In this document: piece after piece, positions 1 through 64,000 of the stretch | How positions within the stretch are numbered: the first letter of the stretch is position 1 | How the letters are laid out: each line of letters begins with the position of its first letter | Assembly (NCBI RefSeq): GCF_900167525.1 | Contig: NZ_FUZQ01000001.1 | Coordinates: 248,001-312,000, forward strand | DNA length: 64,000 bases | Source of the DNA: Krasilnikoviella flava | Lineage (GTDB): Bacteria; Actinomycetota; Actinomycetes; Actinomycetales; Cellulomonadaceae | Reading direction: 5' to 3' | Made by a program: the position numbers and the translations under genes | The notes under the pieces: model-generated | Seen by the model: the letters and a program-made list of their open reading frames with translations, nothing else | Database searches by the model: none | What the model was told of the DNA's origin: nothing

Positions 1-158
1 AAGGTCTGACCGTCCGGGGTGGCGACCGGGACCGGGGTGGAGGGCGGCTCGGCCGCGGTGTCGCCGGCGACGGCGGCGCTGCCGGCGCCCGCGATCAGGA
101 GAGCCGTGGCGGCGCCGACGGCGACCAGACGCGCGCGATGGGTGGTGCGCATGCTCAT
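1..158 (-). CDS. Secreted protein, N-terminal part only (cut by window edge)
   Basis: Only the first 52 codons are in the window. The ATG at 158 has a good ribosome-binding site (GAAGGGG, about 5 nt upstream); a second in-frame ATG lies two codons later. The visible protein starts with a short basic n-region (MSMRTTHRARL), then a hydrophobic Ala/Val/Leu/Gly stretch ending in an A-x-A type cleavage site near residue 30, and then a Thr/Pro-rich segment. This is a classical Sec signal peptide followed by a mature N-terminus typical of exported actinobacterial proteins. The catalytic or binding domain lies outside the window, so I cannot name a function. It is co-directional with the acyltransferase upstream. 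Confidence 0.7.
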   Translation of the reverse strand, partial: MSMRTTHRARLVAVGAATALLIAGAGSAAVAGDTAAEPPSTPVPVATPDGQT

Positions 159-178
159 GGTGACCCCTTCGTGAGGTG

Positions 179-197
179 CGGCCGCCGGAAGCGGCCG
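179..197. terminator. Small GC-rich hairpin after the first acyltransferase gene
   Basis: CGGCCGC and GCGGCCG form a perfect 7-bp stem with a 5-nt loop, about 50 nt downstream of the acyltransferase stop and 12 nt upstream of the ribosome-binding site of the next gene. There is no U-tract, so it could equally be a leader structure of the secreted-protein gene. Confidence 0.3.
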
Positions 198-247
198 TCA
201 AGGGTGACAGTAGAGCGCGAACCTCGTGAATGTGAGGTGAAGCACAC

Positions 248-2350
248 TCAGCCGGGGCGCGTGCCGAGCGCCGCCCGGACGCCCTCCGTCACCTCGGGGG
301 TGAGCGTGCGCGCGAACGTCGCGGTGAGGTGGCCGTGGTCGAAGTACGCGACGACGCCGCCGATCACCGGGTGGCAGACCTCCTCGTCGCACATGAGGTC
401 GGTGACCTCGCGCGCGGTCACCAGCCCGGAGGAGTCGGCGCGGGCGGCGGCGGCCAGCGGGTCCGGCTCGAGCGCCTGCGACGGCGGGGCGCCGCAGTCG
501 TCCCAGGCGACCGGGCCGGTGGCGAGGCAGTCCGGCACGCTGTCCGGCATCGCGGGGGTGTCGCGCAGCACGAGCACGGGAAGGCCCGCGTCGGTGAACG
601 TCGCCAGCGTGTCCGCGTACGCGTCCTGCGCGACGTCGGCCTGCTGGTCCTCCGGGACGTCCGCCAGGAGCTGGTTGGTCCGGGCCGACACGACCACGAG
701 GTCGTACCCGCCGCCGGTGATCGAGTCGGTCGCCCAGCGGGTGGTGTCGAGGCAGCCCTGGGCGTCGGCGGCGGCCTCGTACTCCAGGAGCCGCTCGACC
801 GGGTAGCACGACGACTGCAGGTACGTGTCGACCTGCCAGTCCCCGGCGACCTCCCCCGCCTCCAGCGCCGGCGTCCAGTGCCCGGCGTGCGAGTTGCCCA
901 GCACGGCGATCCGCAGCGGCGCGTCGTCGGAGCCGTAGGAGCAGGAGTTCCGGGTCGTGAACGGCGGGTCGTTCCAGCAACCGTCGGCGTACACGTCGGG
1001 CTCGTCCTGCGCGGCCGCCTCCGGCGGGGTGAGCAGGCCCCGGACGTCGCAGGACGGGTCGCGCACCGCGCCGGCGCCCGCGCACTCCCCCGCCGCGGCG
1101 ACGTTCGCCGGCGCGGCGGCGATGGCCTCGCGCTCGCGGGCCTCCGCCGTCGACGCCGTGGACAGGCCCCAGACCGCGGTGACCCCGACGCACACCGCGA
1201 GCAGGCCGAACGTCGCGGCCCGGCGTCGCACCAGCAGCGGCTGGCGACGCAGCGGGTCCTCCACCCAGCGCTTGGTCGCGGCGGCCAGCAGCAGGGACGC
1301 CAGCACGACGCCGACCAGCTCGGCCGCGCCCAGCGCGCGCCCGAGCACGTACGGCACCACGACGATCAGCGGCCAGTGCCAGAGGTAGACGCTGTACGAG
1401 ACGTCGCCCAGCCACTGCACCGGGCGCAGCGCGAGCAGCCCGCCGGGGCCGCCGCGGGCGCCGTCGGCCGCCGCCGCGATCACCAGCGCCGCACCCACCG
1501 TGGGCAGCGCTGCCGCGACCCCGGGGAACGGCGTCGACCCGTCGAGGAGGACCACCGCGGCCAGCACGGCCGCGAGCCCGGCCCACGCCAGGGTCGCCCG
1601 CACGGGCGCGGACAGCCGCCAGGGGCGGACCGTCACGGCCGCCGCGACGAGCCCGCCGAGCGCGAGCTCCCACAGCCGCGTCGTCGTGACGAAGTACGCC
1701 GCGGCCGGGTTCGTCGCCGTCAGGTGCACGGACCACGCGAGGGACACGACGACGACCAGCCCCACCACCGCCGTCGGCAGCCACGTCGAGAACCCCGTGC
1801 CGCGCCGGCGCAGGCGCACCGCGAGCCATACCGTCAGCCCGACCAGCACCGGCCACACCACGTAGAACTGTTCCTCGACCGACAGCGACCAGTAGTGCTG
1901 GACCGGCGACGCCAGCTCCTCGGCGGCGAGGTAGTCCGTCGCCGACCGGGCCAGCGACCAGTTCTCCACGTACAGGGCTGCGGCGGCGACGTCCCGTGCC
2001 ACCCGGGCGTGCACGGTCGTCGGGAGCCACAGCAGCGTCGCCGCGAGCGTGGCGAGCAGCACCACCGTCGCCGCGGGGATCAGCCGGCGCACCCGGCGGG
2101 CCCAGAACTCCAGCAGGTCGCGCACCCCGCGCACCGGACGGCGCAGCAGGTGGGAGGTGATGAGGAAGCCGGAGATGACGAAGAAGACATCGACGCCCAC
2201 GTACCCGCCCGTGACCGTGCCCGGCAGCAGGTGGTAGACGAGCACCGCGCTCACCGCCAGCGCACGCAGCCCCTGGACGTCCGTGCGGACGTGCGTGGGC
2301 GCGGCCGCCGGGGCGGTCACGCGCTCGGGGGCGCCGACGGGTGCGGACAA
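248..2350 (-). CDS. OafA/YrhL-type membrane O-acyltransferase with C-terminal SGNH domain
   Basis: 700 aa. Residues about 20-380 form an acyltransferase-3 domain: QGLRALAV-type opening, the R-X10-H pair (R29, H40), GGYVGVDVFFVISGFLI, and about ten hydrophobic segments. The C-terminal 250 residues are an extracytoplasmic SGNH hydrolase-like domain, as in OafB-type enzymes that move acyl groups from a cytoplasmic donor across the membrane onto a surface glycan. Block I reads GNSH instead of the usual GDSH seen in the two paralogues here; the C-terminal D-x-x-H block (DHGHLT) is intact. The start is TTG at 2350, chosen because AAGGAG lies 7 nt upstream. Family assignment is firm; the acyl group (probably acetyl) and acceptor sugar are not knowable from sequence. 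Confidence 0.9.
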   Translation of the reverse strand: MSAPVGAPERVTAPAAAPTHVRTDVQGLRALAVSAVLVYHLLPGTVTGGYVGVDVFFVISGFLITSHLLRRPVRGVRDLLEFWARRVRRLIPAATVVLLATLAATLLWLPTTVHARVARDVAAAALYVENWSLARSATDYLAAEELASPVQHYWSLSVEEQFYVVWPVLVGLTVWLAVRLRRRGTGFSTWLPTAVVGLVVVVSLAWSVHLTATNPAAAYFVTTTRLWELALGGLVAAAVTVRPWRLSAPVRATLAWAGLAAVLAAVVLLDGSTPFPGVAAALPTVGAALVIAAAADGARGGPGGLLALRPVQWLGDVSYSVYLWHWPLIVVVPYVLGRALGAAELVGVVLASLLLAAATKRWVEDPLRRQPLLVRRRAATFGLLAVCVGVTAVWGLSTASTAEAREREAIAAAPANVAAAGECAGAGAVRDPSCDVRGLLTPPEAAAQDEPDVYADGCWNDPPFTTRNSCSYGSDDAPLRIAVLGNSHAGHWTPALEAGEVAGDWQVDTYLQSSCYPVERLLEYEAAADAQGCLDTTRWATDSITGGGYDLVVVSARTNQLLADVPEDQQADVAQDAYADTLATFTDAGLPVLVLRDTPAMPDSVPDCLATGPVAWDDCGAPPSQALEPDPLAAAARADSSGLVTAREVTDLMCDEEVCHPVIGGVVAYFDHGHLTATFARTLTPEVTEGVRAALGTRPG

Positions 2351-2512
2351 CGGAGGGCTCCTTCAGAGGGGTGCGGGGCCGGCTCGGAGGATATCCCGGC
2401 GGGCCCCGACCCTCCCAAGGCGGGCCCCCGCTCCCGCAGAAAGGGTCGCCAAGATCGCCGCGGTCGCGCGGCGGCCTTCCGCTGTGCCGCCAACCTCGCG
2501 ATGATGTGCCCC

Positions 2513-3349
2513 ATGTCACAGAAGGCGCGCACCCCGCAGACCCGCCTCAGCAGGCACGCGCTGCTGACCGGCCTCCACCGCCGGCTCCGGCCCCGCACCT
2601 ACCTGGAGGTGGGCGTGGCCGACGGCTCGAGCCTGCGCCTCTCGTCGGTGCCGAGCGTCGGCATCGACCCCGCCTACGCGATCCGGAAGGAGCTCAGCGC
2701 GCCGGTCCGGCTCGCGCGGACCACCGGCGACGAGTACTTCGCCACGACCGACCCGAAGGAGTGGCTCGGCGGCCCGGTCGAGCTGGCGTTCATCGACGGC
2801 ATGCACCTGTTCGAGTACGCGCTGCGCGACTTCATCAACGTCGAGAAGCACTGCCGGTGGTCGAGCGTCGTCGTCCTCGACGACATGCTGCCGCGGAACG
2901 TCGACGAGGCGGCACGGGAGCGGCACACGAGCGCGTGGACCGGTGACGTGTTCCGTGTCGCCGACGTGCTGCGCGCCTACCGCCCCGACCTCACCGTGCT
3001 GCCGGTCGACACCAGCCCGACGGGGGTCGTGGTCGTCCTCGGCCTGGACCCGACGAGCACCGTGCTCAGCGACAGCTACGACCAGATCCTCGAGGCGTAC
3101 GTGCACGACGACCCGCAGCCGGTGCCGCAGTCGGTGATCGACCGGACGGACGCGTGGGACGGCACGCGGCTCCTGAACCGTCCCGTGTGGGGCCTGCTGC
3201 ACCGCGGCGACCGCCTGTGGCGGCGGCGCGACCGTGGCCTGGCCGAGATCCGCCAGGCGCTGGAGGACCCGAAGACCTACCGCCGTCGTCGTCGGGCGGC
3301 GCGGGAGTGGGCGCAGGAGCGGGTCAGAGCGATCTCACCAGCCCGCTGA
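2513..3349 (+). CDS. Class I SAM-dependent methyltransferase-like protein
   Basis: 278 aa from ATG 2513; an in-frame ATG at 2501 would add MMCP, and neither start has a clear ribosome-binding site. Residues about 20-160 look like a small Rossmann methyltransferase of the Methyltransf_24 type: motif I YLEVGVADGSSL, an acidic end of strand 2 (VGIDP), then AFIDGMHLFEYALRDF and VVVLDDM. Such enzymes accompany polysaccharide loci and are presumed to methylate a sugar or act near a glycosyltransferase. The C-terminal 50 residues are Arg-rich and probably helical. Its 3' end overlaps the convergent GT61 gene by 26 bp. Family level is fairly sure; the substrate is unknown. Confidence 0.75.
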   Translation: MSQKARTPQTRLSRHALLTGLHRRLRPRTYLEVGVADGSSLRLSSVPSVGIDPAYAIRKELSAPVRLARTTGDEYFATTDPKEWLGGPVELAFIDGMHLFEYALRDFINVEKHCRWSSVVVLDDMLPRNVDEAARERHTSAWTGDVFRVADVLRAYRPDLTVLPVDTSPTGVVVVLGLDPTSTVLSDSYDQILEAYVHDDPQPVPQSVIDRTDAWDGTRLLNRPVWGLLHRGDRLWRRRDRGLAEIRQALEDPKTYRRRRRAAREWAQERVRAISPAR

Positions 3350-5006
3350 GCTCGCTCCGGTGGCGGGAGAAGTCGAACGTCCAGTCGGACTTGTACGCCT
3401 CCTCCGCCCACCCGCCGGGCGGGTGCGGGATCCGGGGCTGGTTCCAGAAGTAGTGCATCCGCACACCGAGCGGCAGCGCGATCAGCGCCTCGTTGCGGGC
3501 CGTGTACGCCTCCTGCGTGAGCACGATCATGTGCTCGAGGTTCTCCGCGAACAGGGTGTTGAACATGGCCGAGCCCCCGAACCCTGCGACCGCCCGGGCA
3601 CGGGCGAAGATCTCCGCCTGCCGCCCGAGCGAGAACTCCTCGGGATAGATCACCTGGAACCCGGCCTCGGCGAAATAGTCCTCCACCTCCACCCGGTTGA
3701 GGCAGCGACGGTTCCCGTACCGGTCCTTGCGCGAGACGAACACCCGGTCCCAGGTGGGCCCCGGGTCCGCGGGCAGGCCGTCGCGGATGCGGCGCCACAC
3801 CGCGCGGATCTCCGGGTGCACGTAGTACGGGCGGGCGTTGTGGAACATGGGGGTCGCGGCGTACATCGACTCGAGGTACACCGGGTGGTCGACGGTCACG
3901 ACGTCCTCCGGGCCGATGCCGAAGGCCGCGAGGACCGTGCGCTCGAGCCTGGGGTCGCGCTCGGCCGCGTACCGGAGCCGGAAGACCGCCTTGAGACCGG
4001 GGTCGTCCGCCTTCGCGGCGTCCCAGCCCCACAGCCGCGAGATCACCTCGGTCATGAGGTGCCCGTAGTGGCCCGAGTTCTCCGAGTCCAGCAGGTAGTA
4101 GGAGCCCGCCAGCTCCTCGACCGGCTGCACGTGCCGCGGGATCCGGGCGAAGTTCTCGTCCACCTGGACCAGCCGCCGGTTGCGGGAGTTGGACAGGTGG
4201 TGCCGGAACGAGTCGGGCAGGATCTCGTGCGCCGTATAGGTCAGCGAGTGGCTCACCAGGCCGATCCGGCCCTCGTAGTGCCGCAGGTGGTGCGGGGGGA
4301 CGGCGACGGTCGTCTCCAGCCCTTGCAGCGGTCGTGACGCGCCGTGGGAGTCGATCGTGGTCGACGACGCGAACTTCTGCTCCGGGAGCAGCGCGAGCTC
4401 CTGCACCGTCGTCGTCCCGCCGTTCCGGGTGGACAGCAGGCGGTTCGCCCACCGGTCCGACAGCTTGAGGTAGTGGGTCCCGCTCTTGCGGACCACGATC
4501 TCCTCGCGGTCGAGACGCACCTGGGCCACGGCGCGGGACAGCTCGGCGAAGTCGTCGTCGTCGTCCGGCTCCCCGCGCGACAGCGCCCGCGCGAACCGGG
4601 CCAGCCTGGCCTCGAGCGGGTTCCCCTCCTTGTACCCCGTGAGCGCCGACCGCGGGATCACGTACTCACCACCCGGCAGGAGGTGGAAGAGCAGCTTCCG
4701 CAGCGTCGCCTCGTGCTCCTTCGGCCACCGCTGGCGGACGTCGACGATGCGGTCGACCGGGCCGTGGAGCTTGAGGTACCACTGCAGGTTCGACTCCTTG
4801 ACGAACCTCAGGTACCGCTGGTGCGTCTCGTCGAGAGCCCACTCGTCGTACGGGGTGGGGGCGATGACGAAGAGGTCCTCGTCCCGGTACGGCTCGACGG
4901 CGGTGCGCAGCACGGCCGGTGGGACGTCGTCCGCGACGACGACGACCCGCCGTCGTGCCCCTTCCGTGCGGCGGTGCTGCTGCTCGTCCGACCTGCCAAG
5001 CGCCAC
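3324..5006 (-). CDS. GT61 (DUF563) family glycosyltransferase
   Basis: 560 aa. The C-terminal half carries GT61 hallmarks: SGHYGHLMTE (about residue 312), FVSRKDRYGNRRCLNR (about 420), and GFGGSAMFNTLF before a conserved late segment. The N-terminal 250 residues are hydrophilic and less conserved, with an acidic DDDDDF run. Start: the frame stays open to about 5246 without an ATG. I place the start at GTG 5006 because GGGGAG lies 6 nt upstream and because the preceding codons look non-coding (Gly/Pro/Arg-rich). GT61 enzymes transfer xylose, GlcNAc or similar sugars in known members; the substrate here is unknown. It follows the PP-loop gene on the same strand after 145 bp and overlaps the convergent methyltransferase gene. 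Confidence 0.8.
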   Translation of the reverse strand: MALGRSDEQQHRRTEGARRRVVVVADDVPPAVLRTAVEPYRDEDLFVIAPTPYDEWALDETHQRYLRFVKESNLQWYLKLHGPVDRIVDVRQRWPKEHEATLRKLLFHLLPGGEYVIPRSALTGYKEGNPLEARLARFARALSRGEPDDDDDFAELSRAVAQVRLDREEIVVRKSGTHYLKLSDRWANRLLSTRNGGTTTVQELALLPEQKFASSTTIDSHGASRPLQGLETTVAVPPHHLRHYEGRIGLVSHSLTYTAHEILPDSFRHHLSNSRNRRLVQVDENFARIPRHVQPVEELAGSYYLLDSENSGHYGHLMTEVISRLWGWDAAKADDPGLKAVFRLRYAAERDPRLERTVLAAFGIGPEDVVTVDHPVYLESMYAATPMFHNARPYYVHPEIRAVWRRIRDGLPADPGPTWDRVFVSRKDRYGNRRCLNRVEVEDYFAEAGFQVIYPEEFSLGRQAEIFARARAVAGFGGSAMFNTLFAENLEHMIVLTQEAYTARNEALIALPLGVRMHYFWNQPRIPHPPGGWAEEAYKSDWTFDFSRHRSELSGLVRSL

Positions 5007-5151
5007 GACAGTCTCCCCGTCCTCGTGCTCCGCGAAGTCCCCAGTATGGGTGTGCACGCCGCCGCCGTCACGCCCTGACGCCGTCGTGTGCGCAGGTCCG
5101 CGGGGTGAGGGGCCGGCCGCGCCGCCGCCCCCACCGGGTCGAGGCCGCCGA

Positions 5152-6447
5152 CTACCCGCGGCGCTGCTCCGGACCCGTCCCGCGAGCGCGGCGCAACGGC
5201 GGCCCGACCTGCCGGGCCCGTCGCACTGCCGTGCGCGCGGTGCCACGCACGACCTTCCACGCCCGCGTCGCCGGACGCTGCTCGAGCCGCAGGATCTGCG
5301 CGTGCGCCTCCTCGAGCTGCGCCCGGAGCCGCTGCTCCTCCGGCGTGGCGGTGCCGTCGGGCGCGTCCCGCGCGGCCAGGTACGCGTCGATGGACCCGCT
5401 GAGGGCGTCGGCGAAGTCCTCCCGACCCTGCGCGTACGCGAAGTCCAGGTTCTCGCGGGCGAAGGCGAGGTCCGTCTCGCTGTGCACGCCGAGGGCCCGC
5501 ACCGCGTCCGCGTCGACGCCTTCCGCGAACGTGGCGAAGGAGCCGAGCCGCCCCTCGAGCTCGAGGGCGATCTTGGTGCGCACGCACTTCTTGCACCGGT
5601 CGCAGTTGTAGTCGCCGGTCCGCTGGAAGCAGACCCGCAGGTGCTCCTGGGCCACCCGGTCGTGCGCGATGGCGCGCGTCTTCGCGACGCGGGTCGCGCC
5701 GGCGCCGTCGTGGTGGACCGTCAGGTACTCGGTCGACCACAGCGGGTCGACGAGCGGATGGCTGCCCCACGGGAAGAGGTCGGAGTAGGAGTAGGACGCC
5801 GGGAGGTAGAGGGTGCCGTGGGTGCCGGACAGCAGCAGCACGAAGCTGGTGATGGCCGCGCCGTGCGACATGCTCGACCACTTCAGGTGCGGGTTGAGGA
5901 ACCGGCGGAGGTTGGTGGCCCCCTCGATCAGCTCCTTGCCCGCCGCCGCGGCGGACGCCTGGAGGTGCTCCGACGTGACCTTGCGGAACTCCCGGTGCGC
6001 CAGCGGGATGTCGAAGCCGTGCACGAAGAGCAGGCTGGAGATGGCGTCGGAGTTCTGGTGCAGCGTGTAGAAGGAGTCCACGCCGCCGGTGAAGGTCGAC
6101 AGCGCCCGATCGGCCCGGCGCGGGGGCGTGGCCGCACGGGTGTCGACCTCGAGCCGCGCACGACCGAACGTCTCGGGGTACCACGCGGCGAAGACGTCCT
6201 GGATCGTCTCGCTCTGCGCGAGCAGCGCCGGCGAGACCGGCGCGTCGAGCACGAGCTCCCGGTCGGTGGCCATCGCGAGCATCAGGCCGATCGGGAGGAC
6301 CGCGTCGGCCATCGCCTCCGGTGTCGGGGAGTGGGCGACCGGGAAGCGATATCGGAGGGTGCCCGCGGGGCGGATACCGGACAGCTCGGCGGTGACGACG
6401 GCATCGTCGCCGTCGCGCACCAGTTCGGGAGTGGTGATTCGAACCAT
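5152..6447 (-). CDS. QueC-like PP-loop ATP pyrophosphatase of unknown role
   Basis: 431 aa from ATG 6447; codons upstream of it look non-coding. An N-terminal domain (1-110) precedes the PP-loop STFTGGVDSF (about 117-126), the N-type ATP pyrophosphatase signature. Four cysteines, C273, C282, C285 and C288, give C-X8-C-X2-C-X2-C, the zinc site spacing of QueC (7-cyano-7-deazaguanine synthase). QueC itself is about 220-240 aa; here the core is embedded in extra sequence, and the C-terminus holds a helical Glu/Arg-rich segment (EEQRLRAQLEEAHAQILRLE). No other queuosine or deazapurine gene is nearby, so a role in tRNA modification is unlikely. By context it may activate a carboxylate and form an amide or nitrile on a sugar or lipid substituent; that is inference. 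Confidence 0.75.
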   Translation of the reverse strand: MVRITTPELVRDGDDAVVTAELSGIRPAGTLRYRFPVAHSPTPEAMADAVLPIGLMLAMATDRELVLDAPVSPALLAQSETIQDVFAAWYPETFGRARLEVDTRAATPPRRADRALSTFTGGVDSFYTLHQNSDAISSLLFVHGFDIPLAHREFRKVTSEHLQASAAAAGKELIEGATNLRRFLNPHLKWSSMSHGAAITSFVLLLSGTHGTLYLPASYSYSDLFPWGSHPLVDPLWSTEYLTVHHDGAGATRVAKTRAIAHDRVAQEHLRVCFQRTGDYNCDRCKKCVRTKIALELEGRLGSFATFAEGVDADAVRALGVHSETDLAFARENLDFAYAQGREDFADALSGSIDAYLAARDAPDGTATPEEQRLRAQLEEAHAQILRLEQRPATRAWKVVRGTARTAVRRARQVGPPLRRARGTGPEQRRG

Positions 6448-6518
6448 CCCGGCACCGTACGGGCCCGGTGGCGCGTCCCCGAAATCCGGACGGCGAAGGT
6501 CACGGTCCGGGTCACCGT

Positions 6519-6524
6519 TAGCAT
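6519..6524 (+). promoter_or_regulatory. Possible -10 element for the second SGNH acyltransferase
   Basis: TAGCAT fits TANNNT and lies 37 nt upstream of the leader peptide start, in the divergent gap with the PP-loop gene. A similar TAGCCT sits upstream of the paralogous acyltransferase (39221). No convincing -35 box is visible. Confidence 0.25.
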
Positions 6525-6560
6525 GTCCCGTTGACTCCGCCTCCCATCGAAGGTTCACCC

Positions 6561-6611
6561 GTGGCCAAGATGCCCTCCCGCACGCCCGCAGCGACCGGAC
6601 CCGCGCTGTGA
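6561..6611 (+). CDS. Possible 16-residue leader peptide upstream of acyltransferase
   Basis: GTG at 6561 has a good ribosome-binding site, GAAGG with 7 nt spacing, better than anything in front of the acyltransferase GTG. It encodes VAKMPSRTPAATGPAL and its TGA overlaps the acyltransferase start as GTGA, the arrangement used for translational coupling elsewhere in this window. It has no recognisable attenuation codons. It may be a coupling leader, or the acyltransferase may start elsewhere. Confidence 0.4.
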   Translation: MAKMPSRTPAATGPAL

Positions 6612-8704
6612 GCAACGCCGTCGACGCTCCCGAGCGCGCCGCGGCCCCCGCCCGCCCCGCCACGGTCCTGCGCTACGAGGTGCAGGCGCTGCGCGCCCTG
6701 GCGGTGCTGCTCGTCGTGCTGTTCCACTTCTGGCCGGGCCGGATGCCCGGCGGCTACATCGGTGTGGACGTCTTCTTCGTCATCTCGGGGTTCCTCATCA
6801 CCGGCCACCTGCTGCGCGAGGTCGACGCGACCGGCACCGTCGCCCTCGGCAGGTTCTGGGCGCGGCGCGCCCGCCGCCTCCTCCCGGTCGCGTACCTGGT
6901 GATCGCCGTCTCGGTCGTCGCGACGCTCCTGCTCGTCCCCATGACGCAGTGGCACCAGTGGTTCCGCGAGGCGATCGGCGCCACCCTGTACGTCGAGAAC
7001 TGGGTGCTGGCGGCCGACTCGGTCGACTATCTTGCCGCCGAGAACGCGCCGTCGCCGGTCCAGCACTACTGGTCCCTCTCGGCCGAGGAGCAGTTCTACC
7101 TCGTGTGGCCGCTGCTCGTGCTGGCCTCCGCCGTGCTCGCGGCCCGCGCCGGCCGGTCGCGCCGCGGCGTCACGGGCGCCGTGCTCGCCGTCGCGACGCT
7201 CGCCTCGTTCGGGTACTCCCTGTGGCTCACCACCACCAACCCGGCGTCCGCCTACTTCGTCACGACGACGCGCGCCTGGCAGTTCGGCGCCGGCGCCCTG
7301 CTGGCCGTGGTGCTCGCGCGGACGGTCGTCCCCCGTCTCGACGGTCGCTGGCGGGTGCTCGTGAGCTGGGCGGGCCTCGTGGCGATCGCCGCGGGCGGTC
7401 TAGCCTACGACGCGCAGACGCCGTTCCCTGGCACCGCCGCCATCCTGCCGGTGGTGGCCACGCTCGCCGTGATCTGGGCGGGCACGCCCGCGGGGGCGCT
7501 CAGCCCCACGCCGCTCATGCGCTGGCGACCGGTCCAGTACGCGGGCGAGATCTCCTACTCGCTGTACCTGTGGCACTGGCCCGCGATCGTCATCCTCCCC
7601 TACGTCATCGGGCACAACCCCGGCCTCGTCGAGCGCGCCGGCCTGCTCGTCGCGGTCGTGCTGCTCTCGGCCGTCAGCAAGCGCTACGTCGAGGACACGT
7701 TCCGGTTCTCGACCCGCTGGGGGCTGCAGCGGACCGGGCGCGCGCTGGGCCTCACCGCGGCGGGCGCCGCCGTGCTCGCCCTGGTCGCGGGCGGCGGCCT
7801 CGCCGTCGCCGACCACCGCACCGCGCAGCAGGAGGCGCTCGCCGCCCGCCTTGTCGCCGACATGCCGCCCTGCTTCGGCGCCGGGTCGATGGACCCGGAG
7901 AAGCCCTGCGACAACCCCGACCTCGACGGCATGCTCGTGCCCGCCCCGGAGGCGGTCGGCGGCGACTACGCCGACTACCCGGACTGCTGGGTCGAGGGGT
8001 TCGAGGACACCCTCAAGGAGTGCTCGTTCGGGCCCGTGGACGACCCCGACGTCCCGCACGTCGTCCTCATCGGCGACTCGCACGCGCGCGCCATGCTGCC
8101 GGCCTTCATCGCGATGGCCGAGCAGGGCACCATCAGCCTGACGCCGCAGCTCAAGGCCACGTGCGCATGGACCACCGGCACCATCAACTACGACGACCCG
8201 CAGCGCTCCGAGACGTGCGAGACGTGGAAGGACCAGCTCGACCCCTGGCTGGTGGAGCACGCCGACGACATCGACCTCGTCGTCACCACCGCCTACCTCA
8301 AGATGCTCTCCGGCGACGCCGACCAGCAGCGCCGGGAGATGGCGGCCGCCTGGAAGCCCCTGGCCGACCGCGACGTGCCGATCGTGGCGCTGTCGGACAA
8401 CCCGTGGCATCCCACCGGTCCCTCCCGGTGCCTCGAGGAGCTCGACGTGATCGAGCCCGACTCCTGCGACACGACGCGGGAGAAGGCGTTCCCCTTCCCG
8501 AACACGTTCGCCGCCACGGCGAAGGACGTGCCCGGCGCGGACTACGTGGACCTCACCGACTACTACTGCGACGACACGACCTGCCCGTCCGTCATCGGCG
8601 GCGTGAACGTCTACCGCGACAACAGCCACCTCACGACGACGTACACCAAGACGATGGCGCCGTACGTGCTCCGCGAGCTGCGCGAGGCCGACGCCCTGCC
8701 CTGA
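6608..8704 (+). CDS. OafA-type membrane O-acyltransferase with SGNH domain
   Basis: 698 aa from GTG 6608. The acyltransferase-3 domain begins at about residue 20 with YEVQALRALAV, FHFWPGRMPGGYIGVDVFF, FWARRARRLLPVAYL and QHYWSLSAEEQFYLVWP, all family hallmarks, with about ten membrane helices. After residue 380 follows the extracytoplasmic SGNH domain: VVLIGDSHAR (block I, Ser nucleophile) and DNSHLTTTYT (Asp/His block V). Cysteines in the linker (PCF, PCD, DCW, ECSF) are shared with the 711-residue paralogue at 39310, suggesting disulfides outside the cell. Predicted to O-acylate the exported polymer. The gene ends at a strong bidirectional hairpin shared with the convergent pyruvyltransferase-LicD gene. 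Confidence 0.9.
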   Translation: MSNAVDAPERAAAPARPATVLRYEVQALRALAVLLVVLFHFWPGRMPGGYIGVDVFFVISGFLITGHLLREVDATGTVALGRFWARRARRLLPVAYLVIAVSVVATLLLVPMTQWHQWFREAIGATLYVENWVLAADSVDYLAAENAPSPVQHYWSLSAEEQFYLVWPLLVLASAVLAARAGRSRRGVTGAVLAVATLASFGYSLWLTTTNPASAYFVTTTRAWQFGAGALLAVVLARTVVPRLDGRWRVLVSWAGLVAIAAGGLAYDAQTPFPGTAAILPVVATLAVIWAGTPAGALSPTPLMRWRPVQYAGEISYSLYLWHWPAIVILPYVIGHNPGLVERAGLLVAVVLLSAVSKRYVEDTFRFSTRWGLQRTGRALGLTAAGAAVLALVAGGGLAVADHRTAQQEALAARLVADMPPCFGAGSMDPEKPCDNPDLDGMLVPAPEAVGGDYADYPDCWVEGFEDTLKECSFGPVDDPDVPHVVLIGDSHARAMLPAFIAMAEQGTISLTPQLKATCAWTTGTINYDDPQRSETCETWKDQLDPWLVEHADDIDLVVTTAYLKMLSGDADQQRREMAAAWKPLADRDVPIVALSDNPWHPTGPSRCLEELDVIEPDSCDTTREKAFPFPNTFAATAKDVPGADYVDLTDYYCDDTTCPSVIGGVNVYRDNSHLTTTYTKTMAPYVLRELREADALP

Positions 8705-8741
8705 CGGACGCCGAGAACGGCATCGCCACCTCACGACGCAG

Positions 8742-8785
8742 GACGCCGACGGGGGACGACCTTGCGGTCGTCCCCCGTCGGCGTC
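8742..8785. terminator. Bidirectional hairpin terminator
   Basis: Two 20-nt arms (8742-8761 and 8766-8785) are perfectly complementary around a TTGC loop, between convergent genes ending at 8704 and 8814. No U-tract, as is common for actinobacterial terminators. Confidence 0.8.
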
Positions 8786-8813
8786 AGGTCTCCCTGGTCG
8801 GTCGCGCAGCCGG

Positions 8814-11195
8814 TCAGTCGCGCAGCGCCCAGGGCCAGTCGTAGAACGGGTCCGGCGTGGACCAGGTCTCGCCGTAGCGCTCGGCGAGGAACGCCTCCGG
8901 CTGCGCCGGCGCCAGCATCTCCTCGCCGAGGAACGTGATCGTCGACGACGGCAGCACCACGGAGGTGGGGATCGCGCGCAGCTTCATCTTCTCCATGTGC
9001 AGCTGCGTGCTGTCCCCGTCCACCAGCAGCGGGAAGACGTCGATGTGGAGACCGGTCGCCGGGTCGGTGAGGTGGAAGTTGGTGTAGCTGTTCGGGCGCG
9101 ACACCTTCCATCCGAGCTCACGGAGCCGGGTGTGCAGGCCGCCGAGGATCTCGTCGGCCTCCTCCCGGGTCGCGGCCTGCAGCGGGATCAGCATGTCGAT
9201 GTCGTCGTCGTGCGCCAGGAAGTCGCCCTCGCGCACGGCGCCCAGCAGGGTCCCGTAGGCGAGCATCGCCGGGTAGCCGCACTCGTCGAGCACGCCGGCG
9301 GCCTTGCGCATCAGCGCGACGTGGTCGTCGGAGCGCTTGCGCAGCCCGCCGACGTCGGTGAGCCCGTGCCGGGTCACCACCGCCGGGGGTGTGCCGAGCA
9401 CCTCGCCCGCCCGATCGACCTCCGACTGCAGCCGCCGCAGCGCCTCGTGGGAGTCGAGCACCAGGTGGAACGACCGCATCGACGTCTTGGTCGCGGGGAC
9501 CCGGACCCGCTCCGCCACCAGCAGGTGGGCGAGCAGCGTCCACTCGTCGTCGGTCAGGATCTCGTCCGCGGCCAGCCGGTGCGTGCGGACGAGCGCCGCC
9601 AGCAGCCGCTGCTCCTCGCGGTCCGGGGTGAGCAGACCTTCGCCCGCGCGGCGCGCGAGCTCCGCGAGGACCTCCGTCCGCGCGGCGGCGGCGGACTCCG
9701 CCGACGCGAGCACGGACGCGTCCAGCTTTCGGCCGGTCAGCCGGGCGAGGAGCTCGAGGGTCTCCGTGACGACGCGGTCGGAGTCCACCGAGCGCACCGT
9801 GGAGAACTGCCCGTCAGGACCGGCGACGGCCACCGACAGGTGGCGCGCCCGGGAGCCCCAACCGTCGAGCCGGTTGAAGACCCGGACCTCGTCCGCGCCG
9901 ACCGGCGTGTCGAACGAGACGGTCCACCAGGCGCCCGACTCCTTCCGCGACCGGATCCCACCCAGGACGAACGGGCTGCGACGGTTGCCCGGACGCCTGG
10001 CGTCCGAGCTCTGGTCGACCGTCGTCTTCCCGTCGTCGACGGTCACCCGTCGACCCGCCTGATAGAGCTCCAGGCCCCGCAGGTCGAGCTCCCCCGCGAT
10101 CTTCGGCAGGAAGAGGCGGATCTGCGACACCGGGCCCTCCATCCGCACCGGGAGGTAGTTCACGGCATTCCCGGCGAAGAATCCCAACGACGGCAGCAGC
10201 ACGCTGCGGCCGGGCTGCTTGTCCGGGCGCGTGCTGGGCTCGCGGGCGGGCAGGGCCGCCGCCGGCGCGGGCCGCGCTCCCTTCTTGCGGCGCAGGAAGG
10301 GGGAGGAGTCGAGCAACGGCCGGTAGTCGTACGTGATCGCCTCGTCGTCGAACGTCAGCGAGTCGCGCAGGCGCTCCTGCGTCACCGGCCCGGCGGCGAG
10401 GTCGAGTGCCTGCGGGTTCCGGAACTTGTCGACCGACGCGAAGTAGTCGTAGAACTTGTAGACGCCGCCGCGCGGCGAGTCGGAGGCCAGCCACGCGTTG
10501 GGGATGCCGTAGGCGTCCGCGACGATGAGCCCGTGCAGCGACGAGGTGACGATCCGCTTGCACGAGAGCAGCTCCCGGATCACCGCCTCCACGTCGCTGC
10601 GGGCGAAGTCGATCATCTTCACTCCCGGGCCGAACGTGGCCTGCGCCCAGCGCCGCTCGCTCCAGCGCACGACGACGCCGTACTCGTGCGTGACCGGCAC
10701 CTCGGGCATGTAGTACAGCGGCAGCAGCAGCGCCGGGTCGCCGTAGATCTCGGGTGCGCGGATACCGAAGCCCCGCGAGGCGCCCAGCTTGGCGCGCGTC
10801 AGCGGGCCGCGGACGGCGGCGTAGTGCGCCTTGGGGGAGACCTCGTCCTTGCCCTCGGTGCCGTAGGTGCCGCTGCCCCACACGATCGACTTGGCCGTCG
10901 CCTGGTTGATGATCGAGCCGATCACCACGTAGTGCGGCTTCTTGCGGTCCGCCACGACGACCTCACGGCCCGTCATCTGCTCCACGAGCCACGGCGACAG
11001 GAGGTCGCCGAAGTTCGGCCGGTACGTGAAGTAGTTGAGCGGGACCTTGCCGTCCACCTCGATGAGCGACGCCACCTCGTAGTCGTCGAGGAGGTGGCGG
11101 AACCGCCGCATCCCGAAGCGGTCCGGGAGGCGACGCCCGAGGCGGGTCCGCGCTTCGCGCGCGAGCCGGCCCCGGGCAGAACGGTAGATCGACAT
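8814..11195 (-). CDS. Trifunctional-looking fusion: pyruvyltransferase / F5-8C-like / LicD
   Basis: 793 aa, ATG 11195. Residues about 50-270: polysaccharide pyruvyl transferase fold, with YRPNFGDLLSPWL (NFGD 61-64), IVWGSGTYG, AVRGPLT and SSLHG (218-222). Residues about 330-470: beta-rich segment with WWTVSFDTPVGADEVRVFNR, resembling an F5/8 type C (discoidin) carbohydrate-binding module. Residues about 640-793: LicD domain with YGTLLGAVREGDF and the metal-binding HDDDIDM (662-668). Pyruvyltransferases add a pyruvate ketal from PEP; LicD proteins move a phospho-substituent (for example phosphocholine) from a CDP donor to a sugar. One polypeptide could therefore place two charged decorations. 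It lies 29 bp downstream of the GT2-TagF gene. No frameshift or internal stop is visible, so the fusion looks genuine. Confidence 0.85.
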   Translation of the reverse strand: MSIYRSARGRLAREARTRLGRRLPDRFGMRRFRHLLDDYEVASLIEVDGKVPLNYFTYRPNFGDLLSPWLVEQMTGREVVVADRKKPHYVVIGSIINQATAKSIVWGSGTYGTEGKDEVSPKAHYAAVRGPLTRAKLGASRGFGIRAPEIYGDPALLLPLYYMPEVPVTHEYGVVVRWSERRWAQATFGPGVKMIDFARSDVEAVIRELLSCKRIVTSSLHGLIVADAYGIPNAWLASDSPRGGVYKFYDYFASVDKFRNPQALDLAAGPVTQERLRDSLTFDDEAITYDYRPLLDSSPFLRRKKGARPAPAAALPAREPSTRPDKQPGRSVLLPSLGFFAGNAVNYLPVRMEGPVSQIRLFLPKIAGELDLRGLELYQAGRRVTVDDGKTTVDQSSDARRPGNRRSPFVLGGIRSRKESGAWWTVSFDTPVGADEVRVFNRLDGWGSRARHLSVAVAGPDGQFSTVRSVDSDRVVTETLELLARLTGRKLDASVLASAESAAAARTEVLAELARRAGEGLLTPDREEQRLLAALVRTHRLAADEILTDDEWTLLAHLLVAERVRVPATKTSMRSFHLVLDSHEALRRLQSEVDRAGEVLGTPPAVVTRHGLTDVGGLRKRSDDHVALMRKAAGVLDECGYPAMLAYGTLLGAVREGDFLAHDDDIDMLIPLQAATREEADEILGGLHTRLRELGWKVSRPNSYTNFHLTDPATGLHIDVFPLLVDGDSTQLHMEKMKLRAIPTSVVLPSSTITFLGEEMLAPAQPEAFLAERYGETWSTPDPFYDWPWALRD

Positions 11196-11224
11196 GGTGG
11201 GTGCTCCGGTGCTGGTGGGGGCGG

Positions 11225-14200
11225 TCAGGAGGTCAGGCCGGCGGCGTCGATCACGCGCGCCGACGCGGCGCCGTCGTCCTGCGGTGCGAACTCGGCGACG
11301 AACCTATCGTGCGCGGTGCCCCACGCGGACCAGTGGTCCGCCCCGAGCGCGGTCACCAGCTCGGACGTGTCCGCGCACAGCGGGCCGGGCGCCACGTCGA
11401 CCAGGTCGCGGTAGAAACCACGCGTCGTCGACCCGTAGAGCTCGAGGTCGGGCACGAGCAGGTAGATCGGGCGCCGCAGCACACCGTAGTCGAACATGAT
11501 CGACGAGTAGTCGGTGATCAGACCGTCCGACGCGAGCATCAGCTCGTTCACGTCCGGGTGGTGCGTCACGTCGAGGACGCCGTCGGGCAGGTCGCTCGAC
11601 GACGAGGCCGTGTTGGCGTGGCCGCGGTACAGCACGACCGTGCGCGGCCCGGCCGCGCGGGCCAGCTCGTCGAAGTCGAGGAACGCCACCCGGCCGTACC
11701 GGGCACCCTCCTTGATGTTGTCCCGCCACGTCGGCGCGTACAGCAGCACCCGGACGTCGTCGCCGAGCCCGAGCCGCTCGCGCACCGCTGCACGGGTCGC
11801 CTCGGCCGTGCCGTCCACGAGCGAGTCGTTGCGCGGGTAGCCCTCGACGAGCACCTTGCCGTCGTAGCCGAAGGCGCCCGGGAAGATCTCCGCGGAGTAC
11901 TCGTTCTGCGCCAGCAGGACGTCCCAGGACTGCGCCTCGCGCTGCATGAGGCGGCGGTAGGTGATGGTGAGGTTCGCGCTCGGGACGTCGTTCCCGATCC
12001 GCTTGAGCGGCGTGCCGTGCCACGTCTGCAGGTACGTCTGGTGCTGACCCTTGCGGAAGTACCACGGCCAGTTGTTGTTGTTCACGAGCAGCGTGGCGCG
12101 CTCGAGCAGGTCGTACCAGGCGGTCGAGAAGCGCAGCACCGGGGTGGCCCACTCCGGCACCGGGGTCGACAGGCACGCGACAGACCAGTACTGCGGCCGC
12201 CCGTCGCCGCGGCGGTGCAGCTCCCGGCTCAGCGCCAACGGGGAGTCCCCCACCGACCGGCCGCCGAACGACTCGAGCAGCACCGCGTCCAGCGGCTCCT
12301 GCTCGCCGCGGTGATACCGCTGCTGCAGGCGGTGCTGAGCCCGGCGGCTCCGCTCCGTGTCGTCGAGGAACGTCCGCAGGCGCAGGCTCACCGAGCCCGC
12401 CTTGGGCGTGGCCGAGACGGTCGCCGAGACCGCGGAGTTCGTGAGGTCGTGCGGCAGGGAGCGCACCAGACCCGACGCCGCGCGGGGCCGCACGGCGACG
12501 TCGCCGGCCACCAGCGTGACGACGAAGTTCACCGTCTTGGACAGGGTGTTGCCGAGCGCGTCGGCCACGGGGACGACGACGTCGAACCCGCCGTCCACGT
12601 CCAGGTCGAGCGGCACCGCGCTGCCGTCGGCGACGTCGTGCGCGAGGGCGAGGCTCAGCGGCACCCCGCGCAGCGAGGAGGAGACGGCGGCCCAGCCCCG
12701 CACCCGCAGCCCGCCGTGGCCGAGCGCCAGCTCCTCGACCTCGCCCAGCAGCGGACCGGTCTGGGCGTTCACGTTCCCGAACCGGGTGGCACCGACCAGA
12801 GCCCCGGACCGGGTGGGCGGGTCCAGGGTCCGGCTGGGCGTCACCCAGGAGAACCGCTGCTCGCGCCCGCCGGCGGCAGGCCGGGCCGCGAACGCCCAGC
12901 TCCGGGCGCGCTCGTCCTGCGCCGGCTCGGGCAGCGTGAACGCGACGATCTCGCGCCCGTCCTCCTGCCGCCGCACCCCGGGCACCGACACCGTCCCCGC
13001 CCGCGCGACGCAGCCCCGGACCGCGGGCATGCTCCCGGCGAGGACGAGGTCCACCCGGCGCCCGTCCACCCGCACGTCTGCGACCGGCACCCGGGCGGAC
13101 GTCATGCACCGCAGCTCCAGCACGTCGGAACCCGAGGGCTGGTCGACGTACCAGCGCCCGGTGGCGTCGAGCGTGCCGAACTTCGGCAGGCGCCCGAGGC
13201 CGCGCGGGTCGGGCAGCGCCAGGGGCGCGGTGCGCTCGACCCCGGCCACCCGCACGCCGATCTCGAACCGGTACGGCGGCGACACGAGCTCGCCCAGGTC
13301 GAAACGAGCGCGGTATCCGGAGGCCGCGTGGTCGTTCCACGGGTCCACCGCGCGCATGTCGATCGTCTGGTCGGCGAAGCGCTCGACCCGGCCCGCGACA
13401 CGGTGCCCGAGGTCCGAGACCGCCTCCACGGCGATCTCGCTCTCCATGCCGTCGAGGTCGACGAAGGCGAGGTACGCGCTCCCCTCGACCGTGACGCTGC
13501 TGTCCTCGAGCACGACGTCCGCCACGCGGGACACGACCTCGACGTCGGCCTCGAGGTCGTCCACCACGCCGTCGGGCGCCAGCTCGAGGCCCGCGAGGTA
13601 GTCCGACCCGATGCCCACCCGGCCGTCGCGGACGACGCCGTGCACCTTCCAGGTCAGCGACTCGCGCCGGGCGACGAGCTCCACGACGTCGTCGCGCAGG
13701 CCGTGGAACGTCGCCGCGGCCAGCAGACGGTCCGCGACCGGGACCTCCGCCAGGCGCTCGTACCCGGCCATGTCGACGAAGCCACGGATCTCCCGCTGCA
13801 GGAAGCTCCAGTACTCGTCGTCCGTGCGTGGCACCTGCTCGTAGTACGGCCGCATGTCGAAGCCGACGACCTTGGCCTCCCACGCCTGTCGCACGGGCCC
13901 CGGGGCGTCGCGCATCACCTCGTGCAGCTCGTCGAGCATCCGCCAGCGGCCGGTGAGGTCGCGCATCGTCGACTTCTGCTGGGTGATCGACGACTCGTCG
14001 TCGCGGATCCGCCAGTGGCAGACCACGTCCTCCAGCACGTCGAACCGGCCGTGCAGGTACGCCTTGGCGGACGGCACCTGGTCCTCGTACAGCCCCTCCG
14101 GGAACCCACCGACGACCCGGCGGAAGTAGTCCGTCCGGAACAGCTTGGTCCACGCGAAGACGTTCTTGAGCACCTCGGGCTCGTCGGCGATGGTCACGCC

Positions 14201-14719
14201 GGTCCGGGTGCGGTCGTGCAGCTTCCGCGCCCACGGCGGCATGTGCTTGCCCGCCGAGGTGTCCCGCACCAGCGACCCGACCGCGAAGTCGGACCCGCTG
14301 CGGGTCAGCGACGTCAGCATCGCCTCCACCGCGTTCGGCGGCACGGTGTCGTCCGAGTCGACGAAGCACAGCATCGCGCCGCGCGCGTGCCGCACCCCGG
14401 TGTTGCGCGCCGCGCCCAGGCCGGCATTCTCCTGCCGCACCACCCGCACGCGCCGGTCGCGCGCGGCGATCGCGTTCACGACGTCGATCGACCGGTCCGG
14501 GGACCCGTCGTCGACGACCACGACCTCGAGACGGCGGTGCGTCTGCGCGAGGATCGACTCCAGGCACTCCCCCACATACCGCTCGACGTTGTACACCGGC
14601 ACGACGACGGACACGAGGGTCCGCCGGCCCGGTCGCCGCAGCTCCGCGACGCGCGCGCGCCAGGGCACCGGAAGGCGACGGTAGGTGGACCGCAGGAGGT
14701 TCGTCAGCACGGTAGACAT
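11225..14719 (-). CDS. GT2 glycosyltransferase fused to TagF-type glycerophosphotransferase
   Basis: 1164 aa. ATG 14719 chosen; a GTG six codons upstream (14737) lacks a ribosome-binding site. N-terminal GT2 domain: SVVVPVYN (37-44), DDGSPD (70), ENAGLGAARNTG, DSDDT (121). Residues about 430-800 are a beta-rich linker. C-terminal CDP-glycerol glycerophosphotransferase (Glyphos_transf) domain, about 800-1150: ESFGG, LVNNNNWP, WHGTPLKRIGND, LLYAPTWRDN, YRGH and the signature TDYSSIMFDY (about 1068). The combination resembles two-headed teichoic-acid polymerases that alternate sugar and polyol-phosphate, so a mixed sugar/polyol-phosphate backbone is a reasonable inference. It is followed 29 bp later by the pyruvyltransferase-LicD gene. 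Confidence 0.9.
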   Translation of the reverse strand: MSTVLTNLLRSTYRRLPVPWRARVAELRRPGRRTLVSVVVPVYNVERYVGECLESILAQTHRRLEVVVVDDGSPDRSIDVVNAIAARDRRVRVVRQENAGLGAARNTGVRHARGAMLCFVDSDDTVPPNAVEAMLTSLTRSGSDFAVGSLVRDTSAGKHMPPWARKLHDRTRTGVTIADEPEVLKNVFAWTKLFRTDYFRRVVGGFPEGLYEDQVPSAKAYLHGRFDVLEDVVCHWRIRDDESSITQQKSTMRDLTGRWRMLDELHEVMRDAPGPVRQAWEAKVVGFDMRPYYEQVPRTDDEYWSFLQREIRGFVDMAGYERLAEVPVADRLLAAATFHGLRDDVVELVARRESLTWKVHGVVRDGRVGIGSDYLAGLELAPDGVVDDLEADVEVVSRVADVVLEDSSVTVEGSAYLAFVDLDGMESEIAVEAVSDLGHRVAGRVERFADQTIDMRAVDPWNDHAASGYRARFDLGELVSPPYRFEIGVRVAGVERTAPLALPDPRGLGRLPKFGTLDATGRWYVDQPSGSDVLELRCMTSARVPVADVRVDGRRVDLVLAGSMPAVRGCVARAGTVSVPGVRRQEDGREIVAFTLPEPAQDERARSWAFAARPAAGGREQRFSWVTPSRTLDPPTRSGALVGATRFGNVNAQTGPLLGEVEELALGHGGLRVRGWAAVSSSLRGVPLSLALAHDVADGSAVPLDLDVDGGFDVVVPVADALGNTLSKTVNFVVTLVAGDVAVRPRAASGLVRSLPHDLTNSAVSATVSATPKAGSVSLRLRTFLDDTERSRRAQHRLQQRYHRGEQEPLDAVLLESFGGRSVGDSPLALSRELHRRGDGRPQYWSVACLSTPVPEWATPVLRFSTAWYDLLERATLLVNNNNWPWYFRKGQHQTYLQTWHGTPLKRIGNDVPSANLTITYRRLMQREAQSWDVLLAQNEYSAEIFPGAFGYDGKVLVEGYPRNDSLVDGTAEATRAAVRERLGLGDDVRVLLYAPTWRDNIKEGARYGRVAFLDFDELARAAGPRTVVLYRGHANTASSSSDLPDGVLDVTHHPDVNELMLASDGLITDYSSIMFDYGVLRRPIYLLVPDLELYGSTTRGFYRDLVDVAPGPLCADTSELVTALGADHWSAWGTAHDRFVAEFAPQDDGAASARVIDAAGLTS

Positions 14720-14792
14720 CAACTCGCGTTCGGGCACGGAAGGACGGTTTCGCGGGGCGGGGACCCTGCCGCGGGCGGCAGAGCATCAGCCA

Positions 14793-14798
14793 ACTCTA
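14793..14798 (-). promoter_or_regulatory. Possible -10 box for the GT2-TagF operon
   Basis: Read on the minus strand, TAGAGT (TANNNT) lies about 75 nt upstream of the GT2-TagF ATG, just after the hairpin that closes the sulfotransferase/cys operon. No clear -35. Confidence 0.25.
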
Positions 14799-14800
14799 AG

Positions 14801-14857
14801 GGTCCGCCGGGCACGGTACCGCCTCGCACGCCACGCACCCGTCCCGTGCCCAGGACC
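14801..14857 (-). terminator. Hairpin downstream of the cys-sulfotransferase operon
   Basis: GGTCC plus GGGCACGG (14801-14816) pair with CCGTGCCC plus GGACC (14844-14857), giving about 13 bp with a small internal bulge. It sits in the 160-bp gap between the sulfotransferase stop and the next gene, which otherwise shows nothing coding. Confidence 0.4.
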
Positions 14858-14879
14858 GCCGGACACCGGCCGGCCGGCG

Positions 14880-15596
14880 TCAGAGCCGTTCGGCGAGACC
14901 GGCCAGGTCCCGCGACGCCCGCGACACCACCCGGGCCGCGAGGCTCCGGTGCGGCGGCGGCGGCAGCGGGATGTCCTTGTACCCGAACCGGCGGAAGTCG
15001 TCCGCGTAGACCTCCTCGAGCCGAGCCCGGAGCGTCGCCGACACCTCGACGTCCCGGCTGGAGATGCCACGCGTGCGCTCGCTGGTGCGTGACCGCACCA
15101 CTTCCGTGGGCAGGCCCAGGTCGTGCCGCTCGTTGAGGTCGGACAGCGCCGCGTCGAGGCCGTCCTCGAGCCGGTAGACATGCGCCTGCTTCACGAGGAA
15201 CTCCACCTGCGGCCGCATGTGGTTGTCGTGCAGGTACGGGTTCCGCGCGAGCTTCTCGAGCTCCGCGAGCCCCCATGCCTCCACCGCCTCGGCACTGGTC
15301 GACAGCTCCTGCTTGTGCCGCATCACGTACTCCGAGCGGAACCGCGCGACCGGGTCGCGGACCACCGCGAAGACCGCGTCGAACCGGCGCAGGCGGAACG
15401 TCTCGCGCAGCAGCTCGCCGTGCATGTGCTGCGGCGTGCAGCGGCGCAGGTAGTTCGGGTCGCCCTTGCTCATGCGGCCGTCGTGGTACGACATCTCCCA
15501 GCCGGCGGCGACGAAGTGCTTCTCGATCGCCGAGCCGCCGGTCTTGGGGACGTGGATGAACAGGACGTTGCGGTCGCCCCGGGTGAGGACTGGCAT
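14880..15596 (-). CDS. Small sulfotransferase family protein
   Basis: 238 aa from ATG 15596. The N-terminus NVLFIHVPKTGGSAIE (residues 10-25) is the PAPS 5'-phosphosulfate-binding loop of the Sulfotransfer_2 type, and VVRDPVARFRSEY (about 78-90) is the 3'-phosphate-binding helix entry with the Arg and Ser expected. Length fits this family. Sulfotransferases of this type move sulfate from PAPS to a sugar hydroxyl. It is the last gene of the operon with cysQ, cysD and cysN (19-bp gap from cysN), so enzyme and PAPS supply are made together. The sulfated sugar is unknown. Confidence 0.85.
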   Translation of the reverse strand: MPVLTRGDRNVLFIHVPKTGGSAIEKHFVAAGWEMSYHDGRMSKGDPNYLRRCTPQHMHGELLRETFRLRRFDAVFAVVRDPVARFRSEYVMRHKQELSTSAEAVEAWGLAELEKLARNPYLHDNHMRPQVEFLVKQAHVYRLEDGLDAALSDLNERHDLGLPTEVVRSRTSERTRGISSRDVEVSATLRARLEEVYADDFRRFGYKDIPLPPPPHRSLAARVVSRASRDLAGLAERL

Positions 15597-15615
15597 GGTG
15601 CTGCGCCGGCCGCCG

Positions 15616-16953
15616 TCAGGAGCGGTGCGGCAGGGTGCCGACCATCCCCGCGGCCACCGTCTTGTTCGTGGCCTCGTCCACCAGGATGAACGCGCCCGTG
15701 CGGCGGTTCTGGCGGTAGGGGTCGACGAACAGCGGCTGCGTGACGCGCAGCTGGATGCGGCCGATCTCGTTGAGCCGGATCTCGGTCGCCTCCTCGTCAC
15801 GGTGCAGCGTGTTGACGTCCACGCGGTAGTTGATGTCCTTGACCATGGCCCGCGCCCAGCGGGTGGTGTGCTTGATCGCGTACTTCTTGCCCCGCACCAG
15901 GGGCGCGGACTCGTCCATCCAGCAGATCTGGGCGTCGATGTCCTGCAGCGCGGCCGGCGAGTTGTTCGGGCGGCAGATCATGTCCCCGCGCGAGATGTCG
16001 ATCTCGTCGCTCAGGCGCACCGTCACGGACATGGGCGGGTACGCCTCGTCCACCGGGCCGTCGGCCGTGTCGATCCCCTCGATCGTGGTCTCGAGCCCCG
16101 ACGGGAGCACGCGGACCGCGTCGCCCTTCTTCAGGACCCCGCCGGCCACCGTGCCCGCGTAACCGCGGTAGTCGCGCGCCTCGTGCGACTGCGGCCGGAT
16201 CACGTACTGCACCGGGAACCGCACGTCCTGCAGGTTGCGGTCGCTGGCCACGTGCAGGGACTCCAGGTGGCTGAGCAGCGGGCGCCCGTCGAACCACGGC
16301 ATCTTCTCGCTGCGGTTCACCACGTTGTCGCCGGCGAGGGCCGAGATCGGGATGAACGTGAGGTCCGGGACGCGCAGGCGCGACGCGAAGTCCGTGAACT
16401 CCCGGCGGATGTCCTCGAAGACCTCTTCCGCGTAGTCGACGAGGTCCATCTTGTTCACGCAGACCACGATGTGCGGCACGCTCAGCAGCGTGGCCAGGAA
16501 CGTGTGCCGACGGCTCTGCTCGATGACGCCCTTGCGGGCGTCCACGAGGATGAGCGCGACGTCGGCCGTCGACGCCCCGGTGACCATGTTCCGCGTGTAC
16601 TGGATGTGGCCGGGGGTGTCCGCGATGATGAACTTGCGCTTGGGCGTGGCGAAGTAGCGGTAGGCCACGTCGATCGTGATGCCCTGCTCGCGCTCGGCGC
16701 GCAGGCCGTCCGTGAGCAGCGCCAGGTCCGTGTAGTCGTTCCCGCGGTCCTTGCTCACCTGCTCGACCGACTCGAGCTGGTCCTCGAAGATCGTCTTGGA
16801 GTCGAACAGCAGGCGCCCGATGAGGGTGCTCTTGCCGTCGTCCACGGATCCAGCGGTCGCGAAGCGCAGCAGGTCGGCGGAGGTGTCGATCGCCTGCTGG
16901 CCCGCGAGGTCCTCGGAGGAGGTCACGGTGCTCTCGATGCTCTCGGTGCTCAT
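15616..16953 (-). CDS. cysN: Sulfate adenylyltransferase large (GTPase) subunit CysN
   Basis: 445 aa, ATG 16953, 3 bp after the cysD stop. The elongation-factor-like GTPase motifs are complete: AGSVDDGKST (P-loop), RGITID-like QGITIDVAYRYF, DTPGH and NKMD. Followed by beta-barrel domains. CysN with CysD forms ATP sulfurylase, coupling GTP hydrolysis to APS formation from ATP and sulfate. No APS kinase domain is fused at the C-terminus; that activity is encoded on the divergent arm (cysC). Nothing unusual in length or motifs. Confidence 0.97.
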   Translation of the reverse strand: MSTESIESTVTSSEDLAGQQAIDTSADLLRFATAGSVDDGKSTLIGRLLFDSKTIFEDQLESVEQVSKDRGNDYTDLALLTDGLRAEREQGITIDVAYRYFATPKRKFIIADTPGHIQYTRNMVTGASTADVALILVDARKGVIEQSRRHTFLATLLSVPHIVVCVNKMDLVDYAEEVFEDIRREFTDFASRLRVPDLTFIPISALAGDNVVNRSEKMPWFDGRPLLSHLESLHVASDRNLQDVRFPVQYVIRPQSHEARDYRGYAGTVAGGVLKKGDAVRVLPSGLETTIEGIDTADGPVDEAYPPMSVTVRLSDEIDISRGDMICRPNNSPAALQDIDAQICWMDESAPLVRGKKYAIKHTTRWARAMVKDINYRVDVNTLHRDEEATEIRLNEIGRIQLRVTQPLFVDPYRQNRRTGAFILVDEATNKTVAAGMVGTLPHRS

Positions 16954-16956
16954 GGC

Positions 16957-17859
16957 TTAGAAGTAGCCCTCTCGCTTACGGTCCTCCATCGCGGCCTCGC
17001 TCACCTTGTCGTCGCCACGGGTGGCGCCGCGCTCGGTGAGGCGCACCGCGGCGACCTCCTCGACGATCTCCGCGCGGGTCGCGGCCGTCGACGCGACGGC
17101 CGCGGTGAGGTTCGCGTCCCCCACCGTGCGGTAGCGCACGGACCGCACCTCGGCGGTCTCGCCCTCCTTGAGCGGCGTGAACTCGTTGACGGCGAACAGC
17201 ATGCCGCCCCGGTCCACGACCTCGCGCTCGGCAGCGAAGTACAGGTCGGGGAGGTCGATCTCCTCGGCCTCGATGTAGGCCCAGATGTCCAGCTCGGTCC
17301 AGTTGGACAGCGGGAACACACGGATCGACTCACCCTGGTGGACGCGGCCGTTGTACAGGTCCCAGACCTCGGGGCGCTGGTTCTTGGGGTCCCACTGACC
17401 GAAGTCGTCACGGAAGGAGAACACGCGCTCCTTGGCGCGCGCCTTCTCCTCGTCGCGGCGCCCGCCGCCGAACAGCGCGTCGAAGCCGTTCTTCTCCGCG
17501 GCCTCGAGCAGCACCGGGGTCTGGATGCGGTTGCGGGAGCCGTTGGGCTCCTCCTGCACCAGGCCGCGCTCGATGGCCTCCGGTACGGACGCGACGACGA
17601 GCTGGATGCCGAGCCGCTCGACCCAGCGGTCGCGCGTCTCGAGCACCGACCGGAAGTTGAGCCCCGTGTCCACGTGCATGATCGGGAACGGGATCCGCGC
17701 CGGCGCGAACGCCTTCGCGGCCAGGTGCAGCATGACGATCGAGTCCTTGCCGCCCGAGAAGAGCAGACAGGGGCGCTGCATCTCCGCCACCACCTCGCGG
17801 ATGATGTGGATGCTCTCCGCTTCGAGGCTGCGGAGCTGGCTCAGGACGTGAGACGTCAC
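16957..17859 (-). CDS. cysD: Sulfate adenylyltransferase small subunit CysD
   Basis: 300 aa from GTG 17859, with AAGGAAGG 9-10 nt upstream; the GTG overlaps the cysQ stop as GTGA, implying translational coupling. PP-loop LLFSGGKDSIVMLHLA, HVDTGLNF, GGGRRDEEKARAKER and FPLSNWTELDIW are the classical CysD blocks. It adenylylates sulfate to APS together with CysN. The terminal MEDRKREGYF is the usual CysD end. No PAPS reductase or sulfite reductase gene is present in the window, so the operon seems devoted to sulfonation rather than cysteine synthesis (inference). Confidence 0.97.
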   Translation of the reverse strand: MTSHVLSQLRSLEAESIHIIREVVAEMQRPCLLFSGGKDSIVMLHLAAKAFAPARIPFPIMHVDTGLNFRSVLETRDRWVERLGIQLVVASVPEAIERGLVQEEPNGSRNRIQTPVLLEAAEKNGFDALFGGGRRDEEKARAKERVFSFRDDFGQWDPKNQRPEVWDLYNGRVHQGESIRVFPLSNWTELDIWAYIEAEEIDLPDLYFAAEREVVDRGGMLFAVNEFTPLKEGETAEVRSVRYRTVGDANLTAAVASTAATRAEIVEEVAAVRLTERGATRGDDKVSEAAMEDRKREGYF

Positions 17860-18767
17860 GGCTGGGCACCTTCCTTGATATCGACCCCGACCGCCGTCAG
17901 CGCGGCGCGCAGGCGGGCTGCGAGCGCCGGATGGCAGACGAAGAGGTCCGGGAGCCAGGGGTCCTGGCGGTTGTACTCGAGCGGGGTGCCGTCCAGACGG
18001 GTGCAGTCGAGGCCGGCGGCGAGCGCGACCGCGACGGGTGCCGCCGAGTCCCACTCGTACTGCCCGCCGGCGTGCACGTAGGCGTCGACGGTGCCGTCGA
18101 CGACGGACACCACCTTGACGCCGGCCGACCCCATGGGGACGAGCTCGACGTGACCGCGGGCGGCGAGGTCCTGCACGAACTGGGGCGGTCGGCTGCGGCT
18201 CGCCGCGAGGCGCAGCCGGCGGCGACCGTCGAGCACCGCCTCGGCGCCGGCGACGGGGCGGGCGCCCCCGGGCGTCACGGTGCTGAGGACGGCGTCGCGG
18301 GCGGGCAGTCCGACCGCCCCGGCGACGAGCCCGTCGGACCGGGCGGAACCGCGCTCCCACAGGGCCACGTGGACGGCGAAGTCGTCGCGCCACGCCGGGC
18401 TGGTCGAGCCTGTCGAGACCCGGGTCCCGACAGGCTCGACCGGCGGCACCCGCTCGGCGAACTCGCGGGTGCCGTCCAGCGGGTCGACGATCCACACCCG
18501 GTCCGCCGTCAGCCGGGCCGCGGAGTCCGCGGCCTCTTCGGAGAGGACGGCGTCGTCGGGACGGGCGTGCGCGAGGGCTGCCGCGATCCAGGCCTGGCTC
18601 GCGGCGTCGCCGGCGTCCTTGAGCTCCCCGGCGACGAACGCGCCACCGGCGGCGTCGACGTCCGCCCGCAGGCCGCGCAGCACCTCGCCGGCGCCCAGCG
18701 CGAGCGCGACGGCGAGCTCGCCGTCGGGCAGGCCCGGGTCCGGGAAGGACGGGGCGGACGGGGGCAT
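17856..18767 (-). CDS. cysQ: 3'(2'),5'-bisphosphate nucleotidase CysQ
   Basis: 303 aa, ATG 18767, GAGGAG 5 nt upstream. Inositol-monophosphatase-fold motifs: LSEEAADS, WIVDPLDGTREF (metal-binding D-P-x-D-G-T) and a late WDSAAPVAVALAAG. It dephosphorylates PAP, the inhibitory by-product of sulfotransferases, to AMP, so it fits as the first gene of the cysQ-cysD-cysN-sulfotransferase operon. Odd: just after the metal motif, the segment VEPVGTRVSTGSTSP is encoded by an inserted copy of the 40-46-bp palindrome found elsewhere in the window (18402-18441). The reading frame is kept, and the insert sits where homologues have a short loop, so the enzyme is probably still active. Confidence 0.93.
   Translation of the reverse strand: MPPSAPSFPDPGLPDGELAVALALGAGEVLRGLRADVDAAGGAFVAGELKDAGDAASQAWIAAALAHARPDDAVLSEEAADSAARLTADRVWIVDPLDGTREFAERVPPVEPVGTRVSTGSTSPAWRDDFAVHVALWERGSARSDGLVAGAVGLPARDAVLSTVTPGGARPVAGAEAVLDGRRRLRLAASRSRPPQFVQDLAARGHVELVPMGSAGVKVVSVVDGTVDAYVHAGGQYEWDSAAPVAVALAAGLDCTRLDGTPLEYNRQDPWLPDLFVCHPALAARLRAALTAVGVDIKEGAQP
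18402..18441. repeat. Palindromic element copy 1, in frame inside cysQ
   Basis: Two perfect 14-nt arms (GGTCGAGCCTGTCG and its complement) flank a short self-complementary centre. It lies within the cysQ coding frame and adds about 15 residues. Copies 2-5 of the same family are at 21134, 30760, 51253 and 57180. Confidence 0.85.
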
Positions 18768-18898
18768 ACGGCTCCTCGGCTGGCGGCTCTGGACGGGGGC
18801 CCGGGCGGGCCGCGGCCGACGCTACCATTCCCCATTGGACGATTTCCCTGAGAGTTCACATTGTTGAATTCTGTTTTTCCGATAGGAATGGTGCCCTT
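18768..18898. promoter_or_regulatory. Divergent promoter region of the sulfate-activation module
   Basis: This 131-bp gap between cysQ and the TauE-like gene is far more AT-rich (18835-18900) than anything around it. ACCATTCC at 18824-18831 recurs inverted as GGAATGGT at 18886-18893, close to each gene start, so the pair could be operators for one regulator on both arms. No promoter boxes can be assigned with confidence. Confidence 0.45.
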
Positions 18899-19864
18899 TT
18901 GAGCATCGACCTGCCCCTGGTCCTCGGCGGCCTCGTCGTGGGATTCGTCGTGGGCCTCACGGGAATGGGTGGCGGCGCCCTGATGACGCCCATGCTCATC
19001 TTCGTCTTTCGCGTCGACCCGCTCACCGCGGTCTCCTCCGACGTCGTGGCCAGCCTGTTCATGAAGCCCGCGGGCGCGATCGTGCACCTGCGCCGGCGCA
19101 CCGTGAACCTGCAGCTCGTGCTGTGGCTCTGCATCGGGTCGGTGCCCGCGGCGTTCTCCGGGGCGCTCCTCATCCGCTACCTGCCGCTCGGCGACGGGTT
19201 CGACGAGATGCTCAAGCAGATCCTGGGTGTCGCGCTGCTCGTCGCCTCGGCGGGGCTCGTCGTGCGGGCGGTGCTCAGCATGCTCCAGCGCCGCACCGCG
19301 CTCGGCGAGGGGCCCGCCGCGCCCAGCAGCCCCGACGTCGTCGTGCGCAAGGTGCCCACGGTGATCCTCGGCGCCGTGGCCGGCCTCATGGTCGGCCTCA
19401 CGTCCGTGGGCGCCGGCTCGATCATCATCGTGGTGCTGCTCCTGCTGTACCCCGCGCTCAAAGCGTCGCAGCTCGTCGGCACCGACCTGGTGCAGGCGGT
19501 CCCGCTCGTCGCCGCAGCCTCGCTGGGCCACATCCTCTACGGCGACTTCGAGCTGGGCCTGACCACCTCCCTGCTGGTCGGCGCCATCCCCGGCGCCTGG
19601 TTCGGCGCCCACGTCTCCAGCCGCGCCCCGGGCGGCGTCATCCGCCGCGCCCTCGCGATCCTTCTGCTGGCCTCCGGCCTCAAGCTGCTGGGCGCCTCGC
19701 TCGGCGTCGTGATCGCGGCCGCGGTCGGCGCCCTCGTCGTCGGGAACCTGCTGTGGATCGTGGTCCGCGAGCGCATCAAGCGGCTCCCGCCCAAGCCGCT
19801 GCCGCTGGGCACCGTCTCGGCCCCGCAACCCGACCCCGACCCGAAGGACACGACGCGATCATGA
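18899..19864 (+). CDS. TauE/SafE-family sulfur-anion transporter
   Basis: 321 aa. Start TTG 18899 with AGGA 11 nt upstream; no ATG or GTG in frame fits better. Eight to nine hydrophobic segments, with the duplicated family motif GLTGMGGGALMTPML (near residue 22) and GLTSVGAGSIIIV (near 167). TauE/SafE proteins carry sulfite, sulfoacetate or related anions, and some actinobacterial members probably import sulfate. The gene overlaps cysC by 4 nt (ATGA) and diverges from cysQDN, so supplying sulfate for activation, or removing sulfite, are both plausible. The direction of transport cannot be read from sequence. Confidence 0.85.
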   Translation: MSIDLPLVLGGLVVGFVVGLTGMGGGALMTPMLIFVFRVDPLTAVSSDVVASLFMKPAGAIVHLRRRTVNLQLVLWLCIGSVPAAFSGALLIRYLPLGDGFDEMLKQILGVALLVASAGLVVRAVLSMLQRRTALGEGPAAPSSPDVVVRKVPTVILGAVAGLMVGLTSVGAGSIIIVVLLLLYPALKASQLVGTDLVQAVPLVAAASLGHILYGDFELGLTTSLLVGAIPGAWFGAHVSSRAPGGVIRRALAILLLASGLKLLGASLGVVIAAAVGALVVGNLLWIVVRERIKRLPPKPLPLGTVSAPQPDPDPKDTTRS

Positions 19865-21138
19865 CCGAGCCCAGGCCCGGCACCGTGCCCTCCGACCTGC
19901 CCGCCGCCGCCCAGGTCCTCTCGCCCGACGCGCTCGACCTCCTCGAGCTCGCCCTCACCGGCGGCGCCTCGTGGTTCCCGCCGGCCGGGCTGCCCGCCGG
20001 CCCCGTGACCCTCACGGACGCCGAGAACACGCCGCTCGCCGTCGTGGGCGTGGCGGACGACGACGGCTCCCCGCGGGCCGTGCGACCGTTCGCCCGCGCC
20101 GCCGGCCCGCACTGGGACCCCGCCCTGCGCCGCGCCGCCGTCGAGGTACGGGACGACGTCCGGGGCGGCCCGGACGCCGACGCGGCCGTCGCCGTGGTCG
20201 TGGCCGAGCCGCCCACGCGCTCCGAGGTCGACGCGCTGCCCGGCCTCGTCGGTGACGCCGGCCCGGTGCTGCTGCTCGTGCCCGCCGCGCGCCGCTCTCC
20301 CGCCCCGGGGCACGTCGGCGCGCCCGGGCTCGTCCGCGTGGCCGGCGACCTGGCCGACCGGCTCGACGACGCCGGCCGCCGCGCCACGGTCGTCGTCGTG
20401 CCGTGGCCGGCGGACGCCCCGGACGGGCTGCGCTGGCCGGACGTCGGGGCGCGGTACGGCGCCGCACGCACCGAGGTGCTCCCCGCGCACCGCTCCCCCG
20501 AGGCGCGCGACCGCGTCGCGGGGCTCGGCACGCTCTGGTCCGACGAGGTCGCCGCCCTCTATCCCGAAGCGCCCGCCGCCGAGGTCGCGCGCGCGGCGGC
20601 CACCGCCCGCCCGCGCGGCGCCGTCGTCTTCTTCACCGGGCTGTCCGGCTCCGGGAAGTCGACCGTGGCCCGGGCGCTCGCCGCCGAGCTCGACGACGAG
20701 GGGCGGCACAGCACGCTGCTCGACGGCGACGAGGTGCGCCACCACCTGTCGAAGGGGCTCGGCTTCGACAAGGCGTCCCGCGAGCTGAACGTCGAGCGCA
20801 TCGGCTACGTCGCGTCGCTGGTGTCCTCGCACGGCGGGGTGGCCGTGGCCGCCCCGATCGCCCCGTTCGCGTCGGGCCGCGCCCGCGTGCGTGCGCTCGC
20901 CGAGGCAGCGGGCGCCTTCCTGCTGGTGCACGTCAGCACCCCGCTCGAGGTGTGCGAGGCCCGCGACCGCAAGGGGCTGTACGCCAAGGCCCGACGCGGC
21001 GAGATCCCCGAGTTCACGGGCATCTCCTCGCCGTACGAGGCCCCGGCCGACGCCGACGTCGTCATCGACACGTCACGGGTGGACGTCGCCGACGCCGTCG
21101 CCCAGGTCCGCGCCGCGCTGGACGCCGTCGCAGGCTGA
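19861..21138 (+). CDS. cysC: Adenylyl-sulfate kinase CysC with N-terminal extra domain
   Basis: 425 aa from ATG 19861, overlapping the transporter stop by 4 nt. APS kinase domain, about 245-425: FFTGLSGSGKST (P-loop 260-268), LLDGDEVRHHLSKGLGF, ERIGYVASL, VHVSTPLEVCEARDRKGLYAKAR and GISSPYEAP. It phosphorylates APS to PAPS. APS kinase alone is about 180-200 aa; the N-terminal 230 residues are Ala/Asp/Pro-rich and resemble a degenerate ATP-sulfurylase/PUA-like region as in Sat-CysC fusions, but without visible HxGH or QxRN-type sulfurylase motifs. The stop codon TGA lies in palindrome copy 2. Confidence 0.9.
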   Translation: MTEPRPGTVPSDLPAAAQVLSPDALDLLELALTGGASWFPPAGLPAGPVTLTDAENTPLAVVGVADDDGSPRAVRPFARAAGPHWDPALRRAAVEVRDDVRGGPDADAAVAVVVAEPPTRSEVDALPGLVGDAGPVLLLVPAARRSPAPGHVGAPGLVRVAGDLADRLDDAGRRATVVVVPWPADAPDGLRWPDVGARYGAARTEVLPAHRSPEARDRVAGLGTLWSDEVAALYPEAPAAEVARAAATARPRGAVVFFTGLSGSGKSTVARALAAELDDEGRHSTLLDGDEVRHHLSKGLGFDKASRELNVERIGYVASLVSSHGGVAVAAPIAPFASGRARVRALAEAAGAFLLVHVSTPLEVCEARDRKGLYAKARRGEIPEFTGISSPYEAPADADVVIDTSRVDVADAVAQVRAALDAVAG

Positions 21139-21178
21139 GCCTGTCGAAACCCGGTGCAGGGTCTCGACAGGCTCGACC
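21134..21178. repeat. Palindromic element copy 2, spanning the cysC stop codon
   Basis: The right arm matches the family consensus (GGTCTCGACAGGCTCGACC); the left end is eroded so that GGTCGA reads GGCTGA, which is the cysC stop. It lies between convergent genes and can fold into a terminator-like hairpin. Confidence 0.8.
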
Positions 21179-21187
21179 AGCGAGGAC

Positions 21188-22144
21188 TCAGTCCTGCTGC
21201 TTCTTCTTGCGCCGTGCGCGGGGCCCGACGCCGCCGGCGCGGCCGGACGAGTTCGCCTGGCGGTGGGCGCGCACGAACTTCCGGTACTCCCCGAGCACCT
21301 CGTCCGTGCTGCCGTCCATGACGAGCTGCCCCTGGTGCACCCACAGCACGCGGGTGCACATCGCCTCGACCGTGCTGATCGAGTGGCTCACCAGGAAGAT
21401 CGTGCCGGCGTTCTTGCGCACCTCGTCGATGCGGGCCTTGGAGCGTGCCTTGAACGCAGCGTCGCCGGTGGCCAGCGCCTCGTCGATCATGAGGATGTCC
21501 GGCGTCGCCGCCGAGGAGATCGCGAAGCGCAGCCGCGCGCCCATCCCCGAGGAGTACGTGCGCATCGGCATGTAGACGAAGTCGCCGATGTCGGCGAACT
21601 CCACCACCTCGTCGAAGCGCTCCTCGACCTGCTTGGGCGTCAGCCCCAGCGCGAGGCCACCGATCCAGATGTTCTTCTCGCCCGTGAGCTGCGGCATGAG
21701 GGCGGCGTTGACGCCCAGCAGCGCCGGCTCGCCGGCCACGTACACCCCGCCGGAGCGCGGCGGGATGAGGCCGGTGACGGCGCGCAGGAGCGTGCTCTTG
21801 CCGGAGCCGTTGATGCCCACGATGCCGATGGACTCGCCGTGCCGGGCGACGAACGAGATGCCGCGCACGGCGTGCACCTCGCTCACCGCACCCACGTGCT
21901 GGGACGTGGAGCTCACCAGGCGGCGCAGCAGGGAGCGCTTCGGCGCCTGGGCCTCGCGCACGTTCTCGGCACCCTTGGCGGCCACCTGCTTCGCCTTGCC
22001 GCCGAACACGCGGTAGACGATGTGCAGGTCGTCGACGACGAGCACCGGGTCGCCCGGCGTCGCGACGGGCCGCGGCCCCTCGAGGTCCTCGGGCTCGAAG
22101 TCCTCGTCGAGGTCCACGTCGAGGTGAAGGTCTGACTCAGTCAC
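21188..22144 (-). CDS. Polysaccharide/teichoic acid ABC exporter, ATP-binding subunit
   Basis: 318 aa from GTG 22144 (AGGAG 10 nt upstream), overlapping the permease stop by 8 nt; a further GTG at 22165 is possible. Walker A GINGSGKST, signature YSSGMGARLRFAIS, Walker B ILMIDEALATGD and the switch VSHS identify a Wzt/TagH-type ATPase. The motif GDAAFKARS after Walker B is typical of this subfamily. There is no C-terminal glycan-binding domain: the tail is a Lys/Arg-rich stretch. With the permease it should move the lipid-linked polymer across the membrane. An acidic N-terminal extension (DLHLDVDLDEDFEPEDLEG) is unusual. Confidence 0.93.
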   Translation of the reverse strand: MTESDLHLDVDLDEDFEPEDLEGPRPVATPGDPVLVVDDLHIVYRVFGGKAKQVAAKGAENVREAQAPKRSLLRRLVSSTSQHVGAVSEVHAVRGISFVARHGESIGIVGINGSGKSTLLRAVTGLIPPRSGGVYVAGEPALLGVNAALMPQLTGEKNIWIGGLALGLTPKQVEERFDEVVEFADIGDFVYMPMRTYSSGMGARLRFAISSAATPDILMIDEALATGDAAFKARSKARIDEVRKNAGTIFLVSHSISTVEAMCTRVLWVHQGQLVMDGSTDEVLGEYRKFVRAHRQANSSGRAGGVGPRARRKKKQQD

Positions 22145-23135
22145 GGCCGTACCGCTCCTCTCCACGCCAGAAGATGATGAACCCGGCGACGAACGCCACC
22201 ACGGCCCAGCCCGCCGCCCAGGCCCACATCCACGGGTCCTGCGGGAACAGCGGCTCCTGGGTGAGGATCGAGCGGGCCACGTAGAGGAACACGCCGATCG
22301 GCTGGTACTCGAGGATCGCCCCGACGACCGGCTGCAACGCCTCCGGCAGTCGATAGACGTAGTGCGTGACCGGGAAGATCACGCCGGAGCCGTACATCAC
22401 GAGGCGCAGCACGAACCCGATGACGTTGTCGAGGTCGGGGGTGATGGCCACGGCCCGCGCCACGATGAACGCGATCCCGGTGTTGAAGATCCACATCAGC
22501 GCCACGATGGCCGGCAGCAGCAGCCAGCTCCAGGTGATGTGCACCATCGGGTAGGCCGGGAGCAGGCCGCTGAGCAGCACGATCGCGCACATGACGACCA
22601 GCGCGGGCAGCAGGGTCGTGAGCAGCGAGACCACCTGGGCGATGGGCAGCACGGCGCGCGGGAAGTGCAACGACCGGATGAGGTTCGTCTTCTGCGCGAT
22701 CGAGCGGGACCCCGCGTGCACCGACTGCTCGAAGAAGCGGTAGAGGAACGTGCCGATGGTGATGAACGCGATCGTGTTCTCGACGCCTCGGTTCGCCCCG
22801 AGCAGGATGCCGAAGATCAGCACGTAGACGGTCGCGTTGAGGATCGGGTTGAGCACGGCCCACAGCTGACCCAGATAGTTGTTCTGGTTCTTGGAGTAGG
22901 CCGTCGCGGTGCCGAGGACGCGGATGAACGCCCAGCGGGAGGCGACGTCGCGGATGTACCGGCCGAGCGGCGGGCGCACGCCCATCTGCTGCAACCCGTA
23001 CTGCTTCGCGATCGCCTGCCGCTCCTGCGAGGTGGTGCCCGGCACGATCGGCTCCGGCGGGCGGAGCGGGTCACGACCGGGACCCGGCGTCCCGCGGTCA
23101 CCCGGTGTGGCGCCCGTGGTGGTGTCGGTGGTCAC
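22137..23135 (-). CDS. Polysaccharide/teichoic acid ABC exporter permease (ABC-2 type)
   Basis: 332 aa, GTG 23135. After a Pro/Thr-rich cytoplasmic head, YSKNQNNYLGQLWAVLNPILNATVY begins the ABC2 membrane domain with six hydrophobic segments; LHFPRAVLPIAQV and the PLFPQDPWMW end are typical of TagG/Wzm permeases. Partner of the ATPase gene that follows with an 8-nt overlap. No Wzx flippase or Wzy polymerase is present in the window, so this pair is the likely route for polymer export. Confidence 0.93.
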   Translation of the reverse strand: MTTDTTTGATPGDRGTPGPGRDPLRPPEPIVPGTTSQERQAIAKQYGLQQMGVRPPLGRYIRDVASRWAFIRVLGTATAYSKNQNNYLGQLWAVLNPILNATVYVLIFGILLGANRGVENTIAFITIGTFLYRFFEQSVHAGSRSIAQKTNLIRSLHFPRAVLPIAQVVSLLTTLLPALVVMCAIVLLSGLLPAYPMVHITWSWLLLPAIVALMWIFNTGIAFIVARAVAITPDLDNVIGFVLRLVMYGSGVIFPVTHYVYRLPEALQPVVGAILEYQPIGVFLYVARSILTQEPLFPQDPWMWAWAAGWAVVAFVAGFIIFWRGEERYGRD

Positions 23136-23298
23136 GTAACTTGCATACCCGTCTTGTGAGGTACGGCCAGCGGCTGACAGGCCCCGTCGATCCTACAGCG
23201 GTGACCTGCCCGCTCCTCGCGCGGACCTCGGGGAACCGTGGAGGTGCCGTGGAATACTCAGGGCGGCCACGGGGAGCCCGCCCACCAGGAAGGCACGG

Positions 23299-24573
23299 AT
23301 GTCGCACGTCAGCCCACAGCAGCCCACGCTCACGGACCGCGCACGGAAGGCCGTCGCCCGGATCTTGCTGGGAGCGGGATCACGGGTCAAGCGCCTCGTG
23401 ACCACGACCATCGCGGGCGAGCCCCCGGAGTTCTCCCCGCCGCTGGACGAGCTGCCCCGCTACCCCGTCGTGGCGTACTTCGCCGACACCCCGAACCAGG
23501 CCTACCAGCTGCGGCAGTGGCTGCCCGTGCTCGAGCGCCTCGCCGCGCAGCAGCCGCTCGCGATCGTCACCCGCAACTGGGAGCTCGCCGAGCTCCTGCG
23601 CGGCGTCACGACCCTCCCCGTGCTGTTCACGCTCCGGCTCGACGGCCTGCGGCGGCTCTACGAGCAGATCGACGTCAAGACCGTCGTCTACGTCAACAAC
23701 GGCTGGCGCAACTTCCAGTCGCTGATCTACCAGCGCGCCCTGCACGTGCACGTCAACCACGGCGAGTCCGACAAGATCTCCATGGTCTCCAACCAGGCCA
23801 AGGCGTACGACCACGTGGTCGTCGCCGGCCAGGCGGCGATCGAGCGGCACCGGCGCGCGCTCATCAACTTCGACCTCGACCGGCTCGTCGTCTGCGGACG
23901 CCCCCAGCTGGACCTCGACGTCCCGCCCGCCCTCGGGCCCGTCGCAGGCCGGCGCACCGTGCTGTACGCGCCCACCTGGTCGGGCGAGGACGACGCCAAC
24001 AACTACACGTCGCTGGACCTGTACGGCGTCGCGATCGTGCGCGCACTGCTGGGCCGCCCCGACGTCCGGGTCGTCTACAAGCCGCACCCGCGCGTGCTCA
24101 CCGCCGAGGACCCCACGATCGTCGCCGCCCACGCCGAGATCGTGCGGCTCCTCAGCGCCGCACGCGCGGCCGGCGCGCCCCACGAGCTGCCGCTCGACGC
24201 GGACATCCTCGGCCTGTTCCAGGACGCCGACCTGATCGTCACCGACATCTCGTCGGTCGGCCTCGACTTCCTCTACCTGCGCCCCGACGCCCCGATCGTC
24301 CTCACCGACCGGCGCACCGACCGCGCCCGGATCGTCGCCGAGGCGCCCGTCGCGAGCGCCGTCGACATCGTCGACGGCGACACCGTGGGCGACGTCGCCG
24401 GCCTCTTCGCCGCGAACCTCACCGGCGACCCCCACCGCGATGCCCGCGCCGCCGTCCGCGACCACTACTTCGGCTTCGTGCGCGGCGAGAGCAGCCGCCG
24501 GTTCCTGGAGTTCATGACGGACTGCGTCGCCCGCCGCGACGCGCTGGTCCGGACGGACGGGACGACCGCCTGA
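23299..24573 (+). CDS. TagF-like CDP-glycerol glycerophosphotransferase family protein
   Basis: 424 aa, ATG 23299 with AGGAAGG 5 nt upstream. Family features: VAYFADTPNQAYQLRQWLP near residue 55, VNHGESDK, VSNQAKAYDHVVVAGQAA, TVLYAPTWSG, VVYKPHPR and TDISSVGLDFLY (the TDYSS-equivalent). It is shorter than TagF polymerases (about 700 aa) because it lacks the N-terminal membrane-binding part, and is close in length and motifs to the product of 25334-26632, which must be a paralogue. Such single-domain members often act as primases or side-chain transferases. The acceptor is unknown. Confidence 0.85.
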   Translation: MSHVSPQQPTLTDRARKAVARILLGAGSRVKRLVTTTIAGEPPEFSPPLDELPRYPVVAYFADTPNQAYQLRQWLPVLERLAAQQPLAIVTRNWELAELLRGVTTLPVLFTLRLDGLRRLYEQIDVKTVVYVNNGWRNFQSLIYQRALHVHVNHGESDKISMVSNQAKAYDHVVVAGQAAIERHRRALINFDLDRLVVCGRPQLDLDVPPALGPVAGRRTVLYAPTWSGEDDANNYTSLDLYGVAIVRALLGRPDVRVVYKPHPRVLTAEDPTIVAAHAEIVRLLSAARAAGAPHELPLDADILGLFQDADLIVTDISSVGLDFLYLRPDAPIVLTDRRTDRARIVAEAPVASAVDIVDGDTVGDVAGLFAANLTGDPHRDARAAVRDHYFGFVRGESSRRFLEFMTDCVARRDALVRTDGTTA

Positions 24574-24579
24574 CCGCGA

Positions 24580-24620
24580 ACGCACGAGGGCGGCGACCGT
24601 CGGTCGCCGCCCTCGTGCGT
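24580..24620. terminator. Bidirectional hairpin terminator
   Basis: ACGCACGAGGGCGGCGACCG (24580-24599) is followed after one base by its perfect complement to 24620, between convergent genes ending at 24573 and 24642. Allowing a 7-nt loop, the stem is about 17 bp. Confidence 0.8.
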
Positions 24621-24641
24621 GTGTCTTGCCCAGAGCCCGGG

Positions 24642-25337
24642 TCAGAGCTCCTGGTTCGCGCGCTCCAGGTCCTCCGCGAAGTCCACCTCGACCGCGTACA
24701 GGTCGGAGATGTCCACCGGCGTCACCTTCACGCCGTCGTGCGCGATGGCGAGCTCGAGGCCGCCCTCGAAGTACTCCTGGTCGTGCACCTCGTCGAGGCG
24801 CTGCAGCAGCTTCGCCTTGTCCTGCGCCGCGATGTAGTTGATGCCGACGGCCTCGCCGAGCGCCCCGGCGCCGACCTTCTTCGACAGCTCCTTGATGAAG
24901 CCCTCGTCGTCGACCGTGTACTTGACCTCCTCGTCGCCGACCGACGACGTGTTGACGCACACGAACGACTTGCTCTCGTCGATGAGCGGCTGCACGCGGC
25001 GCAGCACGTCCGGGTGGAAGACGACGTCGCCGTTCAGCCACAGGACGCCGCGGTCACCGGTGACACGCAGGGCGCGCAGCAGGCTCTTCGACGTGTTCGT
25101 CTGGTCGTAGACCTCGTTGTAGGTGAAGGCCACGTTCGGCGCCGCCTCGAGGATCATCTCGAGCTTGAACCCGACGACGATCAGCACCTCGGCCTCGCGG
25201 CCGTAGACCGAGCGCAGGTTGCCCAGCTGCTGGGCGAGGATCGTGCGGCCGTCGCGCAGCTCCGTCAGCGGCTTGGGGTGAGGCCGGCCCAGCCGGGTCC
25301 CCATGCCCGCTGCCAAGATCACTGTCTGGATGCTCAT
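24642..25337 (-). CDS. LicC-like nucleotidyltransferase
   Basis: 231 aa, ATG 25337, overlapping the upstream stop as ATGA. LAAGMGTRLGRPHPKPL is the nucleotidyltransferase pyrophosphorylase loop, and YNEVYDQTNTSKSLLRAL with LNGDVVF match LicC-type cytidylyltransferases that make CDP-choline. In this locus it could supply a CDP-activated alcohol to the LicD domain at 8814 or to the TagF-like proteins. Choline kinase and uptake genes (licA, licB) are not seen, so the substrate may be a different phospho-alcohol. Confidence 0.8.
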   Translation of the reverse strand: MSIQTVILAAGMGTRLGRPHPKPLTELRDGRTILAQQLGNLRSVYGREAEVLIVVGFKLEMILEAAPNVAFTYNEVYDQTNTSKSLLRALRVTGDRGVLWLNGDVVFHPDVLRRVQPLIDESKSFVCVNTSSVGDEEVKYTVDDEGFIKELSKKVGAGALGEAVGINYIAAQDKAKLLQRLDEVHDQEYFEGGLELAIAHDGVKVTPVDISDLYAVEVDFAEDLERANQEL

Positions 25338-26632
25338 CGCGTTCCTCTCTCGTTTCCTGTCGGTGCGGCGCTCGGCGCGCCGTAGGCCTCGATCCGGGCG
25401 ACCTCGCGGTCACGGATCTCCATGAGGCGCTCGCACGCGGCGACGAACCGCTGCGTGGACGCGCCGGGGGCGGTGTCGCCCAGGTAGTGCTCGCGCAGCG
25501 TGAGCCGCCGGTCCCGCGTCGGGTCCTGGGTGAGCTCACGGTCCACCGTGGCCAGCACGTCGCCGAGCGCGGCGACCGGCAGCGCCGGCGCGAGCTCGAG
25601 CAGCGGGCTCGACGCGATGACCACGTCGCCCACCGGCCGGGTCACCACGATCGGCTCCCCGGTGGCGAGCCAGTCCATCGCGACGCCGGACACGTCGCAG
25701 ACCAGCAGGTCGGCCGCCGCGAACGCCGGTGCGACGTCGCCGTGGGTGTCCGTGCCGTGCGCGGGCCCCTCGGCGGGCGCCGGCGCGGCAGCCAGGTACT
25801 CGCGGATCGCCTTGTCCGCCTCCCCGTACGCCGCGACGCGCACGCCCGTCAGGGGGTGCGGGCGGTAGAGCACGCGGTAGCGCCCCGACTCCACGAGGGC
25901 CCGCACGACCGCGAGCCCGTGCGTCGCGACCGACCCGTACTCGGCGGACGGCTGACCGCCCTCCCAGGTGGGGGCGTACAGGACGGTGGGCAGCGGCCCG
26001 CGCGGCGTCCGCGCGCGCAGGCGCAGCTGGTCGTCGAGCTGGGGCCGACCCACGGGCACGCAGCGGGCGTGCGCGTCGTACAGGGTGCTGAAGCGCGCCA
26101 TGCGCTCGACGGCAGCCTGGCCCGCGACGAACGAGAAGTCGTACGCCTTCGTCTGGTTGGACACGGTGACGAGCTTGTCGCTGTCGCCGTGCATCAGCGA
26201 GGCGTGCACGAGCTGCCCGAACCGCAGGCAGGTGAAGTTCTCGGGGTTGTGGTTGACGTACAGCGCGAGCTTCGTCGGGGAGCGCCCGAGGATGTCGTCG
26301 AGCGTCGTGTAGTGCGCCACGGTGCGCACGTCCAGGCCGCTGTCCCGGCGGATCGCACGCGCGGTGCGGGAGTCCTGGGTGACGACGACGACCGGGTGCT
26401 CGGCGTGCAGCGCGCGGAACGTGTCGTACCACTGCTCGATCTGGTAGAGCGCCTCGGGGGTGTCGGCGAAGTAGACGAGCACCTCGTACGGCCAGGAGGT
26501 GCCGAGCAGCTCCTGGTCCTCGCCCAGCCCGTCCGGCATGCCGCCGGGCAGCAGCCCCAGCCGCCGGATCACCTTGCCCCCCAGGGATCGGATCCGGCGC
26601 CGCAGGGTGGCGCCCCGGGGTGTGGCAGGCAT
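25334..26632 (-). CDS. TagF-like CDP-glycerol glycerophosphotransferase family protein
   Basis: 432 aa, ATG 26632 with AGGAG 5 nt upstream. Shares with the product of 23299-24573 the blocks VYFADTPEALYQIEQWY, LMHGDSDK, VSNQTKAYDFSFVAGQAAVER, TVLYAPTWEGG, LYRPHP and CDVSGVAMDWL. In the last block the usual T-D-x-S-S is C-D-V-S-G, a deviation worth noting. It is the middle gene of a minus-strand operon: TagE-like glucosyltransferase, this gene, then the LicC-like cytidylyltransferase with a 4-nt overlap. The coupling suggests it uses the CDP-alcohol made by that enzyme. Confidence 0.85.
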   Translation of the reverse strand: MPATPRGATLRRRIRSLGGKVIRRLGLLPGGMPDGLGEDQELLGTSWPYEVLVYFADTPEALYQIEQWYDTFRALHAEHPVVVVTQDSRTARAIRRDSGLDVRTVAHYTTLDDILGRSPTKLALYVNHNPENFTCLRFGQLVHASLMHGDSDKLVTVSNQTKAYDFSFVAGQAAVERMARFSTLYDAHARCVPVGRPQLDDQLRLRARTPRGPLPTVLYAPTWEGGQPSAEYGSVATHGLAVVRALVESGRYRVLYRPHPLTGVRVAAYGEADKAIREYLAAAPAPAEGPAHGTDTHGDVAPAFAAADLLVCDVSGVAMDWLATGEPIVVTRPVGDVVIASSPLLELAPALPVAALGDVLATVDRELTQDPTRDRRLTLREHYLGDTAPGASTQRFVAACERLMEIRDREVARIEAYGAPSAAPTGNERGTR

Positions 26633-26654
26633 GGTTCTCCTGATGCGTCGTCGG

Positions 26655-28139
26655 TCAGCGGGGGGCGCGTCGCAGCATACCGGCCAGGCGTGCGCGCAGG
26701 GTCTGCCGGGTGGCCCGCCGCCGGGGTCGCGACGCGCTCGGCCGGCGCGCGGCCGGCTGCGGGTGCCGGCGCGTCACGTCCTCGAGGACGTTGGCCCAGC
26801 GGGCGACGACGGCGGCGTCCGAGTAGCGCTGCGCGGTGACGACGGCCGCCTCGCGCATGCGCCGCACGGCGTCGTCGTCGAGGGTGACGAACCGCTCGAC
26901 GGCGGCCGCGAGCGCGTCGACGTCGCCGTCCGGCACGAGGAACCCGTCCGTCCCGTCCGTGATGATGTCCGCCGGCCCGTAGCGGATGTCGTACGCGATG
27001 GGCACGCAGCCGCGCGACATCGCCTCGGCGAACACGAGCGGCAGGCCCTCGGCCCGGCTGGTGAGGAGCAGGAACGAGGTGTCGGCGAGCCGGTCCGCCG
27101 CGCCACGCACGAAACCGTGCAGCGTGACGCCCGGCACCTTCGCCGCGCGGGCCGCGACCCGGTCGCGCTCGGGGCCGTCGCCGTACACGTCCAGGGTCAG
27201 GTCGAGCCCGGAGCGACGCCGGGCCCGCTCGATCCCGGCGACGGCCTGCCCCACCCGCTTGCGCCCGTGCAGGGAGGCCAGCACCGCGCCGCGGAGCCGG
27301 TCCTCGTGCGCGGGCACGGGCCCGTCGGGCAGGTCCGTGCTGTTGGGCACCACGTAGGTGTGGGCGCGCTCGCCGACGCGGTCGACGACGTCGCGCCGCT
27401 GGCCGTCGGTGAGGAAGACCATCGCGTCGTAGTCGTCGAGGTGCTCGACGAGCGGGGTCCGGGCGGCGGTGAGCGGCCCGTGCGCGTCCGTCGCCTTCGC
27501 GGACAGGTGCGCGCCGTGCACGAGGTGCGCGGTGTAGAGGTCCTTGCGCTGCAGGGACGCGAAGAACTTCACCATGGTCTTGCTGTCGACGATCACGTAG
27601 CCGGGCCGTTCCGGCAGCACGCCGTCCAACCAGTACCGGTAGAGGGACCACGCAGAGGTCCACCGCCGCCCGGGGCGGCCGTCCCGGGAGTACAGGGTGA
27701 TGCGCCGTCCGGCCCGCTCGTCCACCGCGGCGAGCGTGCCGTCCGCCCGGAAGTGGAGCTGGCGCAGCACCTCGCCGTCGGGCGCCGTCTCGGTGCGCAC
27801 GAGCTCACCCGGCTCCGCACGGGGCCGGGTGGCCGGGCGGCTGCCGGGCGGCGGGGCGACGACGTCGTCGGGCAGCAGGCGCAGGTCGTGCCACACGTTG
27901 TGGAGCGTCAGGCCGGGCACGAGCTCGCCGCGCTCCTCGAGGATGCGGCGGGCGGCCTCGAGGTCGAGGTCCGGGGAGAACGTGAGGATCCGCACCGGGA
28001 CCCCGGCCTCCTGGACGAACGCGCGCGAGCGCCGCAGCAGCGCCGACGTCATGCCGCCGTAGTCGGCGGGGATCGTCCAGGTCGCGGCGGCGTGGCTCCC
28101 GGCCGGGAGCGGGGTCGTCGGTCCGTGGCTGTGAGGCAC
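26655..28139 (-). CDS. TagE-like GT4 glycosyltransferase (teichoic acid glucosyltransferase type)
   Basis: 494 aa from GTG 28139; no strong ribosome-binding site, but the conserved DYGGMTSALLRRS at about residue 26 needs a start at or near here. The GT4/GT-B C-terminal domain shows VLASLHGRKRV, LDVYGDGPERD, VTLHGFV and EGLPLVFAEAMSRGCVPIAYD (E-x7-E region), then YGPADIITDG. This last block is characteristic of poly(glycerol-phosphate) alpha-glucosyltransferases. Predicted to glycosylate the polyol-phosphate chain, or to build a backbone sugar. A basic C-terminal tail may bind membrane. Confidence 0.85.
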   Translation of the reverse strand: MPHSHGPTTPLPAGSHAAATWTIPADYGGMTSALLRRSRAFVQEAGVPVRILTFSPDLDLEAARRILEERGELVPGLTLHNVWHDLRLLPDDVVAPPPGSRPATRPRAEPGELVRTETAPDGEVLRQLHFRADGTLAAVDERAGRRITLYSRDGRPGRRWTSAWSLYRYWLDGVLPERPGYVIVDSKTMVKFFASLQRKDLYTAHLVHGAHLSAKATDAHGPLTAARTPLVEHLDDYDAMVFLTDGQRRDVVDRVGERAHTYVVPNSTDLPDGPVPAHEDRLRGAVLASLHGRKRVGQAVAGIERARRRSGLDLTLDVYGDGPERDRVAARAAKVPGVTLHGFVRGAADRLADTSFLLLTSRAEGLPLVFAEAMSRGCVPIAYDIRYGPADIITDGTDGFLVPDGDVDALAAAVERFVTLDDDAVRRMREAAVVTAQRYSDAAVVARWANVLEDVTRRHPQPAARRPSASRPRRRATRQTLRARLAGMLRRAPR

Positions 28140-28207
28140 CGGCCCATCGTAGGGTCTGGGGCGCCGTCCCTCGCCGCCCCGGCGGGCGGGCGGCGCGGCG
28201 AGCTGCC

Positions 28208-28238
28208 GGGCAGTAATCCGACTGCCCCGGTGTAGTAT
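28208..28238 (+). promoter_or_regulatory. Palindrome and -10-like box in a divergent gap
   Basis: GGGCAGT-AATCCG-ACTGCCC (28208-28227) is a perfect 7-bp inverted repeat just upstream of TAGTAT (28233-28238), a TANNNT -10 candidate about 35 nt before the plus-strand ATG at 28274. The palindrome would cover the -35 region and may be an operator. The gap (28140-28273) also holds the promoter of the GT4 operon. Confidence 0.4.
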
Positions 28239-28273
28239 CGCCCGGCCCGTCGACCCCCGAACCGGGAGATCTG

Positions 28274-30748
28274 ATGCCCCGTCGTCCGCTGCACCCCGCC
28301 ACCTGGCTCCGCGGCGCCCGCCGCGTCCTGAGGTCCGCGATCGGCCCGCGGCCGGCCGCGTCGCGCGAGGACGCCCTCGCGCTGAGCCACCCGACGACCC
28401 ACGCGGCGCTCGCCCTGCTGGCGTCCCGGGACGTCCCGGGGGCGCAGTCGCTGGTCGACGAGGCCCTGGCCCAGCCCTCCCCCGCCCCCGACGCGTTCGT
28501 CGCGGCCGGCGTGGTCGCGCACCGGCGTCACCTGCACGAGCGCGCGCTGCACCTCTTCGACCGCGCCGGCGACGACGCCCTCGCCGCGGCGCCCGTGCCC
28601 TTCGTCGAGTCGCTCTTCCGCGTCGACCCGCAGCGCGGGCTCGCGCTCACCTGCGCCTGGCTCGACGACGCCTCGGTCACGCCCGACGCGCGCACCTGGC
28701 ACACCGTGCTGCGCTACGTCTTCGCGCACGGGGACGACGCGCTGCGCCACCGCGTCCACGACCGGTTCGTGGCCGCGTACCGCGGGCAGGAGCAGCAGTG
28801 GCCCGGAGGCGCCGCCGAGGTCGAGTGGCTCGAGCGGTGGCGCGGGGCCGCACGCCACACCACCGCCCCGGCGCCGGTCGGCCGCGTGCCCTTCGCGGTC
28901 ATGGACTACGTGCAGCCCGGCAAGGGGAAGTCGTCGCAGAACATCGGCGACCACGTGCAGACCCTGTCCTCCCTCGGTCATGTCGTGCGCCGCCAGAACC
29001 TCCGCTTCCACGGGCGCGCCGACCTGGTGGGCTTCGCCCAGGACATGCAGGAGCGGGTGCGCCCGGAGCTGCGGCTCGACGGCACGGCCACCGACGTGGA
29101 GCTCTACCGCGTCGACCGCGACGGGTCCTCGTTCCAGGCCTTCCCCGAGGGCACCTGGCTGCTCGAGTTCGGCTGGCACTCGCACGACCTGGCCGGCACG
29201 GGCGTGTGGGACTTCCCGATGCACGAGAACCTGCGCCCGATCTTCGTGTCGTTCCACTGCAACAAGCGCGGCCTGCTGACCCCGGAGGTGCTCGACTACC
29301 TGCGCGCCCACGGCCCGGTCGGCTGCCGCGACTGGACCACGGTCGACCTCCTGCTGTCGCTGGACGTCCCGGCCTTCTTCTCCGGCTGCCTCACGACCAC
29401 CGTGAGCACGGTCTTCCCCGAGCTCGACGAGCATCCCGCGCCCGCCACCGTGCACGTGGACGCCGTCCGCGAGCCGGTGCCCGACGGGCAGGAGAACATC
29501 AAGCAGAGCTACCGCGGGGTGAAGGACCGCACCTTCGTGGAGAACATGCGGGAGGCCGTGCGGCTGCTCGAGTGGTACCGCACCAGCTTCACGCACGTGG
29601 TCACCAAGCGCCTGCACTGCTACCTGCCCACGACGTCGCTGGGCCTGGACGTCGACTTCCAGCCCGCGAACTACGCCGACGTGCGGTTCGCCGGCCTGCA
29701 CCCGCTGGACCACGACGGCTTCGAGGCCATCCGTACCGGCATGCTCGCCCGGCTCGAGCCCGTGCTGTCCGCGATCTTCGCCGGTCAGGACGCCGAGTCC
29801 GTGTACGCGCTGTGGCGCGAGACCGTCGCCCCCGAGGTCGAGACCGCGCGGGCCCGGCACGTCGCGGCGACGCCGCTGCCGGCGCTCCCGGCCGAGCCGG
29901 CGGCCCTCGCCGCGCCCGCCGCGGTCACCGCGCCCGCCGACGGTGCCGCCGACGCCGTCGACGTCGTCCTGCTGCCGAAGCGCGGCGAGCTGCCCCACGT
30001 GGGCGAGGCGGTGCGCGCGCTCGACGTCGCGGCCACCACGCCGCTGCGCGTCTGGCTCGTGGGCCCCGGCGTCGCCCGGGTCAGCGTGCCCGAGCTCTCC
30101 TCGCGCACCTCCGTGCTCCGGGTGCCCACCGGCTCCCTCGACCTCGGCGCCCTCGGCCTGGTGCCGGCGCAGCGCGCCCACCACGCGCTGCTGCCGCACC
30201 TGCTGCCCGACGTCGACCGCGCGGTGGTGCTGCCCGTGGACGCCGTGGTCCTGGGCGACGTCGCCGACCTCGCCGCGGTGGACCTGGGCTCCACGGCCGT
30301 CGCGGCCCGGCACACCTCGCACGCGGACCCCAGCGGCTTCGGCCTCCTGTACCGGGCGGCCCGCCGCCTGGACGACGCGCCCGCGACGGCCTACGACTTC
30401 TACCGCCGCATCCACGCCCGCCACGTGTTCGACTTCAACGCCTTCGACGCGGACGTGCTGGTGCTCGACCTCGCGCGGCTGCGGGCCGACGGGTACACGG
30501 CGGAGTCGCTGGTCGCGATGCGGGAGTTCCGCATCGACGCGCGCGAGGCGCTGCACCTGTACACGGGCCCCCACCGCACCGAGCTCGACGCCGTCTGGGA
30601 CCACGTGCCGACGCGCGACCTGCCGGACGCCGAGGCCCGGCTCGTGCACTGGGCCGACCCGGTCAAGCCCTGGGACGACGCGTACGTCGCCCGCCAGGAC
30701 CTCTGGCACGCGCGCGTGACCGAGCCCACCGTCAGGGTCGCCTCCTGA
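28274..30748 (+). CDS. Pyruvyltransferase fused to GT8-like domain
   Basis: 824 aa, ATG 28274 with GGGAG 5 nt upstream. Residues 1-200: helical, Ala-rich and TPR-like. Residues about 205-480: polysaccharide pyruvyl transferase fold, with GKSSQNIGDHVQ, VGCRDWTTVDLL and FFSGCLTTT. Then an Ala/Pro linker (535-560) and residues about 560-800: GT8-like domain (VDVVLLPKRGEL, VVLPVDAVVLGDVADL, FDFNAFDADVLVLDL). GT8 enzymes normally have DxD in the first of these blocks; aligned here the first Asp is Pro (P-V-D), so metal and sugar-nucleotide binding may be lost or changed. First gene of a plus-strand run with an acyltransferase. Confidence 0.8.
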   Translation: MPRRPLHPATWLRGARRVLRSAIGPRPAASREDALALSHPTTHAALALLASRDVPGAQSLVDEALAQPSPAPDAFVAAGVVAHRRHLHERALHLFDRAGDDALAAAPVPFVESLFRVDPQRGLALTCAWLDDASVTPDARTWHTVLRYVFAHGDDALRHRVHDRFVAAYRGQEQQWPGGAAEVEWLERWRGAARHTTAPAPVGRVPFAVMDYVQPGKGKSSQNIGDHVQTLSSLGHVVRRQNLRFHGRADLVGFAQDMQERVRPELRLDGTATDVELYRVDRDGSSFQAFPEGTWLLEFGWHSHDLAGTGVWDFPMHENLRPIFVSFHCNKRGLLTPEVLDYLRAHGPVGCRDWTTVDLLLSLDVPAFFSGCLTTTVSTVFPELDEHPAPATVHVDAVREPVPDGQENIKQSYRGVKDRTFVENMREAVRLLEWYRTSFTHVVTKRLHCYLPTTSLGLDVDFQPANYADVRFAGLHPLDHDGFEAIRTGMLARLEPVLSAIFAGQDAESVYALWRETVAPEVETARARHVAATPLPALPAEPAALAAPAAVTAPADGAADAVDVVLLPKRGELPHVGEAVRALDVAATTPLRVWLVGPGVARVSVPELSSRTSVLRVPTGSLDLGALGLVPAQRAHHALLPHLLPDVDRAVVLPVDAVVLGDVADLAAVDLGSTAVAARHTSHADPSGFGLLYRAARRLDDAPATAYDFYRRIHARHVFDFNAFDADVLVLDLARLRADGYTAESLVAMREFRIDAREALHLYTGPHRTELDAVWDHVPTRDLPDAEARLVHWADPVKPWDDAYVARQDLWHARVTEPTVRVAS

Positions 30749-30759
30749 CCTCGCCCGTC

Positions 30760-30805
30760 GGTCGAGCTCGTCGAGACCACGCCCGAGGTCTCGACGGGCT
30801 CGACC
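30760..30805. repeat. Palindromic element copy 3, intergenic
   Basis: Arms 30760-30778 and 30787-30805 (19 nt each) differ from perfect complementarity by one base. Lies between the pyruvyltransferase-GT8 gene and the following acyltransferase; it could attenuate readthrough between them. Confidence 0.85.
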
Positions 30806-30830
30806 ACCGGATTCGGTATCGTCGCCGCCC

Positions 30831-31946
30831 ATGACCTCCCAGCCGACCACCGCCGCGCCGCCCGCCAGGGGCTCCGCCCCGGCGCGCGTGCAGCCCCGCC
30901 CGCGGCTGCGCGGGCTCGACGGGCTGCGCTTCCTCGCGGCCGCGCTGGTGCTCGGCTTCCACTACACCGGCATCGGGATCCCGCAGTGGGGCGCGCCCCC
31001 GCACGACGTGTTCCCGGTGCTCAACGAGGTCACCAGGTACGGCTTCCTCGGCGTCCAGCTGTTCTTCGTGATCAGCGGGTTCGTGATCATGATGACGGCG
31101 TACGGGCGCACCATCACCGGCTTCGCCGCCTCCCGGGTGGCGCGCCTGTTCCCGGCGTACTGGGCGGCCGTCGCGCTCACCGTGGTGCTGCAGCTCGTGT
31201 GGGACGGCGGCCGCAACCCGACCCTGCTCGACTCGCTGGTGAACCTCACCATGCTGCAGGAGGCGTGGGACGTGCCGAACGTCCAGGGCGCCTTCTGGAC
31301 GCTGTGGTTCGAGATGAAGTTCTACCTGCTCATCGGCGTCTTCGTGCTGGTGGGCATCACGCGCCGTCGCCTCATCGCCGTCGCGGTCCTGTGGCCGCTG
31401 GTCGCGGAGCTCGCGCGCGCCACCGACAGCGCCCTGCTGTCATCGCTGCTGATCCCGTCCTACGCCCCGTACTTCGCCGTCGGCATGCTGCTGTTCCTGG
31501 TGTACCGGGACGGCGGCGACCTGGCCGTGTGGCTCGGCGTCGCGCTCACCACGATCCTGTCCATGCGGCAGGCGTACCACTACGCCGGGACGGCGGCCGA
31601 GCACGTGGGCGCGGACGTCTCCCCCGCGGTGTGCGCGGCGGCGGTCGCGGCGCTCGTCGCCCTGGTGTGGGCGCTGAGCGCCGGGCCCTTGCGCCACGTG
31701 GACTGGCGGGTGCTCTCCACCCTGGGCGCCCTCACCTACCCGCTGTACCTGGTGCACGGCCAGTTCGGGTTCGCCGTCATCGACGTGCTGCACGACGACG
31801 CGTCGCGCTGGGTCGTGCTCGCCCTCGCCACCGCGCTCTCCGTGGCGATCGCGGCGATGCTGCACTACCTCGTGGAGAACCGCGTGCACGACCGGCTGCG
31901 TGACGGCGTCCGGCACGGCCTCGAGAAGACGCTGCCCGCCCGCTGA
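30831..31946 (+). CDS. Membrane acyltransferase (acyltransferase-3 family, no SGNH domain)
   Basis: 371 aa, ATG 30831. RLRGLDGLRFLAAALVLGFHY contains the R-X10-H catalytic pair, followed by GFLGVQLFFVISGFVI and ARLFPAYWAAV; about ten hydrophobic helices follow, ending in YPLYLVHGQFG and LVENRVHD. This is the short OafA/NodX-like type. No ribosome-binding site is visible; TATCGT at 30817-30822 is 8 nt before the ATG, so a leaderless transcript is possible. Predicted to O-acylate a polymer precursor. Neighbours suggest the nonulosonate-containing part of the polymer as acceptor (inference). Confidence 0.9.
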   Translation: MTSQPTTAAPPARGSAPARVQPRPRLRGLDGLRFLAAALVLGFHYTGIGIPQWGAPPHDVFPVLNEVTRYGFLGVQLFFVISGFVIMMTAYGRTITGFAASRVARLFPAYWAAVALTVVLQLVWDGGRNPTLLDSLVNLTMLQEAWDVPNVQGAFWTLWFEMKFYLLIGVFVLVGITRRRLIAVAVLWPLVAELARATDSALLSSLLIPSYAPYFAVGMLLFLVYRDGGDLAVWLGVALTTILSMRQAYHYAGTAAEHVGADVSPAVCAAAVAALVALVWALSAGPLRHVDWRVLSTLGALTYPLYLVHGQFGFAVIDVLHDDASRWVVLALATALSVAIAAMLHYLVENRVHDRLRDGVRHGLEKTLPAR

Positions 31947-32024
31947 CGAGGCGGGCACCGAGCGTTCATCCGCCGTCCACGCCGAGGTCCCCTCTGCGTC
32001 GTCCGCGGCGGTGACACTGGCGGC

Positions 32025-33083
32025 GTGACCGCGTTCGTCGAGTCCCCGCTCCAGCTGCTGTGCGCCGTCGAGGCCCACGCCGCCGGGCACGCCGGCACCA
32101 GCACGCGCGTGCTGGCCCGCGCGGACGTCCCGGCTCTCACCGCCGGGATCGACGCCGTGCGCGCCCTCGGCCTGCCCTCGGGGCTGGACGTGCAGCCCGC
32201 GCCGGCGCCCCGCCGCCTGCCCGACGACGTCGTGGTGGTGGGCGACCCGTTCTCGGGCGCCTTCCAGGCCGCGCTGCTGCGCACCCCGCGCCCGCCGCAG
32301 CACCTCGTCGTCGTCGACGACGGCCTGGCCACCCTCGACCTGGCCCGCCGCGTGCTCACGGGCACGCCGCTCGTGCGCCTGACGGCGCCCCCGGACCCGC
32401 TGCGCTACGGACTGGGCGCCCTGGCCGGGCGCCGGCTGCACCGGCTGGTCGCCGGGGGGCGGCTGACGCTGTGCACCACGATCCCGCTGGACGACGACAC
32501 GGTCGCCGGGCTGCGCGGGCTCGGCGTCGACGTGCGCCCGCACGACTTCGCGTGGCTGCGCTCGCGCCCGCAGCGCAACGCGCCGCAGGAGTCGACGGTC
32601 GTCGTCGGCTCCGCGCTGGTGGCCGACGGCCTGGTGCACGCCGACCGGTACGCCGCCTGGGTGCGCGGGATCGCCAGCGACGGCCCCGTCCGGTACGTCC
32701 CGCACCGCCGCCACGACCCGCTCGTGTCCGCCCTGCTGGAACGCCTGCCCGGCGTCGTCGTGGACGAGCCCGGCGCCCCCGTGGAGATCCGCCTCCGCGG
32801 CCTGCGGCCCGGTCAGCGGACGGTCATGCTGCCGTCGACCTCGGCGGTCACGCTGTCGCGGCTGCTGGCGCCGCGGGGCGTCGTCGTCGCGCCGCACGCC
32901 GTGCCCGACGCCTGGTGGACCGACCGTGCGACGCCGGAGCTGCGCCGCCACCTGGGGCGCACGCACGCGCTCGCCACCCGCGCCGCCGCCGAGAGCGCCG
33001 GCGCCGCCCGCACCGCGCACGTCCCCGGGCGCAGCAGCACCCCGCCGCGCGGCCTGCCCGCCGCCGTGGTGTCGCCCGCATGA
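32025..33083 (+). CDS. Polysialyltransferase-like glycosyltransferase (GT52-type)
   Basis: 352 aa, GTG 32025. It begins FVESPLQLLCAVEA, the SPLQ-type N-terminal signature of bacterial sialyltransferase/polysialyltransferase-like proteins, followed by VVGDPFSG and VVVDDGLATLDL. The second half has PSTSAVTLSRLL where the family places a conserved Ser/Thr-rich donor-binding segment. Length fits. A nonulosonic acid activation gene lies 2.4 kb downstream on the other strand, so CMP-nonulosonate as donor is plausible. The TGA overlaps the next ATG by 4 nt, so the two products probably act together. Confidence 0.7.
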   Translation: MTAFVESPLQLLCAVEAHAAGHAGTSTRVLARADVPALTAGIDAVRALGLPSGLDVQPAPAPRRLPDDVVVVGDPFSGAFQAALLRTPRPPQHLVVVDDGLATLDLARRVLTGTPLVRLTAPPDPLRYGLGALAGRRLHRLVAGGRLTLCTTIPLDDDTVAGLRGLGVDVRPHDFAWLRSRPQRNAPQESTVVVGSALVADGLVHADRYAAWVRGIASDGPVRYVPHRRHDPLVSALLERLPGVVVDEPGAPVEIRLRGLRPGQRTVMLPSTSAVTLSRLLAPRGVVVAPHAVPDAWWTDRATPELRRHLGRTHALATRAAAESAGAARTAHVPGRSSTPPRGLPAAVVSPA

Positions 33084-34294
33084 CGGGCCGCACCTCCCCG
33101 CGCCCGCCGCGGGTGCTCGCCGTCGCCGACGCGGACTCGTACCTCAAGTGGGCGGTGTGGACGCTGGCCGGCCTGCGCGCGGACGGCGCGCCCGTGGACG
33201 TCTCCGCCGTGCTCGTCCGGTCCCCCATCGCGCCCACCCCGGCCCAGGTGGACGCCGCCGTCCGCGGCTCGGGCGTCCCCGGGCCGCCGACGCTGTCCCC
33301 GCGCGACCTGCGCCGGCTCGTCCGGCGCACGCGTCCCGACGTGGTGCTCGTGGCCGCCACCGGTCCCGTCGCGGAGCTCGTGGCCCGCGAGGTCGTGCGG
33401 GCGACCCGCCCCGGACGACGCCCGGCGCTCCTGTCCGGGCTCCCCGGGATGGCGCTGCCCGCGACCCCGCAGGGCGCGGGCTGGCGGCGCTGGTGCGACG
33501 CGTTCCTCGTGCACGCCCGGGTCGAGGCCGGCCCGTACGTCGAGGCGTTCGCCCGGCAGGGGGCGCGGCCCGACGTCGTGCTGACCCGGTTGCCGTTCCT
33601 CGAGCCCTCCGCCGCCCGGGCGCCCGGGTCCCCCGACGCCGCGGTGCGCCGCGTGGTGCTCGCCGCCCAGGCCAAGGTGCCGGGGTCGCGCGACGAGCGG
33701 GTGGACCTGCTGGACGGCCTCGCCCGCCTCGCGGCCGAGGGGCTCGACGTCGTCGTCAAGCTGCGGGCCCGGGCCGGCGAGCGCCAGACGCACAACGAGG
33801 CCCACCCGTTGGACGCGCTCTGGGCCGCGGAGCACGCGCGCCTCGGACGACCCGGCGACGCCGTCTCCTTCGTCACGGGCCCGATGGCCGACCAGCTCAC
33901 CCCCGGGACGGCGCTGCTCACGGTCAGCTCGACCGCGGGCCTGGAGTCCCTCGCCCTCGGGCTGCCGACGGTGTTCCTCGCCGACTTCGGCGTCGGCCCC
34001 GCGCAGCTCAACGAGCCGTTCGCGCGGTCGGGCTGCCTGCTGCGCCTCGACGAGGTGGCGGCCGCCCTGCGGGCCGGTGGCCCGGCCCCCGACCCGGCCT
34101 GGCTCGAGGAGCACTACCTCCACTCCGCGCCGTCCGGGCTGCCCGCGGCCGTGCACGACCTCGCTCGCCGGTCGCGGGACGGCGCGCTGCCCGCGCTGTC
34201 CGTCCGGCCGTGGTCGCGGCCGCGGCACGCCTATACGGCCGCGCGCTCCGCGTTGCCGGTCGCCGTCGGCCGGCGCCTGACGCTCTCCCGCTGA
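33080..34294 (+). CDS. Putative GT-B-like glycosyltransferase (DUF6716-like)
   Basis: 404 aa, ATG 33080 in a 4-nt ATGA overlap. RVLAVADADSYLKWAVWTL at the N-terminus and VTGPMADQLTPGTALLTVSSTAGLESLALGLPTVFLADFG at the C-terminal half look like a GT-B protein with a donor-site Ser-Ser-Thr block; I recall this architecture as DUF6716, but cannot confirm that here. It resembles polysialyl/capsule transferases in its late STAGLES block. No membrane segment. Likely works with the polysialyltransferase-like partner, either as a second transferase adding an alternating sugar or as a subunit. Confidence 0.6.
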   Translation: MTGRTSPRPPRVLAVADADSYLKWAVWTLAGLRADGAPVDVSAVLVRSPIAPTPAQVDAAVRGSGVPGPPTLSPRDLRRLVRRTRPDVVLVAATGPVAELVAREVVRATRPGRRPALLSGLPGMALPATPQGAGWRRWCDAFLVHARVEAGPYVEAFARQGARPDVVLTRLPFLEPSAARAPGSPDAAVRRVVLAAQAKVPGSRDERVDLLDGLARLAAEGLDVVVKLRARAGERQTHNEAHPLDALWAAEHARLGRPGDAVSFVTGPMADQLTPGTALLTVSSTAGLESLALGLPTVFLADFGVGPAQLNEPFARSGCLLRLDEVAAALRAGGPAPDPAWLEEHYLHSAPSGLPAAVHDLARRSRDGALPALSVRPWSRPRHAYTAARSALPVAVGRRLTLSR

Positions 34295-34305
34295 GGGACG
34301 ACGAC

Positions 34306-34356
34306 GCCGGTCGGGCCGGTCGGCACCCCGAACGGGAGTCGACCGGCCCGGCCGGC
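34306..34356. terminator. Bidirectional hairpin terminator
   Basis: Arms 34306-34322 and 34340-34356 pair over 17 positions with a single wobble, separated by a 17-nt loop, between convergent genes ending at 34294 and 34363. Confidence 0.75.
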
Positions 34357-34362
34357 GGTGCG

Positions 34363-35478
34363 CTACGCCCGGTGGTCGGCCACCGCGCGGTCGGTGAGGC
34401 CGCGGACGAAGCCGGCGCCCCACGCGACGTGCATGATCGCGACGACGGCGGGCAGCACGAGAGCCTCGCGGAGCCCCAGCCGCGGACGACGGCCGGCCGC
34501 GTGCACGCTCGCGGCGACCACCCCCGCCGTGTACGCCGCCGGGAGCGCCGCGCCGAGCACGACGAGGCCGGGCAGCGCGGCCAGCAGGCCGCCGGCCACG
34601 GTGACCGCCGAGGCCAGCAGCCCGAGCACCAGGACGGGCGGCGCGAGGTAGCGCACGCTCGCCGTCGACGGGTCGCGGCGGATCACCTCGCGCCGCCACA
34701 TGCCGGTGCGCCAGAACTGCTTGGCCACCGCGCGCAGCGTGCGCCGCGGGCGGTAGGTGACCTGCAGGGCCGGGTCGAACCACAGGACACCGCCCGCGCG
34801 GCGCAGGCGCAGGCACAGCTCCCAGTCCTCCGCCCGCACCAGCGACGGGTCGTACCCGCCGACGGCCGCGACGGCGGAGCGCCGGAACGCCCCGAGGTAC
34901 ACCGTCTCGGAGGGCCCCGCCTCGCCGCCCACGTGGAACGACGCCGCGCCGATGCCGGCCGGGTGGCTCATCGCCCGCGCCGCGGCCCGCTGCACGGTGC
35001 TCGTGCCGACCGGGTGCATGAGACCCCCGACCCCGACGGCGCCCGTGCGCTCGAGCGTGGCGACCGCCCGCGTCACGTAGTCGGCCGGCAGCACCGTGTG
35101 CCCGTCCACGCGCAGCAGCACCCGGTCGGCGTCGTCCGCCAGGCCGGCGGCGAGGTTCAGCCCGATCGAGCGCGAGCCCGTCGGGTTGTCCACGAGCACC
35201 ACGCGCGGGTCGGCCTCGGCGAGCCGGGCCGCGACCTGCGCCGTCGCGTCGTGGGACGGACCCACGGCGAGCACGAGCCGCAGCGGCCCGGCGTAGTCCT
35301 GGGCGAGCACCGACGCGACGGCCTCGTCCAGGTACGCCTCCTCGTCGCGCACGCACGCGACGACGGCGACGCCGGGCGGCGCCTCGACCTCCGCCGCCGC
35401 GTCCTGACCGCCGGCCGGGCCCGTCGGGACCTGGTCCCGACGGGCCCGGCCGACGGTCGCCGGATACGCGTCCGACAT
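34363..35478 (-). CDS. ExoA-like GT2 membrane-associated glycosyltransferase
   Basis: 371 aa, ATG 35478, 11 bp after the NeuB stop. GT2 core: VAVVACVRDEEAYLDEAV (residues 38-55), GSRSIGLNLAA, LLRVDGHTVLP (DxH-type metal site), and EDWELCLRLRRAGG. The C-terminal third has three or four hydrophobic helices. This layout matches succinoglycan ExoA-type enzymes, which add sugars to a lipid-linked intermediate at the inner face of the membrane. Being in one operon with the nonulosonate synthesis gene, it may build the unit that carries nonulosonic acid. Confidence 0.85.
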   Translation of the reverse strand: MSDAYPATVGRARRDQVPTGPAGGQDAAAEVEAPPGVAVVACVRDEEAYLDEAVASVLAQDYAGPLRLVLAVGPSHDATAQVAARLAEADPRVVLVDNPTGSRSIGLNLAAGLADDADRVLLRVDGHTVLPADYVTRAVATLERTGAVGVGGLMHPVGTSTVQRAAARAMSHPAGIGAASFHVGGEAGPSETVYLGAFRRSAVAAVGGYDPSLVRAEDWELCLRLRRAGGVLWFDPALQVTYRPRRTLRAVAKQFWRTGMWRREVIRRDPSTASVRYLAPPVLVLGLLASAVTVAGGLLAALPGLVVLGAALPAAYTAGVVAASVHAAGRRPRLGLREALVLPAVVAIMHVAWGAGFVRGLTDRAVADHRA

Positions 35479-35489
35479 CGGGCCCGCCG

Positions 35490-37646
35490 TCAGGCGTCGA
35501 CGCGGCGCAGCCGCGACATCGGCGACAGCTCGCCGGGCATGACGCGCTTCTCGCCGTCGCCGAGCGCGTCCTGCAGGATGCGGATGTCGCGCACCAGGTT
35601 GGACAGGCCCTTCGGCTCCAGCGACGCCGCGTGGTCCGAGCCCCACATGGCCCGGTCCAGCGTGATGTGCCGCTCGACGGCCACGGCGCCCAGCGCGACG
35701 GCGGCGAGGGAGATCTGCAGCCCCGTCTCGTGGCCGGAGTATCCGACCGGCACGCCGTAGCGCTCCTGGAGGGTCGTGATGGTCCGCAGGTTCGCCTCCT
35801 CCGCCGGCAGCGGGTAGGTGGAGGTGGCGTGCAGCATGACGAGCCCGTCGGTGCCGAGGATCTCCACCGCGGCGTCGATCTGCTCGAGCGTCGACATGCC
35901 GGTCGACAGGATCAGCGGCTTGCCCGTGTCGGCCAGGGCACGCAGCAGGTCGTGGTCCGTGACGGAGGCCGACGCGATCTTGTGCGTCGGGACGCCGAAC
36001 TCCTCGAGGAAGGCCACCGAGGGCACGTCCCACGGGGAGGCGAACCACTGGATGCCGTTCGCCTTCGCGTACTGGTCGATCTCCGTGTACTGGTCGTGCT
36101 CGAACTCGACCCGGTACTTGTACTCGAGATAGGTCATCTCGCCCCACGGCGTCTGGCGGATCTTGTCCCGCTGGTCCTTCGGGGTGCTGATCTCCGGCGT
36201 GCGCTTCTGGAACTTCACGGCCTGGCAGCCGGCGGCCACCGCGACGTCGATCAGCTGCTTGGCGATCTCGACGTCGCCGTTGTGGTTGATGCCGATCTCG
36301 CCGATCACGTACACCGGCTGGCCGGTGCCGACCTCGTGGTCGCCCACGCGGACGACGGGCGCCTCGGGGCGGGGGGTCGCGGAGGTCGTGCTGGCGGTGC
36401 TGGTCACGGGGGTGTCCTTCCGTTCGTGGAGCTGCGGGGCAGGACGCGCGGCGGCGTCCGGGCGGGCTGCGAGGATCCGCTCGCAGACCTCGCGGACGGC
36501 GCCGTGGCCGCCCGCGCGGGCGAGGACGACGCGCGCGGCGGCGGCGACCTCGGGGTGGGCGTCGGCGACGGCCACGGGCCAGCCGACGAGGTTCAGGGCG
36601 GGCAGGTCGTTCACGTCGTTGCCGACGTACGCGACCCGGCCCGGGTCGAGGCGGTTCACGGCGCACCAGTCGCGCAGCGCGGCGGCCTTGTCGTCCACGC
36701 CGTGCAGCACGTCGACACCGAGCTTGCGGGCCCGGGCCGCCACCACCGGGTTGGTCTCGGTGGACAGGATCAGCAGCGGCACGCCCGTGCGGCGCAGGCG
36801 GGCCACGCCCAGCCCGTCGCCCCGGTGCACGCGCACGCTCTCCGTGCCGTCCTGGGTCACGAAGGCGGCGTCGTCCGTGTGCACGCCGTCGAAGTCCGTG
36901 ACCAGGGCGTCGACGTCGATCGGCTCGTCGGACGGCGGCGTGCCGGGCTGCCCGAGGAGGGTGCGGGCCAGCCACAGGTCGCGGGGCTCGTCGATCTCCA
37001 TCGACCACTCCGGGGCCACGGGCTGCAGCCCCACCGAGCCGAAGAAGCGGCTGCCCGCCTCCCGCAGCCCGGCCGTGCGCATCGCGTAGAACGCGCCCGT
37101 CTCGCGGAAGTGCGGCGCCCGGTCCTGGCGCCGGGGACGGTGGTCGGTGCCGTGACCCACCGGCGTGGGCACGTCGTCGTCGAGCCGCCACTGGAAGTCG
37201 TGCGTGGGCGCCACGGCCACGACGACGTCGTGCTCGCCGGAGCCGACCCGGCGCACGGCGACGTCCAGGTCGGCAGGGTCGACGAACGGCGACGTGGCCT
37301 GCAGCAGCACGGTCACGGCCGGGTCGCCGGCCTCGGCGCGCAGGGCGTCGAGCGCGTGCAGGACGGCGGACTCGGAGCTGGCGGTGGCGCCGGCGATGTC
37401 CGCCGGGCGGCGGAGCACCTGAGCGCCGTGCGCCGTGGCCTCGCGGGCGATCTCGTCGTGGTCGGTCGAGACCACGACCGCGGTCACCGAGGGCGCCGCC
37501 AGCGCCGAGCGCACGGCCCGGGCGACGAGCGTCGTGCCGCCCACCCGCTGCAGGTTCTTCAGCGGGATGCCGGCCGAACCGCCGCGGGCGGGGATCACGA
37601 CGAGCGCACCGCGGTCGGGGCCTGACCCCGGGTGGATGTCGTTCAT
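35490..37646 (-). CDS. CMP-nonulosonate synthetase / HAD phosphatase / NeuB-like synthase fusion
   Basis: 718 aa, ATG 37646. Residues 1-230: NeuA-like cytidylyltransferase (VIPARGGSAGIPLKNL, VVVSTDHDEIA, LLQATSPF, WSMEIDEPRDL). Residues about 245-395: KdsC-type HAD phosphatase (TDFDGVHTDD, GNDVNDLPAL). Residues about 425-718: NeuB domain (YVIGEIGINHNGD, AVKFQKR, YAKANGIQWFASPWD, KIASA, LSTGMSTL, GYSGHETG). NeuB condenses PEP with an N-acyl-hexosamine, the phosphatase would free a 9-phosphate, and NeuA makes the CMP-sugar. The usual C-terminal SAF domain is missing. GTG at 36407, in frame, has its own strong ribosome-binding site, so a separate 305-residue NeuB may also be made. No NeuC-type epimerase is in the window, so the exact sugar (sialic, legionaminic or other) is open. 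Confidence 0.9.
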   Translation of the reverse strand: MNDIHPGSGPDRGALVVIPARGGSAGIPLKNLQRVGGTTLVARAVRSALAAPSVTAVVVSTDHDEIAREATAHGAQVLRRPADIAGATASSESAVLHALDALRAEAGDPAVTVLLQATSPFVDPADLDVAVRRVGSGEHDVVVAVAPTHDFQWRLDDDVPTPVGHGTDHRPRRQDRAPHFRETGAFYAMRTAGLREAGSRFFGSVGLQPVAPEWSMEIDEPRDLWLARTLLGQPGTPPSDEPIDVDALVTDFDGVHTDDAAFVTQDGTESVRVHRGDGLGVARLRRTGVPLLILSTETNPVVAARARKLGVDVLHGVDDKAAALRDWCAVNRLDPGRVAYVGNDVNDLPALNLVGWPVAVADAHPEVAAAARVVLARAGGHGAVREVCERILAARPDAAARPAPQLHERKDTPVTSTASTTSATPRPEAPVVRVGDHEVGTGQPVYVIGEIGINHNGDVEIAKQLIDVAVAAGCQAVKFQKRTPEISTPKDQRDKIRQTPWGEMTYLEYKYRVEFEHDQYTEIDQYAKANGIQWFASPWDVPSVAFLEEFGVPTHKIASASVTDHDLLRALADTGKPLILSTGMSTLEQIDAAVEILGTDGLVMLHATSTYPLPAEEANLRTITTLQERYGVPVGYSGHETGLQISLAAVALGAVAVERHITLDRAMWGSDHAASLEPKGLSNLVRDIRILQDALGDGEKRVMPGELSPMSRLRRVDA
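36405..36421 (-). promoter_or_regulatory. Internal ribosome-binding site and GTG start for stand-alone NeuB
   Basis: GGAAGGA (36415-36421) with a 7-nt spacer precedes an in-frame GTG (36405-36407) in the linker before the NeuB domain. No stop codon separates it from the upstream domains. Confidence 0.55.
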
Positions 37647-37826
37647 GGCACCGACACTAAGAGCGCGACAAGGCGCGACCGGCGCTTTACGGAAAACTGT
37701 CGCCGAACATCAGGATGCTGTCAGGTGAACACTTTCCGATCCCCTCCGAGAATGGTCGGTCGTGCTTTCCCGGTGCCCTTTCATGGGAGAAGTCACCGGG
37801 AGAATTCCCCTGTCCGAGGAGGTCCG
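37647..37826. promoter_or_regulatory. Divergent promoter region, comparatively AT-rich
   Basis: This 180-bp gap separates the nonulosonate gene from manA and contains A/T-rich stretches (TTTACGGAAAACTGTC near 37685, AACACTTTCC near 37727) that stand out locally. CTGTC occurs twice 21-22 nt apart (about 37697 and 37718). AGGAGG 5 nt before the manA ATG is a perfect ribosome-binding site. No promoter can be fixed. Confidence 0.35.
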
Positions 37827-39152
37827 ATGGACGCCCTGACCGCCCGCTCGCACCCGCGCACCGTCCCCGCCCCCGCTCCCCTGAGCGCCGCTCGCCTCCG
37901 CGCCGTCCCGACGGCGACGGGACGACGCGGAGGCATGCCCGTGCTGCACCTCGACAACCCGGTCCGCGCGTACGACTGGGGGTCGCCCACCCGCATCCCC
38001 GACCTGCTCGGGCGCGAGCCCGACGGGAGCCCCGCGGCCGAGCTGTGGCTCGGCGCGCACCCCGGCGCGCCGTCCCGCCTGCGCACGCCGGGCGGCGGCG
38101 CGGGCCGCAGCCTCGAGGACCTGGTGGGCGCCGAGCCGCACGACGCCCTCGGCCGGCGCGTCGCGGACCGCTTCGGCCCCCGGCTGCCGTTCCTGCTCAA
38201 GGTGCTCGCGGCGGACCGCGCGCTCTCCCTGCAGGTGCACCCCCGCCCGCACCTCGCGCGGGCCGGCTACCACCGCGAGACCCGCGCGGGCCTGCCCGCG
38301 GGACACGCGCAGCGGTCGTTCCACGACGACCAGCACAAGCCCGAGATGATCGTGGCGCTCAGCCCGTTCGAGGCCCTCGCCGGGTTCCGCAGCCCGCGGA
38401 CGGTGCTCCGCCTGCTGGACGGGCTCGACGGCGCCCTCCTCGACGCGGTGCGGGGCGCGCTCGCCGACCGGCCGTCCACCGCGGGGGTGCGCGCCGCCAC
38501 CGAGGCCCTCGTCGCGGCGCGCACCTCGCCGTCGACCGCGGCCGACGTCGCGGCCGCGGTCGCCGCCGTCGCCCGCCGCCACGAGGCCGGGAACGCGGAG
38601 ACCGCGCGCGCCGACGCCACCGTCCTCACCCTCGCCGAGCAGCACCCCGGCGACCCGGGCGCCCTCGTGTCCCTGCTGCTGCACCGCGTCACCCTGGAGC
38701 CGGGCGAGGCGATGTACGTGCCCGCCGGCGAGGTGCACGCCTACCTCAGCGGCTTCGGGGTCGAGGTGATGGCCGCCTCCGACAACGTGCTGCGCGCCGG
38801 GCTGACCACCAAGCACGTCGACGCCCCCGCGCTGCTGGAGTGCGCGTCGTTCGCCCCGCGCCCGCCCGCACGACCGGCCACGCTGGTGTCCGGCGGCGAG
38901 AGCGTCGTGGTGACGTACCGCGCCCCGGTCGAGGAGTTCGCGCTGACGTTCGCCGACGTCGTGCCCGGCGAGCCGGTGGCCCTCGCCCCCGACGGCCCCC
39001 GCGTCGTCCTGGCGCTCGACGGCGAGGCCCGGCTGCTCACCAACGCCGGCAGGCTCCTGCTGCGTCGCGGCGAGTCCTGCTTCGTGCCCGACGCCGCCGG
39101 GCCGCTGACCGTCGACGGCTCCGCGCACGTCGTCTGCGCCTGGGTCCCCTGA
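37827..39152 (+). CDS. manA: Mannose-6-phosphate isomerase, type I (paralogue 1)
   Basis: 441 aa. ATG 37827 chosen for its perfect AGGAGG; a second ATG at 37935 begins MPVLHLDNPVRAYDWGS, where most homologues start, so residues 1-36 are an extra N-terminus. Blocks: AAELWLGAHPGAPS, LPFLLKVLAADRALSLQVHPRP (zinc ligands), FHDDQHKPEMIVAL (E/H ligands), and YVPAGEVHAYLSGFGVEVMAASDNVLRAGLT. It interconverts fructose-6-P and mannose-6-P. With manB it would give mannose-1-P; no GDP-mannose pyrophosphorylase is present. The protein at 57760 is a clear paralogue. Confidence 0.93.
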   Translation: MDALTARSHPRTVPAPAPLSAARLRAVPTATGRRGGMPVLHLDNPVRAYDWGSPTRIPDLLGREPDGSPAAELWLGAHPGAPSRLRTPGGGAGRSLEDLVGAEPHDALGRRVADRFGPRLPFLLKVLAADRALSLQVHPRPHLARAGYHRETRAGLPAGHAQRSFHDDQHKPEMIVALSPFEALAGFRSPRTVLRLLDGLDGALLDAVRGALADRPSTAGVRAATEALVAARTSPSTAADVAAAVAAVARRHEAGNAETARADATVLTLAEQHPGDPGALVSLLLHRVTLEPGEAMYVPAGEVHAYLSGFGVEVMAASDNVLRAGLTTKHVDAPALLECASFAPRPPARPATLVSGGESVVVTYRAPVEEFALTFADVVPGEPVALAPDGPRVVLALDGEARLLTNAGRLLLRRGESCFVPDAAGPLTVDGSAHVVCAWVP

Positions 39153-39220
39153 CCACCGGTCCTCGCTGGCCGTGCGGCCCGGCGGGCGGGTCGGGTTGCC
39201 CGTGGCCCCGGGGGCGCGGT

Positions 39221-39226
39221 TAGCCT
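39221..39226 (+). promoter_or_regulatory. Possible -10 element for the third SGNH acyltransferase
   Basis: TAGCCT (TANNNT) with TTGCCC 19 nt upstream, about 84 nt before the ATG at 39310; the same context (GTTAGC) occurs before the paralogue at 6608. Confidence 0.3.
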
Positions 39227-39309
39227 GACCGGCGTTCGCGCGCACCGGCTCCCACCGGAGCCGACGGCGCGCGACGCGCACTGCCCCCGACCCACGGTGA
39301 TCCCTCCGC

Positions 39310-41445
39310 ATGCCCAGCTCGCTCCGCGACGCCGCCCGACCTCTCGAACGCGCGACCCCGGACGGCGGCACGCCGGACCGCGGCACCCCGGGCCGCGGCA
39401 GCCCGCGCGGGTTCCGGCCGGAGGTGCAGGCGCTGCGGGCGCTGGCGGTCGCGATGGTGGTGCTGTTCCACCTCTGGCCCGGCCGGCTCCCCGGCGGGTA
39501 CGTCGGCGTCGACGTCTTCTTCGTCATCTCGGGGTTCCTCATCACAGGCCACCTGCTGCGCGAGACGGAGGCGACCGGACGCGTCCGGCTCGCCCGCTTC
39601 TGGGCCCGGCGGGCGCGCCGCCTGCTGCCCGCCGCCTACCTCGTCCTCGCGGTCACCGTCGTCGCGACGGTGCTGGTGGCGCCCCGCTCGCTGTGGCAGC
39701 AGTGGTTCCGCGAGACGCTCGGCGCCACCCTCTACGTCGAGAACTGGGTGCTCGCCGCCGACGCCGTCGACTACCTCGCGGCCGACGCCGACCCGTCGCC
39801 CGTGCAGCACTACTGGTCCCTGTCCACCGAGGAGCAGTTCTACCTGGTCTGGCCGCTACTGGCGCTGCTCGCCGCAGTGGTCGCGACCCGCCGTGGCGCG
39901 TCCACGCGCCGCACCACCGCCGTCCTGCTCGCGGCCGCCACGGCCGGGTCGTTCGCGTACTCCCTGTGGCTGACCTCCGCCAGCCCCGCGTCCGCGTACT
40001 TCGTCACGCCGGCACGCGCGTGGCAGTTCGGGGCCGGGGCCCTGCTCGCCCTGTGGCTCGCCCGGCCCGACCGCCGGCCGGTGCGCGACGGCGTCCGGGT
40101 GGCCGCCGGCTGGGCGGGGCTGGCCGCGCTCGTCGCGTGCGCGCTCGTCTATGACGCCTCGACGCCGTTCCCGGGCACGGCCGCCGTCGTCCCCGTGCTC
40201 GCGACGGTGGCCGTCATCGCCGCCGGGGCGCCGGGCGGCCGGCTCTCCCCCGCCCCGCTGTACGCCTGGCGGCCCGTGTCGTTCACCGCGGACGTCTCCT
40301 ACTCGCTCTACCTGTGGCACTGGCCTGCCATCGTGCTGGCGCCGTTCGTGCTGGGCCACGAGGCGGGCCTCGTCGAGCGGCTGCTGCTGCTCGCCGGCGT
40401 GGTGCTGCTGTCCGCGCTGTCCAAGCGCTTCGTGGAAGACCCGGCGCGCTTCTCGACCCGCTGGGACCTGCACCGCACCCGCCGTGCCCTCGGTGCCACC
40501 GTGGCCGGGACCGCCGCGCTCTCGCTCGTGGCCGGGTGCGCCCTCAGCGTGGCCCAGCACCGCGCCGCGGAACAGCGGGAGGTCGCCGCGCGGGTGGTGG
40601 CCGAACGACCCGCGTGCTTCGGCGCCGAGGCGATGGACGGCGACCGGCCCTGCGCCAACCCCGACCTCGACGACGTCGCCGTCCCCGCGCCCGAGGCCGT
40701 CGCCGACGACGTCGCGGGGCCCGGGAAGTGCTTCGTGGACGTCGACGAGTCCGCGCTCGCGGACTGCTCCTTCGGTCCGGTGGACGACCCCGACGTCCCG
40801 CACGTCGTGCTGGTGGGCGACTCGCACGCCCGGGCGCTGATGCCGGCGTTCCTCGAGCTGGTCGACCAGGGCCGCCTCAGCCTGAGCGTGCAGCTCAAGT
40901 CCTCCTGCGCGTGGAGCACCGGCCCCGTCGACTCCGACGACGAGCGGGCCCGCACCTGCGAGCAGTGGAAGGACCGGCTCGAGCCGTGGCTCGAGGAGCA
41001 GGCCCCCGCCACCGACGCCGTCGTCACGACGGGCTACCTGAAGTACCTCTCCGGCGACCGGACCCGCCAGGCGACCGACCTGGCCGCGGCCTGGCGGCCC
41101 GTCGCCGAGCGCGGCGTCCCCGTCGTCGCGCTCTCCGACAACCCGAGCCACGACGACGAGCCGTCGCAGTGCCTCGACCAGGGCCTGCTCGCCCGCCCCG
41201 ACCGGTGCGACGTCCCGCAGCGGCAGGCCTTCCCGGATCCGCAGGTGTTCGAGGACGCCGCCGACGAGGTGCCCGGCGCGACGTTCGTCGACCTCACCCG
41301 GTTCTACTGCCGCGACGGGTCCTGCCCCGCCGTCATCGGCGGCGTCAACGTGTACCGGGACGAGCACCACCTGACCACGACGTACACGCGCACCATGACG
41401 CCCTACCTCGAGCGCGAACTGCGCGACGCCGGCGTCCCCGTCTGA
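39310..41445 (+). CDS. OafA-type membrane O-acyltransferase with SGNH domain
   Basis: 711 aa, ATG 39310. Near-identical in layout to the 698-residue product of 6608-8704: PEVQALRALAVAMVVLFHLWPGRLPG-type start, IGVDVFF block, FWARRARRLLPAAYL, HYWSLSTEEQFYLVWP, then an SGNH domain with VVLVGDSHARA and DEHHLTTTYT. The linker cysteines (ACF, PCA, KCF, DCSF) are conserved between the two. The first 35 residues contain a Gly/Thr/Pro repeat (GGTPDRGTPGRGSP) absent from the paralogue. A recent duplication seems likely, with each copy perhaps acting on a different sugar. It ends at a large hairpin shared with glf. Confidence 0.9.
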   Translation: MPSSLRDAARPLERATPDGGTPDRGTPGRGSPRGFRPEVQALRALAVAMVVLFHLWPGRLPGGYVGVDVFFVISGFLITGHLLRETEATGRVRLARFWARRARRLLPAAYLVLAVTVVATVLVAPRSLWQQWFRETLGATLYVENWVLAADAVDYLAADADPSPVQHYWSLSTEEQFYLVWPLLALLAAVVATRRGASTRRTTAVLLAAATAGSFAYSLWLTSASPASAYFVTPARAWQFGAGALLALWLARPDRRPVRDGVRVAAGWAGLAALVACALVYDASTPFPGTAAVVPVLATVAVIAAGAPGGRLSPAPLYAWRPVSFTADVSYSLYLWHWPAIVLAPFVLGHEAGLVERLLLLAGVVLLSALSKRFVEDPARFSTRWDLHRTRRALGATVAGTAALSLVAGCALSVAQHRAAEQREVAARVVAERPACFGAEAMDGDRPCANPDLDDVAVPAPEAVADDVAGPGKCFVDVDESALADCSFGPVDDPDVPHVVLVGDSHARALMPAFLELVDQGRLSLSVQLKSSCAWSTGPVDSDDERARTCEQWKDRLEPWLEEQAPATDAVVTTGYLKYLSGDRTRQATDLAAAWRPVAERGVPVVALSDNPSHDDEPSQCLDQGLLARPDRCDVPQRQAFPDPQVFEDAADEVPGATFVDLTRFYCRDGSCPAVIGGVNVYRDEHHLTTTYTRTMTPYLERELRDAGVPV

Positions 41446-41454
41446 CACCCCTCC

Positions 41455-41516
41455 CGCCGAACATGCAGCTGCGCGCGTCCTGAGGGCTCAGAACGCGCGC
41501 AGCTGCATGTTCGGCG
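41455..41516. terminator. Very long bidirectional hairpin between acyltransferase and glf
   Basis: Arms 41455-41478 and 41493-41516 are perfectly complementary over 24 bp, and the inner CTGAG/CTCAG adds five more pairs. The right arm abuts the glf stop codon directly. Longer than needed for termination; may be a mobile repeat (see findings). Confidence 0.8.
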
Positions 41517-44547
<3,031 letters not shown>

Positions 44548-44557
44548 CCGGACCATC

Positions 44558-46414
44558 CTAGTGGGGCGCGCGGGGTGCGAAGGTCGCCCGCCAGGTCCCC
44601 GGGTCGACGAGCCCGGGCGCGGCGGCGCGCCACCGCGCGGACACCTGCGACCACCGCAGCGCGAGGCGGGCGTGCGCCGCGACCGACGCGCCGGCCAGCC
44701 GCCAGAACCGGCGGGGGTCGCGGCGCAACCAGACGCCGGACGCGCCGTCACCGGCGAGCACCAGCACCGAGTCGTGGCCGGGCACCTCCCACCAGGTGGC
44801 CTGCTCGCGGGTCAGCGTGGCCCGCGGCGCCGGGCCGCCCGCGGCGGCGCGCAGGTTCCGCACCACCCCGCGCACGGCCAGCCCCGCGAGCGCCGCGGGC
44901 GACGCCGGCCTGGGCCCGGGCTCCCCCGCCCGGGCGCGCGGCGCGGCCGCGTCGAAGACCGGGTCCCCCGCGCGCCGCACGACCGTCTCGGGGTACTCCC
45001 GCCCGACGGCCCGCGCGGCCGGGACGACGCGCTCGAGGTCGGCGTGCAGGTCGCCCGGACCTGCGAGGACGTCGCGCAGGGCGCGCACGTGCAGGTCGAC
45101 GGCGTAGTACCGCAGGCCGAGCAGCAGCTTGAGGTCGTTCGCGAGCAGCAGCGGCAGCAGCAGCGCCGCCCGCGGGCGACGGGCGTGCAGCAGCGCCGCG
45201 GCCACCCGGTTGCGCACGTGCAGGTACGCCTGCCACTCGACGGTGTCGTCCTTCTCGGTCCACGCCACGTGCCACAGCGCCGCCCCCGGGAAGGAGACGG
45301 TGGCGTGTCCGGCGTCCCGGGCGCGCAGCCCGAACTCGGCGTCGTCCCACTTGAGGAACAGCGGCAGCGACAGGCCGACGTCACGCAGCACGGCGGTGGG
45401 GATGAGGCACATCCACCACCCGTTGAAGTCGCTCTCGCCGCGGGCGTGCAGCCACGGGGTGTCGCGCAGCGTCCCGGCGGCCAGGTCGTGCCACTGTTGG
45501 TCCGGCTGCGGCGGCCCCCAGTTGAAGCTGCGTTCGTGCACCACCTCGCTGAACGAGTTGAGCACCGTGGGGCGGTGCAGGTCGAGCATGTGCCCGCCCA
45601 CGACGACGGGCGTGCGCGCCGCCCGGTGGAACCGGATCGCGCGCAGCAGCGCCTCGGGCTCCACCTCGACGTCGTCGTCGAGGATGAGCACCGCGTCGGC
45701 GTCGGGGCGGTCCAGGGCCTCGAGCATCCCCCGGGAGAACCCGCCCGACCCGCCGAGGTTGCGCTGGTCGATGACGGTGAGCCGGTCGCCCAGGGCCGCG
45801 GCCACCTCGGCGTAGCCCGGGTGGTCGACGACGCGGCGCGAGCCCTGGTCGATCACGAGGACCGTGCCCGCCGCCTCGGCCAGCGGGGCGGACGCCGCGA
45901 TCCGGCGCAGCGTCGCGACGCAGAACTCCGGCTTGTCCATCGTGGTGATCGACAGGCACACGTCCCCCGTGCGCCGCGGCGCGACGTCCACGAGCCACCG
46001 CGCGTCGGCGACCACGAGGTCCGTGTCGCCCGCGTCCACCTCGAACCACAGCCAGCCGCCGTCGGTCAGCCCGGACACGTCGGCGTCGATGGTCACGGTG
46101 GTCACGGTGGTCTCGCCGGGCTCGAGCGACGAGACGGCGACGACGGACGCGGCTCCGCCCGCGTCCGAACGCACCAGGCGCACGCTGCCGGCGCCGGTGG
46201 CCGCGACCTCCAGCCGCACGGTCGCGACGCCCGCCCAGCGCGCCCAGTACGAGGCCGGGAACGCGGAGAAGTACGTGGCGAAGCCCTGGGTGGCGCCCGC
46301 GGGGACCCGCACGCCGGCGTCCTCGACGACGGCGGGGCCGTCCTCCACGCACAGGGCGCGGCGGGCGTCCCCGGGGTCGGGGGTGGGCAGGATCAGCTGC
46401 TGGGCGAGGTGCAC
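44558..46414 (-). CDS. GlfT2-like galactofuranosyltransferase
   Basis: 618 aa from GTG 46414; the start matches mycobacterial GlfT2, whose N-terminus also reads as a short helix then ILP-P. N-terminal beta-sandwich (1-170), GT-A core with LSITTMDKPEFC, NLGGSGGFSRGM, LILDDDVEVEP (DDD about 243), FNGWWMC (acceptor site) and KWDDAEFGLRARDAG with a following ALWHVAW. The C-terminal helical part is present. GlfT2 polymerises galactan. It should extend a Galf chain begun by the GT2-GT2 protein, using UDP-Galf from Glf. Confidence 0.9.
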   Translation of the reverse strand: MHLAQQLILPTPDPGDARRALCVEDGPAVVEDAGVRVPAGATQGFATYFSAFPASYWARWAGVATVRLEVAATGAGSVRLVRSDAGGAASVVAVSSLEPGETTVTTVTIDADVSGLTDGGWLWFEVDAGDTDLVVADARWLVDVAPRRTGDVCLSITTMDKPEFCVATLRRIAASAPLAEAAGTVLVIDQGSRRVVDHPGYAEVAAALGDRLTVIDQRNLGGSGGFSRGMLEALDRPDADAVLILDDDVEVEPEALLRAIRFHRAARTPVVVGGHMLDLHRPTVLNSFSEVVHERSFNWGPPQPDQQWHDLAAGTLRDTPWLHARGESDFNGWWMCLIPTAVLRDVGLSLPLFLKWDDAEFGLRARDAGHATVSFPGAALWHVAWTEKDDTVEWQAYLHVRNRVAAALLHARRPRAALLLPLLLANDLKLLLGLRYYAVDLHVRALRDVLAGPGDLHADLERVVPAARAVGREYPETVVRRAGDPVFDAAAPRARAGEPGPRPASPAALAGLAVRGVVRNLRAAAGGPAPRATLTREQATWWEVPGHDSVLVLAGDGASGVWLRRDPRRFWRLAGASVAAHARLALRWSQVSARWRAAAPGLVDPGTWRATFAPRAPH

Positions 46415-46424
46415 GCCGGCGAGC

Positions 46425-47639
46425 CTAGCCGCGCCGCAGGCGACGCTTGACGCGCGAGCCGAGCGCGCGCACGAGCTCGCGACCGCTGGCCTCCGACAGC
46501 GCGGGGCCGGTCTTGCGCCGGGCCCGGGCATCGGCCTCGAGCGCGGCGATCTCCTCCCGGGCGGTGGCGAGGCGGTCCTCCTCGCGCCGCCCCTGCCGGA
46601 TCACCCCGAGGATCGCCTCGACGGCCGCGTCGATCGGCACGACGGCGCTCCGCATGGGCGGGTCCTCGGCGGACCGGACCTCGGCACGCAGGTGCTCCAG
46701 GTCGCCCACCACCCGCACGCCCGACGCGACGATCTGCTCCACGTGCGTCGCCGCCCGCTCCTGCGCGACCTGCGCCGCCCACGTGGGCAGCACGAGCTTC
46801 GTGTCGTGGTCCCCCGTCCGGCGGTACCGGAGCACCGAGGTGGAGGCCGAGTCGCGCAGCCACTTGCAGTACTCGAGCCAGGCGAGCTGCTTGCGCAGCT
46901 TGTGGTTGAGCAGGCGCAGGAGCTCGGCCTCCTCCAGGGACATCCCCCGGTTCGAGGCCTTGCCGTCCAGCTTCGCGGTGCTCAGCAGGCCGGGCTCCAG
47001 GCCGAGCATCGACTCGAAGGCGTCGAACAGCAGCTCCGGCGTCGACTTGTCGACCACCACCACGGTCACGTTCTGCGGGCCGAACGCCTCCGCCCAGCGC
47101 GTCACGACCCGCCCCTGGTCGATCCGGTCGCGGAACGACCGCAGCTCGTCGGCCGGGTCGTCGGAGAGCACGCCCCGCAACCACTGCTCGAACCCGGCCC
47201 GCTCCCCCTCCTTGGTCATCTGCTGCCACAGCGACGGCAGGATCGAGGCGTAGTTCCGCAGCGTGACGACGACGTGCGCGCGCTCCCCGAGCTCGGCCCG
47301 CCAGCGCAGCGCCGTCGCGTCGTCGGCATTGGCGCCGAACTCGTGCCCGACCCAGATCCGGTTGCCCGCGTCGCGGTCGATCTCGGCCCGCAGCCTGCTC
47401 CACGCCCCGTGCACCGGCGTGGTGTCCCAGCCCCAGGAGTGCCCCATGAAGTCGTTCACGGCGCTGCGATGGTTGACGGTGGTGCCGGGGTACCGGACGC
47501 CCTGGGCCAGGAGCTCCGGTCGCAGCGCGGCGGCGGCGTTCTGCAGGCTCGTCGTCCCGGTCTTCATCAGCCCGATGTGCAGGAGCACCGCCCGCTCGGG
47601 CAGCTGCAAGGACGTGCTCGGGGCCGTGCTGGTGGACAT
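46425..47639 (-). CDS. Sulfotransferase-like P-loop protein
   Basis: 404 aa, ATG 47639 preceded by AGGAG. The N-terminus AVLLHIGLMKTGTTSLQ (residues 17-33) is the sulfotransferase-type PAPS loop, and VVVTLRNYASILPSLWQQ (about 125) is the 3'-phosphate-binding region. The C-terminal 120 residues are helical and charged, without a known domain. It is the first gene of the galactofuranose operon (11-bp gap to the GlfT2-like gene), so a sulfated galactofuranan is a reasonable inference. An alternative is a related kinase-like or inactive P-loop protein, because the family is divergent. Confidence 0.75.
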   Translation of the reverse strand: MSTSTAPSTSLQLPERAVLLHIGLMKTGTTSLQNAAAALRPELLAQGVRYPGTTVNHRSAVNDFMGHSWGWDTTPVHGAWSRLRAEIDRDAGNRIWVGHEFGANADDATALRWRAELGERAHVVVTLRNYASILPSLWQQMTKEGERAGFEQWLRGVLSDDPADELRSFRDRIDQGRVVTRWAEAFGPQNVTVVVVDKSTPELLFDAFESMLGLEPGLLSTAKLDGKASNRGMSLEEAELLRLLNHKLRKQLAWLEYCKWLRDSASTSVLRYRRTGDHDTKLVLPTWAAQVAQERAATHVEQIVASGVRVVGDLEHLRAEVRSAEDPPMRSAVVPIDAAVEAILGVIRQGRREEDRLATAREEIAALEADARARRKTGPALSEASGRELVRALGSRVKRRLRRG

Positions 47640-47654
47640 CCCATTCTCCTCCAG

Positions 47655-47670
47655 GACCCGACGTCGGGTC
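47655..47670. promoter_or_regulatory. 16-bp perfect palindrome before the sulfotransferase gene
   Basis: GACCCGACGTCGGGTC, centred about 23 nt upstream of the ATG at 47639 and next to its ribosome-binding site. Could be an operator or a leader hairpin. Confidence 0.35.
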
Positions 47671-47671
47671 C

Positions 47672-47755
47672 CTCGACGCCGGGGGCTCGTGGCCAGCAGG
47701 CTACCGGCCCGCGCTGCGTGCCCGCTGGGAGCGCTTGCCGGCCCCCGGCGTCGAG
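47672..47755 (-). terminator. Long-range inverted repeat downstream of the amidase gene
   Basis: 15-nt arms (47672-47686 and 47741-47755) are perfectly complementary around a 54-nt centre. The right arm begins 8 nt after the amidase stop. It may terminate the amidase transcript. Confidence 0.4.
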
Positions 47756-47762
47756 CCTCGCC

Positions 47763-49724
47763 CTACCAGCGGGCGAGGGAGATCTGGCTGATCCTGACCT
47801 TCTTCCCGTCGCTGACCTTCCGCAGGGTCACGGTGCCGTCCGTGTGGTCCGGCAGCGTGACCGTGAAGACACGGTCGCCGTCGCGGGGCTTGCCGAAGTC
47901 GAGCGTGGCACGCACCTTGCCCGCCACCAGCACCTGCAGCTTGCCGTCGGCGGGGTTCGTCGGACCGCGCAGGACGACTCGCCGCACCTGGTTGGCGCTC
48001 TTGAGGCTGATCGTCTTGCCGCCCGTGGCCGTCTGGTACGCGTAGTCGCCGTAGTAGATCGTGTGGTTGACCTTCTTCCACCCGCTCGAGAACGACCAGG
48101 ACTTGGGCATGATCGTCGTGCTGGTTCGCACGAGCGTCGTCATGGGCCCCCGGTGGTACTTCTGGCCGACGGCCCGCACGGCGATCTCGCGCGCCGTGCC
48201 GCGGTCGAGGTTCACGGTGACCGACGTCGCCGTCGTCGCCGACCTGAGCACGCGCCAGTAGTTGGTGCTGGGCATGTCGGAGCTCCAGTGCGCGTCGCGA
48301 TAGAGCACCTGGTAGTAGCGGGCGCCGGAGACCTTCTTCCACTTGTACGTGGCCTTCGTGGACCACTGCACCGGGTACTGGGCCGCCGACGGCGCGTACC
48401 GCGTCGGGGCGGCGACCGCCCACCGCATGGAGCCGTACTTCTTGATCGCGGCCGCCTTGCGCGACGCCGCGCCGTTGCGCAGCGTGCCCATCTTCTCGGC
48501 GAGGTAGCGGCCCGGGCAGGCCGTCTCGTTGGTCGTGCGGTGCATCAGCACCGTGGGAACCCTGACCTTCGTGCCGGGCTTGGCCCGGGTCCCCGACCCG
48601 GTGCTGCCGCCGGTGAGCAGGGTGGTCGTCCCCTTCGGGTCGATCCGGTACTGGTACGACTTCCAGGCGATGACCTTCGCCATGGCCGTGAGCAGCGCGC
48701 TGGTGGGCCGGGCGGTGTCGAAGTTGCCCATGGCGGACACCCCGATCGTGCCCGTGTTGTACCCGCCGGCCTGGGCGCCGATCGGGTTGTCGACGCGCGC
48801 GTCCTTGCGGCCCTGGAAGATGTTGCCGTACTTGTCGACCAGGAACTGGTAGCCGATGTCCGGCCAGCCGCGCGACTTGGTGTGGTACGCGTAGATGCCG
48901 CGCACCAGCGCGGCGGACTGGCTCTCCCGGTAGCTGTTCGTGCCCGCCGTGTGGTGCACGTAGATCGCCTTGAGCGCCTTCGACGTCTCGGGCCAGCTCC
49001 CCGACAGCGACTCGTCCGCGCCCCACCCGGACCGGGTGACGACCGACGGGCGGATCTCGAATCCCGTGCCCGCGCCGGCGGAGGCGGCCGGGTCGGAGTC
49101 CTGCCCGACGTTGGCGTCGGCGCGCGACGTGCCCGGGTCGACGACGTCCACCTGGAGCCCGCTCGGCGGTGTCCCGTCGGCGGTGCGCACCCGGGCCTGC
49201 ACGCCGTCGGCGCCGGTCGACACGATCGGCTCCGTCCCCGCGCGGCCGCCGTCGACGGTGACGCCGTCCAGGCCCAGGGACTGCCAGTCGCTCCAGCGGC
49301 CGTCCTCGCGCACCCGCACGGCGACCTCGGTGACCTCGCTCCCGGTCGCCTCGTCCCAGGTGACGCCCGCGACGAGGAAGTCCTGCGTCGCCGTGCGCTC
49401 GCTCAGCGCCGCCAGGTCGCCCTCGTCGGGCTCATTCTGCGTGAGCGCGGCGGCCGCGCCGTCGGGAGCGATCTCCTTCGCCAGCTCGGACTTCTCGGGG
49501 GCGACGTGCTCGTGCCCGACCGCGTCGTCGAGCGCCCCCTTCTGCTGCCGCGCGTCGGCGTCGATGCCGCGCACGGGCACGTGCTCCACGTCCGGGGCCA
49601 CGGCGTGCGCCTCCGGCACCGGGAGCGAGACCGTGGGGAGCACCACCCCCGCGAGGGCCAGCGCCACGACGGTCGTCGTCGTGACGGCGGTCCGGGCCGT
49701 CTTTCGAGCCACGCGTGTCGTCAT
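47763..49724 (-). CDS. Secreted N-acetylmuramoyl-L-alanine amidase (PGRP/Amidase_2)
   Basis: 653 aa, ATG 49724. Signal peptide in the first 40 residues (VARKTARTAVTTTT then hydrophobic). An N-terminal region (45-225) with a beta-rich, Gly/Asp-rich module precedes the amidase core (about 228-412): SGWGADES, IYVHHTAG, GWPDIGYQFLVDKYGNIFQGR, and HRTTNETACPGRYL. The H of VHHT and the H-x7-C pair match the zinc site of T7 lysozyme-type amidases. A C-terminal beta-rich part (430-653) may bind the wall. It is divergent from the SpoIID-like gene, and the pair suggests coordinated wall cleavage around polymer attachment. Confidence 0.9.
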   Translation of the reverse strand: MTTRVARKTARTAVTTTTVVALALAGVVLPTVSLPVPEAHAVAPDVEHVPVRGIDADARQQKGALDDAVGHEHVAPEKSELAKEIAPDGAAAALTQNEPDEGDLAALSERTATQDFLVAGVTWDEATGSEVTEVAVRVREDGRWSDWQSLGLDGVTVDGGRAGTEPIVSTGADGVQARVRTADGTPPSGLQVDVVDPGTSRADANVGQDSDPAASAGAGTGFEIRPSVVTRSGWGADESLSGSWPETSKALKAIYVHHTAGTNSYRESQSAALVRGIYAYHTKSRGWPDIGYQFLVDKYGNIFQGRKDARVDNPIGAQAGGYNTGTIGVSAMGNFDTARPTSALLTAMAKVIAWKSYQYRIDPKGTTTLLTGGSTGSGTRAKPGTKVRVPTVLMHRTTNETACPGRYLAEKMGTLRNGAASRKAAAIKKYGSMRWAVAAPTRYAPSAAQYPVQWSTKATYKWKKVSGARYYQVLYRDAHWSSDMPSTNYWRVLRSATTATSVTVNLDRGTAREIAVRAVGQKYHRGPMTTLVRTSTTIMPKSWSFSSGWKKVNHTIYYGDYAYQTATGGKTISLKSANQVRRVVLRGPTNPADGKLQVLVAGKVRATLDFGKPRDGDRVFTVTLPDHTDGTVTLRKVSDGKKVRISQISLARW

Positions 49725-49882
49725 GCTCGTCTCCGCTCGTCCAGCTCTGGTCGATCATGGTCGCGCCGGGCACCTGACCCGCACGACGATAGGGACGGAT
49801 CCGCCCGCCAGCACCTCGAACGGGGCGGGCGTCCTCCGGATGCCCGTGCGCCGCCCCTGGGGCACAGTTCTTGAGGGGGTGC
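49725..49882. other. Divergent gap between amidase and SpoIID-like genes
   Basis: 158 bp without a credible small gene. It must hold the promoters of both secreted-protein genes, but no boxes can be assigned. Confidence 0.5.
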
Positions 49883-51244
49883 ATGACCATGACGCACGAG
49901 TTCTCGATCCAGCACACCGCGACGCCGCCGTTCCGACGGCGCCGGTCGCGCGCGCGGTCCGTCCTGGCAGCGGTCGTCTCCGGCGTGCTGGCCGCCGCCG
50001 GAACCGTCGTCGGGACGACGTCCGCGCAGGCCGCGGTGCCGTCCTCCTTCACGCTGACCGGCTCCGGCTTCGGGCACGGCGTGGGGATGCCGCAGTACGG
50101 CGCGTACCAGATGGCGCGGCAGGGGTCGGCCAGCTGGGACGTCCTCCAGCACTACTACTCCGGCGGCAAGGTCGCCTGGAGGACCACGACCGGCAACAAC
50201 ATCCTGGTCCAGGTCTACGGCAAGGACCCCGTGGGCCGGTCCGGCTACGGGGACACGAAGACCACGACCAGGGTCACGGTGAGCGGCGGCGACTGGCGCC
50301 TGGGCAACGAGGACGGCAAGACCCTGGCCGCCGGCACCGGCACCGAGACCTTCGACGTCACCGTGACGGCCGGCGGGCGGTCCCGGATCACGGTGAACGG
50401 CACCAAGTACTACGACCAGCTGCTGCGCATCAACTGGTCGGGCACCCGGTACTACAAGCCCACCGGGAAGACGGCGGTGGCGACGATCGCCGGGGCGCAC
50501 GGCTCGTACAAGCACGGCCGGCTCACCGCGACGGCCCGGGGCGGCGTCCCCAACATCACCAACGACGTGCTGCTCAACACCGAGTACCTGTACGGCATCG
50601 CGGAGATGCCGTCGTCGTGGGGCCTCAACGGCGGTCTGTCGGCGCTCGCCGCGCAGGCCATCACCGCCCGCTCGTACGTCGTGACCAAGCCGCTCGCCGC
50701 CGCGTGCCGGTGCAACGTCGTCGACGACGTGCGCGACCAGTACTACTCCGGCTGGAAGAAGGAGAGCGAGGGGACGGGCGCCAGGTACGGCAAGGTCTGG
50801 AAGAAGGCCGTCGACGCCACCACGTCGAGCCGCACCAGGGCCCGGGTGCTGACCTACGGCGGCACGGCGGTCGCCGCGCACTACTACTCCTCCAGCGGCG
50901 GGCGGACGGCGAACTCGGAGGACGTGTGGTCGTCGCGCATCGCGTACGAGCGCTCCGTGTCCGACCCGTACAGCAAGGCGGCGCCCGGCAACTCGTACGC
51001 GTCCTGGACGCGCAAGCTCACCCAGGCGCAGGCGCGCACGCTGTTCGGGCTGGCCGACGTGCAGTCGATCAGGGTGAGCGCGAAATGGTCGAGCGGTCAG
51101 GCCCGCACCCTCACGGCGACGTCGTCGACCGGGAGGACGGCGACGGTCACCGGCAAGGCGGACACGATCCGCTCGAAGGTGGGCGCGCGGACCACGGCGG
51201 GCTCGATGCCCGCCGCGTGGATCACGAAGATCGCCGCCGGCTAG
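49883..51244 (+). CDS. Secreted SpoIID/LytB-domain protein
   Basis: 453 aa; ATG 49883 has GAGGGG about 6 nt upstream (ATG 49889 and TTG 49871 are alternatives). A basic FRRRRSRAR stretch then a hydrophobic core and AQA give a signal peptide. GSGFGHGVGMPQYGAYQMA and the HYYSGG that follow come first, then YLYGIAEMPSSWGLNGGLSALAAQAITARSYVV, with the Glu that is catalytic in SpoIID. The order is the reverse of endospore SpoIID but common in actinobacteria. Predicted to cleave or bind glycan strands of the wall. No endospore context exists here. Confidence 0.85.
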   Translation: MTMTHEFSIQHTATPPFRRRRSRARSVLAAVVSGVLAAAGTVVGTTSAQAAVPSSFTLTGSGFGHGVGMPQYGAYQMARQGSASWDVLQHYYSGGKVAWRTTTGNNILVQVYGKDPVGRSGYGDTKTTTRVTVSGGDWRLGNEDGKTLAAGTGTETFDVTVTAGGRSRITVNGTKYYDQLLRINWSGTRYYKPTGKTAVATIAGAHGSYKHGRLTATARGGVPNITNDVLLNTEYLYGIAEMPSSWGLNGGLSALAAQAITARSYVVTKPLAAACRCNVVDDVRDQYYSGWKKESEGTGARYGKVWKKAVDATTSSRTRARVLTYGGTAVAAHYYSSSGGRTANSEDVWSSRIAYERSVSDPYSKAAPGNSYASWTRKLTQAQARTLFGLADVQSIRVSAKWSSGQARTLTATSSTGRTATVTGKADTIRSKVGARTTAGSMPAAWITKIAAG

Positions 51245-51252
51245 CCTCCGCC

Positions 51253-51298
51253 GGTCGAGCCCGTCGAGACTCCGTCCTGGGGTTCGGCGAGCTCAACC
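51253..51298. repeat. Palindromic element copy 4 (diverged), spanning a sulfotransferase stop
   Basis: The left arm (GGTCGAGCCCGTCGAGAC) is conserved; the right arm has four changes. On the minus strand GGTCGA has become GGTTGA, and this TGA is the stop of the sulfotransferase at 51293. Confidence 0.7.
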
Positions 51299-52393
51299 GG
51301 CGTCGACGGTGAACGCGTCGAGGTCGAGCCCGTGCGCGGCGAGGGCGCGCCGGGCGCGGCCGACGTCGGCATCGTCGAAGAACTGCTTCCACTGCCCGAT
51401 CGAGCCGTCGCGCGTGAAGTAGCCGTCCAGCTTGACCACCATGGAGCGACCGGTGAGGTCCTCCATGGCGCGGATGGTGGAGATGTCGGACAGGGCGAGG
51501 GCGCGGTCGACGGCGTCGTCCACGAGCGGCAGGCCGAGGAAGCGCACCACCTCGCGGAAGCGCGCGCCCGGGTCCTTCTTGAGGTCCTCGTACGACGCGA
51601 CGTGCACGTCGGGGTCGTCGCGGTAGCTGTCCAGGGTGAGGTAGTGCAGCGCGTACGTGTCGAGCATCGGCTCGATGACGTCGCGCGGGTGCGCGGCCTC
51701 CTCCCGGCGCTGCGGCCGCTGCTTGATCGTGTAGTGGTACAGCGACACGACGTAGTCGAGCGGGTTGCGGTACAGCATGATCTTGCGGCCGGGCGAGAAG
51801 GCGAACGGGTCGACGTCGTGCCGGAAGTGCTGCATGGTCACGTCCGAGACACCGTGCCCCGCCAGCAGCGCGCAGGGCGTGCGGTACGGCTCCGCCTCGC
51901 GGAACACCTGCCAGCGGTTGTTGCCGTAGAACTCCTGCTGCAGCTGGGGGTAGGAGATCGGGCGCTCCACACCGGGGGCGGCGAGGGCGCGCGCATAGTT
52001 GGTGAGGAAGAACCGCATCCAGTGCGTGCCGGACTTCTGGATCGTCGCGACGGTCACGAGGTCCGCGGCGTGCAGGCGGCCGAACGCCTCGGCGAAGGCG
52101 TCCCCGCGCTCGGCGGCGAGCGTCCCGAGACGCCAGCGGGCGACGTCGCCCAGGTAGCGCAGCGCCTCGCCCGGGTCCGGAGGCAGGGCCGCGACCACCG
52201 CGGCGTCCTCGCCGGCCCGCAGCCCGACCAGGGCGCCGGCGAGCCGGGCGTCCTTCGACGTCGTGCCGGCGTGCGCGGCCAGCGTCTCCCAGTCGCGGGT
52301 CAGCAGGGCGCTGCCCAGGTGCGGGGGCAGGTGCTCCTCCGCGGCGGCGCGGACCTTCCTCGCGGTGCGCGAGGCCGTGAGCCAGCGGGCCAT
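51293..52393 (-). CDS. Sulfotransferase domain protein
   Basis: 366 aa, ATG 52393 with GGAGGAAG 6 nt upstream. An N-terminal helical region (1-105) precedes a Sulfotransfer_1 domain: TVATIQKSGTHWMRFFL (PAPS loop, about 112), LLAGHGVSD and KIMLYRNPLDYVVSLYHY (3'-phosphate site, about 205), then YEDLKKDP and a late R/W-containing block (GRSMVVKLDGYFTRDGSIGQWKQ region, about 330). It lies 2 bp after the sialyltransferase-GT8 gene, in the same operon. Predicted to sulfate the glycan made by that enzyme. Confidence 0.88.
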   Translation of the reverse strand: MARWLTASRTARKVRAAAEEHLPPHLGSALLTRDWETLAAHAGTTSKDARLAGALVGLRAGEDAAVVAALPPDPGEALRYLGDVARWRLGTLAAERGDAFAEAFGRLHAADLVTVATIQKSGTHWMRFFLTNYARALAAPGVERPISYPQLQQEFYGNNRWQVFREAEPYRTPCALLAGHGVSDVTMQHFRHDVDPFAFSPGRKIMLYRNPLDYVVSLYHYTIKQRPQRREEAAHPRDVIEPMLDTYALHYLTLDSYRDDPDVHVASYEDLKKDPGARFREVVRFLGLPLVDDAVDRALALSDISTIRAMEDLTGRSMVVKLDGYFTRDGSIGQWKQFFDDADVGRARRALAAHGLDLDAFTVDAG

Positions 52394-52395
52394 CG

Positions 52396-54318
52396 TCACT
52401 TCCTCCGGTTCCGGTAGTACTGCACGAGGATCCCGCTGCCGACGGCGGCCGTGGCCAGCGGTCCCTTCGCCCGCTCCAGGGTGCGCAGCGCGTCGCGGCG
52501 GCGGCCCAGCCGCATGCTCGCGATCGCGAGCTGGCGCTGCTCGGCCGTGGTGAGGCTCCGCTTGCGCGCCGTCTCGCCGAGGAGCCGGGCCGCGGGCTCG
52601 GCGCGGCCGGCGGCCAGGTGCGCCTTGACCGCCCGGAGCACCTCGGCGGGGGGCTCGGCCGTCGTGGTCGACAGGTCGGTCTGGCGGCGCAGGTCGCGGA
52701 TCAGCTCGTTCTTCTCGGCGCCCGTGAGGTGGTCGAGCCACTCCAGGTCGAGGGTGTCGTAGCGGTCGTCGCCGCCCGCCGGCTCCCACGGCTTCTTGCC
52801 CACGTAGTGCAGCACCCGCACGTCCTCGTCGTGGAAGAGCGCGGGGTGGTGGGAGAAGATCCGCTTCGTCGTGTTGTTCTCCGGGGGCAGGGCACGCCAC
52901 GTGTCGAAGAAGATGTTGAGGAAGCCCTGGTCCCCGCCGTCGTACGACGGGGTGTGCGGCAGGCGGGACATCATCGCCTCGAACGTGGCGTACGACGGCG
53001 TGAACGCGAACACCCCGGAGTTGAAGACGCCGGGGTTCGGCGCGTCCAGGCCGGCGTCGGGGACGGCGGCGAAGTCGTCCCCGGCGAACAGGTCGTCGAT
53101 GTTCTGCCGCACGACGGCGTCACTGTCCACATAGACCGCACGGTCGAGGAAGTCGAGCCGGAAGACGTGCAGCTTGGTGTAGGTGGCGGCGAACCTCTCC
53201 TGCACCTTCTGCGGTCGACCGCCGGCACCGTTCGCCCGCAGCACCGGGTTGACGATCGGCGGGACGTCGAGCGTGAGGATGCCGCTCGCCGCGAGCGCCG
53301 CCTTGTCGGCGTCCGGGGTGCACAGGGCGACCAGCGGCACGTCCGTGACCGCGCGCAGGGAGTTCGCCAAGGCCCGCGCCCCGTGGTGGTACGAGCCGGA
53401 GACGACGGTGACGAACGCGCAGCGACGGCCGTCGACCTCCTTCCACAGGGGCCCGTCGACCTTCGGCACCGTGAGGGCCTGGACGCCACCGGTGGCCGGC
53501 AGCTCGATCTCGACGGTGTCCTTGGTGGCGGCGACGCTCGACCCCTCCCCCGGCCCCAGGTGCGGGCGGCCGGCGGGCAGGTCCTCGGCCGGCGGCACGT
53601 ACAGGTGCAGCATCTCCGACTGGCTCACCGAGCGGACGGTGGCGTCGGGGTACGCAGCGAGGCACGAGCGCAGGAACGCGAGGTCGGTGTCGAGCCCGTG
53701 CGCTGCCTCGTACCCGGGCGTCGCGTCCTTCGCCTGCAGGCCCAGCTCGGCCACCTGCGGCATCGTGTAGCCGTATCGCACGTCCTTGGACTCGTACAGG
53801 TCGATGCCCGCGAGGTAGATCTCGCGGAAGCCGACGCCCAGCCCGAACGCCAGGGCCTGCATGCCCGTCGTGGGCAGGCCCGGCCGGCTCATGAAGTGCC
53901 GCGCGAGACGCGGGTTGCGCGCCGGCACGCTCCACGAGTCCAGCTCCTCGACGTCGACCAGCGGCTCCAGCCCGTACCGGTCGCCGTCGCGGTGCGCGGC
54001 GTGGCGCATGGGCGACAGCACCCGGCGCACGTCGTAGCGGCCCGACCGGATCTCGTCCTGGAGCCGCTTCTCGAGCTGCTCGTGCGGCACGGCGCTGAAC
54101 CACGCGTCGACGCGGTCCCCGACGTGGTAGTTGCTCTCCAGGAAGAACCAGTTCATCCGGAAGACCACGACGTCGGCCGGGATGCGGTGGTAGGGCGGCA
54201 TCGCAGACGACGGCCCGTTGCCGACGATCAGCAGGGGCCGGTCCGTGAGGTCGGCGAACGACGTGATCTCCGGCTCGCCCGGCTCGCGGCCGAGCGGGAC
54301 GCTCCGCATGGTGGGCAT
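52396..54318 (-). CDS. GT42 sialyltransferase fused to glycogenin-like GT8 domain
   Basis: 640 aa, ATG 54318 with AGGAG upstream. Residues 25-260 match Cst-type (GT42) sialyltransferases: LLIVGNGPS with N34, VVFRMNWFF with N56, REIYLAGIDLY with Y175, and H207 in AAHGLDTD. Spacing N34-N56 (22) and Y175-H207 (32) equals that of Cst-II N9-N31 and Y156-H188. Residues about 300-530 form a GT8 domain: FVTVVSGSYHHGARALANSL, AVYVDSDAVV (DxD near 395), FNSGVFAF and DQGFLNIFFD. Thus one protein may add a nonulosonic acid and a hexose. The remaining 100 residues are TPR-like helical. Upstream leader carries 14-bp tandem repeats. Confidence 0.85.
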   Translation of the reverse strand: MPTMRSVPLGREPGEPEITSFADLTDRPLLIVGNGPSSAMPPYHRIPADVVVFRMNWFFLESNYHVGDRVDAWFSAVPHEQLEKRLQDEIRSGRYDVRRVLSPMRHAAHRDGDRYGLEPLVDVEELDSWSVPARNPRLARHFMSRPGLPTTGMQALAFGLGVGFREIYLAGIDLYESKDVRYGYTMPQVAELGLQAKDATPGYEAAHGLDTDLAFLRSCLAAYPDATVRSVSQSEMLHLYVPPAEDLPAGRPHLGPGEGSSVAATKDTVEIELPATGGVQALTVPKVDGPLWKEVDGRRCAFVTVVSGSYHHGARALANSLRAVTDVPLVALCTPDADKAALAASGILTLDVPPIVNPVLRANGAGGRPQKVQERFAATYTKLHVFRLDFLDRAVYVDSDAVVRQNIDDLFAGDDFAAVPDAGLDAPNPGVFNSGVFAFTPSYATFEAMMSRLPHTPSYDGGDQGFLNIFFDTWRALPPENNTTKRIFSHHPALFHDEDVRVLHYVGKKPWEPAGGDDRYDTLDLEWLDHLTGAEKNELIRDLRRQTDLSTTTAEPPAEVLRAVKAHLAAGRAEPAARLLGETARKRSLTTAEQRQLAIASMRLGRRRDALRTLERAKGPLATAAVGSGILVQYYRNRRK

Positions 54319-54367
54319 GGGGTGGGCTCCTGTCGGGTCGTACCTGTCGGTGCTGTCGGTGCGGTGC

Positions 54368-54409
54368 GGTGCTGGCGATGCGGTGCTGGGGATGCAGTGC
54401 TGGCGATGC
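54368..54409. repeat. Three 14-bp tandem repeats upstream of the sialyltransferase gene
   Basis: GGTGCTGGCGATGC occurs three times head to tail (54368-54381, 54382-54395, 54396-54409), the second and third with one change each. A further short repeat (TGTCGGTGC twice) adjoins it at about 54349. Confidence 0.75.
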
Positions 54410-54421
54410 GGTGTCGGCAGG

Positions 54422-55864
54422 TCAGCGCGGGCGCACGAGGCGGCGCGCCCGGTTCGCGGCCCGCGAGACGAGCGAGCCGCGCGCGAGGGAGGCGCGGAAG
54501 TCGCGCAGCGAGGCGCGCGACTCCTCGACCTCGGCCCCCAGCGTGCGGATCTGGGCGTCCTTCGCGCCGAGCTCGGCGTCCTTGGTGCGCAGCCGCTCCT
54601 CGGCGCGCGCCTTCTCCAGCGACGCGTCGTAGGTGCGGGCGGCGAGGCGCCGCTCCTTCGGCGTCAGCGGGGTGAAGGACGGCGCGACGGCGACGCCCGT
54701 CAGGCGCTCGTAGATGGTCGCGAGGTTCGCCAGGGTCGTGTCGTACAGGCCGCGCCGGGTCGCGGCGAGCTCGGCGCGCAGCGCGACGCGGCGCTCGGTG
54801 ACGTCGTGGATCGTGGCGTAGAGGTCGTCGGTGAAGGTGTCCGCGCGCGGGTCGAGCGCCCACTCGGGGTGCCCGAGGTCGGTCGCGAAGTACCGCGTCT
54901 TGTGGTGCACGTACAGCGACAGCGGGATCGCGCCCATGCCGAACGGCACCATCTGCGCGTGCCCCCGCGTGCCGAGGATGACGGGCAGGTCGGCGAGATC
55001 CTGCACGCCCCGGAACAGCACGTCGCGGCTGCCCCACAGCACGCGCTCGGAGTCCACGAGCCCGCGCTCGCGCAGCACGTCGCCGAACAGCGTGTCGGCG
55101 CGGGCGTGCGGCACGCTCACCAGCTCCCAGCCCTCGCCGCGCAGCCGGGCGAGGACGTCGGCCTGGTCGGCGTAGATGCGGTCCCGGTCGAAGCCGGCCG
55201 CGATCTGCCGCTTGCCGACGATGGACTCCACGGCGAGCACTCGGCCGTCGCCGGCGGGCCCGGCGCGCCCGTCGAGGCGCTCGCGGTACAGGTCGGGGAA
55301 GAGGTACGACGAGATCGTCGTGGGGCACGGCTGGTACTCGACCCGCTCGGGGTCGTGGTCCACGTACTCGCGGACCGTGCGCACCGAGCCGTGGTTGCGC
55401 AGCCCGAAGAAGACGGACTTGTCGAGCGTCAGGTTGAGGTGCTCGCGGAACGGCTCCGCGAAGTCCTCCTGGTCGATGAACCGGTTGTTGCCGACGGCGA
55501 AGACGACGATCGGCACCTCGAGCCGGCGCAGCTGCTCCAGGGAGATGTTCCACTGCCACCCGGAGCGCGCGTTCGCGTTGGTGTCGCGCAGGAAGAGCCC
55601 GCCACCGCCCACGACCACGGCGTCGTAGTGCTCGTTGATGTGGTCCACGAGGCGCGGCCCGACCGGGTCACGCAGGGACCGGCTGCCCGCGACCTCGAAG
55701 GCCGCGCCCCCCGCGAAACCCTCGAAGGTCTCGCGGACGGCCTCGAACAGGAGCGTGTCGCCGTAGTTCCCGTACGTCTTGATGTCGAAGTGGAACAGGC
55801 GCAGGCGGCGCCCCGGTCGGGGTTCTCCGGAGGTCGGTCGCACGGCGGCGGCGTGAGTCGGCAC
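54422..55864 (-). CDS. Polysaccharide pyruvyl transferase family protein
   Basis: 480 aa from GTG 55864; a TTG at 55897 is the alternative and neither has a clear ribosome-binding site. Fold markers: KTYGNYGDTLLFEAVR (about 28-43), VVGGGGLF, VVFAVGNNRF, FFGLRNHGSVRT, YQPCPTT, and GTRGHAQMVPFGMGAIPLS near 330. A C-terminal coiled coil (about 420-470, KDAELGAKDAQIRTLGAE) follows. It is a paralogue of the product of 60271-61740. Predicted to add a 4,6- or 3,4-pyruvate ketal to a hexose of the polymer. Confidence 0.87.
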   Translation of the reverse strand: MPTHAAAVRPTSGEPRPGRRLRLFHFDIKTYGNYGDTLLFEAVRETFEGFAGGAAFEVAGSRSLRDPVGPRLVDHINEHYDAVVVGGGGLFLRDTNANARSGWQWNISLEQLRRLEVPIVVFAVGNNRFIDQEDFAEPFREHLNLTLDKSVFFGLRNHGSVRTVREYVDHDPERVEYQPCPTTISSYLFPDLYRERLDGRAGPAGDGRVLAVESIVGKRQIAAGFDRDRIYADQADVLARLRGEGWELVSVPHARADTLFGDVLRERGLVDSERVLWGSRDVLFRGVQDLADLPVILGTRGHAQMVPFGMGAIPLSLYVHHKTRYFATDLGHPEWALDPRADTFTDDLYATIHDVTERRVALRAELAATRRGLYDTTLANLATIYERLTGVAVAPSFTPLTPKERRLAARTYDASLEKARAEERLRTKDAELGAKDAQIRTLGAEVEESRASLRDFRASLARGSLVSRAANRARRLVRPR

Positions 55865-55995
55865 GGCGCGAGCGTAAGCACCGGATGGCCGCCGCAAGGC
55901 CGGAATCCGGCCCGATCACCGGCTGCTCATCGACTGTTCATCTGCGGGCCAGCCGGTGCTCCGTGCGTGTTCTCCCACGGGCGCCGGGCCCTGGC

Positions 55996-56214
55996 TCACA
56001 GCGGGCGGGCGTCGCTCTCCAGCAGCACGGGGATGCCGTCCCGGACGGGGTACGCGAGGGGCCGCTCCGGGTCGGTCGAGCGCAGCTCCGGCTGCCCGTC
56101 GGGGCCGACCGCGTCGACCAGCTCCGCGCCGGTCACGGGGCAGCGCAGGATGCCCCGCACCCAGGGGTCGATCCCGGCCGCGCCGGGGTTCTCGGGTCGC
56201 GTGCCGTCGCTCAT
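55996..56214 (-). CDS. Trm112-like small protein
   Basis: 72 aa, ATG 56214 overlapping the manB stop as ATGA. WVRGILRCPVTGAELVD and YPVRDGIPVLLESDARPL are the Trm112/YcaR family start and end. The second Cys of the zinc knuckle is replaced (CPVT), as in many actinobacterial members. These proteins sit next to manB in many actinobacteria; its role is unknown, possibly a chaperone or activator of a partner enzyme. Confidence 0.85.
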   Translation of the reverse strand: MSDGTRPENPGAAGIDPWVRGILRCPVTGAELVDAVGPDGQPELRSTDPERPLAYPVRDGIPVLLESDARPL

Positions 56215-57656
56215 GCGTCCTCCGTCCGCACGAGCGACAGGACGTCGTCGCGCACCTTGATCATGATGTCCTCGTCCGCGGCCTCGACGTTGAGCCGCAG
56301 CAGCGGCTCCGTGTTCGACGCGCGCAGGTTGAACCACCACTGCGGGTGGCCGTCCCAGTGCGCCACGGTGAGGCCGTCGAGCTCGTCGACGTCGGCCTGC
56401 GGGTAGGCCGCCGCGTACGCCTCGCGCACCCGGGCCGTGGCCGCGGCGGCGTCCGCCACGGTCGAGTTGATCTCCCCCGACGCCACGTACGGGGAGTACA
56501 TCTCCGCCAGCACCGACAGCGGGTGCGGCTGCCCGCCGAGCGCGGCCAGCACGTGCAGCGCCGCGAGCATGCCGGTGTCCGCGAAGAAGAAGTCGCGGAA
56601 GTAGTAGTGCGCGCTGTGCTCGCCGCCGAACACCGCGTCGTGCTCGGCCATCTGCGCCTTGATGAACGAGTGGCCCACCCGGGTGCGCACCGTCGTCGCG
56701 CCCGCGGCCTGCAGCAGGTCGGGCACGGCGCGGGAGGTGATGAGGTTGTGGATCACCGTGGGCGTGCGCCCCGCCTCGAGCTCCTTCGCCACCTCGCGCA
56801 GCCCCACGAGGGCCGTCACCGCGGACGGCGAGACGGGGTCGCCGTGCTGGTCGACGACGAAGCAGCGGTCGGCGTCGCCGTCGAACGCGAGGCCCAGGTC
56901 GGCGTCGTGCTCGACGACGGCGGCCTGCAGGTCGCGCAGGTTGGCGGGCTCGAGCGGGTTGGCCTCGTGGTTCGGGAAGCTGCCGTCGAGCTCGAAGTAC
57001 AGCGGCACGACGTCGAGCGGCAGCGCGGTCAGCCCCGCGGCCGTGCCGAGCACCGCCGGCGCGGTGTACCCGGCCATGCCGTTGCCGGCGTCCACCACGA
57101 CCTTGAGCGGGCGGATGCCCGACAGGTCGACGAGACCGCGCAGGAACGCGGCGTAGTCGGCGAGCGTGTCCCGCTCGCTGGTCGAGCCTGTCGAGTCCCG
57201 GTCCGTGGTCTCGACGGGCTCGACCGACGACGCGTCGTCGAGGATCCGCTGCGCCAGCTCGCGGACGTCGGCCAGGCCGGTGTCCTGCCCTACGGGCCTG
57301 GCACCCGCGCGGCACAGCTTGATCCCGTTGTAGACGGCGGGGTTGTGGGAGGCGGTGAACATCGCGCCGGGCGCGTCCAGCGCGCCGGACGCGTGGTACA
57401 GCCCGTCCGTGGAGCACAGCCCGATGCGCACGACGTCGACCCCCGCGGCCGTGACGCCCGCGGTGAACGCGTCGACCAGCCCGGGGCCGGACTCGCGCAT
57501 GTCGTGCCCGACGACGACCCGGGACGCGCCCTCGGGCACGGCCACCACGCGGGCGAACGCCGCGCCGATCGCACGGGCCACCTCCGGCGAGAGCTGGTCG
57601 GGCACGGTGCCGCGCACGTCGTACGCCTTGATGATGGTGGCCAGGTCGATCGTCAC
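56211..57656 (-). CDS. manB: Phosphomannomutase/phosphoglucomutase
   Basis: 481 aa, GTG 57656. IKAYDVRGTVPDQL at the N-terminus, FTASHNPAVYNGIKLC (catalytic Ser loop), LAFDGDADRCFVVD (metal loop), GGEHSAHYYFRDFFFADTG (sugar-binding loop) and a late RASNTEPLLRLN (phosphate-binding) are complete. It interconverts hexose-6-P and hexose-1-P. The segment SSVEPVETTDRDSTGSTSE between the first two domains is encoded by palindrome copy 5 (57180-57225), inserted in frame in a loop, so function is probably kept. Confidence 0.95.
   Translation of the reverse strand: MTIDLATIIKAYDVRGTVPDQLSPEVARAIGAAFARVVAVPEGASRVVVGHDMRESGPGLVDAFTAGVTAAGVDVVRIGLCSTDGLYHASGALDAPGAMFTASHNPAVYNGIKLCRAGARPVGQDTGLADVRELAQRILDDASSVEPVETTDRDSTGSTSERDTLADYAAFLRGLVDLSGIRPLKVVVDAGNGMAGYTAPAVLGTAAGLTALPLDVVPLYFELDGSFPNHEANPLEPANLRDLQAAVVEHDADLGLAFDGDADRCFVVDQHGDPVSPSAVTALVGLREVAKELEAGRTPTVIHNLITSRAVPDLLQAAGATTVRTRVGHSFIKAQMAEHDAVFGGEHSAHYYFRDFFFADTGMLAALHVLAALGGQPHPLSVLAEMYSPYVASGEINSTVADAAAATARVREAYAAAYPQADVDELDGLTVAHWDGHPQWWFNLRASNTEPLLRLNVEAADEDIMIKVRDDVLSLVRTEDA
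57180..57225. repeat. Palindromic element copy 5, in frame inside manB
   Basis: Arms 57180-57198 and 57207-57225 match the family consensus with two differences between arms. It adds about 15-17 residues to ManB with no frame change. Confidence 0.85.
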
Positions 57657-57759
57657 GTCCCACAGCGTACGTGCCCCGCCCGCCGCGAGCGGGTGGTTCT
57701 GCGGGCGGACTTCCGGCCCGGGGCCCCCTCTCCGCGGCGCGTGTGGAAGTGTGGTGCCC

Positions 57760-58968
57760 GTGCCCGAGCTCTACCCGCTGGAGAACACCGTCCAGCACGC
57801 CGACTGGGGCTCGCGCACGCGGATCCCCCAGCTGCTGGGCACGGTCCCGGACGGCTCCCCGGCCGCCGAGCTGTGGCTCGGCGCCCATCCCAGCGCTCCG
57901 TCCCGGGTCGCCGGCGACCGCTCCCTGCTGGAGCTCGTGCGCTCGGCGCCGGACGCGATGCTGGGCCGCCGGGTCGCCGACGAGTACGGCCCCCGGCTGC
58001 CCTACCTGCTCAAGGTCCTCGCGGCCGAGCGGGCGCTGTCGCTCCAGGTGCACCCCAAGCCGCACGCGGCCCGCGCCGGGTTCAACCGGGAGAACCGTCA
58101 GGGCCTGCGCCCCGGCGACCCGGGCCGCTCCTTCCACGACGACCAGCACAAGCCGGAGATGGTGGTCGCGCTCACCGAGTTCGAAGGACTGGCGGGCTTC
58201 CGGGCGCCGCGCGCCGTCCTCGACCTGCTCGACGGGCTCGACGGCGACCTGGTGGACGCCGTCCGCGGGACGCTGGCCGCCGACCGCTCCCCGGCCGGCG
58301 TCAAGGCGGCGTTCTCCCGGCTCGTCGCCGCGCGTCGCGACCCGGGCGCCCCGGCCGAGGTCGCCACCACGGTCGCCTCCGTCGCCACCCGCCTGGCGGC
58401 GGGCTCGCCGTCGTCGCGCGCCGACGCGACCGTGCTGCAGCTCGCCGAGCAGCACCCGGGCGACCCGGCCGCGCTCGCGTCGCTGCTGCTCAACCGCGTG
58501 ACGCTCGACCCCGGCCAGGGCCTCTTCCTCCCGGCGGGCGAGGTGCACGCGTACCTGTCCGGGCTCGGGATCGAGATCATGGCGTCCTCGGACAACGTGC
58601 TGCGGGCCGGCCTCACCACGAAGCTGGTCGACGAGGCCGCGCTCGTCGAGTGCGCGTCGTTCGTGCCGCGCCCGCCGCAGCCGCCCCGCACGCGGTCCGC
58701 GGGCGGGCGGGGACAGGTGACCACCTATCGCGCCCCCGTGCGGGAGTTCGCGCTGACCGTCGCGGACGTCGACCCGGGCGAGGACGTCGACCTGCCCGCC
58801 GAGGGCCCCCGCATCGTGCTGTGCCTCACGGGCGACCTGAAGCTCACCGCCCAGGACTGCCCCGCCCCCGCGACGCTGCACCGCGGCGGCTCCGTGTTCG
58901 TGCCGCACGACGCCGGGGAGCTGCGGCTGTCCGGCTCCGGCCACGCCGTCTGCGCCTGGGTGCCCTGA
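57760..58968 (+). CDS. manA: Mannose-6-phosphate isomerase, type I (paralogue 2)
   Basis: 402 aa from GTG 57760 (GGAAG 10 nt upstream; GTG 57751 or 57754 also possible). Motifs: YPLENTVQHADWGSRTRIP, AELWLGAHPSAPS, LLKVLAAERALSLQVHPKPH, FHDDQHKPEMVVAL, FLPAGEVHAYLSGLGIEIMASSDNVLRAGLTT. It aligns along its whole length with the product of 37827-39152. It is divergent from manB with a 103-bp gap, which is the more usual chromosomal arrangement, so this is probably the housekeeping copy and the other the locus-specific one (inference). Confidence 0.92.
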   Translation: MPELYPLENTVQHADWGSRTRIPQLLGTVPDGSPAAELWLGAHPSAPSRVAGDRSLLELVRSAPDAMLGRRVADEYGPRLPYLLKVLAAERALSLQVHPKPHAARAGFNRENRQGLRPGDPGRSFHDDQHKPEMVVALTEFEGLAGFRAPRAVLDLLDGLDGDLVDAVRGTLAADRSPAGVKAAFSRLVAARRDPGAPAEVATTVASVATRLAAGSPSSRADATVLQLAEQHPGDPAALASLLLNRVTLDPGQGLFLPAGEVHAYLSGLGIEIMASSDNVLRAGLTTKLVDEAALVECASFVPRPPQPPRTRSAGGRGQVTTYRAPVREFALTVADVDPGEDVDLPAEGPRIVLCLTGDLKLTAQDCPAPATLHRGGSVFVPHDAGELRLSGSGHAVCAWVP

Positions 58969-58974
58969 GCCGAC

Positions 58975-59048
58975 GCCGAGGTAGTTCAAGTCTCGCCGAG
59001 GTAGTTCAAGTCTCGCCGAGGTAGTTCAAGTCTCGCCGAGGTAGTTCA
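58975..59048. repeat. 20-bp tandem repeats (3.7 copies) after manA
   Basis: GCCGAGGTAGTTCAAGTCTC is repeated exactly at 58975, 58995 and 59015, with a 14-nt partial at 59035. An inverted relative (ACTACCTCGGCG, 59075-59086) follows and can pair with the last unit as a 12-bp stem. No spacers, so not a CRISPR. Each unit has stop codons in both directions. Confidence 0.9.
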
Positions 59049-59075
59049 GGAGCCAGCAGGCGTCCGGGCGCAGGA

Positions 59076-60257
59076 CTACCTCGGCGCGTCTCGGACCACC
59101 TGTGCAGGGGCGTCGGCCGCGACGTCGAGGCCGGCGAGCGCGGCGGCGACGGCCGGCGCTCGCCGCTCCCCCGCGAACAGCACGTTGTGGTACCGCGTGT
59201 AGACGTAGTCGGCGCCGGTGGCGTACGTGAGGTCCGGCCGGACCGGGTACGCGAGCCCCGCGTCGTCGTCCACCGACCACGCCCGTGCGTAGCCGCTCTC
59301 GCCGAGCAGCCCGTAGAGCGTCGCGAAGTCCTCGCGGGAGAGCACCTCGGCGAGCAGCACCGGCTGCTCGGCGGCCAGCAGTCCGCGCGCACCCGCGATG
59401 ACGTGGCTCTCGTGCCGCTCGACGTCGAGCTTCACGAGGTCGACGCCCGGGCGGCCCTGCTCCCCCCACCAGGCATCGAGGGTGGTGACCTCCACCTCGG
59501 ACGTCGTGGCCCCGCGCGCCGCCTGACGCTCGGCGATCTGCTCGAACGAGGACCCGGTCGCCAGCCGGGCGGCGCCGTTGTGGTGCAGGGTCAGGGTGCC
59601 GGGCTCGGAGGAGACCCCGGTCGCGTGGACGTGCACCCGGTCGGCCAGACCGGAGATCCGCACGTTGGTCTCGGCACGCCGGGCGATGCGGTCCATCACC
59701 TCGAACGCGTCGACCACGACGTCGGGCGACGACGCCCCCGCGACCAGCGAGAAGACCCCGGTGTGGGCGCCGACGTCGAGGACGTGCCCGGCACGCGCGG
59801 CCAGGACGGAGAACACCGCGGTGGAGAGGGACTCGTAGGCGTTCGGGCCGAACCAGAACGCGACGGCGGCGACGAGGTCGTCCTCGTCGAACCACATCCA
59901 CGCCGGGCGGGACACGCCCGCCTGCACGAGCACCGGGCCCGTGTACGGATGGGCCCGGCGGAGCGCGCGCAGCTCGGGAGACTGGACCCGGGTGGGGATC
60001 GAGCGGCCGGCGCTGAGCCACGGGCGCGCCGCGTGCGCCGCCAGCGTCTGCCGGGTGCCGCGCGCCGGCGGCGTCCCGCGCTCGGCGGGCGCCGCGGACG
60101 GGGCCGAGGGCGCGGCGGCGCGCTCGTCGAGCGCGCGCCGCACCCTCCGGTCGACGAGCTCGCGGAGCTCGTCGCCCGCGAGCCGGTCGGCCCACCTCAG
60201 CAGGGTCCGGCGGACCCTGCTGCCGTCGTCCGGGGTCGTGCGTGCGGTCCCACCCAT
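59076..60257 (-). CDS. FkbM family methyltransferase
   Basis: 393 aa, ATG 60257 with perfect GAGGAGG 5 nt upstream. An N-terminal 120-residue charged region is followed by the methyltransferase core (about 160-340): GHVLDVGAHTGVFSLVAG (motif I), VVVDAFEVMD, VEVTTLDAWW, and VDLVKLDVERHESHVIAGA, the FkbM-typical KxDVEG-like block with E-R-H instead of E-G. It would O-methylate a sugar of the polymer. Its TAG stop lies in the inverted repeat unit (59075-59086). It is the last-but-one of an operon with the pyruvyltransferase 13 bp upstream. Confidence 0.87.
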   Translation of the reverse strand: MGGTARTTPDDGSRVRRTLLRWADRLAGDELRELVDRRVRRALDERAAAPSAPSAAPAERGTPPARGTRQTLAAHAARPWLSAGRSIPTRVQSPELRALRRAHPYTGPVLVQAGVSRPAWMWFDEDDLVAAVAFWFGPNAYESLSTAVFSVLAARAGHVLDVGAHTGVFSLVAGASSPDVVVDAFEVMDRIARRAETNVRISGLADRVHVHATGVSSEPGTLTLHHNGAARLATGSSFEQIAERQAARGATTSEVEVTTLDAWWGEQGRPGVDLVKLDVERHESHVIAGARGLLAAEQPVLLAEVLSREDFATLYGLLGESGYARAWSVDDDAGLAYPVRPDLTYATGADYVYTRYHNVLFAGERRAPAVAAALAGLDVAADAPAQVVRDAPR

Positions 60258-60270
60258 CGCTACCTCCTCG

Positions 60271-61740
60271 TCAGCGGCGCTCCCCGCCCGGCCGGAGCCG
60301 ACGGCGCACGTACCGTGCGCCGCGGCCGACGGTGGTCGTCGGCGCGTCGGGGTCTGTCACGACCTCGAGCGCCCGGCGCACCTGCGTCGCGCGGGCGGTG
60401 TCGCCCTGCGCGTACAGCTCCTCCCGCTGCTCGCGGAGCCACTCGCGCGCGACGTCCGCGCGGTCAGGAGCGGGCGCCGGGGCGGAGGTCGTCGGAGCGG
60501 CGGGCTTCGCCGCGGCCTGCGCCGCCTCGCCGCGGGTCTTGCCCTCGAAGGCCATGGTCTTGGCGTGCAGGCGGCTGGACAGCCACACCTCGAGGTCGCC
60601 GAGCGGGAGGCACTCGCGCTCGGACGGCGCCTGCCCGGTCAGCGAGCGGTAGATGCGCGAGAGGTTCTCCAGCGAGACCTCGTACAGCCGCTCGCGCTCC
60701 TTGCGGGCGCGGTCCTGCATGGCGTCGTAGTCGTCGTGGCAGCGCTCGACGTGGGCCACGATCCGGGCGCCGAGGTCCGGGTCGTCGACGTCGATCAGCA
60801 GGTCCTCGATGCCCACCTCGCGGGCGAAGTAGACCATCTTCGGGGAGTTGTCGATCGGCACCACCAGCGAGCCCGCGCCGAACGGGACCATCGCCCCGTG
60901 CCCGCGCGTGGACACCACGATCGGCACCTGCGAGAAGTACCGCGGCCCGGACAGCATGTCCCGGCCCTGCGTGTTCATCTCGACGAACGTGAAGTCGTCG
61001 AAGCCGTGGGCTCGCAGGTGGTCGACGACGGGGGTGTCGAACTTGGCGAAGAACGACGCGAGCTCGATCTCGTACCCGGCCGCCCTCAGCGATCGGCACG
61101 CCTGCAGCACCTGGTCCGCCACCCGGTCGTCCTTCTCCGACGGCGAGCGGGTGATCTGCAGCGTCACGCGCCGCGAGCGCCCGGGGACGGCGTCCGGGCT
61201 GCCGGCGCCGTCGACGAGGTGCCGCAAGAACGTCGTCGGGCACGGCTGGAACACGATGCGGTCGTGGAAGCGCGGGTCCACGACCTCCTTGAGGCGTTCG
61301 ATCGAGCCGTGGTTGCGCATCCCGACGAACGGCGAGCCCTCGATGACCGCCTCGAAGTGCTCCTTGAACTTCGGCGCCAGGCCCCGGTGGTTGCGGTACA
61401 GGTTGAATCCGACGGCGAAGACGATCGTGCGCCGCATCCGGCGCGCCTGCGCCACGCTGGACCTGAAGGCCCACCCGGACAGGTCGTGGTTGCGCGGGAT
61501 GATGACGCCCCCGCCGGCGATGAGGCCGGCGTCGAACGAGTTCGCCTTGTCCACGAGCCGGGGGCCGACCGGGTACCGGCTGTCCGCGCCGTCCTCGACG
61601 CGGAAGTACCGCTGCCCGCCGAACGAGTGGAACAGGTAGCGCACCGCCTCGGCCAGGAGCGCGTCGCCGTAGTTGTTGTGGGTGTAGTACTGCCACGAGA
61701 ACAGCCGGGCCGGTGCGGCCGGGGTCGCCGGGGTCGTCAT
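60271..61740 (-). CDS. Polysaccharide pyruvyl transferase family protein
   Basis: 489 aa, ATG 61740 with AAGGAG 5 nt upstream. YYTHNNYGDALLAEAVRYLF (about 18-37), GGGVIIPRN, VFAVGFNLYRN, FVGMRNHGSIERL, FQPCPTTFL, and STRGHGAMVPFGAGSLVVP (about 290) match the 480-residue paralogue block by block. A Lys/Ala-rich helical C-terminus follows. Located between the FkbM gene (13 bp) and the polysialyltransferase-HAD gene (28 bp) in one operon. Predicted to add a pyruvate ketal. Two close paralogues in one locus may act on different sugars. Confidence 0.87.
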   Translation of the reverse strand: MTTPATPAAPARLFSWQYYTHNNYGDALLAEAVRYLFHSFGGQRYFRVEDGADSRYPVGPRLVDKANSFDAGLIAGGGVIIPRNHDLSGWAFRSSVAQARRMRRTIVFAVGFNLYRNHRGLAPKFKEHFEAVIEGSPFVGMRNHGSIERLKEVVDPRFHDRIVFQPCPTTFLRHLVDGAGSPDAVPGRSRRVTLQITRSPSEKDDRVADQVLQACRSLRAAGYEIELASFFAKFDTPVVDHLRAHGFDDFTFVEMNTQGRDMLSGPRYFSQVPIVVSTRGHGAMVPFGAGSLVVPIDNSPKMVYFAREVGIEDLLIDVDDPDLGARIVAHVERCHDDYDAMQDRARKERERLYEVSLENLSRIYRSLTGQAPSERECLPLGDLEVWLSSRLHAKTMAFEGKTRGEAAQAAAKPAAPTTSAPAPAPDRADVAREWLREQREELYAQGDTARATQVRRALEVVTDPDAPTTTVGRGARYVRRRLRPGGERR

Positions 61741-61768
61741 GGGATCTCCTTGGTGTCTCAGGTCCGGC

Positions 61769-64000
61769 TCAGGCGGCCGCGAGCGCGTCGCGCCCCGGCT
61801 GCCACGCGTCCATCAGCCCGGTGGTGCCCGCCCCGGTGGCGTCGTCCTGCAGGGCGCCGGCGAGCATCCGGGCGTCGGCCGCCGACGGCGCCGCGATGAG
61901 CCGCGCGAGGGCGTGCGTCGCGGAGTCCGGGCGCATCGCCAGCATCGGGACGCGTTCGCCGAAGCGGGCGAAGACGTCGTCGACGAAGTCGGCCACGCCC
62001 CGCTGGATCTCGGCGTTGCGGCGGTCGGTGGCGACGGTCGGGGCGAGCACGGGCCGCCCGTCCGGGCCGAACCCGTGGCACTCCGGCAGCCCCACCGGGG
62101 TCAGCAGGTACTCGAGCGCCGTGCCGTGCCGGAAGAAGGTGCGGTCCTGCGACCATGGCTCGAACCGGGCGCCGGTGATGACCGCGTACTCCAGCGCGTG
62201 CTCCATCCCGGTGAAGTACAGCCCGTCGACGCGGCGCCCGAGGCTCGTCATGATCGCCCGCTGCGAGGACCCCGAGTAGCCGAGGTCGACGACGACCGGC
62301 CGCTCGGCACCGGCCAGGCGCTCCGCGTAGTGGCCACGGGCGGCGGCGCTGCGAGCGGCGCACGCCGCGGCGACCTCGTCCGCGTGCTCGACCAGCACCG
62401 CGGTCAGCGCCGCGGCCCGGTCCCGGCCCAGCGGGGCGTCCAGGTCGGCGACGCCGGCACGCGCGAGCGCCGGCCCGAGCGTCCCGACCACGCCCGCGCC
62501 GAACCGCGTCGTGAGCAGCGTGCGCGGGGTGTTCGCCGGGTTGAGCCCGTGCACGAACTGGGTGGCGGCCACGTGCGCCGGGTCACCGGAGAACACCTGG
62601 AAGGCGGCACGACGCGACGCGAGCAGGTAGCGGGCCCTGGGCAGCTCGGGGTCGGCCTCGCGCAGCCGCTCGTACACGCGGTGCGGCACGTAGCCGTCGC
62701 GCGCCAGGAACGACACGTCGTCGTACCCGAGGTCGCGCGCCTGCCGTGCGACCCACAGCGTCCAGCCCAGCAGGGCGGGCCCCGCGATCCCGTAGCCGAG
62801 GGAGTACGGCGTGCCGAGCGAGACGCCGCCCTTCGGGAAGGCCACGAACGGGTTGTCGAAGAACCGGTGCGCCACCACCCCCTTGACGAGGGACAGGCCC
62901 TTCTCCTCCCGGAAGCCCTTCCACAGCCCGCCCAGCGCGTGCGTGCGCCGGGCCGCGTCGGCCGCCGCGGGCACGTGCAGGGTCGCGATGCCGCGCTCGG
63001 CGGCACGCTCGACGTCGGAGACCGGGTTGTCACCCACGTGCAGCAGGTCGCCGGCCTCGATCCCGAGGTCACGCAGGACCACGTCGTAGAGCGCGCCGGA
63101 CGCCTTGGTCGCGTCCGCGTCGGCCGACGCGAAGACGAACGCCGGCTCCACCGGCAGGTGCGGGCCCACCAGGTCGAGCAGCTCGTCCGCCGGGTAGAAC
63201 GTGTCCGATACCAGACCGACCCGCTTGCCGAGCCGGTGCGCGAACAGCATGAGGGCGGCGCCGAGGGCCCGCGGGGCGAGGTGCCGCTGCTCGAGCTCGA
63301 CCTCCGCGGCGAGCAGCGCCTGGCCGTCGACGCCGCCGAGAAGGCGGGCCGTCTGGTCGGCCACCGCCCCGATGGGGTACTCGTCGCGCTCGGCCCCGGT
63401 GGCGCGGTCGGCGGCACGCAGGGTCCCGACGGCCGCGTTCCGGGCGTTGCTGTAGCGCGCCATCGGCGTCAGGCCGGGCGCCAGCTCACGGTCCAGCACG
63501 CTCACGAGGTCCGCGGCGCGGGACACCGGCCGGGTCACGAGCGTGTCGAACACGTCGAACGAGACGGTGGCAGCCCCGGACGAGCGCAGCGTGCGGAAGG
63601 CCTCGGGCAGCGCCGGGGTGACCGCTCCCCCGACGCCGCGCACGGCGGCGAGCAGCGGGTCCTGCGTCGTGGGCGGCACCGAGTCCACCTGGCGTTCCAG
63701 CACCGTCCACGGGTCCACGCCGGAGTCGACCGCGGGCAGCCGCTCCAGCGACGGCACCCGGTCGCGCAGCGCCAGGTAGGTGGCGAGCTGCCCCGTGCGC
63801 TCGGCGCCCAGGCTCGCGGCCATCCGCAGCCCGAAGTCGACGTCGAGGAGGAACGACGGCACCCCCAGCAGGTGCGGGGCGGTGAGCAGCAGCGTGGAGT
63901 TCACGGCGACGACGGCGGCCGGACGGGAGGTGGCGATCAGCACCTCGAGCGGCAGGTCGCGGTCGGTCATGCGGCTCAGCCCGCCGGCGAGCTCCGCCGG
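61769..64000 (-). CDS. HAD hydrolase with transferase-like N-terminus, running off the window
   Basis: At least 733 residues. ATG 63970 is possible, but the frame stays open to the right edge (10 more codons) and the segment LEVLIATSRPAAVVAVNSTLLL near residue 10 looks like the C-terminal end of a polysialyltransferase-type domain, so the true start is probably beyond the window. After about residue 120 comes an HAD-type domain: SFDVFDTLVTRP (nucleophile D), then GLVSDTFYP, and LHVGDNPVSDVERA (motif III/IV). The remaining 390 residues resemble other large HAD-containing polysaccharide proteins, ending with a second Rossmann-like part (VDLGYSGSSQRAIM). Function likely phosphatase or transferase on a polymer precursor. 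Confidence 0.65.
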   Translation of the reverse strand, partial: PAELAGGLSRMTDRDLPLEVLIATSRPAAVVAVNSTLLLTAPHLLGVPSFLLDVDFGLRMAASLGAERTGQLATYLALRDRVPSLERLPAVDSGVDPWTVLERQVDSVPPTTQDPLLAAVRGVGGAVTPALPEAFRTLRSSGAATVSFDVFDTLVTRPVSRAADLVSVLDRELAPGLTPMARYSNARNAAVGTLRAADRATGAERDEYPIGAVADQTARLLGGVDGQALLAAEVELEQRHLAPRALGAALMLFAHRLGKRVGLVSDTFYPADELLDLVGPHLPVEPAFVFASADADATKASGALYDVVLRDLGIEAGDLLHVGDNPVSDVERAAERGIATLHVPAAADAARRTHALGGLWKGFREEKGLSLVKGVVAHRFFDNPFVAFPKGGVSLGTPYSLGYGIAGPALLGWTLWVARQARDLGYDDVSFLARDGYVPHRVYERLREADPELPRARYLLASRRAAFQVFSGDPAHVAATQFVHGLNPANTPRTLLTTRFGAGVVGTLGPALARAGVADLDAPLGRDRAAALTAVLVEHADEVAAACAARSAAARGHYAERLAGAERPVVVDLGYSGSSQRAIMTSLGRRVDGLYFTGMEHALEYAVITGARFEPWSQDRTFFRHGTALEYLLTPVGLPECHGFGPDGRPVLAPTVATDRRNAEIQRGVADFVDDVFARFGERVPMLAMRPDSATHALARLIAAPSAADARMLAGALQDDATGAGTTGLMDAWQPGRDALAAA

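Follow-up and report, generated by a model that had tools for sequence, protein, structure and literature searches.

The GT42-GT8 fusion gene lies on the minus strand at 52399..54318 of the window, by which we mean the whole 64,000-nucleotide stretch of Krasilnikoviella flava DNA analysed here. The frame opens with an ATG and runs from 54318 to 52399 as 640 codons, encoding a 640-residue protein, before a stop codon at 52396-52398; its codon-position G+C of 0.71/0.48/0.98 is as expected for a high-GC gene. Along the protein follow a GT42 domain (residues about 28-233; 53620..54237, minus strand), a GT8 domain (residues about 299-512; 52783..53424, minus strand) and a weakly TPR-like C-terminal tail (residues about 535-640; 52399..52716, minus strand) that is helical in the structural model. 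TPR and BTAD matches to this tail in Pfam are all below cut-off, and in the alignment the tail is shorter in the alphaproteobacterial fusions.

The two domains are supported, well beyond chance, by profile matches, by sequence comparison with the PDB and by fold comparison. PF06002 is matched in the N-terminal half (E 9.4e-10, 38.9 bits against a cut-off of 25), with a top-scoring stretch that spans residues 30-76 only, and PF01501 in the C-terminal half (E 1.1e-13, 51.8 bits against 24.3). The PDB sequence search pairs residues 28-216 with Cst-II (E 1.7e-11) and residues 301-512 with glycogenin-1 (E 1.3e-25). An AlphaFold2 model built from an 18-row alignment (mean pLDDT 74.7, pTM 0.49) returned in Foldseek Cst-II (best E 2.3e-11, TMt 0.65, to 1ro8) and glycogenin (best E 1.1e-15, TMt 0.72). 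With a pTM of 0.49 the inter-domain geometry is not readable from the model, and a distance from one active site to the other was dropped for that reason. A GT42 N-terminal half and a glycogenin-like GT8 C-terminal half, proposed for one protein by an earlier sequence-only reading that left the strand unstated, are thus confirmed at the level of sequence and predicted fold, and two of the checks which that reading had put forward, against the PF06002 profile and the Cst-II structure, come out in its favour.

The active-site residues can be followed in both halves. The phmmer alignment with Cst-II (1ro7) puts N34, N56, Y175 and H207 on positions 9, 31, 156 and 188, so that the spacings of 22 and 32 given in the earlier reading hold, and Y182 on position 162. 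We take N9, N31, Y156 and Y162 of Cst-II to contribute to GT42 activity. His188 is reported as the likely catalytic base of Cst-II, and bacterial sialyltransferases as inverting enzymes (PMC4202792). R129 of Cst-II, which binds the sialylated acceptor according to the same source, is aligned with L148 of the fusion, three residues after an invariant R145; we do not take R129 as defining the GT42 family. The GT8 half carries D398-S-D400, D460-GGDQG and H504-x-x-G507-x-K509, so its motifs are intact (D398, D400, H504, K509), as had been claimed for the DxD. The DxD presumably binds the metal ion, and the C-terminal His and Lys are likewise assumed to have roles in the reaction. GT8 enzymes retain the configuration of the donor and hence yield α-hexosides.

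The fusion is flanked by genes for putative sugar-modifying enzymes. Directly upstream lies a polysaccharide pyruvyl transferase gene (54422..55897, minus strand; PF04230, 2.1e-10), and a match of this type occurs on 12 of the 17 fusion loci recovered by the genome scan described below. Directly downstream is a sulfotransferase gene (51293..52393, minus strand; PF00685, 2.7e-20), with an ATG at 52393, two bases past the fusion stop, and an alternative GTG at 52399 that would overlap this stop. Relatives of the sulfotransferase are found right downstream of the fusion in four loci (L035, L036, L038 and L048), and a sulfotransferase or sulfotransferase-like gene is present on 10 of the 17; in the I. 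luteus genome PF00685 found no match. Further away, a DUF6716-type putative glycosyltransferase (33080..34294, plus strand), 60% identical to the DUF6716 protein of Promicromonospora citrea, lies near the gene for CMP-Kdn synthesis, and a DUF6716 gene also adjoins the fusion of Sinorhizobium meliloti. A polysialyltransferase-HAD protein (61769..63970, minus strand) is cut by the window end and has a relative in the S. meliloti locus; its I. cucumis equivalent gives a full polysialyltransferase-type profile match (3.3e-49). It is a second candidate nonulosonate transferase in the region. The other GT8 protein of the window, at 28274-30748, lacks, as judged by eye, the first Asp of the DxD.

The probable donor is suggested by a 718-aa ORF (35490..37646, minus strand) in which profiles recognise a cytidylyltransferase, a KdsC-type HAD phosphatase and a NeuB domain, the only NeuB of the genome. 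Divergent from this synthase gene runs a mannose-6-phosphate isomerase gene (37632..39152, plus strand); these coordinates are the limits of the open reading frame, and since the profile match begins at residue 105 the true start is probably later. Kdn is made from mannose-6-phosphate by an established route into which the synthase, phosphatase and cytidylyltransferase set fits together with the isomerase. The HAD domain scores 94.9 bits against the Kdn-9-P phosphatase model (cut-off 180) and slightly higher, 107.7 bits, against the KdsC model (cut-off 208), both below cut-off. Across the genome the best NeuC score is 85 bits against a cut-off of 235.9 and the best PseC score 216 against 423.5; the genome inventory covered NeuB, NeuC and PseC. 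Neu5Ac and pseudaminic acid are disfavoured by these scores and by the single NeuB. Since the lone NeuB shares its chain with a cytidylyltransferase and with a phosphatase domain of KdsC/Kdn-9-P-phosphatase type while NeuC and PseC stay below cut-off, the donor of the GT42 domain is probably CMP-Kdn, which would replace the CMP-Neu5Ac or CMP-Leg that had been envisaged earlier.

The linkage between fusion and donor genes extends well beyond the window. Twelve of the 17 fusion loci have cytidylyltransferase, HAD and NeuB matches together within the fetched stretch; in the other five the synthase domains are about 11-12 kb off (two loci), on another contig (one) or 2.3 Mb away (one), the fifth being Methylopila, where the fetched stretch alone was covered and holds no synthase. 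In the S. meliloti record the fusion lies 1-4 kb from a cytidylyltransferase gene and a NeuB gene, and the E. adhaerens plasmid locus L003 has no synthase domains within its 12 kb flanks. Within the family the alignment of the GT42 half matches in 14 of 221 genomes and the synthase, at E < 1e-100, in 53, including all 14 with the fusion (hypergeometric 4.8e-10, with kinship ignored); the fusion is absent from the remaining 39 of the 53. For the genus Isoptericola alone, a GT42 match occurs in 5 of 18 genomes, with the window's own counted.

The distribution of the fusion was followed in 84,980 species genomes with the alignment of the GT42 half alone as query. Of the 54 pattern matches obtained, 19 were relatives, and these lie in 17 loci; the scan relies on two family-typical peptide patterns, is therefore biased towards close relatives and says little on other GT42 genes. 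All 17 loci have a GT8 domain downstream in the same frame. The actinobacterial hosts are Isoptericola, Promicromonospora, Serinicoccus, Luteimicrobium, Cellulosimicrobium and Myceligenerans together with a Euzebyales MAG, the alphaproteobacterial ones Neorhizobium, Methylopila and one alphaproteobacterial MAG. The fusion had earlier been thought unusual for a high-GC Gram-positive; with six named actinobacterial genera, the Euzebyales MAG and Alphaproteobacteria as hosts it is no oddity of a single actinomycete. GT42 is nevertheless rare in the phylum by the PF06002 profile, which at E<=0.001 matches three out of 396 genomes (one of them the window's own, two above cut-off) and not one of the 14 controls. 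Among ten listed of eleven plasmid matches both halves are present in three, one from S. meliloti (86% of the fusion query covered, 36.9% identity) and two from Ensifer adhaerens; six have the GT8 half alone, and a Tritonibacter plasmid has the GT42 half alone beside a cytidylyltransferase gene. In the order around Methylopila the GT42 alignment matches in two of 297 genomes. One is Methylopila itself, and the second has two GT42 genes in short frames of 284 and 385 codons, and the 3.6 kb fetched there give no GT8 match; next to one of the two genes lie NeuA, HAD and NeuB matches. Stand-alone GT42 genes beside nonulosonate genes mean that a GT42 enzyme does not need a GT8 partner and that the fusions form a subset of their own. 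In a tree made from the GT42 half, a branch (95/99) has all five alphaproteobacterial fusions on the same side; the two stand-alone rows are very long-branched, and the tree speaks to this grouping rather than to the order of fusion and loss. A phage origin was considered and set aside, as 50,697 phage records searched at E 1e-5 contain no match to the GT42 half.

A carrier species with a reported wall polymer connects the gene to a chemical structure. In P. citrea ATCC 15908, which we take to be the same type strain as 665T, the fusion, NeuA, HAD, NeuB, DUF6716 and pyruvyl transferases lie within about 13 kb (locus L040), and by the tree labels Isoptericola and Promicromonospora belong to one family, Promicromonosporaceae. 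The wall polymer of P. citrea 665T is given in a review as ->6)-α-D-Glcp-(1->6)-α-D-Glcp3SO3-(1->4)-α-7,9Pyr-Kdn-(2-> (PMC6801904). For each of its features, the pyruvate, the sulfate, the α-Kdn and the α-glucose, the window holds a candidate gene, and the predicted products of the fusion, an α-Kdn and an α-hexose, have the anomeric configurations of this repeat. The repeat contains two glucoses, so a strict two-step alternation would need another glucosyltransferase. P. citrea has two PF01501 places, the second of which is related to the window protein at 28274-30748 (52% over residues 197-529 and 36% over 673-811); that this second GT8 gene could supply the second α-glucose is only partly supported by these comparisons. 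As for the sulfate, two sulfotransferase-like proteins of P. citrea have no sulfotransferase match in Pfam, nor has the one tried against PDB; they align with a Serinicoccus protein that matches PF13469 at 2.9e-4, below cut-off. The PF00685 match in the P. citrea genome (2.3e-5) has no DNA match to the fusion locus.

Taken together we favour, with a probability of about 70%, a cytoplasmic bifunctional Kdn/α-hexosyl transferase that would help to build a wall teichulosonic acid, the chain presumably being exported and attached to the wall. In the proposed pathway the NeuB domain would condense mannose-6-phosphate and PEP to Kdn-9-phosphate, the HAD domain would remove the phosphate and the cytidylyltransferase domain would convert Kdn to CMP-Kdn. 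Using H207 as base, the GT42 domain would then transfer Kdn with inversion to give an α-Kdn linkage, most likely α-(2->6) to the hexose at the chain end, and the metal-dependent retaining GT8 domain would add an α-hexose next, most likely α-glucose from UDP-glucose to O-4 of Kdn. Cycling through both steps would lengthen the chain in the manner of the serogroup W capsule polymerase, with neighbouring enzymes pyruvylating the Kdn and sulfating the hexose. The repeated alternation is a part of this proposal to which we give slightly less than an even chance.

Caution on the alternation is due to two observations, the extra glucose of the P. citrea repeat (PMC6801904) with its call for a further glucosyltransferase, and the polysialyltransferase-type protein that is encoded in the same region and recurs as a relative in the S. 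meliloti locus. They would be readily accommodated if the fusion placed a single Kdn and a single hexose on each chain or branch, as a linkage, cap or side-branch enzyme, and left polymerisation to a separate enzyme, for instance that of the polysialyltransferase type. This mode makes up the non-alternating share of the probability given to the bifunctional transferase, and we regard it as rather unlikely, though a serious competitor, because the repeating hexose/Kdn composition reported for P. citrea (PMC6801904), the rule of Hex-Kdx repeats in Sinorhizobium (PMC1403797) and the precedent of serogroup W (PMC6048754) all suit alternation. The identity of the nonulosonate offers another point of departure, for the GT42 domain might use legionaminic acid, pseudaminic acid or Neu5Ac. 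Among NCBIfam models, N-acetylneuraminate synthase gives the highest score for the NeuB domain and PseI the second highest, and the actinomycete Kribbella has teichulosonic acids whose nonulosonate the reporting passage does not name (PMC6113628). Both scores, however, are below their curated cut-offs (269 against 400 bits and 222 against 340 bits), and to the inventory of NeuB, NeuC and PseC given above are added the phosphatase domain, which suggests a 9-phosphate intermediate, the adjacent mannose-6-phosphate isomerase gene and the Kdn reported in P. citrea (PMC6801904); a donor other than CMP-Kdn is thus distinctly improbable.

Whether both halves work can be judged from their conservation. 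All 20 selected motif residues from the two domains are identical in 18 of 18 aligned proteins. The plasmid-borne versions of S. meliloti and E. adhaerens have Asn in place of K509, the sole difference among the checked motif residues. A paralogue just outside the window (C10:313122-314594; L024:1730-3676) has lost GT42 motif residues that include N34, N56, D173, Y175 and H207, as has its counterpart in I. cucumis; the GT8 motifs are kept in both. In this pair the GT42 domain has apparently become a structural or acceptor-binding remnant beside an active GT8 domain, and the same could be imagined for the fusion itself. That is very unlikely given checked GT42 motif residues that are all invariant in the fusion and 17 relatives from two phyla, and the contrast between invariant motifs in the fusion and lost GT42 motifs in the paralogue suggests that both sites of the fusion are under selection. 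The two halves might also have been joined by an assembly or frameshift error, which would leave them as separate genes; an artefact of this kind was ruled out, its likelihood being negligible, by a GT8 domain in frame with the GT42 half at 17 of 17 loci and by the plasmid records of S. meliloti and E. adhaerens, where one open frame spans both halves. With the domains confirmed, the fusion kept in two phyla and no variation at the checked active-site positions among the 18 proteins, the idea that the fusion protein may add two sugars in turn, voiced in the sequence-only reading, is the best reading of these sequence and model data.

Among the matches listed from titles and abstract openings of the open-licence literature there is no description of a GT42-GT8 fusion and no named enzyme that transfers Kdn into teichulosonic acid, nor do these matches include one that accounts for the P. 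citrea polymer at the level of its genes. The fusion gene is a concrete candidate for the Kdn transferase of teichulosonic acid, with a polymer structure reported for one of the species that carry it. If the proposal is true, it would supply a Kdn transferase for actinomycete teichulosonic acids, and it might offer a one-protein tool for making hexose-Kdn polymers. It would also link a Gram-positive wall polymer with the Hex-Kdx capsules of rhizobia through a fusion shared by gene transfer, and it would show that a polymerase of the capsule type, with two domains, had been put together convergently from other glycosyltransferase families.

The fusion can be set against several known systems. 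With Cst-I and Cst-II (CAZy GT42, PF06002) it shares the fold and sequence of the N-terminal half and equivalents of N9, N31, Y156, Y162 and H188, but it differs from them in being joined to a GT8 domain, in the absence of R129 from the aligned place and in its probable donor, CMP-Kdn. With glycogenin and the GT8 family (PF01501) it shares the C-terminal fold, the DxD and the HxxGxKPW motif, whereas the predicted acceptor is Kdn or a glycan rather than the enzyme's own tyrosine, and a GT42 domain is attached. At the level of the polymer its predicted product would resemble the Kdn teichulosonic acids of Streptomyces coelicolor and P. citrea, which combine Kdn and a hexose in an actinomycete wall, and P. 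citrea carries the fusion. Kdn teichulosonic acid is described as a main wall polymer of Streptomyces (PMC11481543, PMC7831098), and SCO4873-SCO4882 have been reported as a teichulosonic acid cluster of S. coelicolor (PMC13011467); the polymer of this species, on which the comparison here is based, is a galactose-Kdn. The K antigens of Sinorhizobium follow a Hex-Kdx rule according to one review (PMC1403797), which some strains break according to another (PMC4881576), and such antigens would suit the alphaproteobacterial fusions likewise. A functional parallel is the meningococcal W polymerase, a single protein reported to make Gal-α1,4-Sia-α2,6 with a GT4 hexosyl half at its N-terminus (PMC6048754), the bifunctional W-type enzymes being assigned to GT97 (PMC5811610). 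Like the W and Y polymerases (GT4 + GT97), the fusion is predicted to unite a retaining hexosyltransferase and an inverting sialyltransferase in one protein, and the predicted linkages, hexose α1-4 to the nonulosonate and nonulosonate α2-6 to the hexose, are those reported for the W polymer. Unlike them it is built from other glycosyltransferase families and in reversed order, with the sialyltransferase-type domain first: Pfam finds PF06002 and then PF01501 and no GT4-type domain. Tentatively, and at a little below even odds, GT42 + GT8 may be a second, independently evolved hexose/nonulosonate polymerase with the same α1-4/α2-6 alternation as the GT4 + GT97 W enzyme; the fusion is predicted to work like a meningococcal W/Y polymerase while not being a member of that class.

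The predicted CMP-Kdn pathway of the window resides in a single ORF (window 35490-37646) that joins a cytidylyltransferase, a KdsC-type phosphatase and a NeuB synthase domain, whereas Isoptericola halalbus (L029/L038) and Myceligenerans (L030/L048) carry NeuB as a separate ORF. In Cellulosimicrobium arenosum all three domains lie inside an ORF of 1472 aa (L032:13528-17946).

A DUF6716-type putative glycosyltransferase gene (window 33080-34294) has counterparts with at least 45% identity close to the fusion in nine of the 17 loci found by the genome scan with its GT42 half (L038-L043, L045, L046 and L048). The 404-aa ORF at window 46425-47639 carries near its start a KTGTTxLQ stretch, which we take to be a sulfotransferase-like motif; a Pfam search with this ORF returned no match, and it weakly resembles a sulfotransferase-like protein of Promicromonospora citrea (29%, 1.8e-6). 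A polysialyltransferase domain and a HAD-like domain are combined in one protein at window 61769-63970, truncated by the window end; the ORF of this type in Isoptericola cucumis measures 1186 aa (L027:5367-8927) and matches PF07388 at 3.3e-49 in Pfam.

Outside the window, the same genome encodes a second GT42-GT8 fusion (G000:C10:313122-314594; in the fetched locus L024:1730-3676, minus strand), in which the GT8 motifs are intact and the GT42 motifs lost; its I. cucumis counterpart lies at L027:3907-5937. A large protein at window 28274-30748, related to one of P. citrea (L072), carries a C-terminal GT8 domain whose DxD, as judged by eye, has its first Asp replaced. GT8 and polysaccharide pyruvyl transferase domains share one 899-aa ORF in Isoptericola sp. 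4D.3 (L026:4175-6874). A single genome from the order of Methylopila (G780) holds two GT42 genes without a nearby GT8 (contig C4, 170214-170804, L071, and 176171-176767, L070), one of which adjoins NeuA, HAD and NeuB matches.

The window contains two ORFs of the mannose-6-phosphate isomerase type, one at 37632-39152 and a second at 57343-58968 adjoining a phosphomannomutase gene. UDP-galactopyranose mutase, GlfT2-like and GT2 genes are found at window 41517-46531 and 21188-23135, together with genes for an ABC ATPase and for a protein whose weak resemblance to a galactan-export permease stays below the cut-off. With this set of genes, the island may also make a second wall polymer.

The rhizobial fusion locus, on pSymB of S. 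meliloti ml28 (1055000-1090050; L002/L068), holds a relative of the polysialyltransferase-HAD protein as well as an annotated DUF6716 gene. Integrase, recombinase and IS genes lie close by, an arrangement that would fit transfer as a mobile block.
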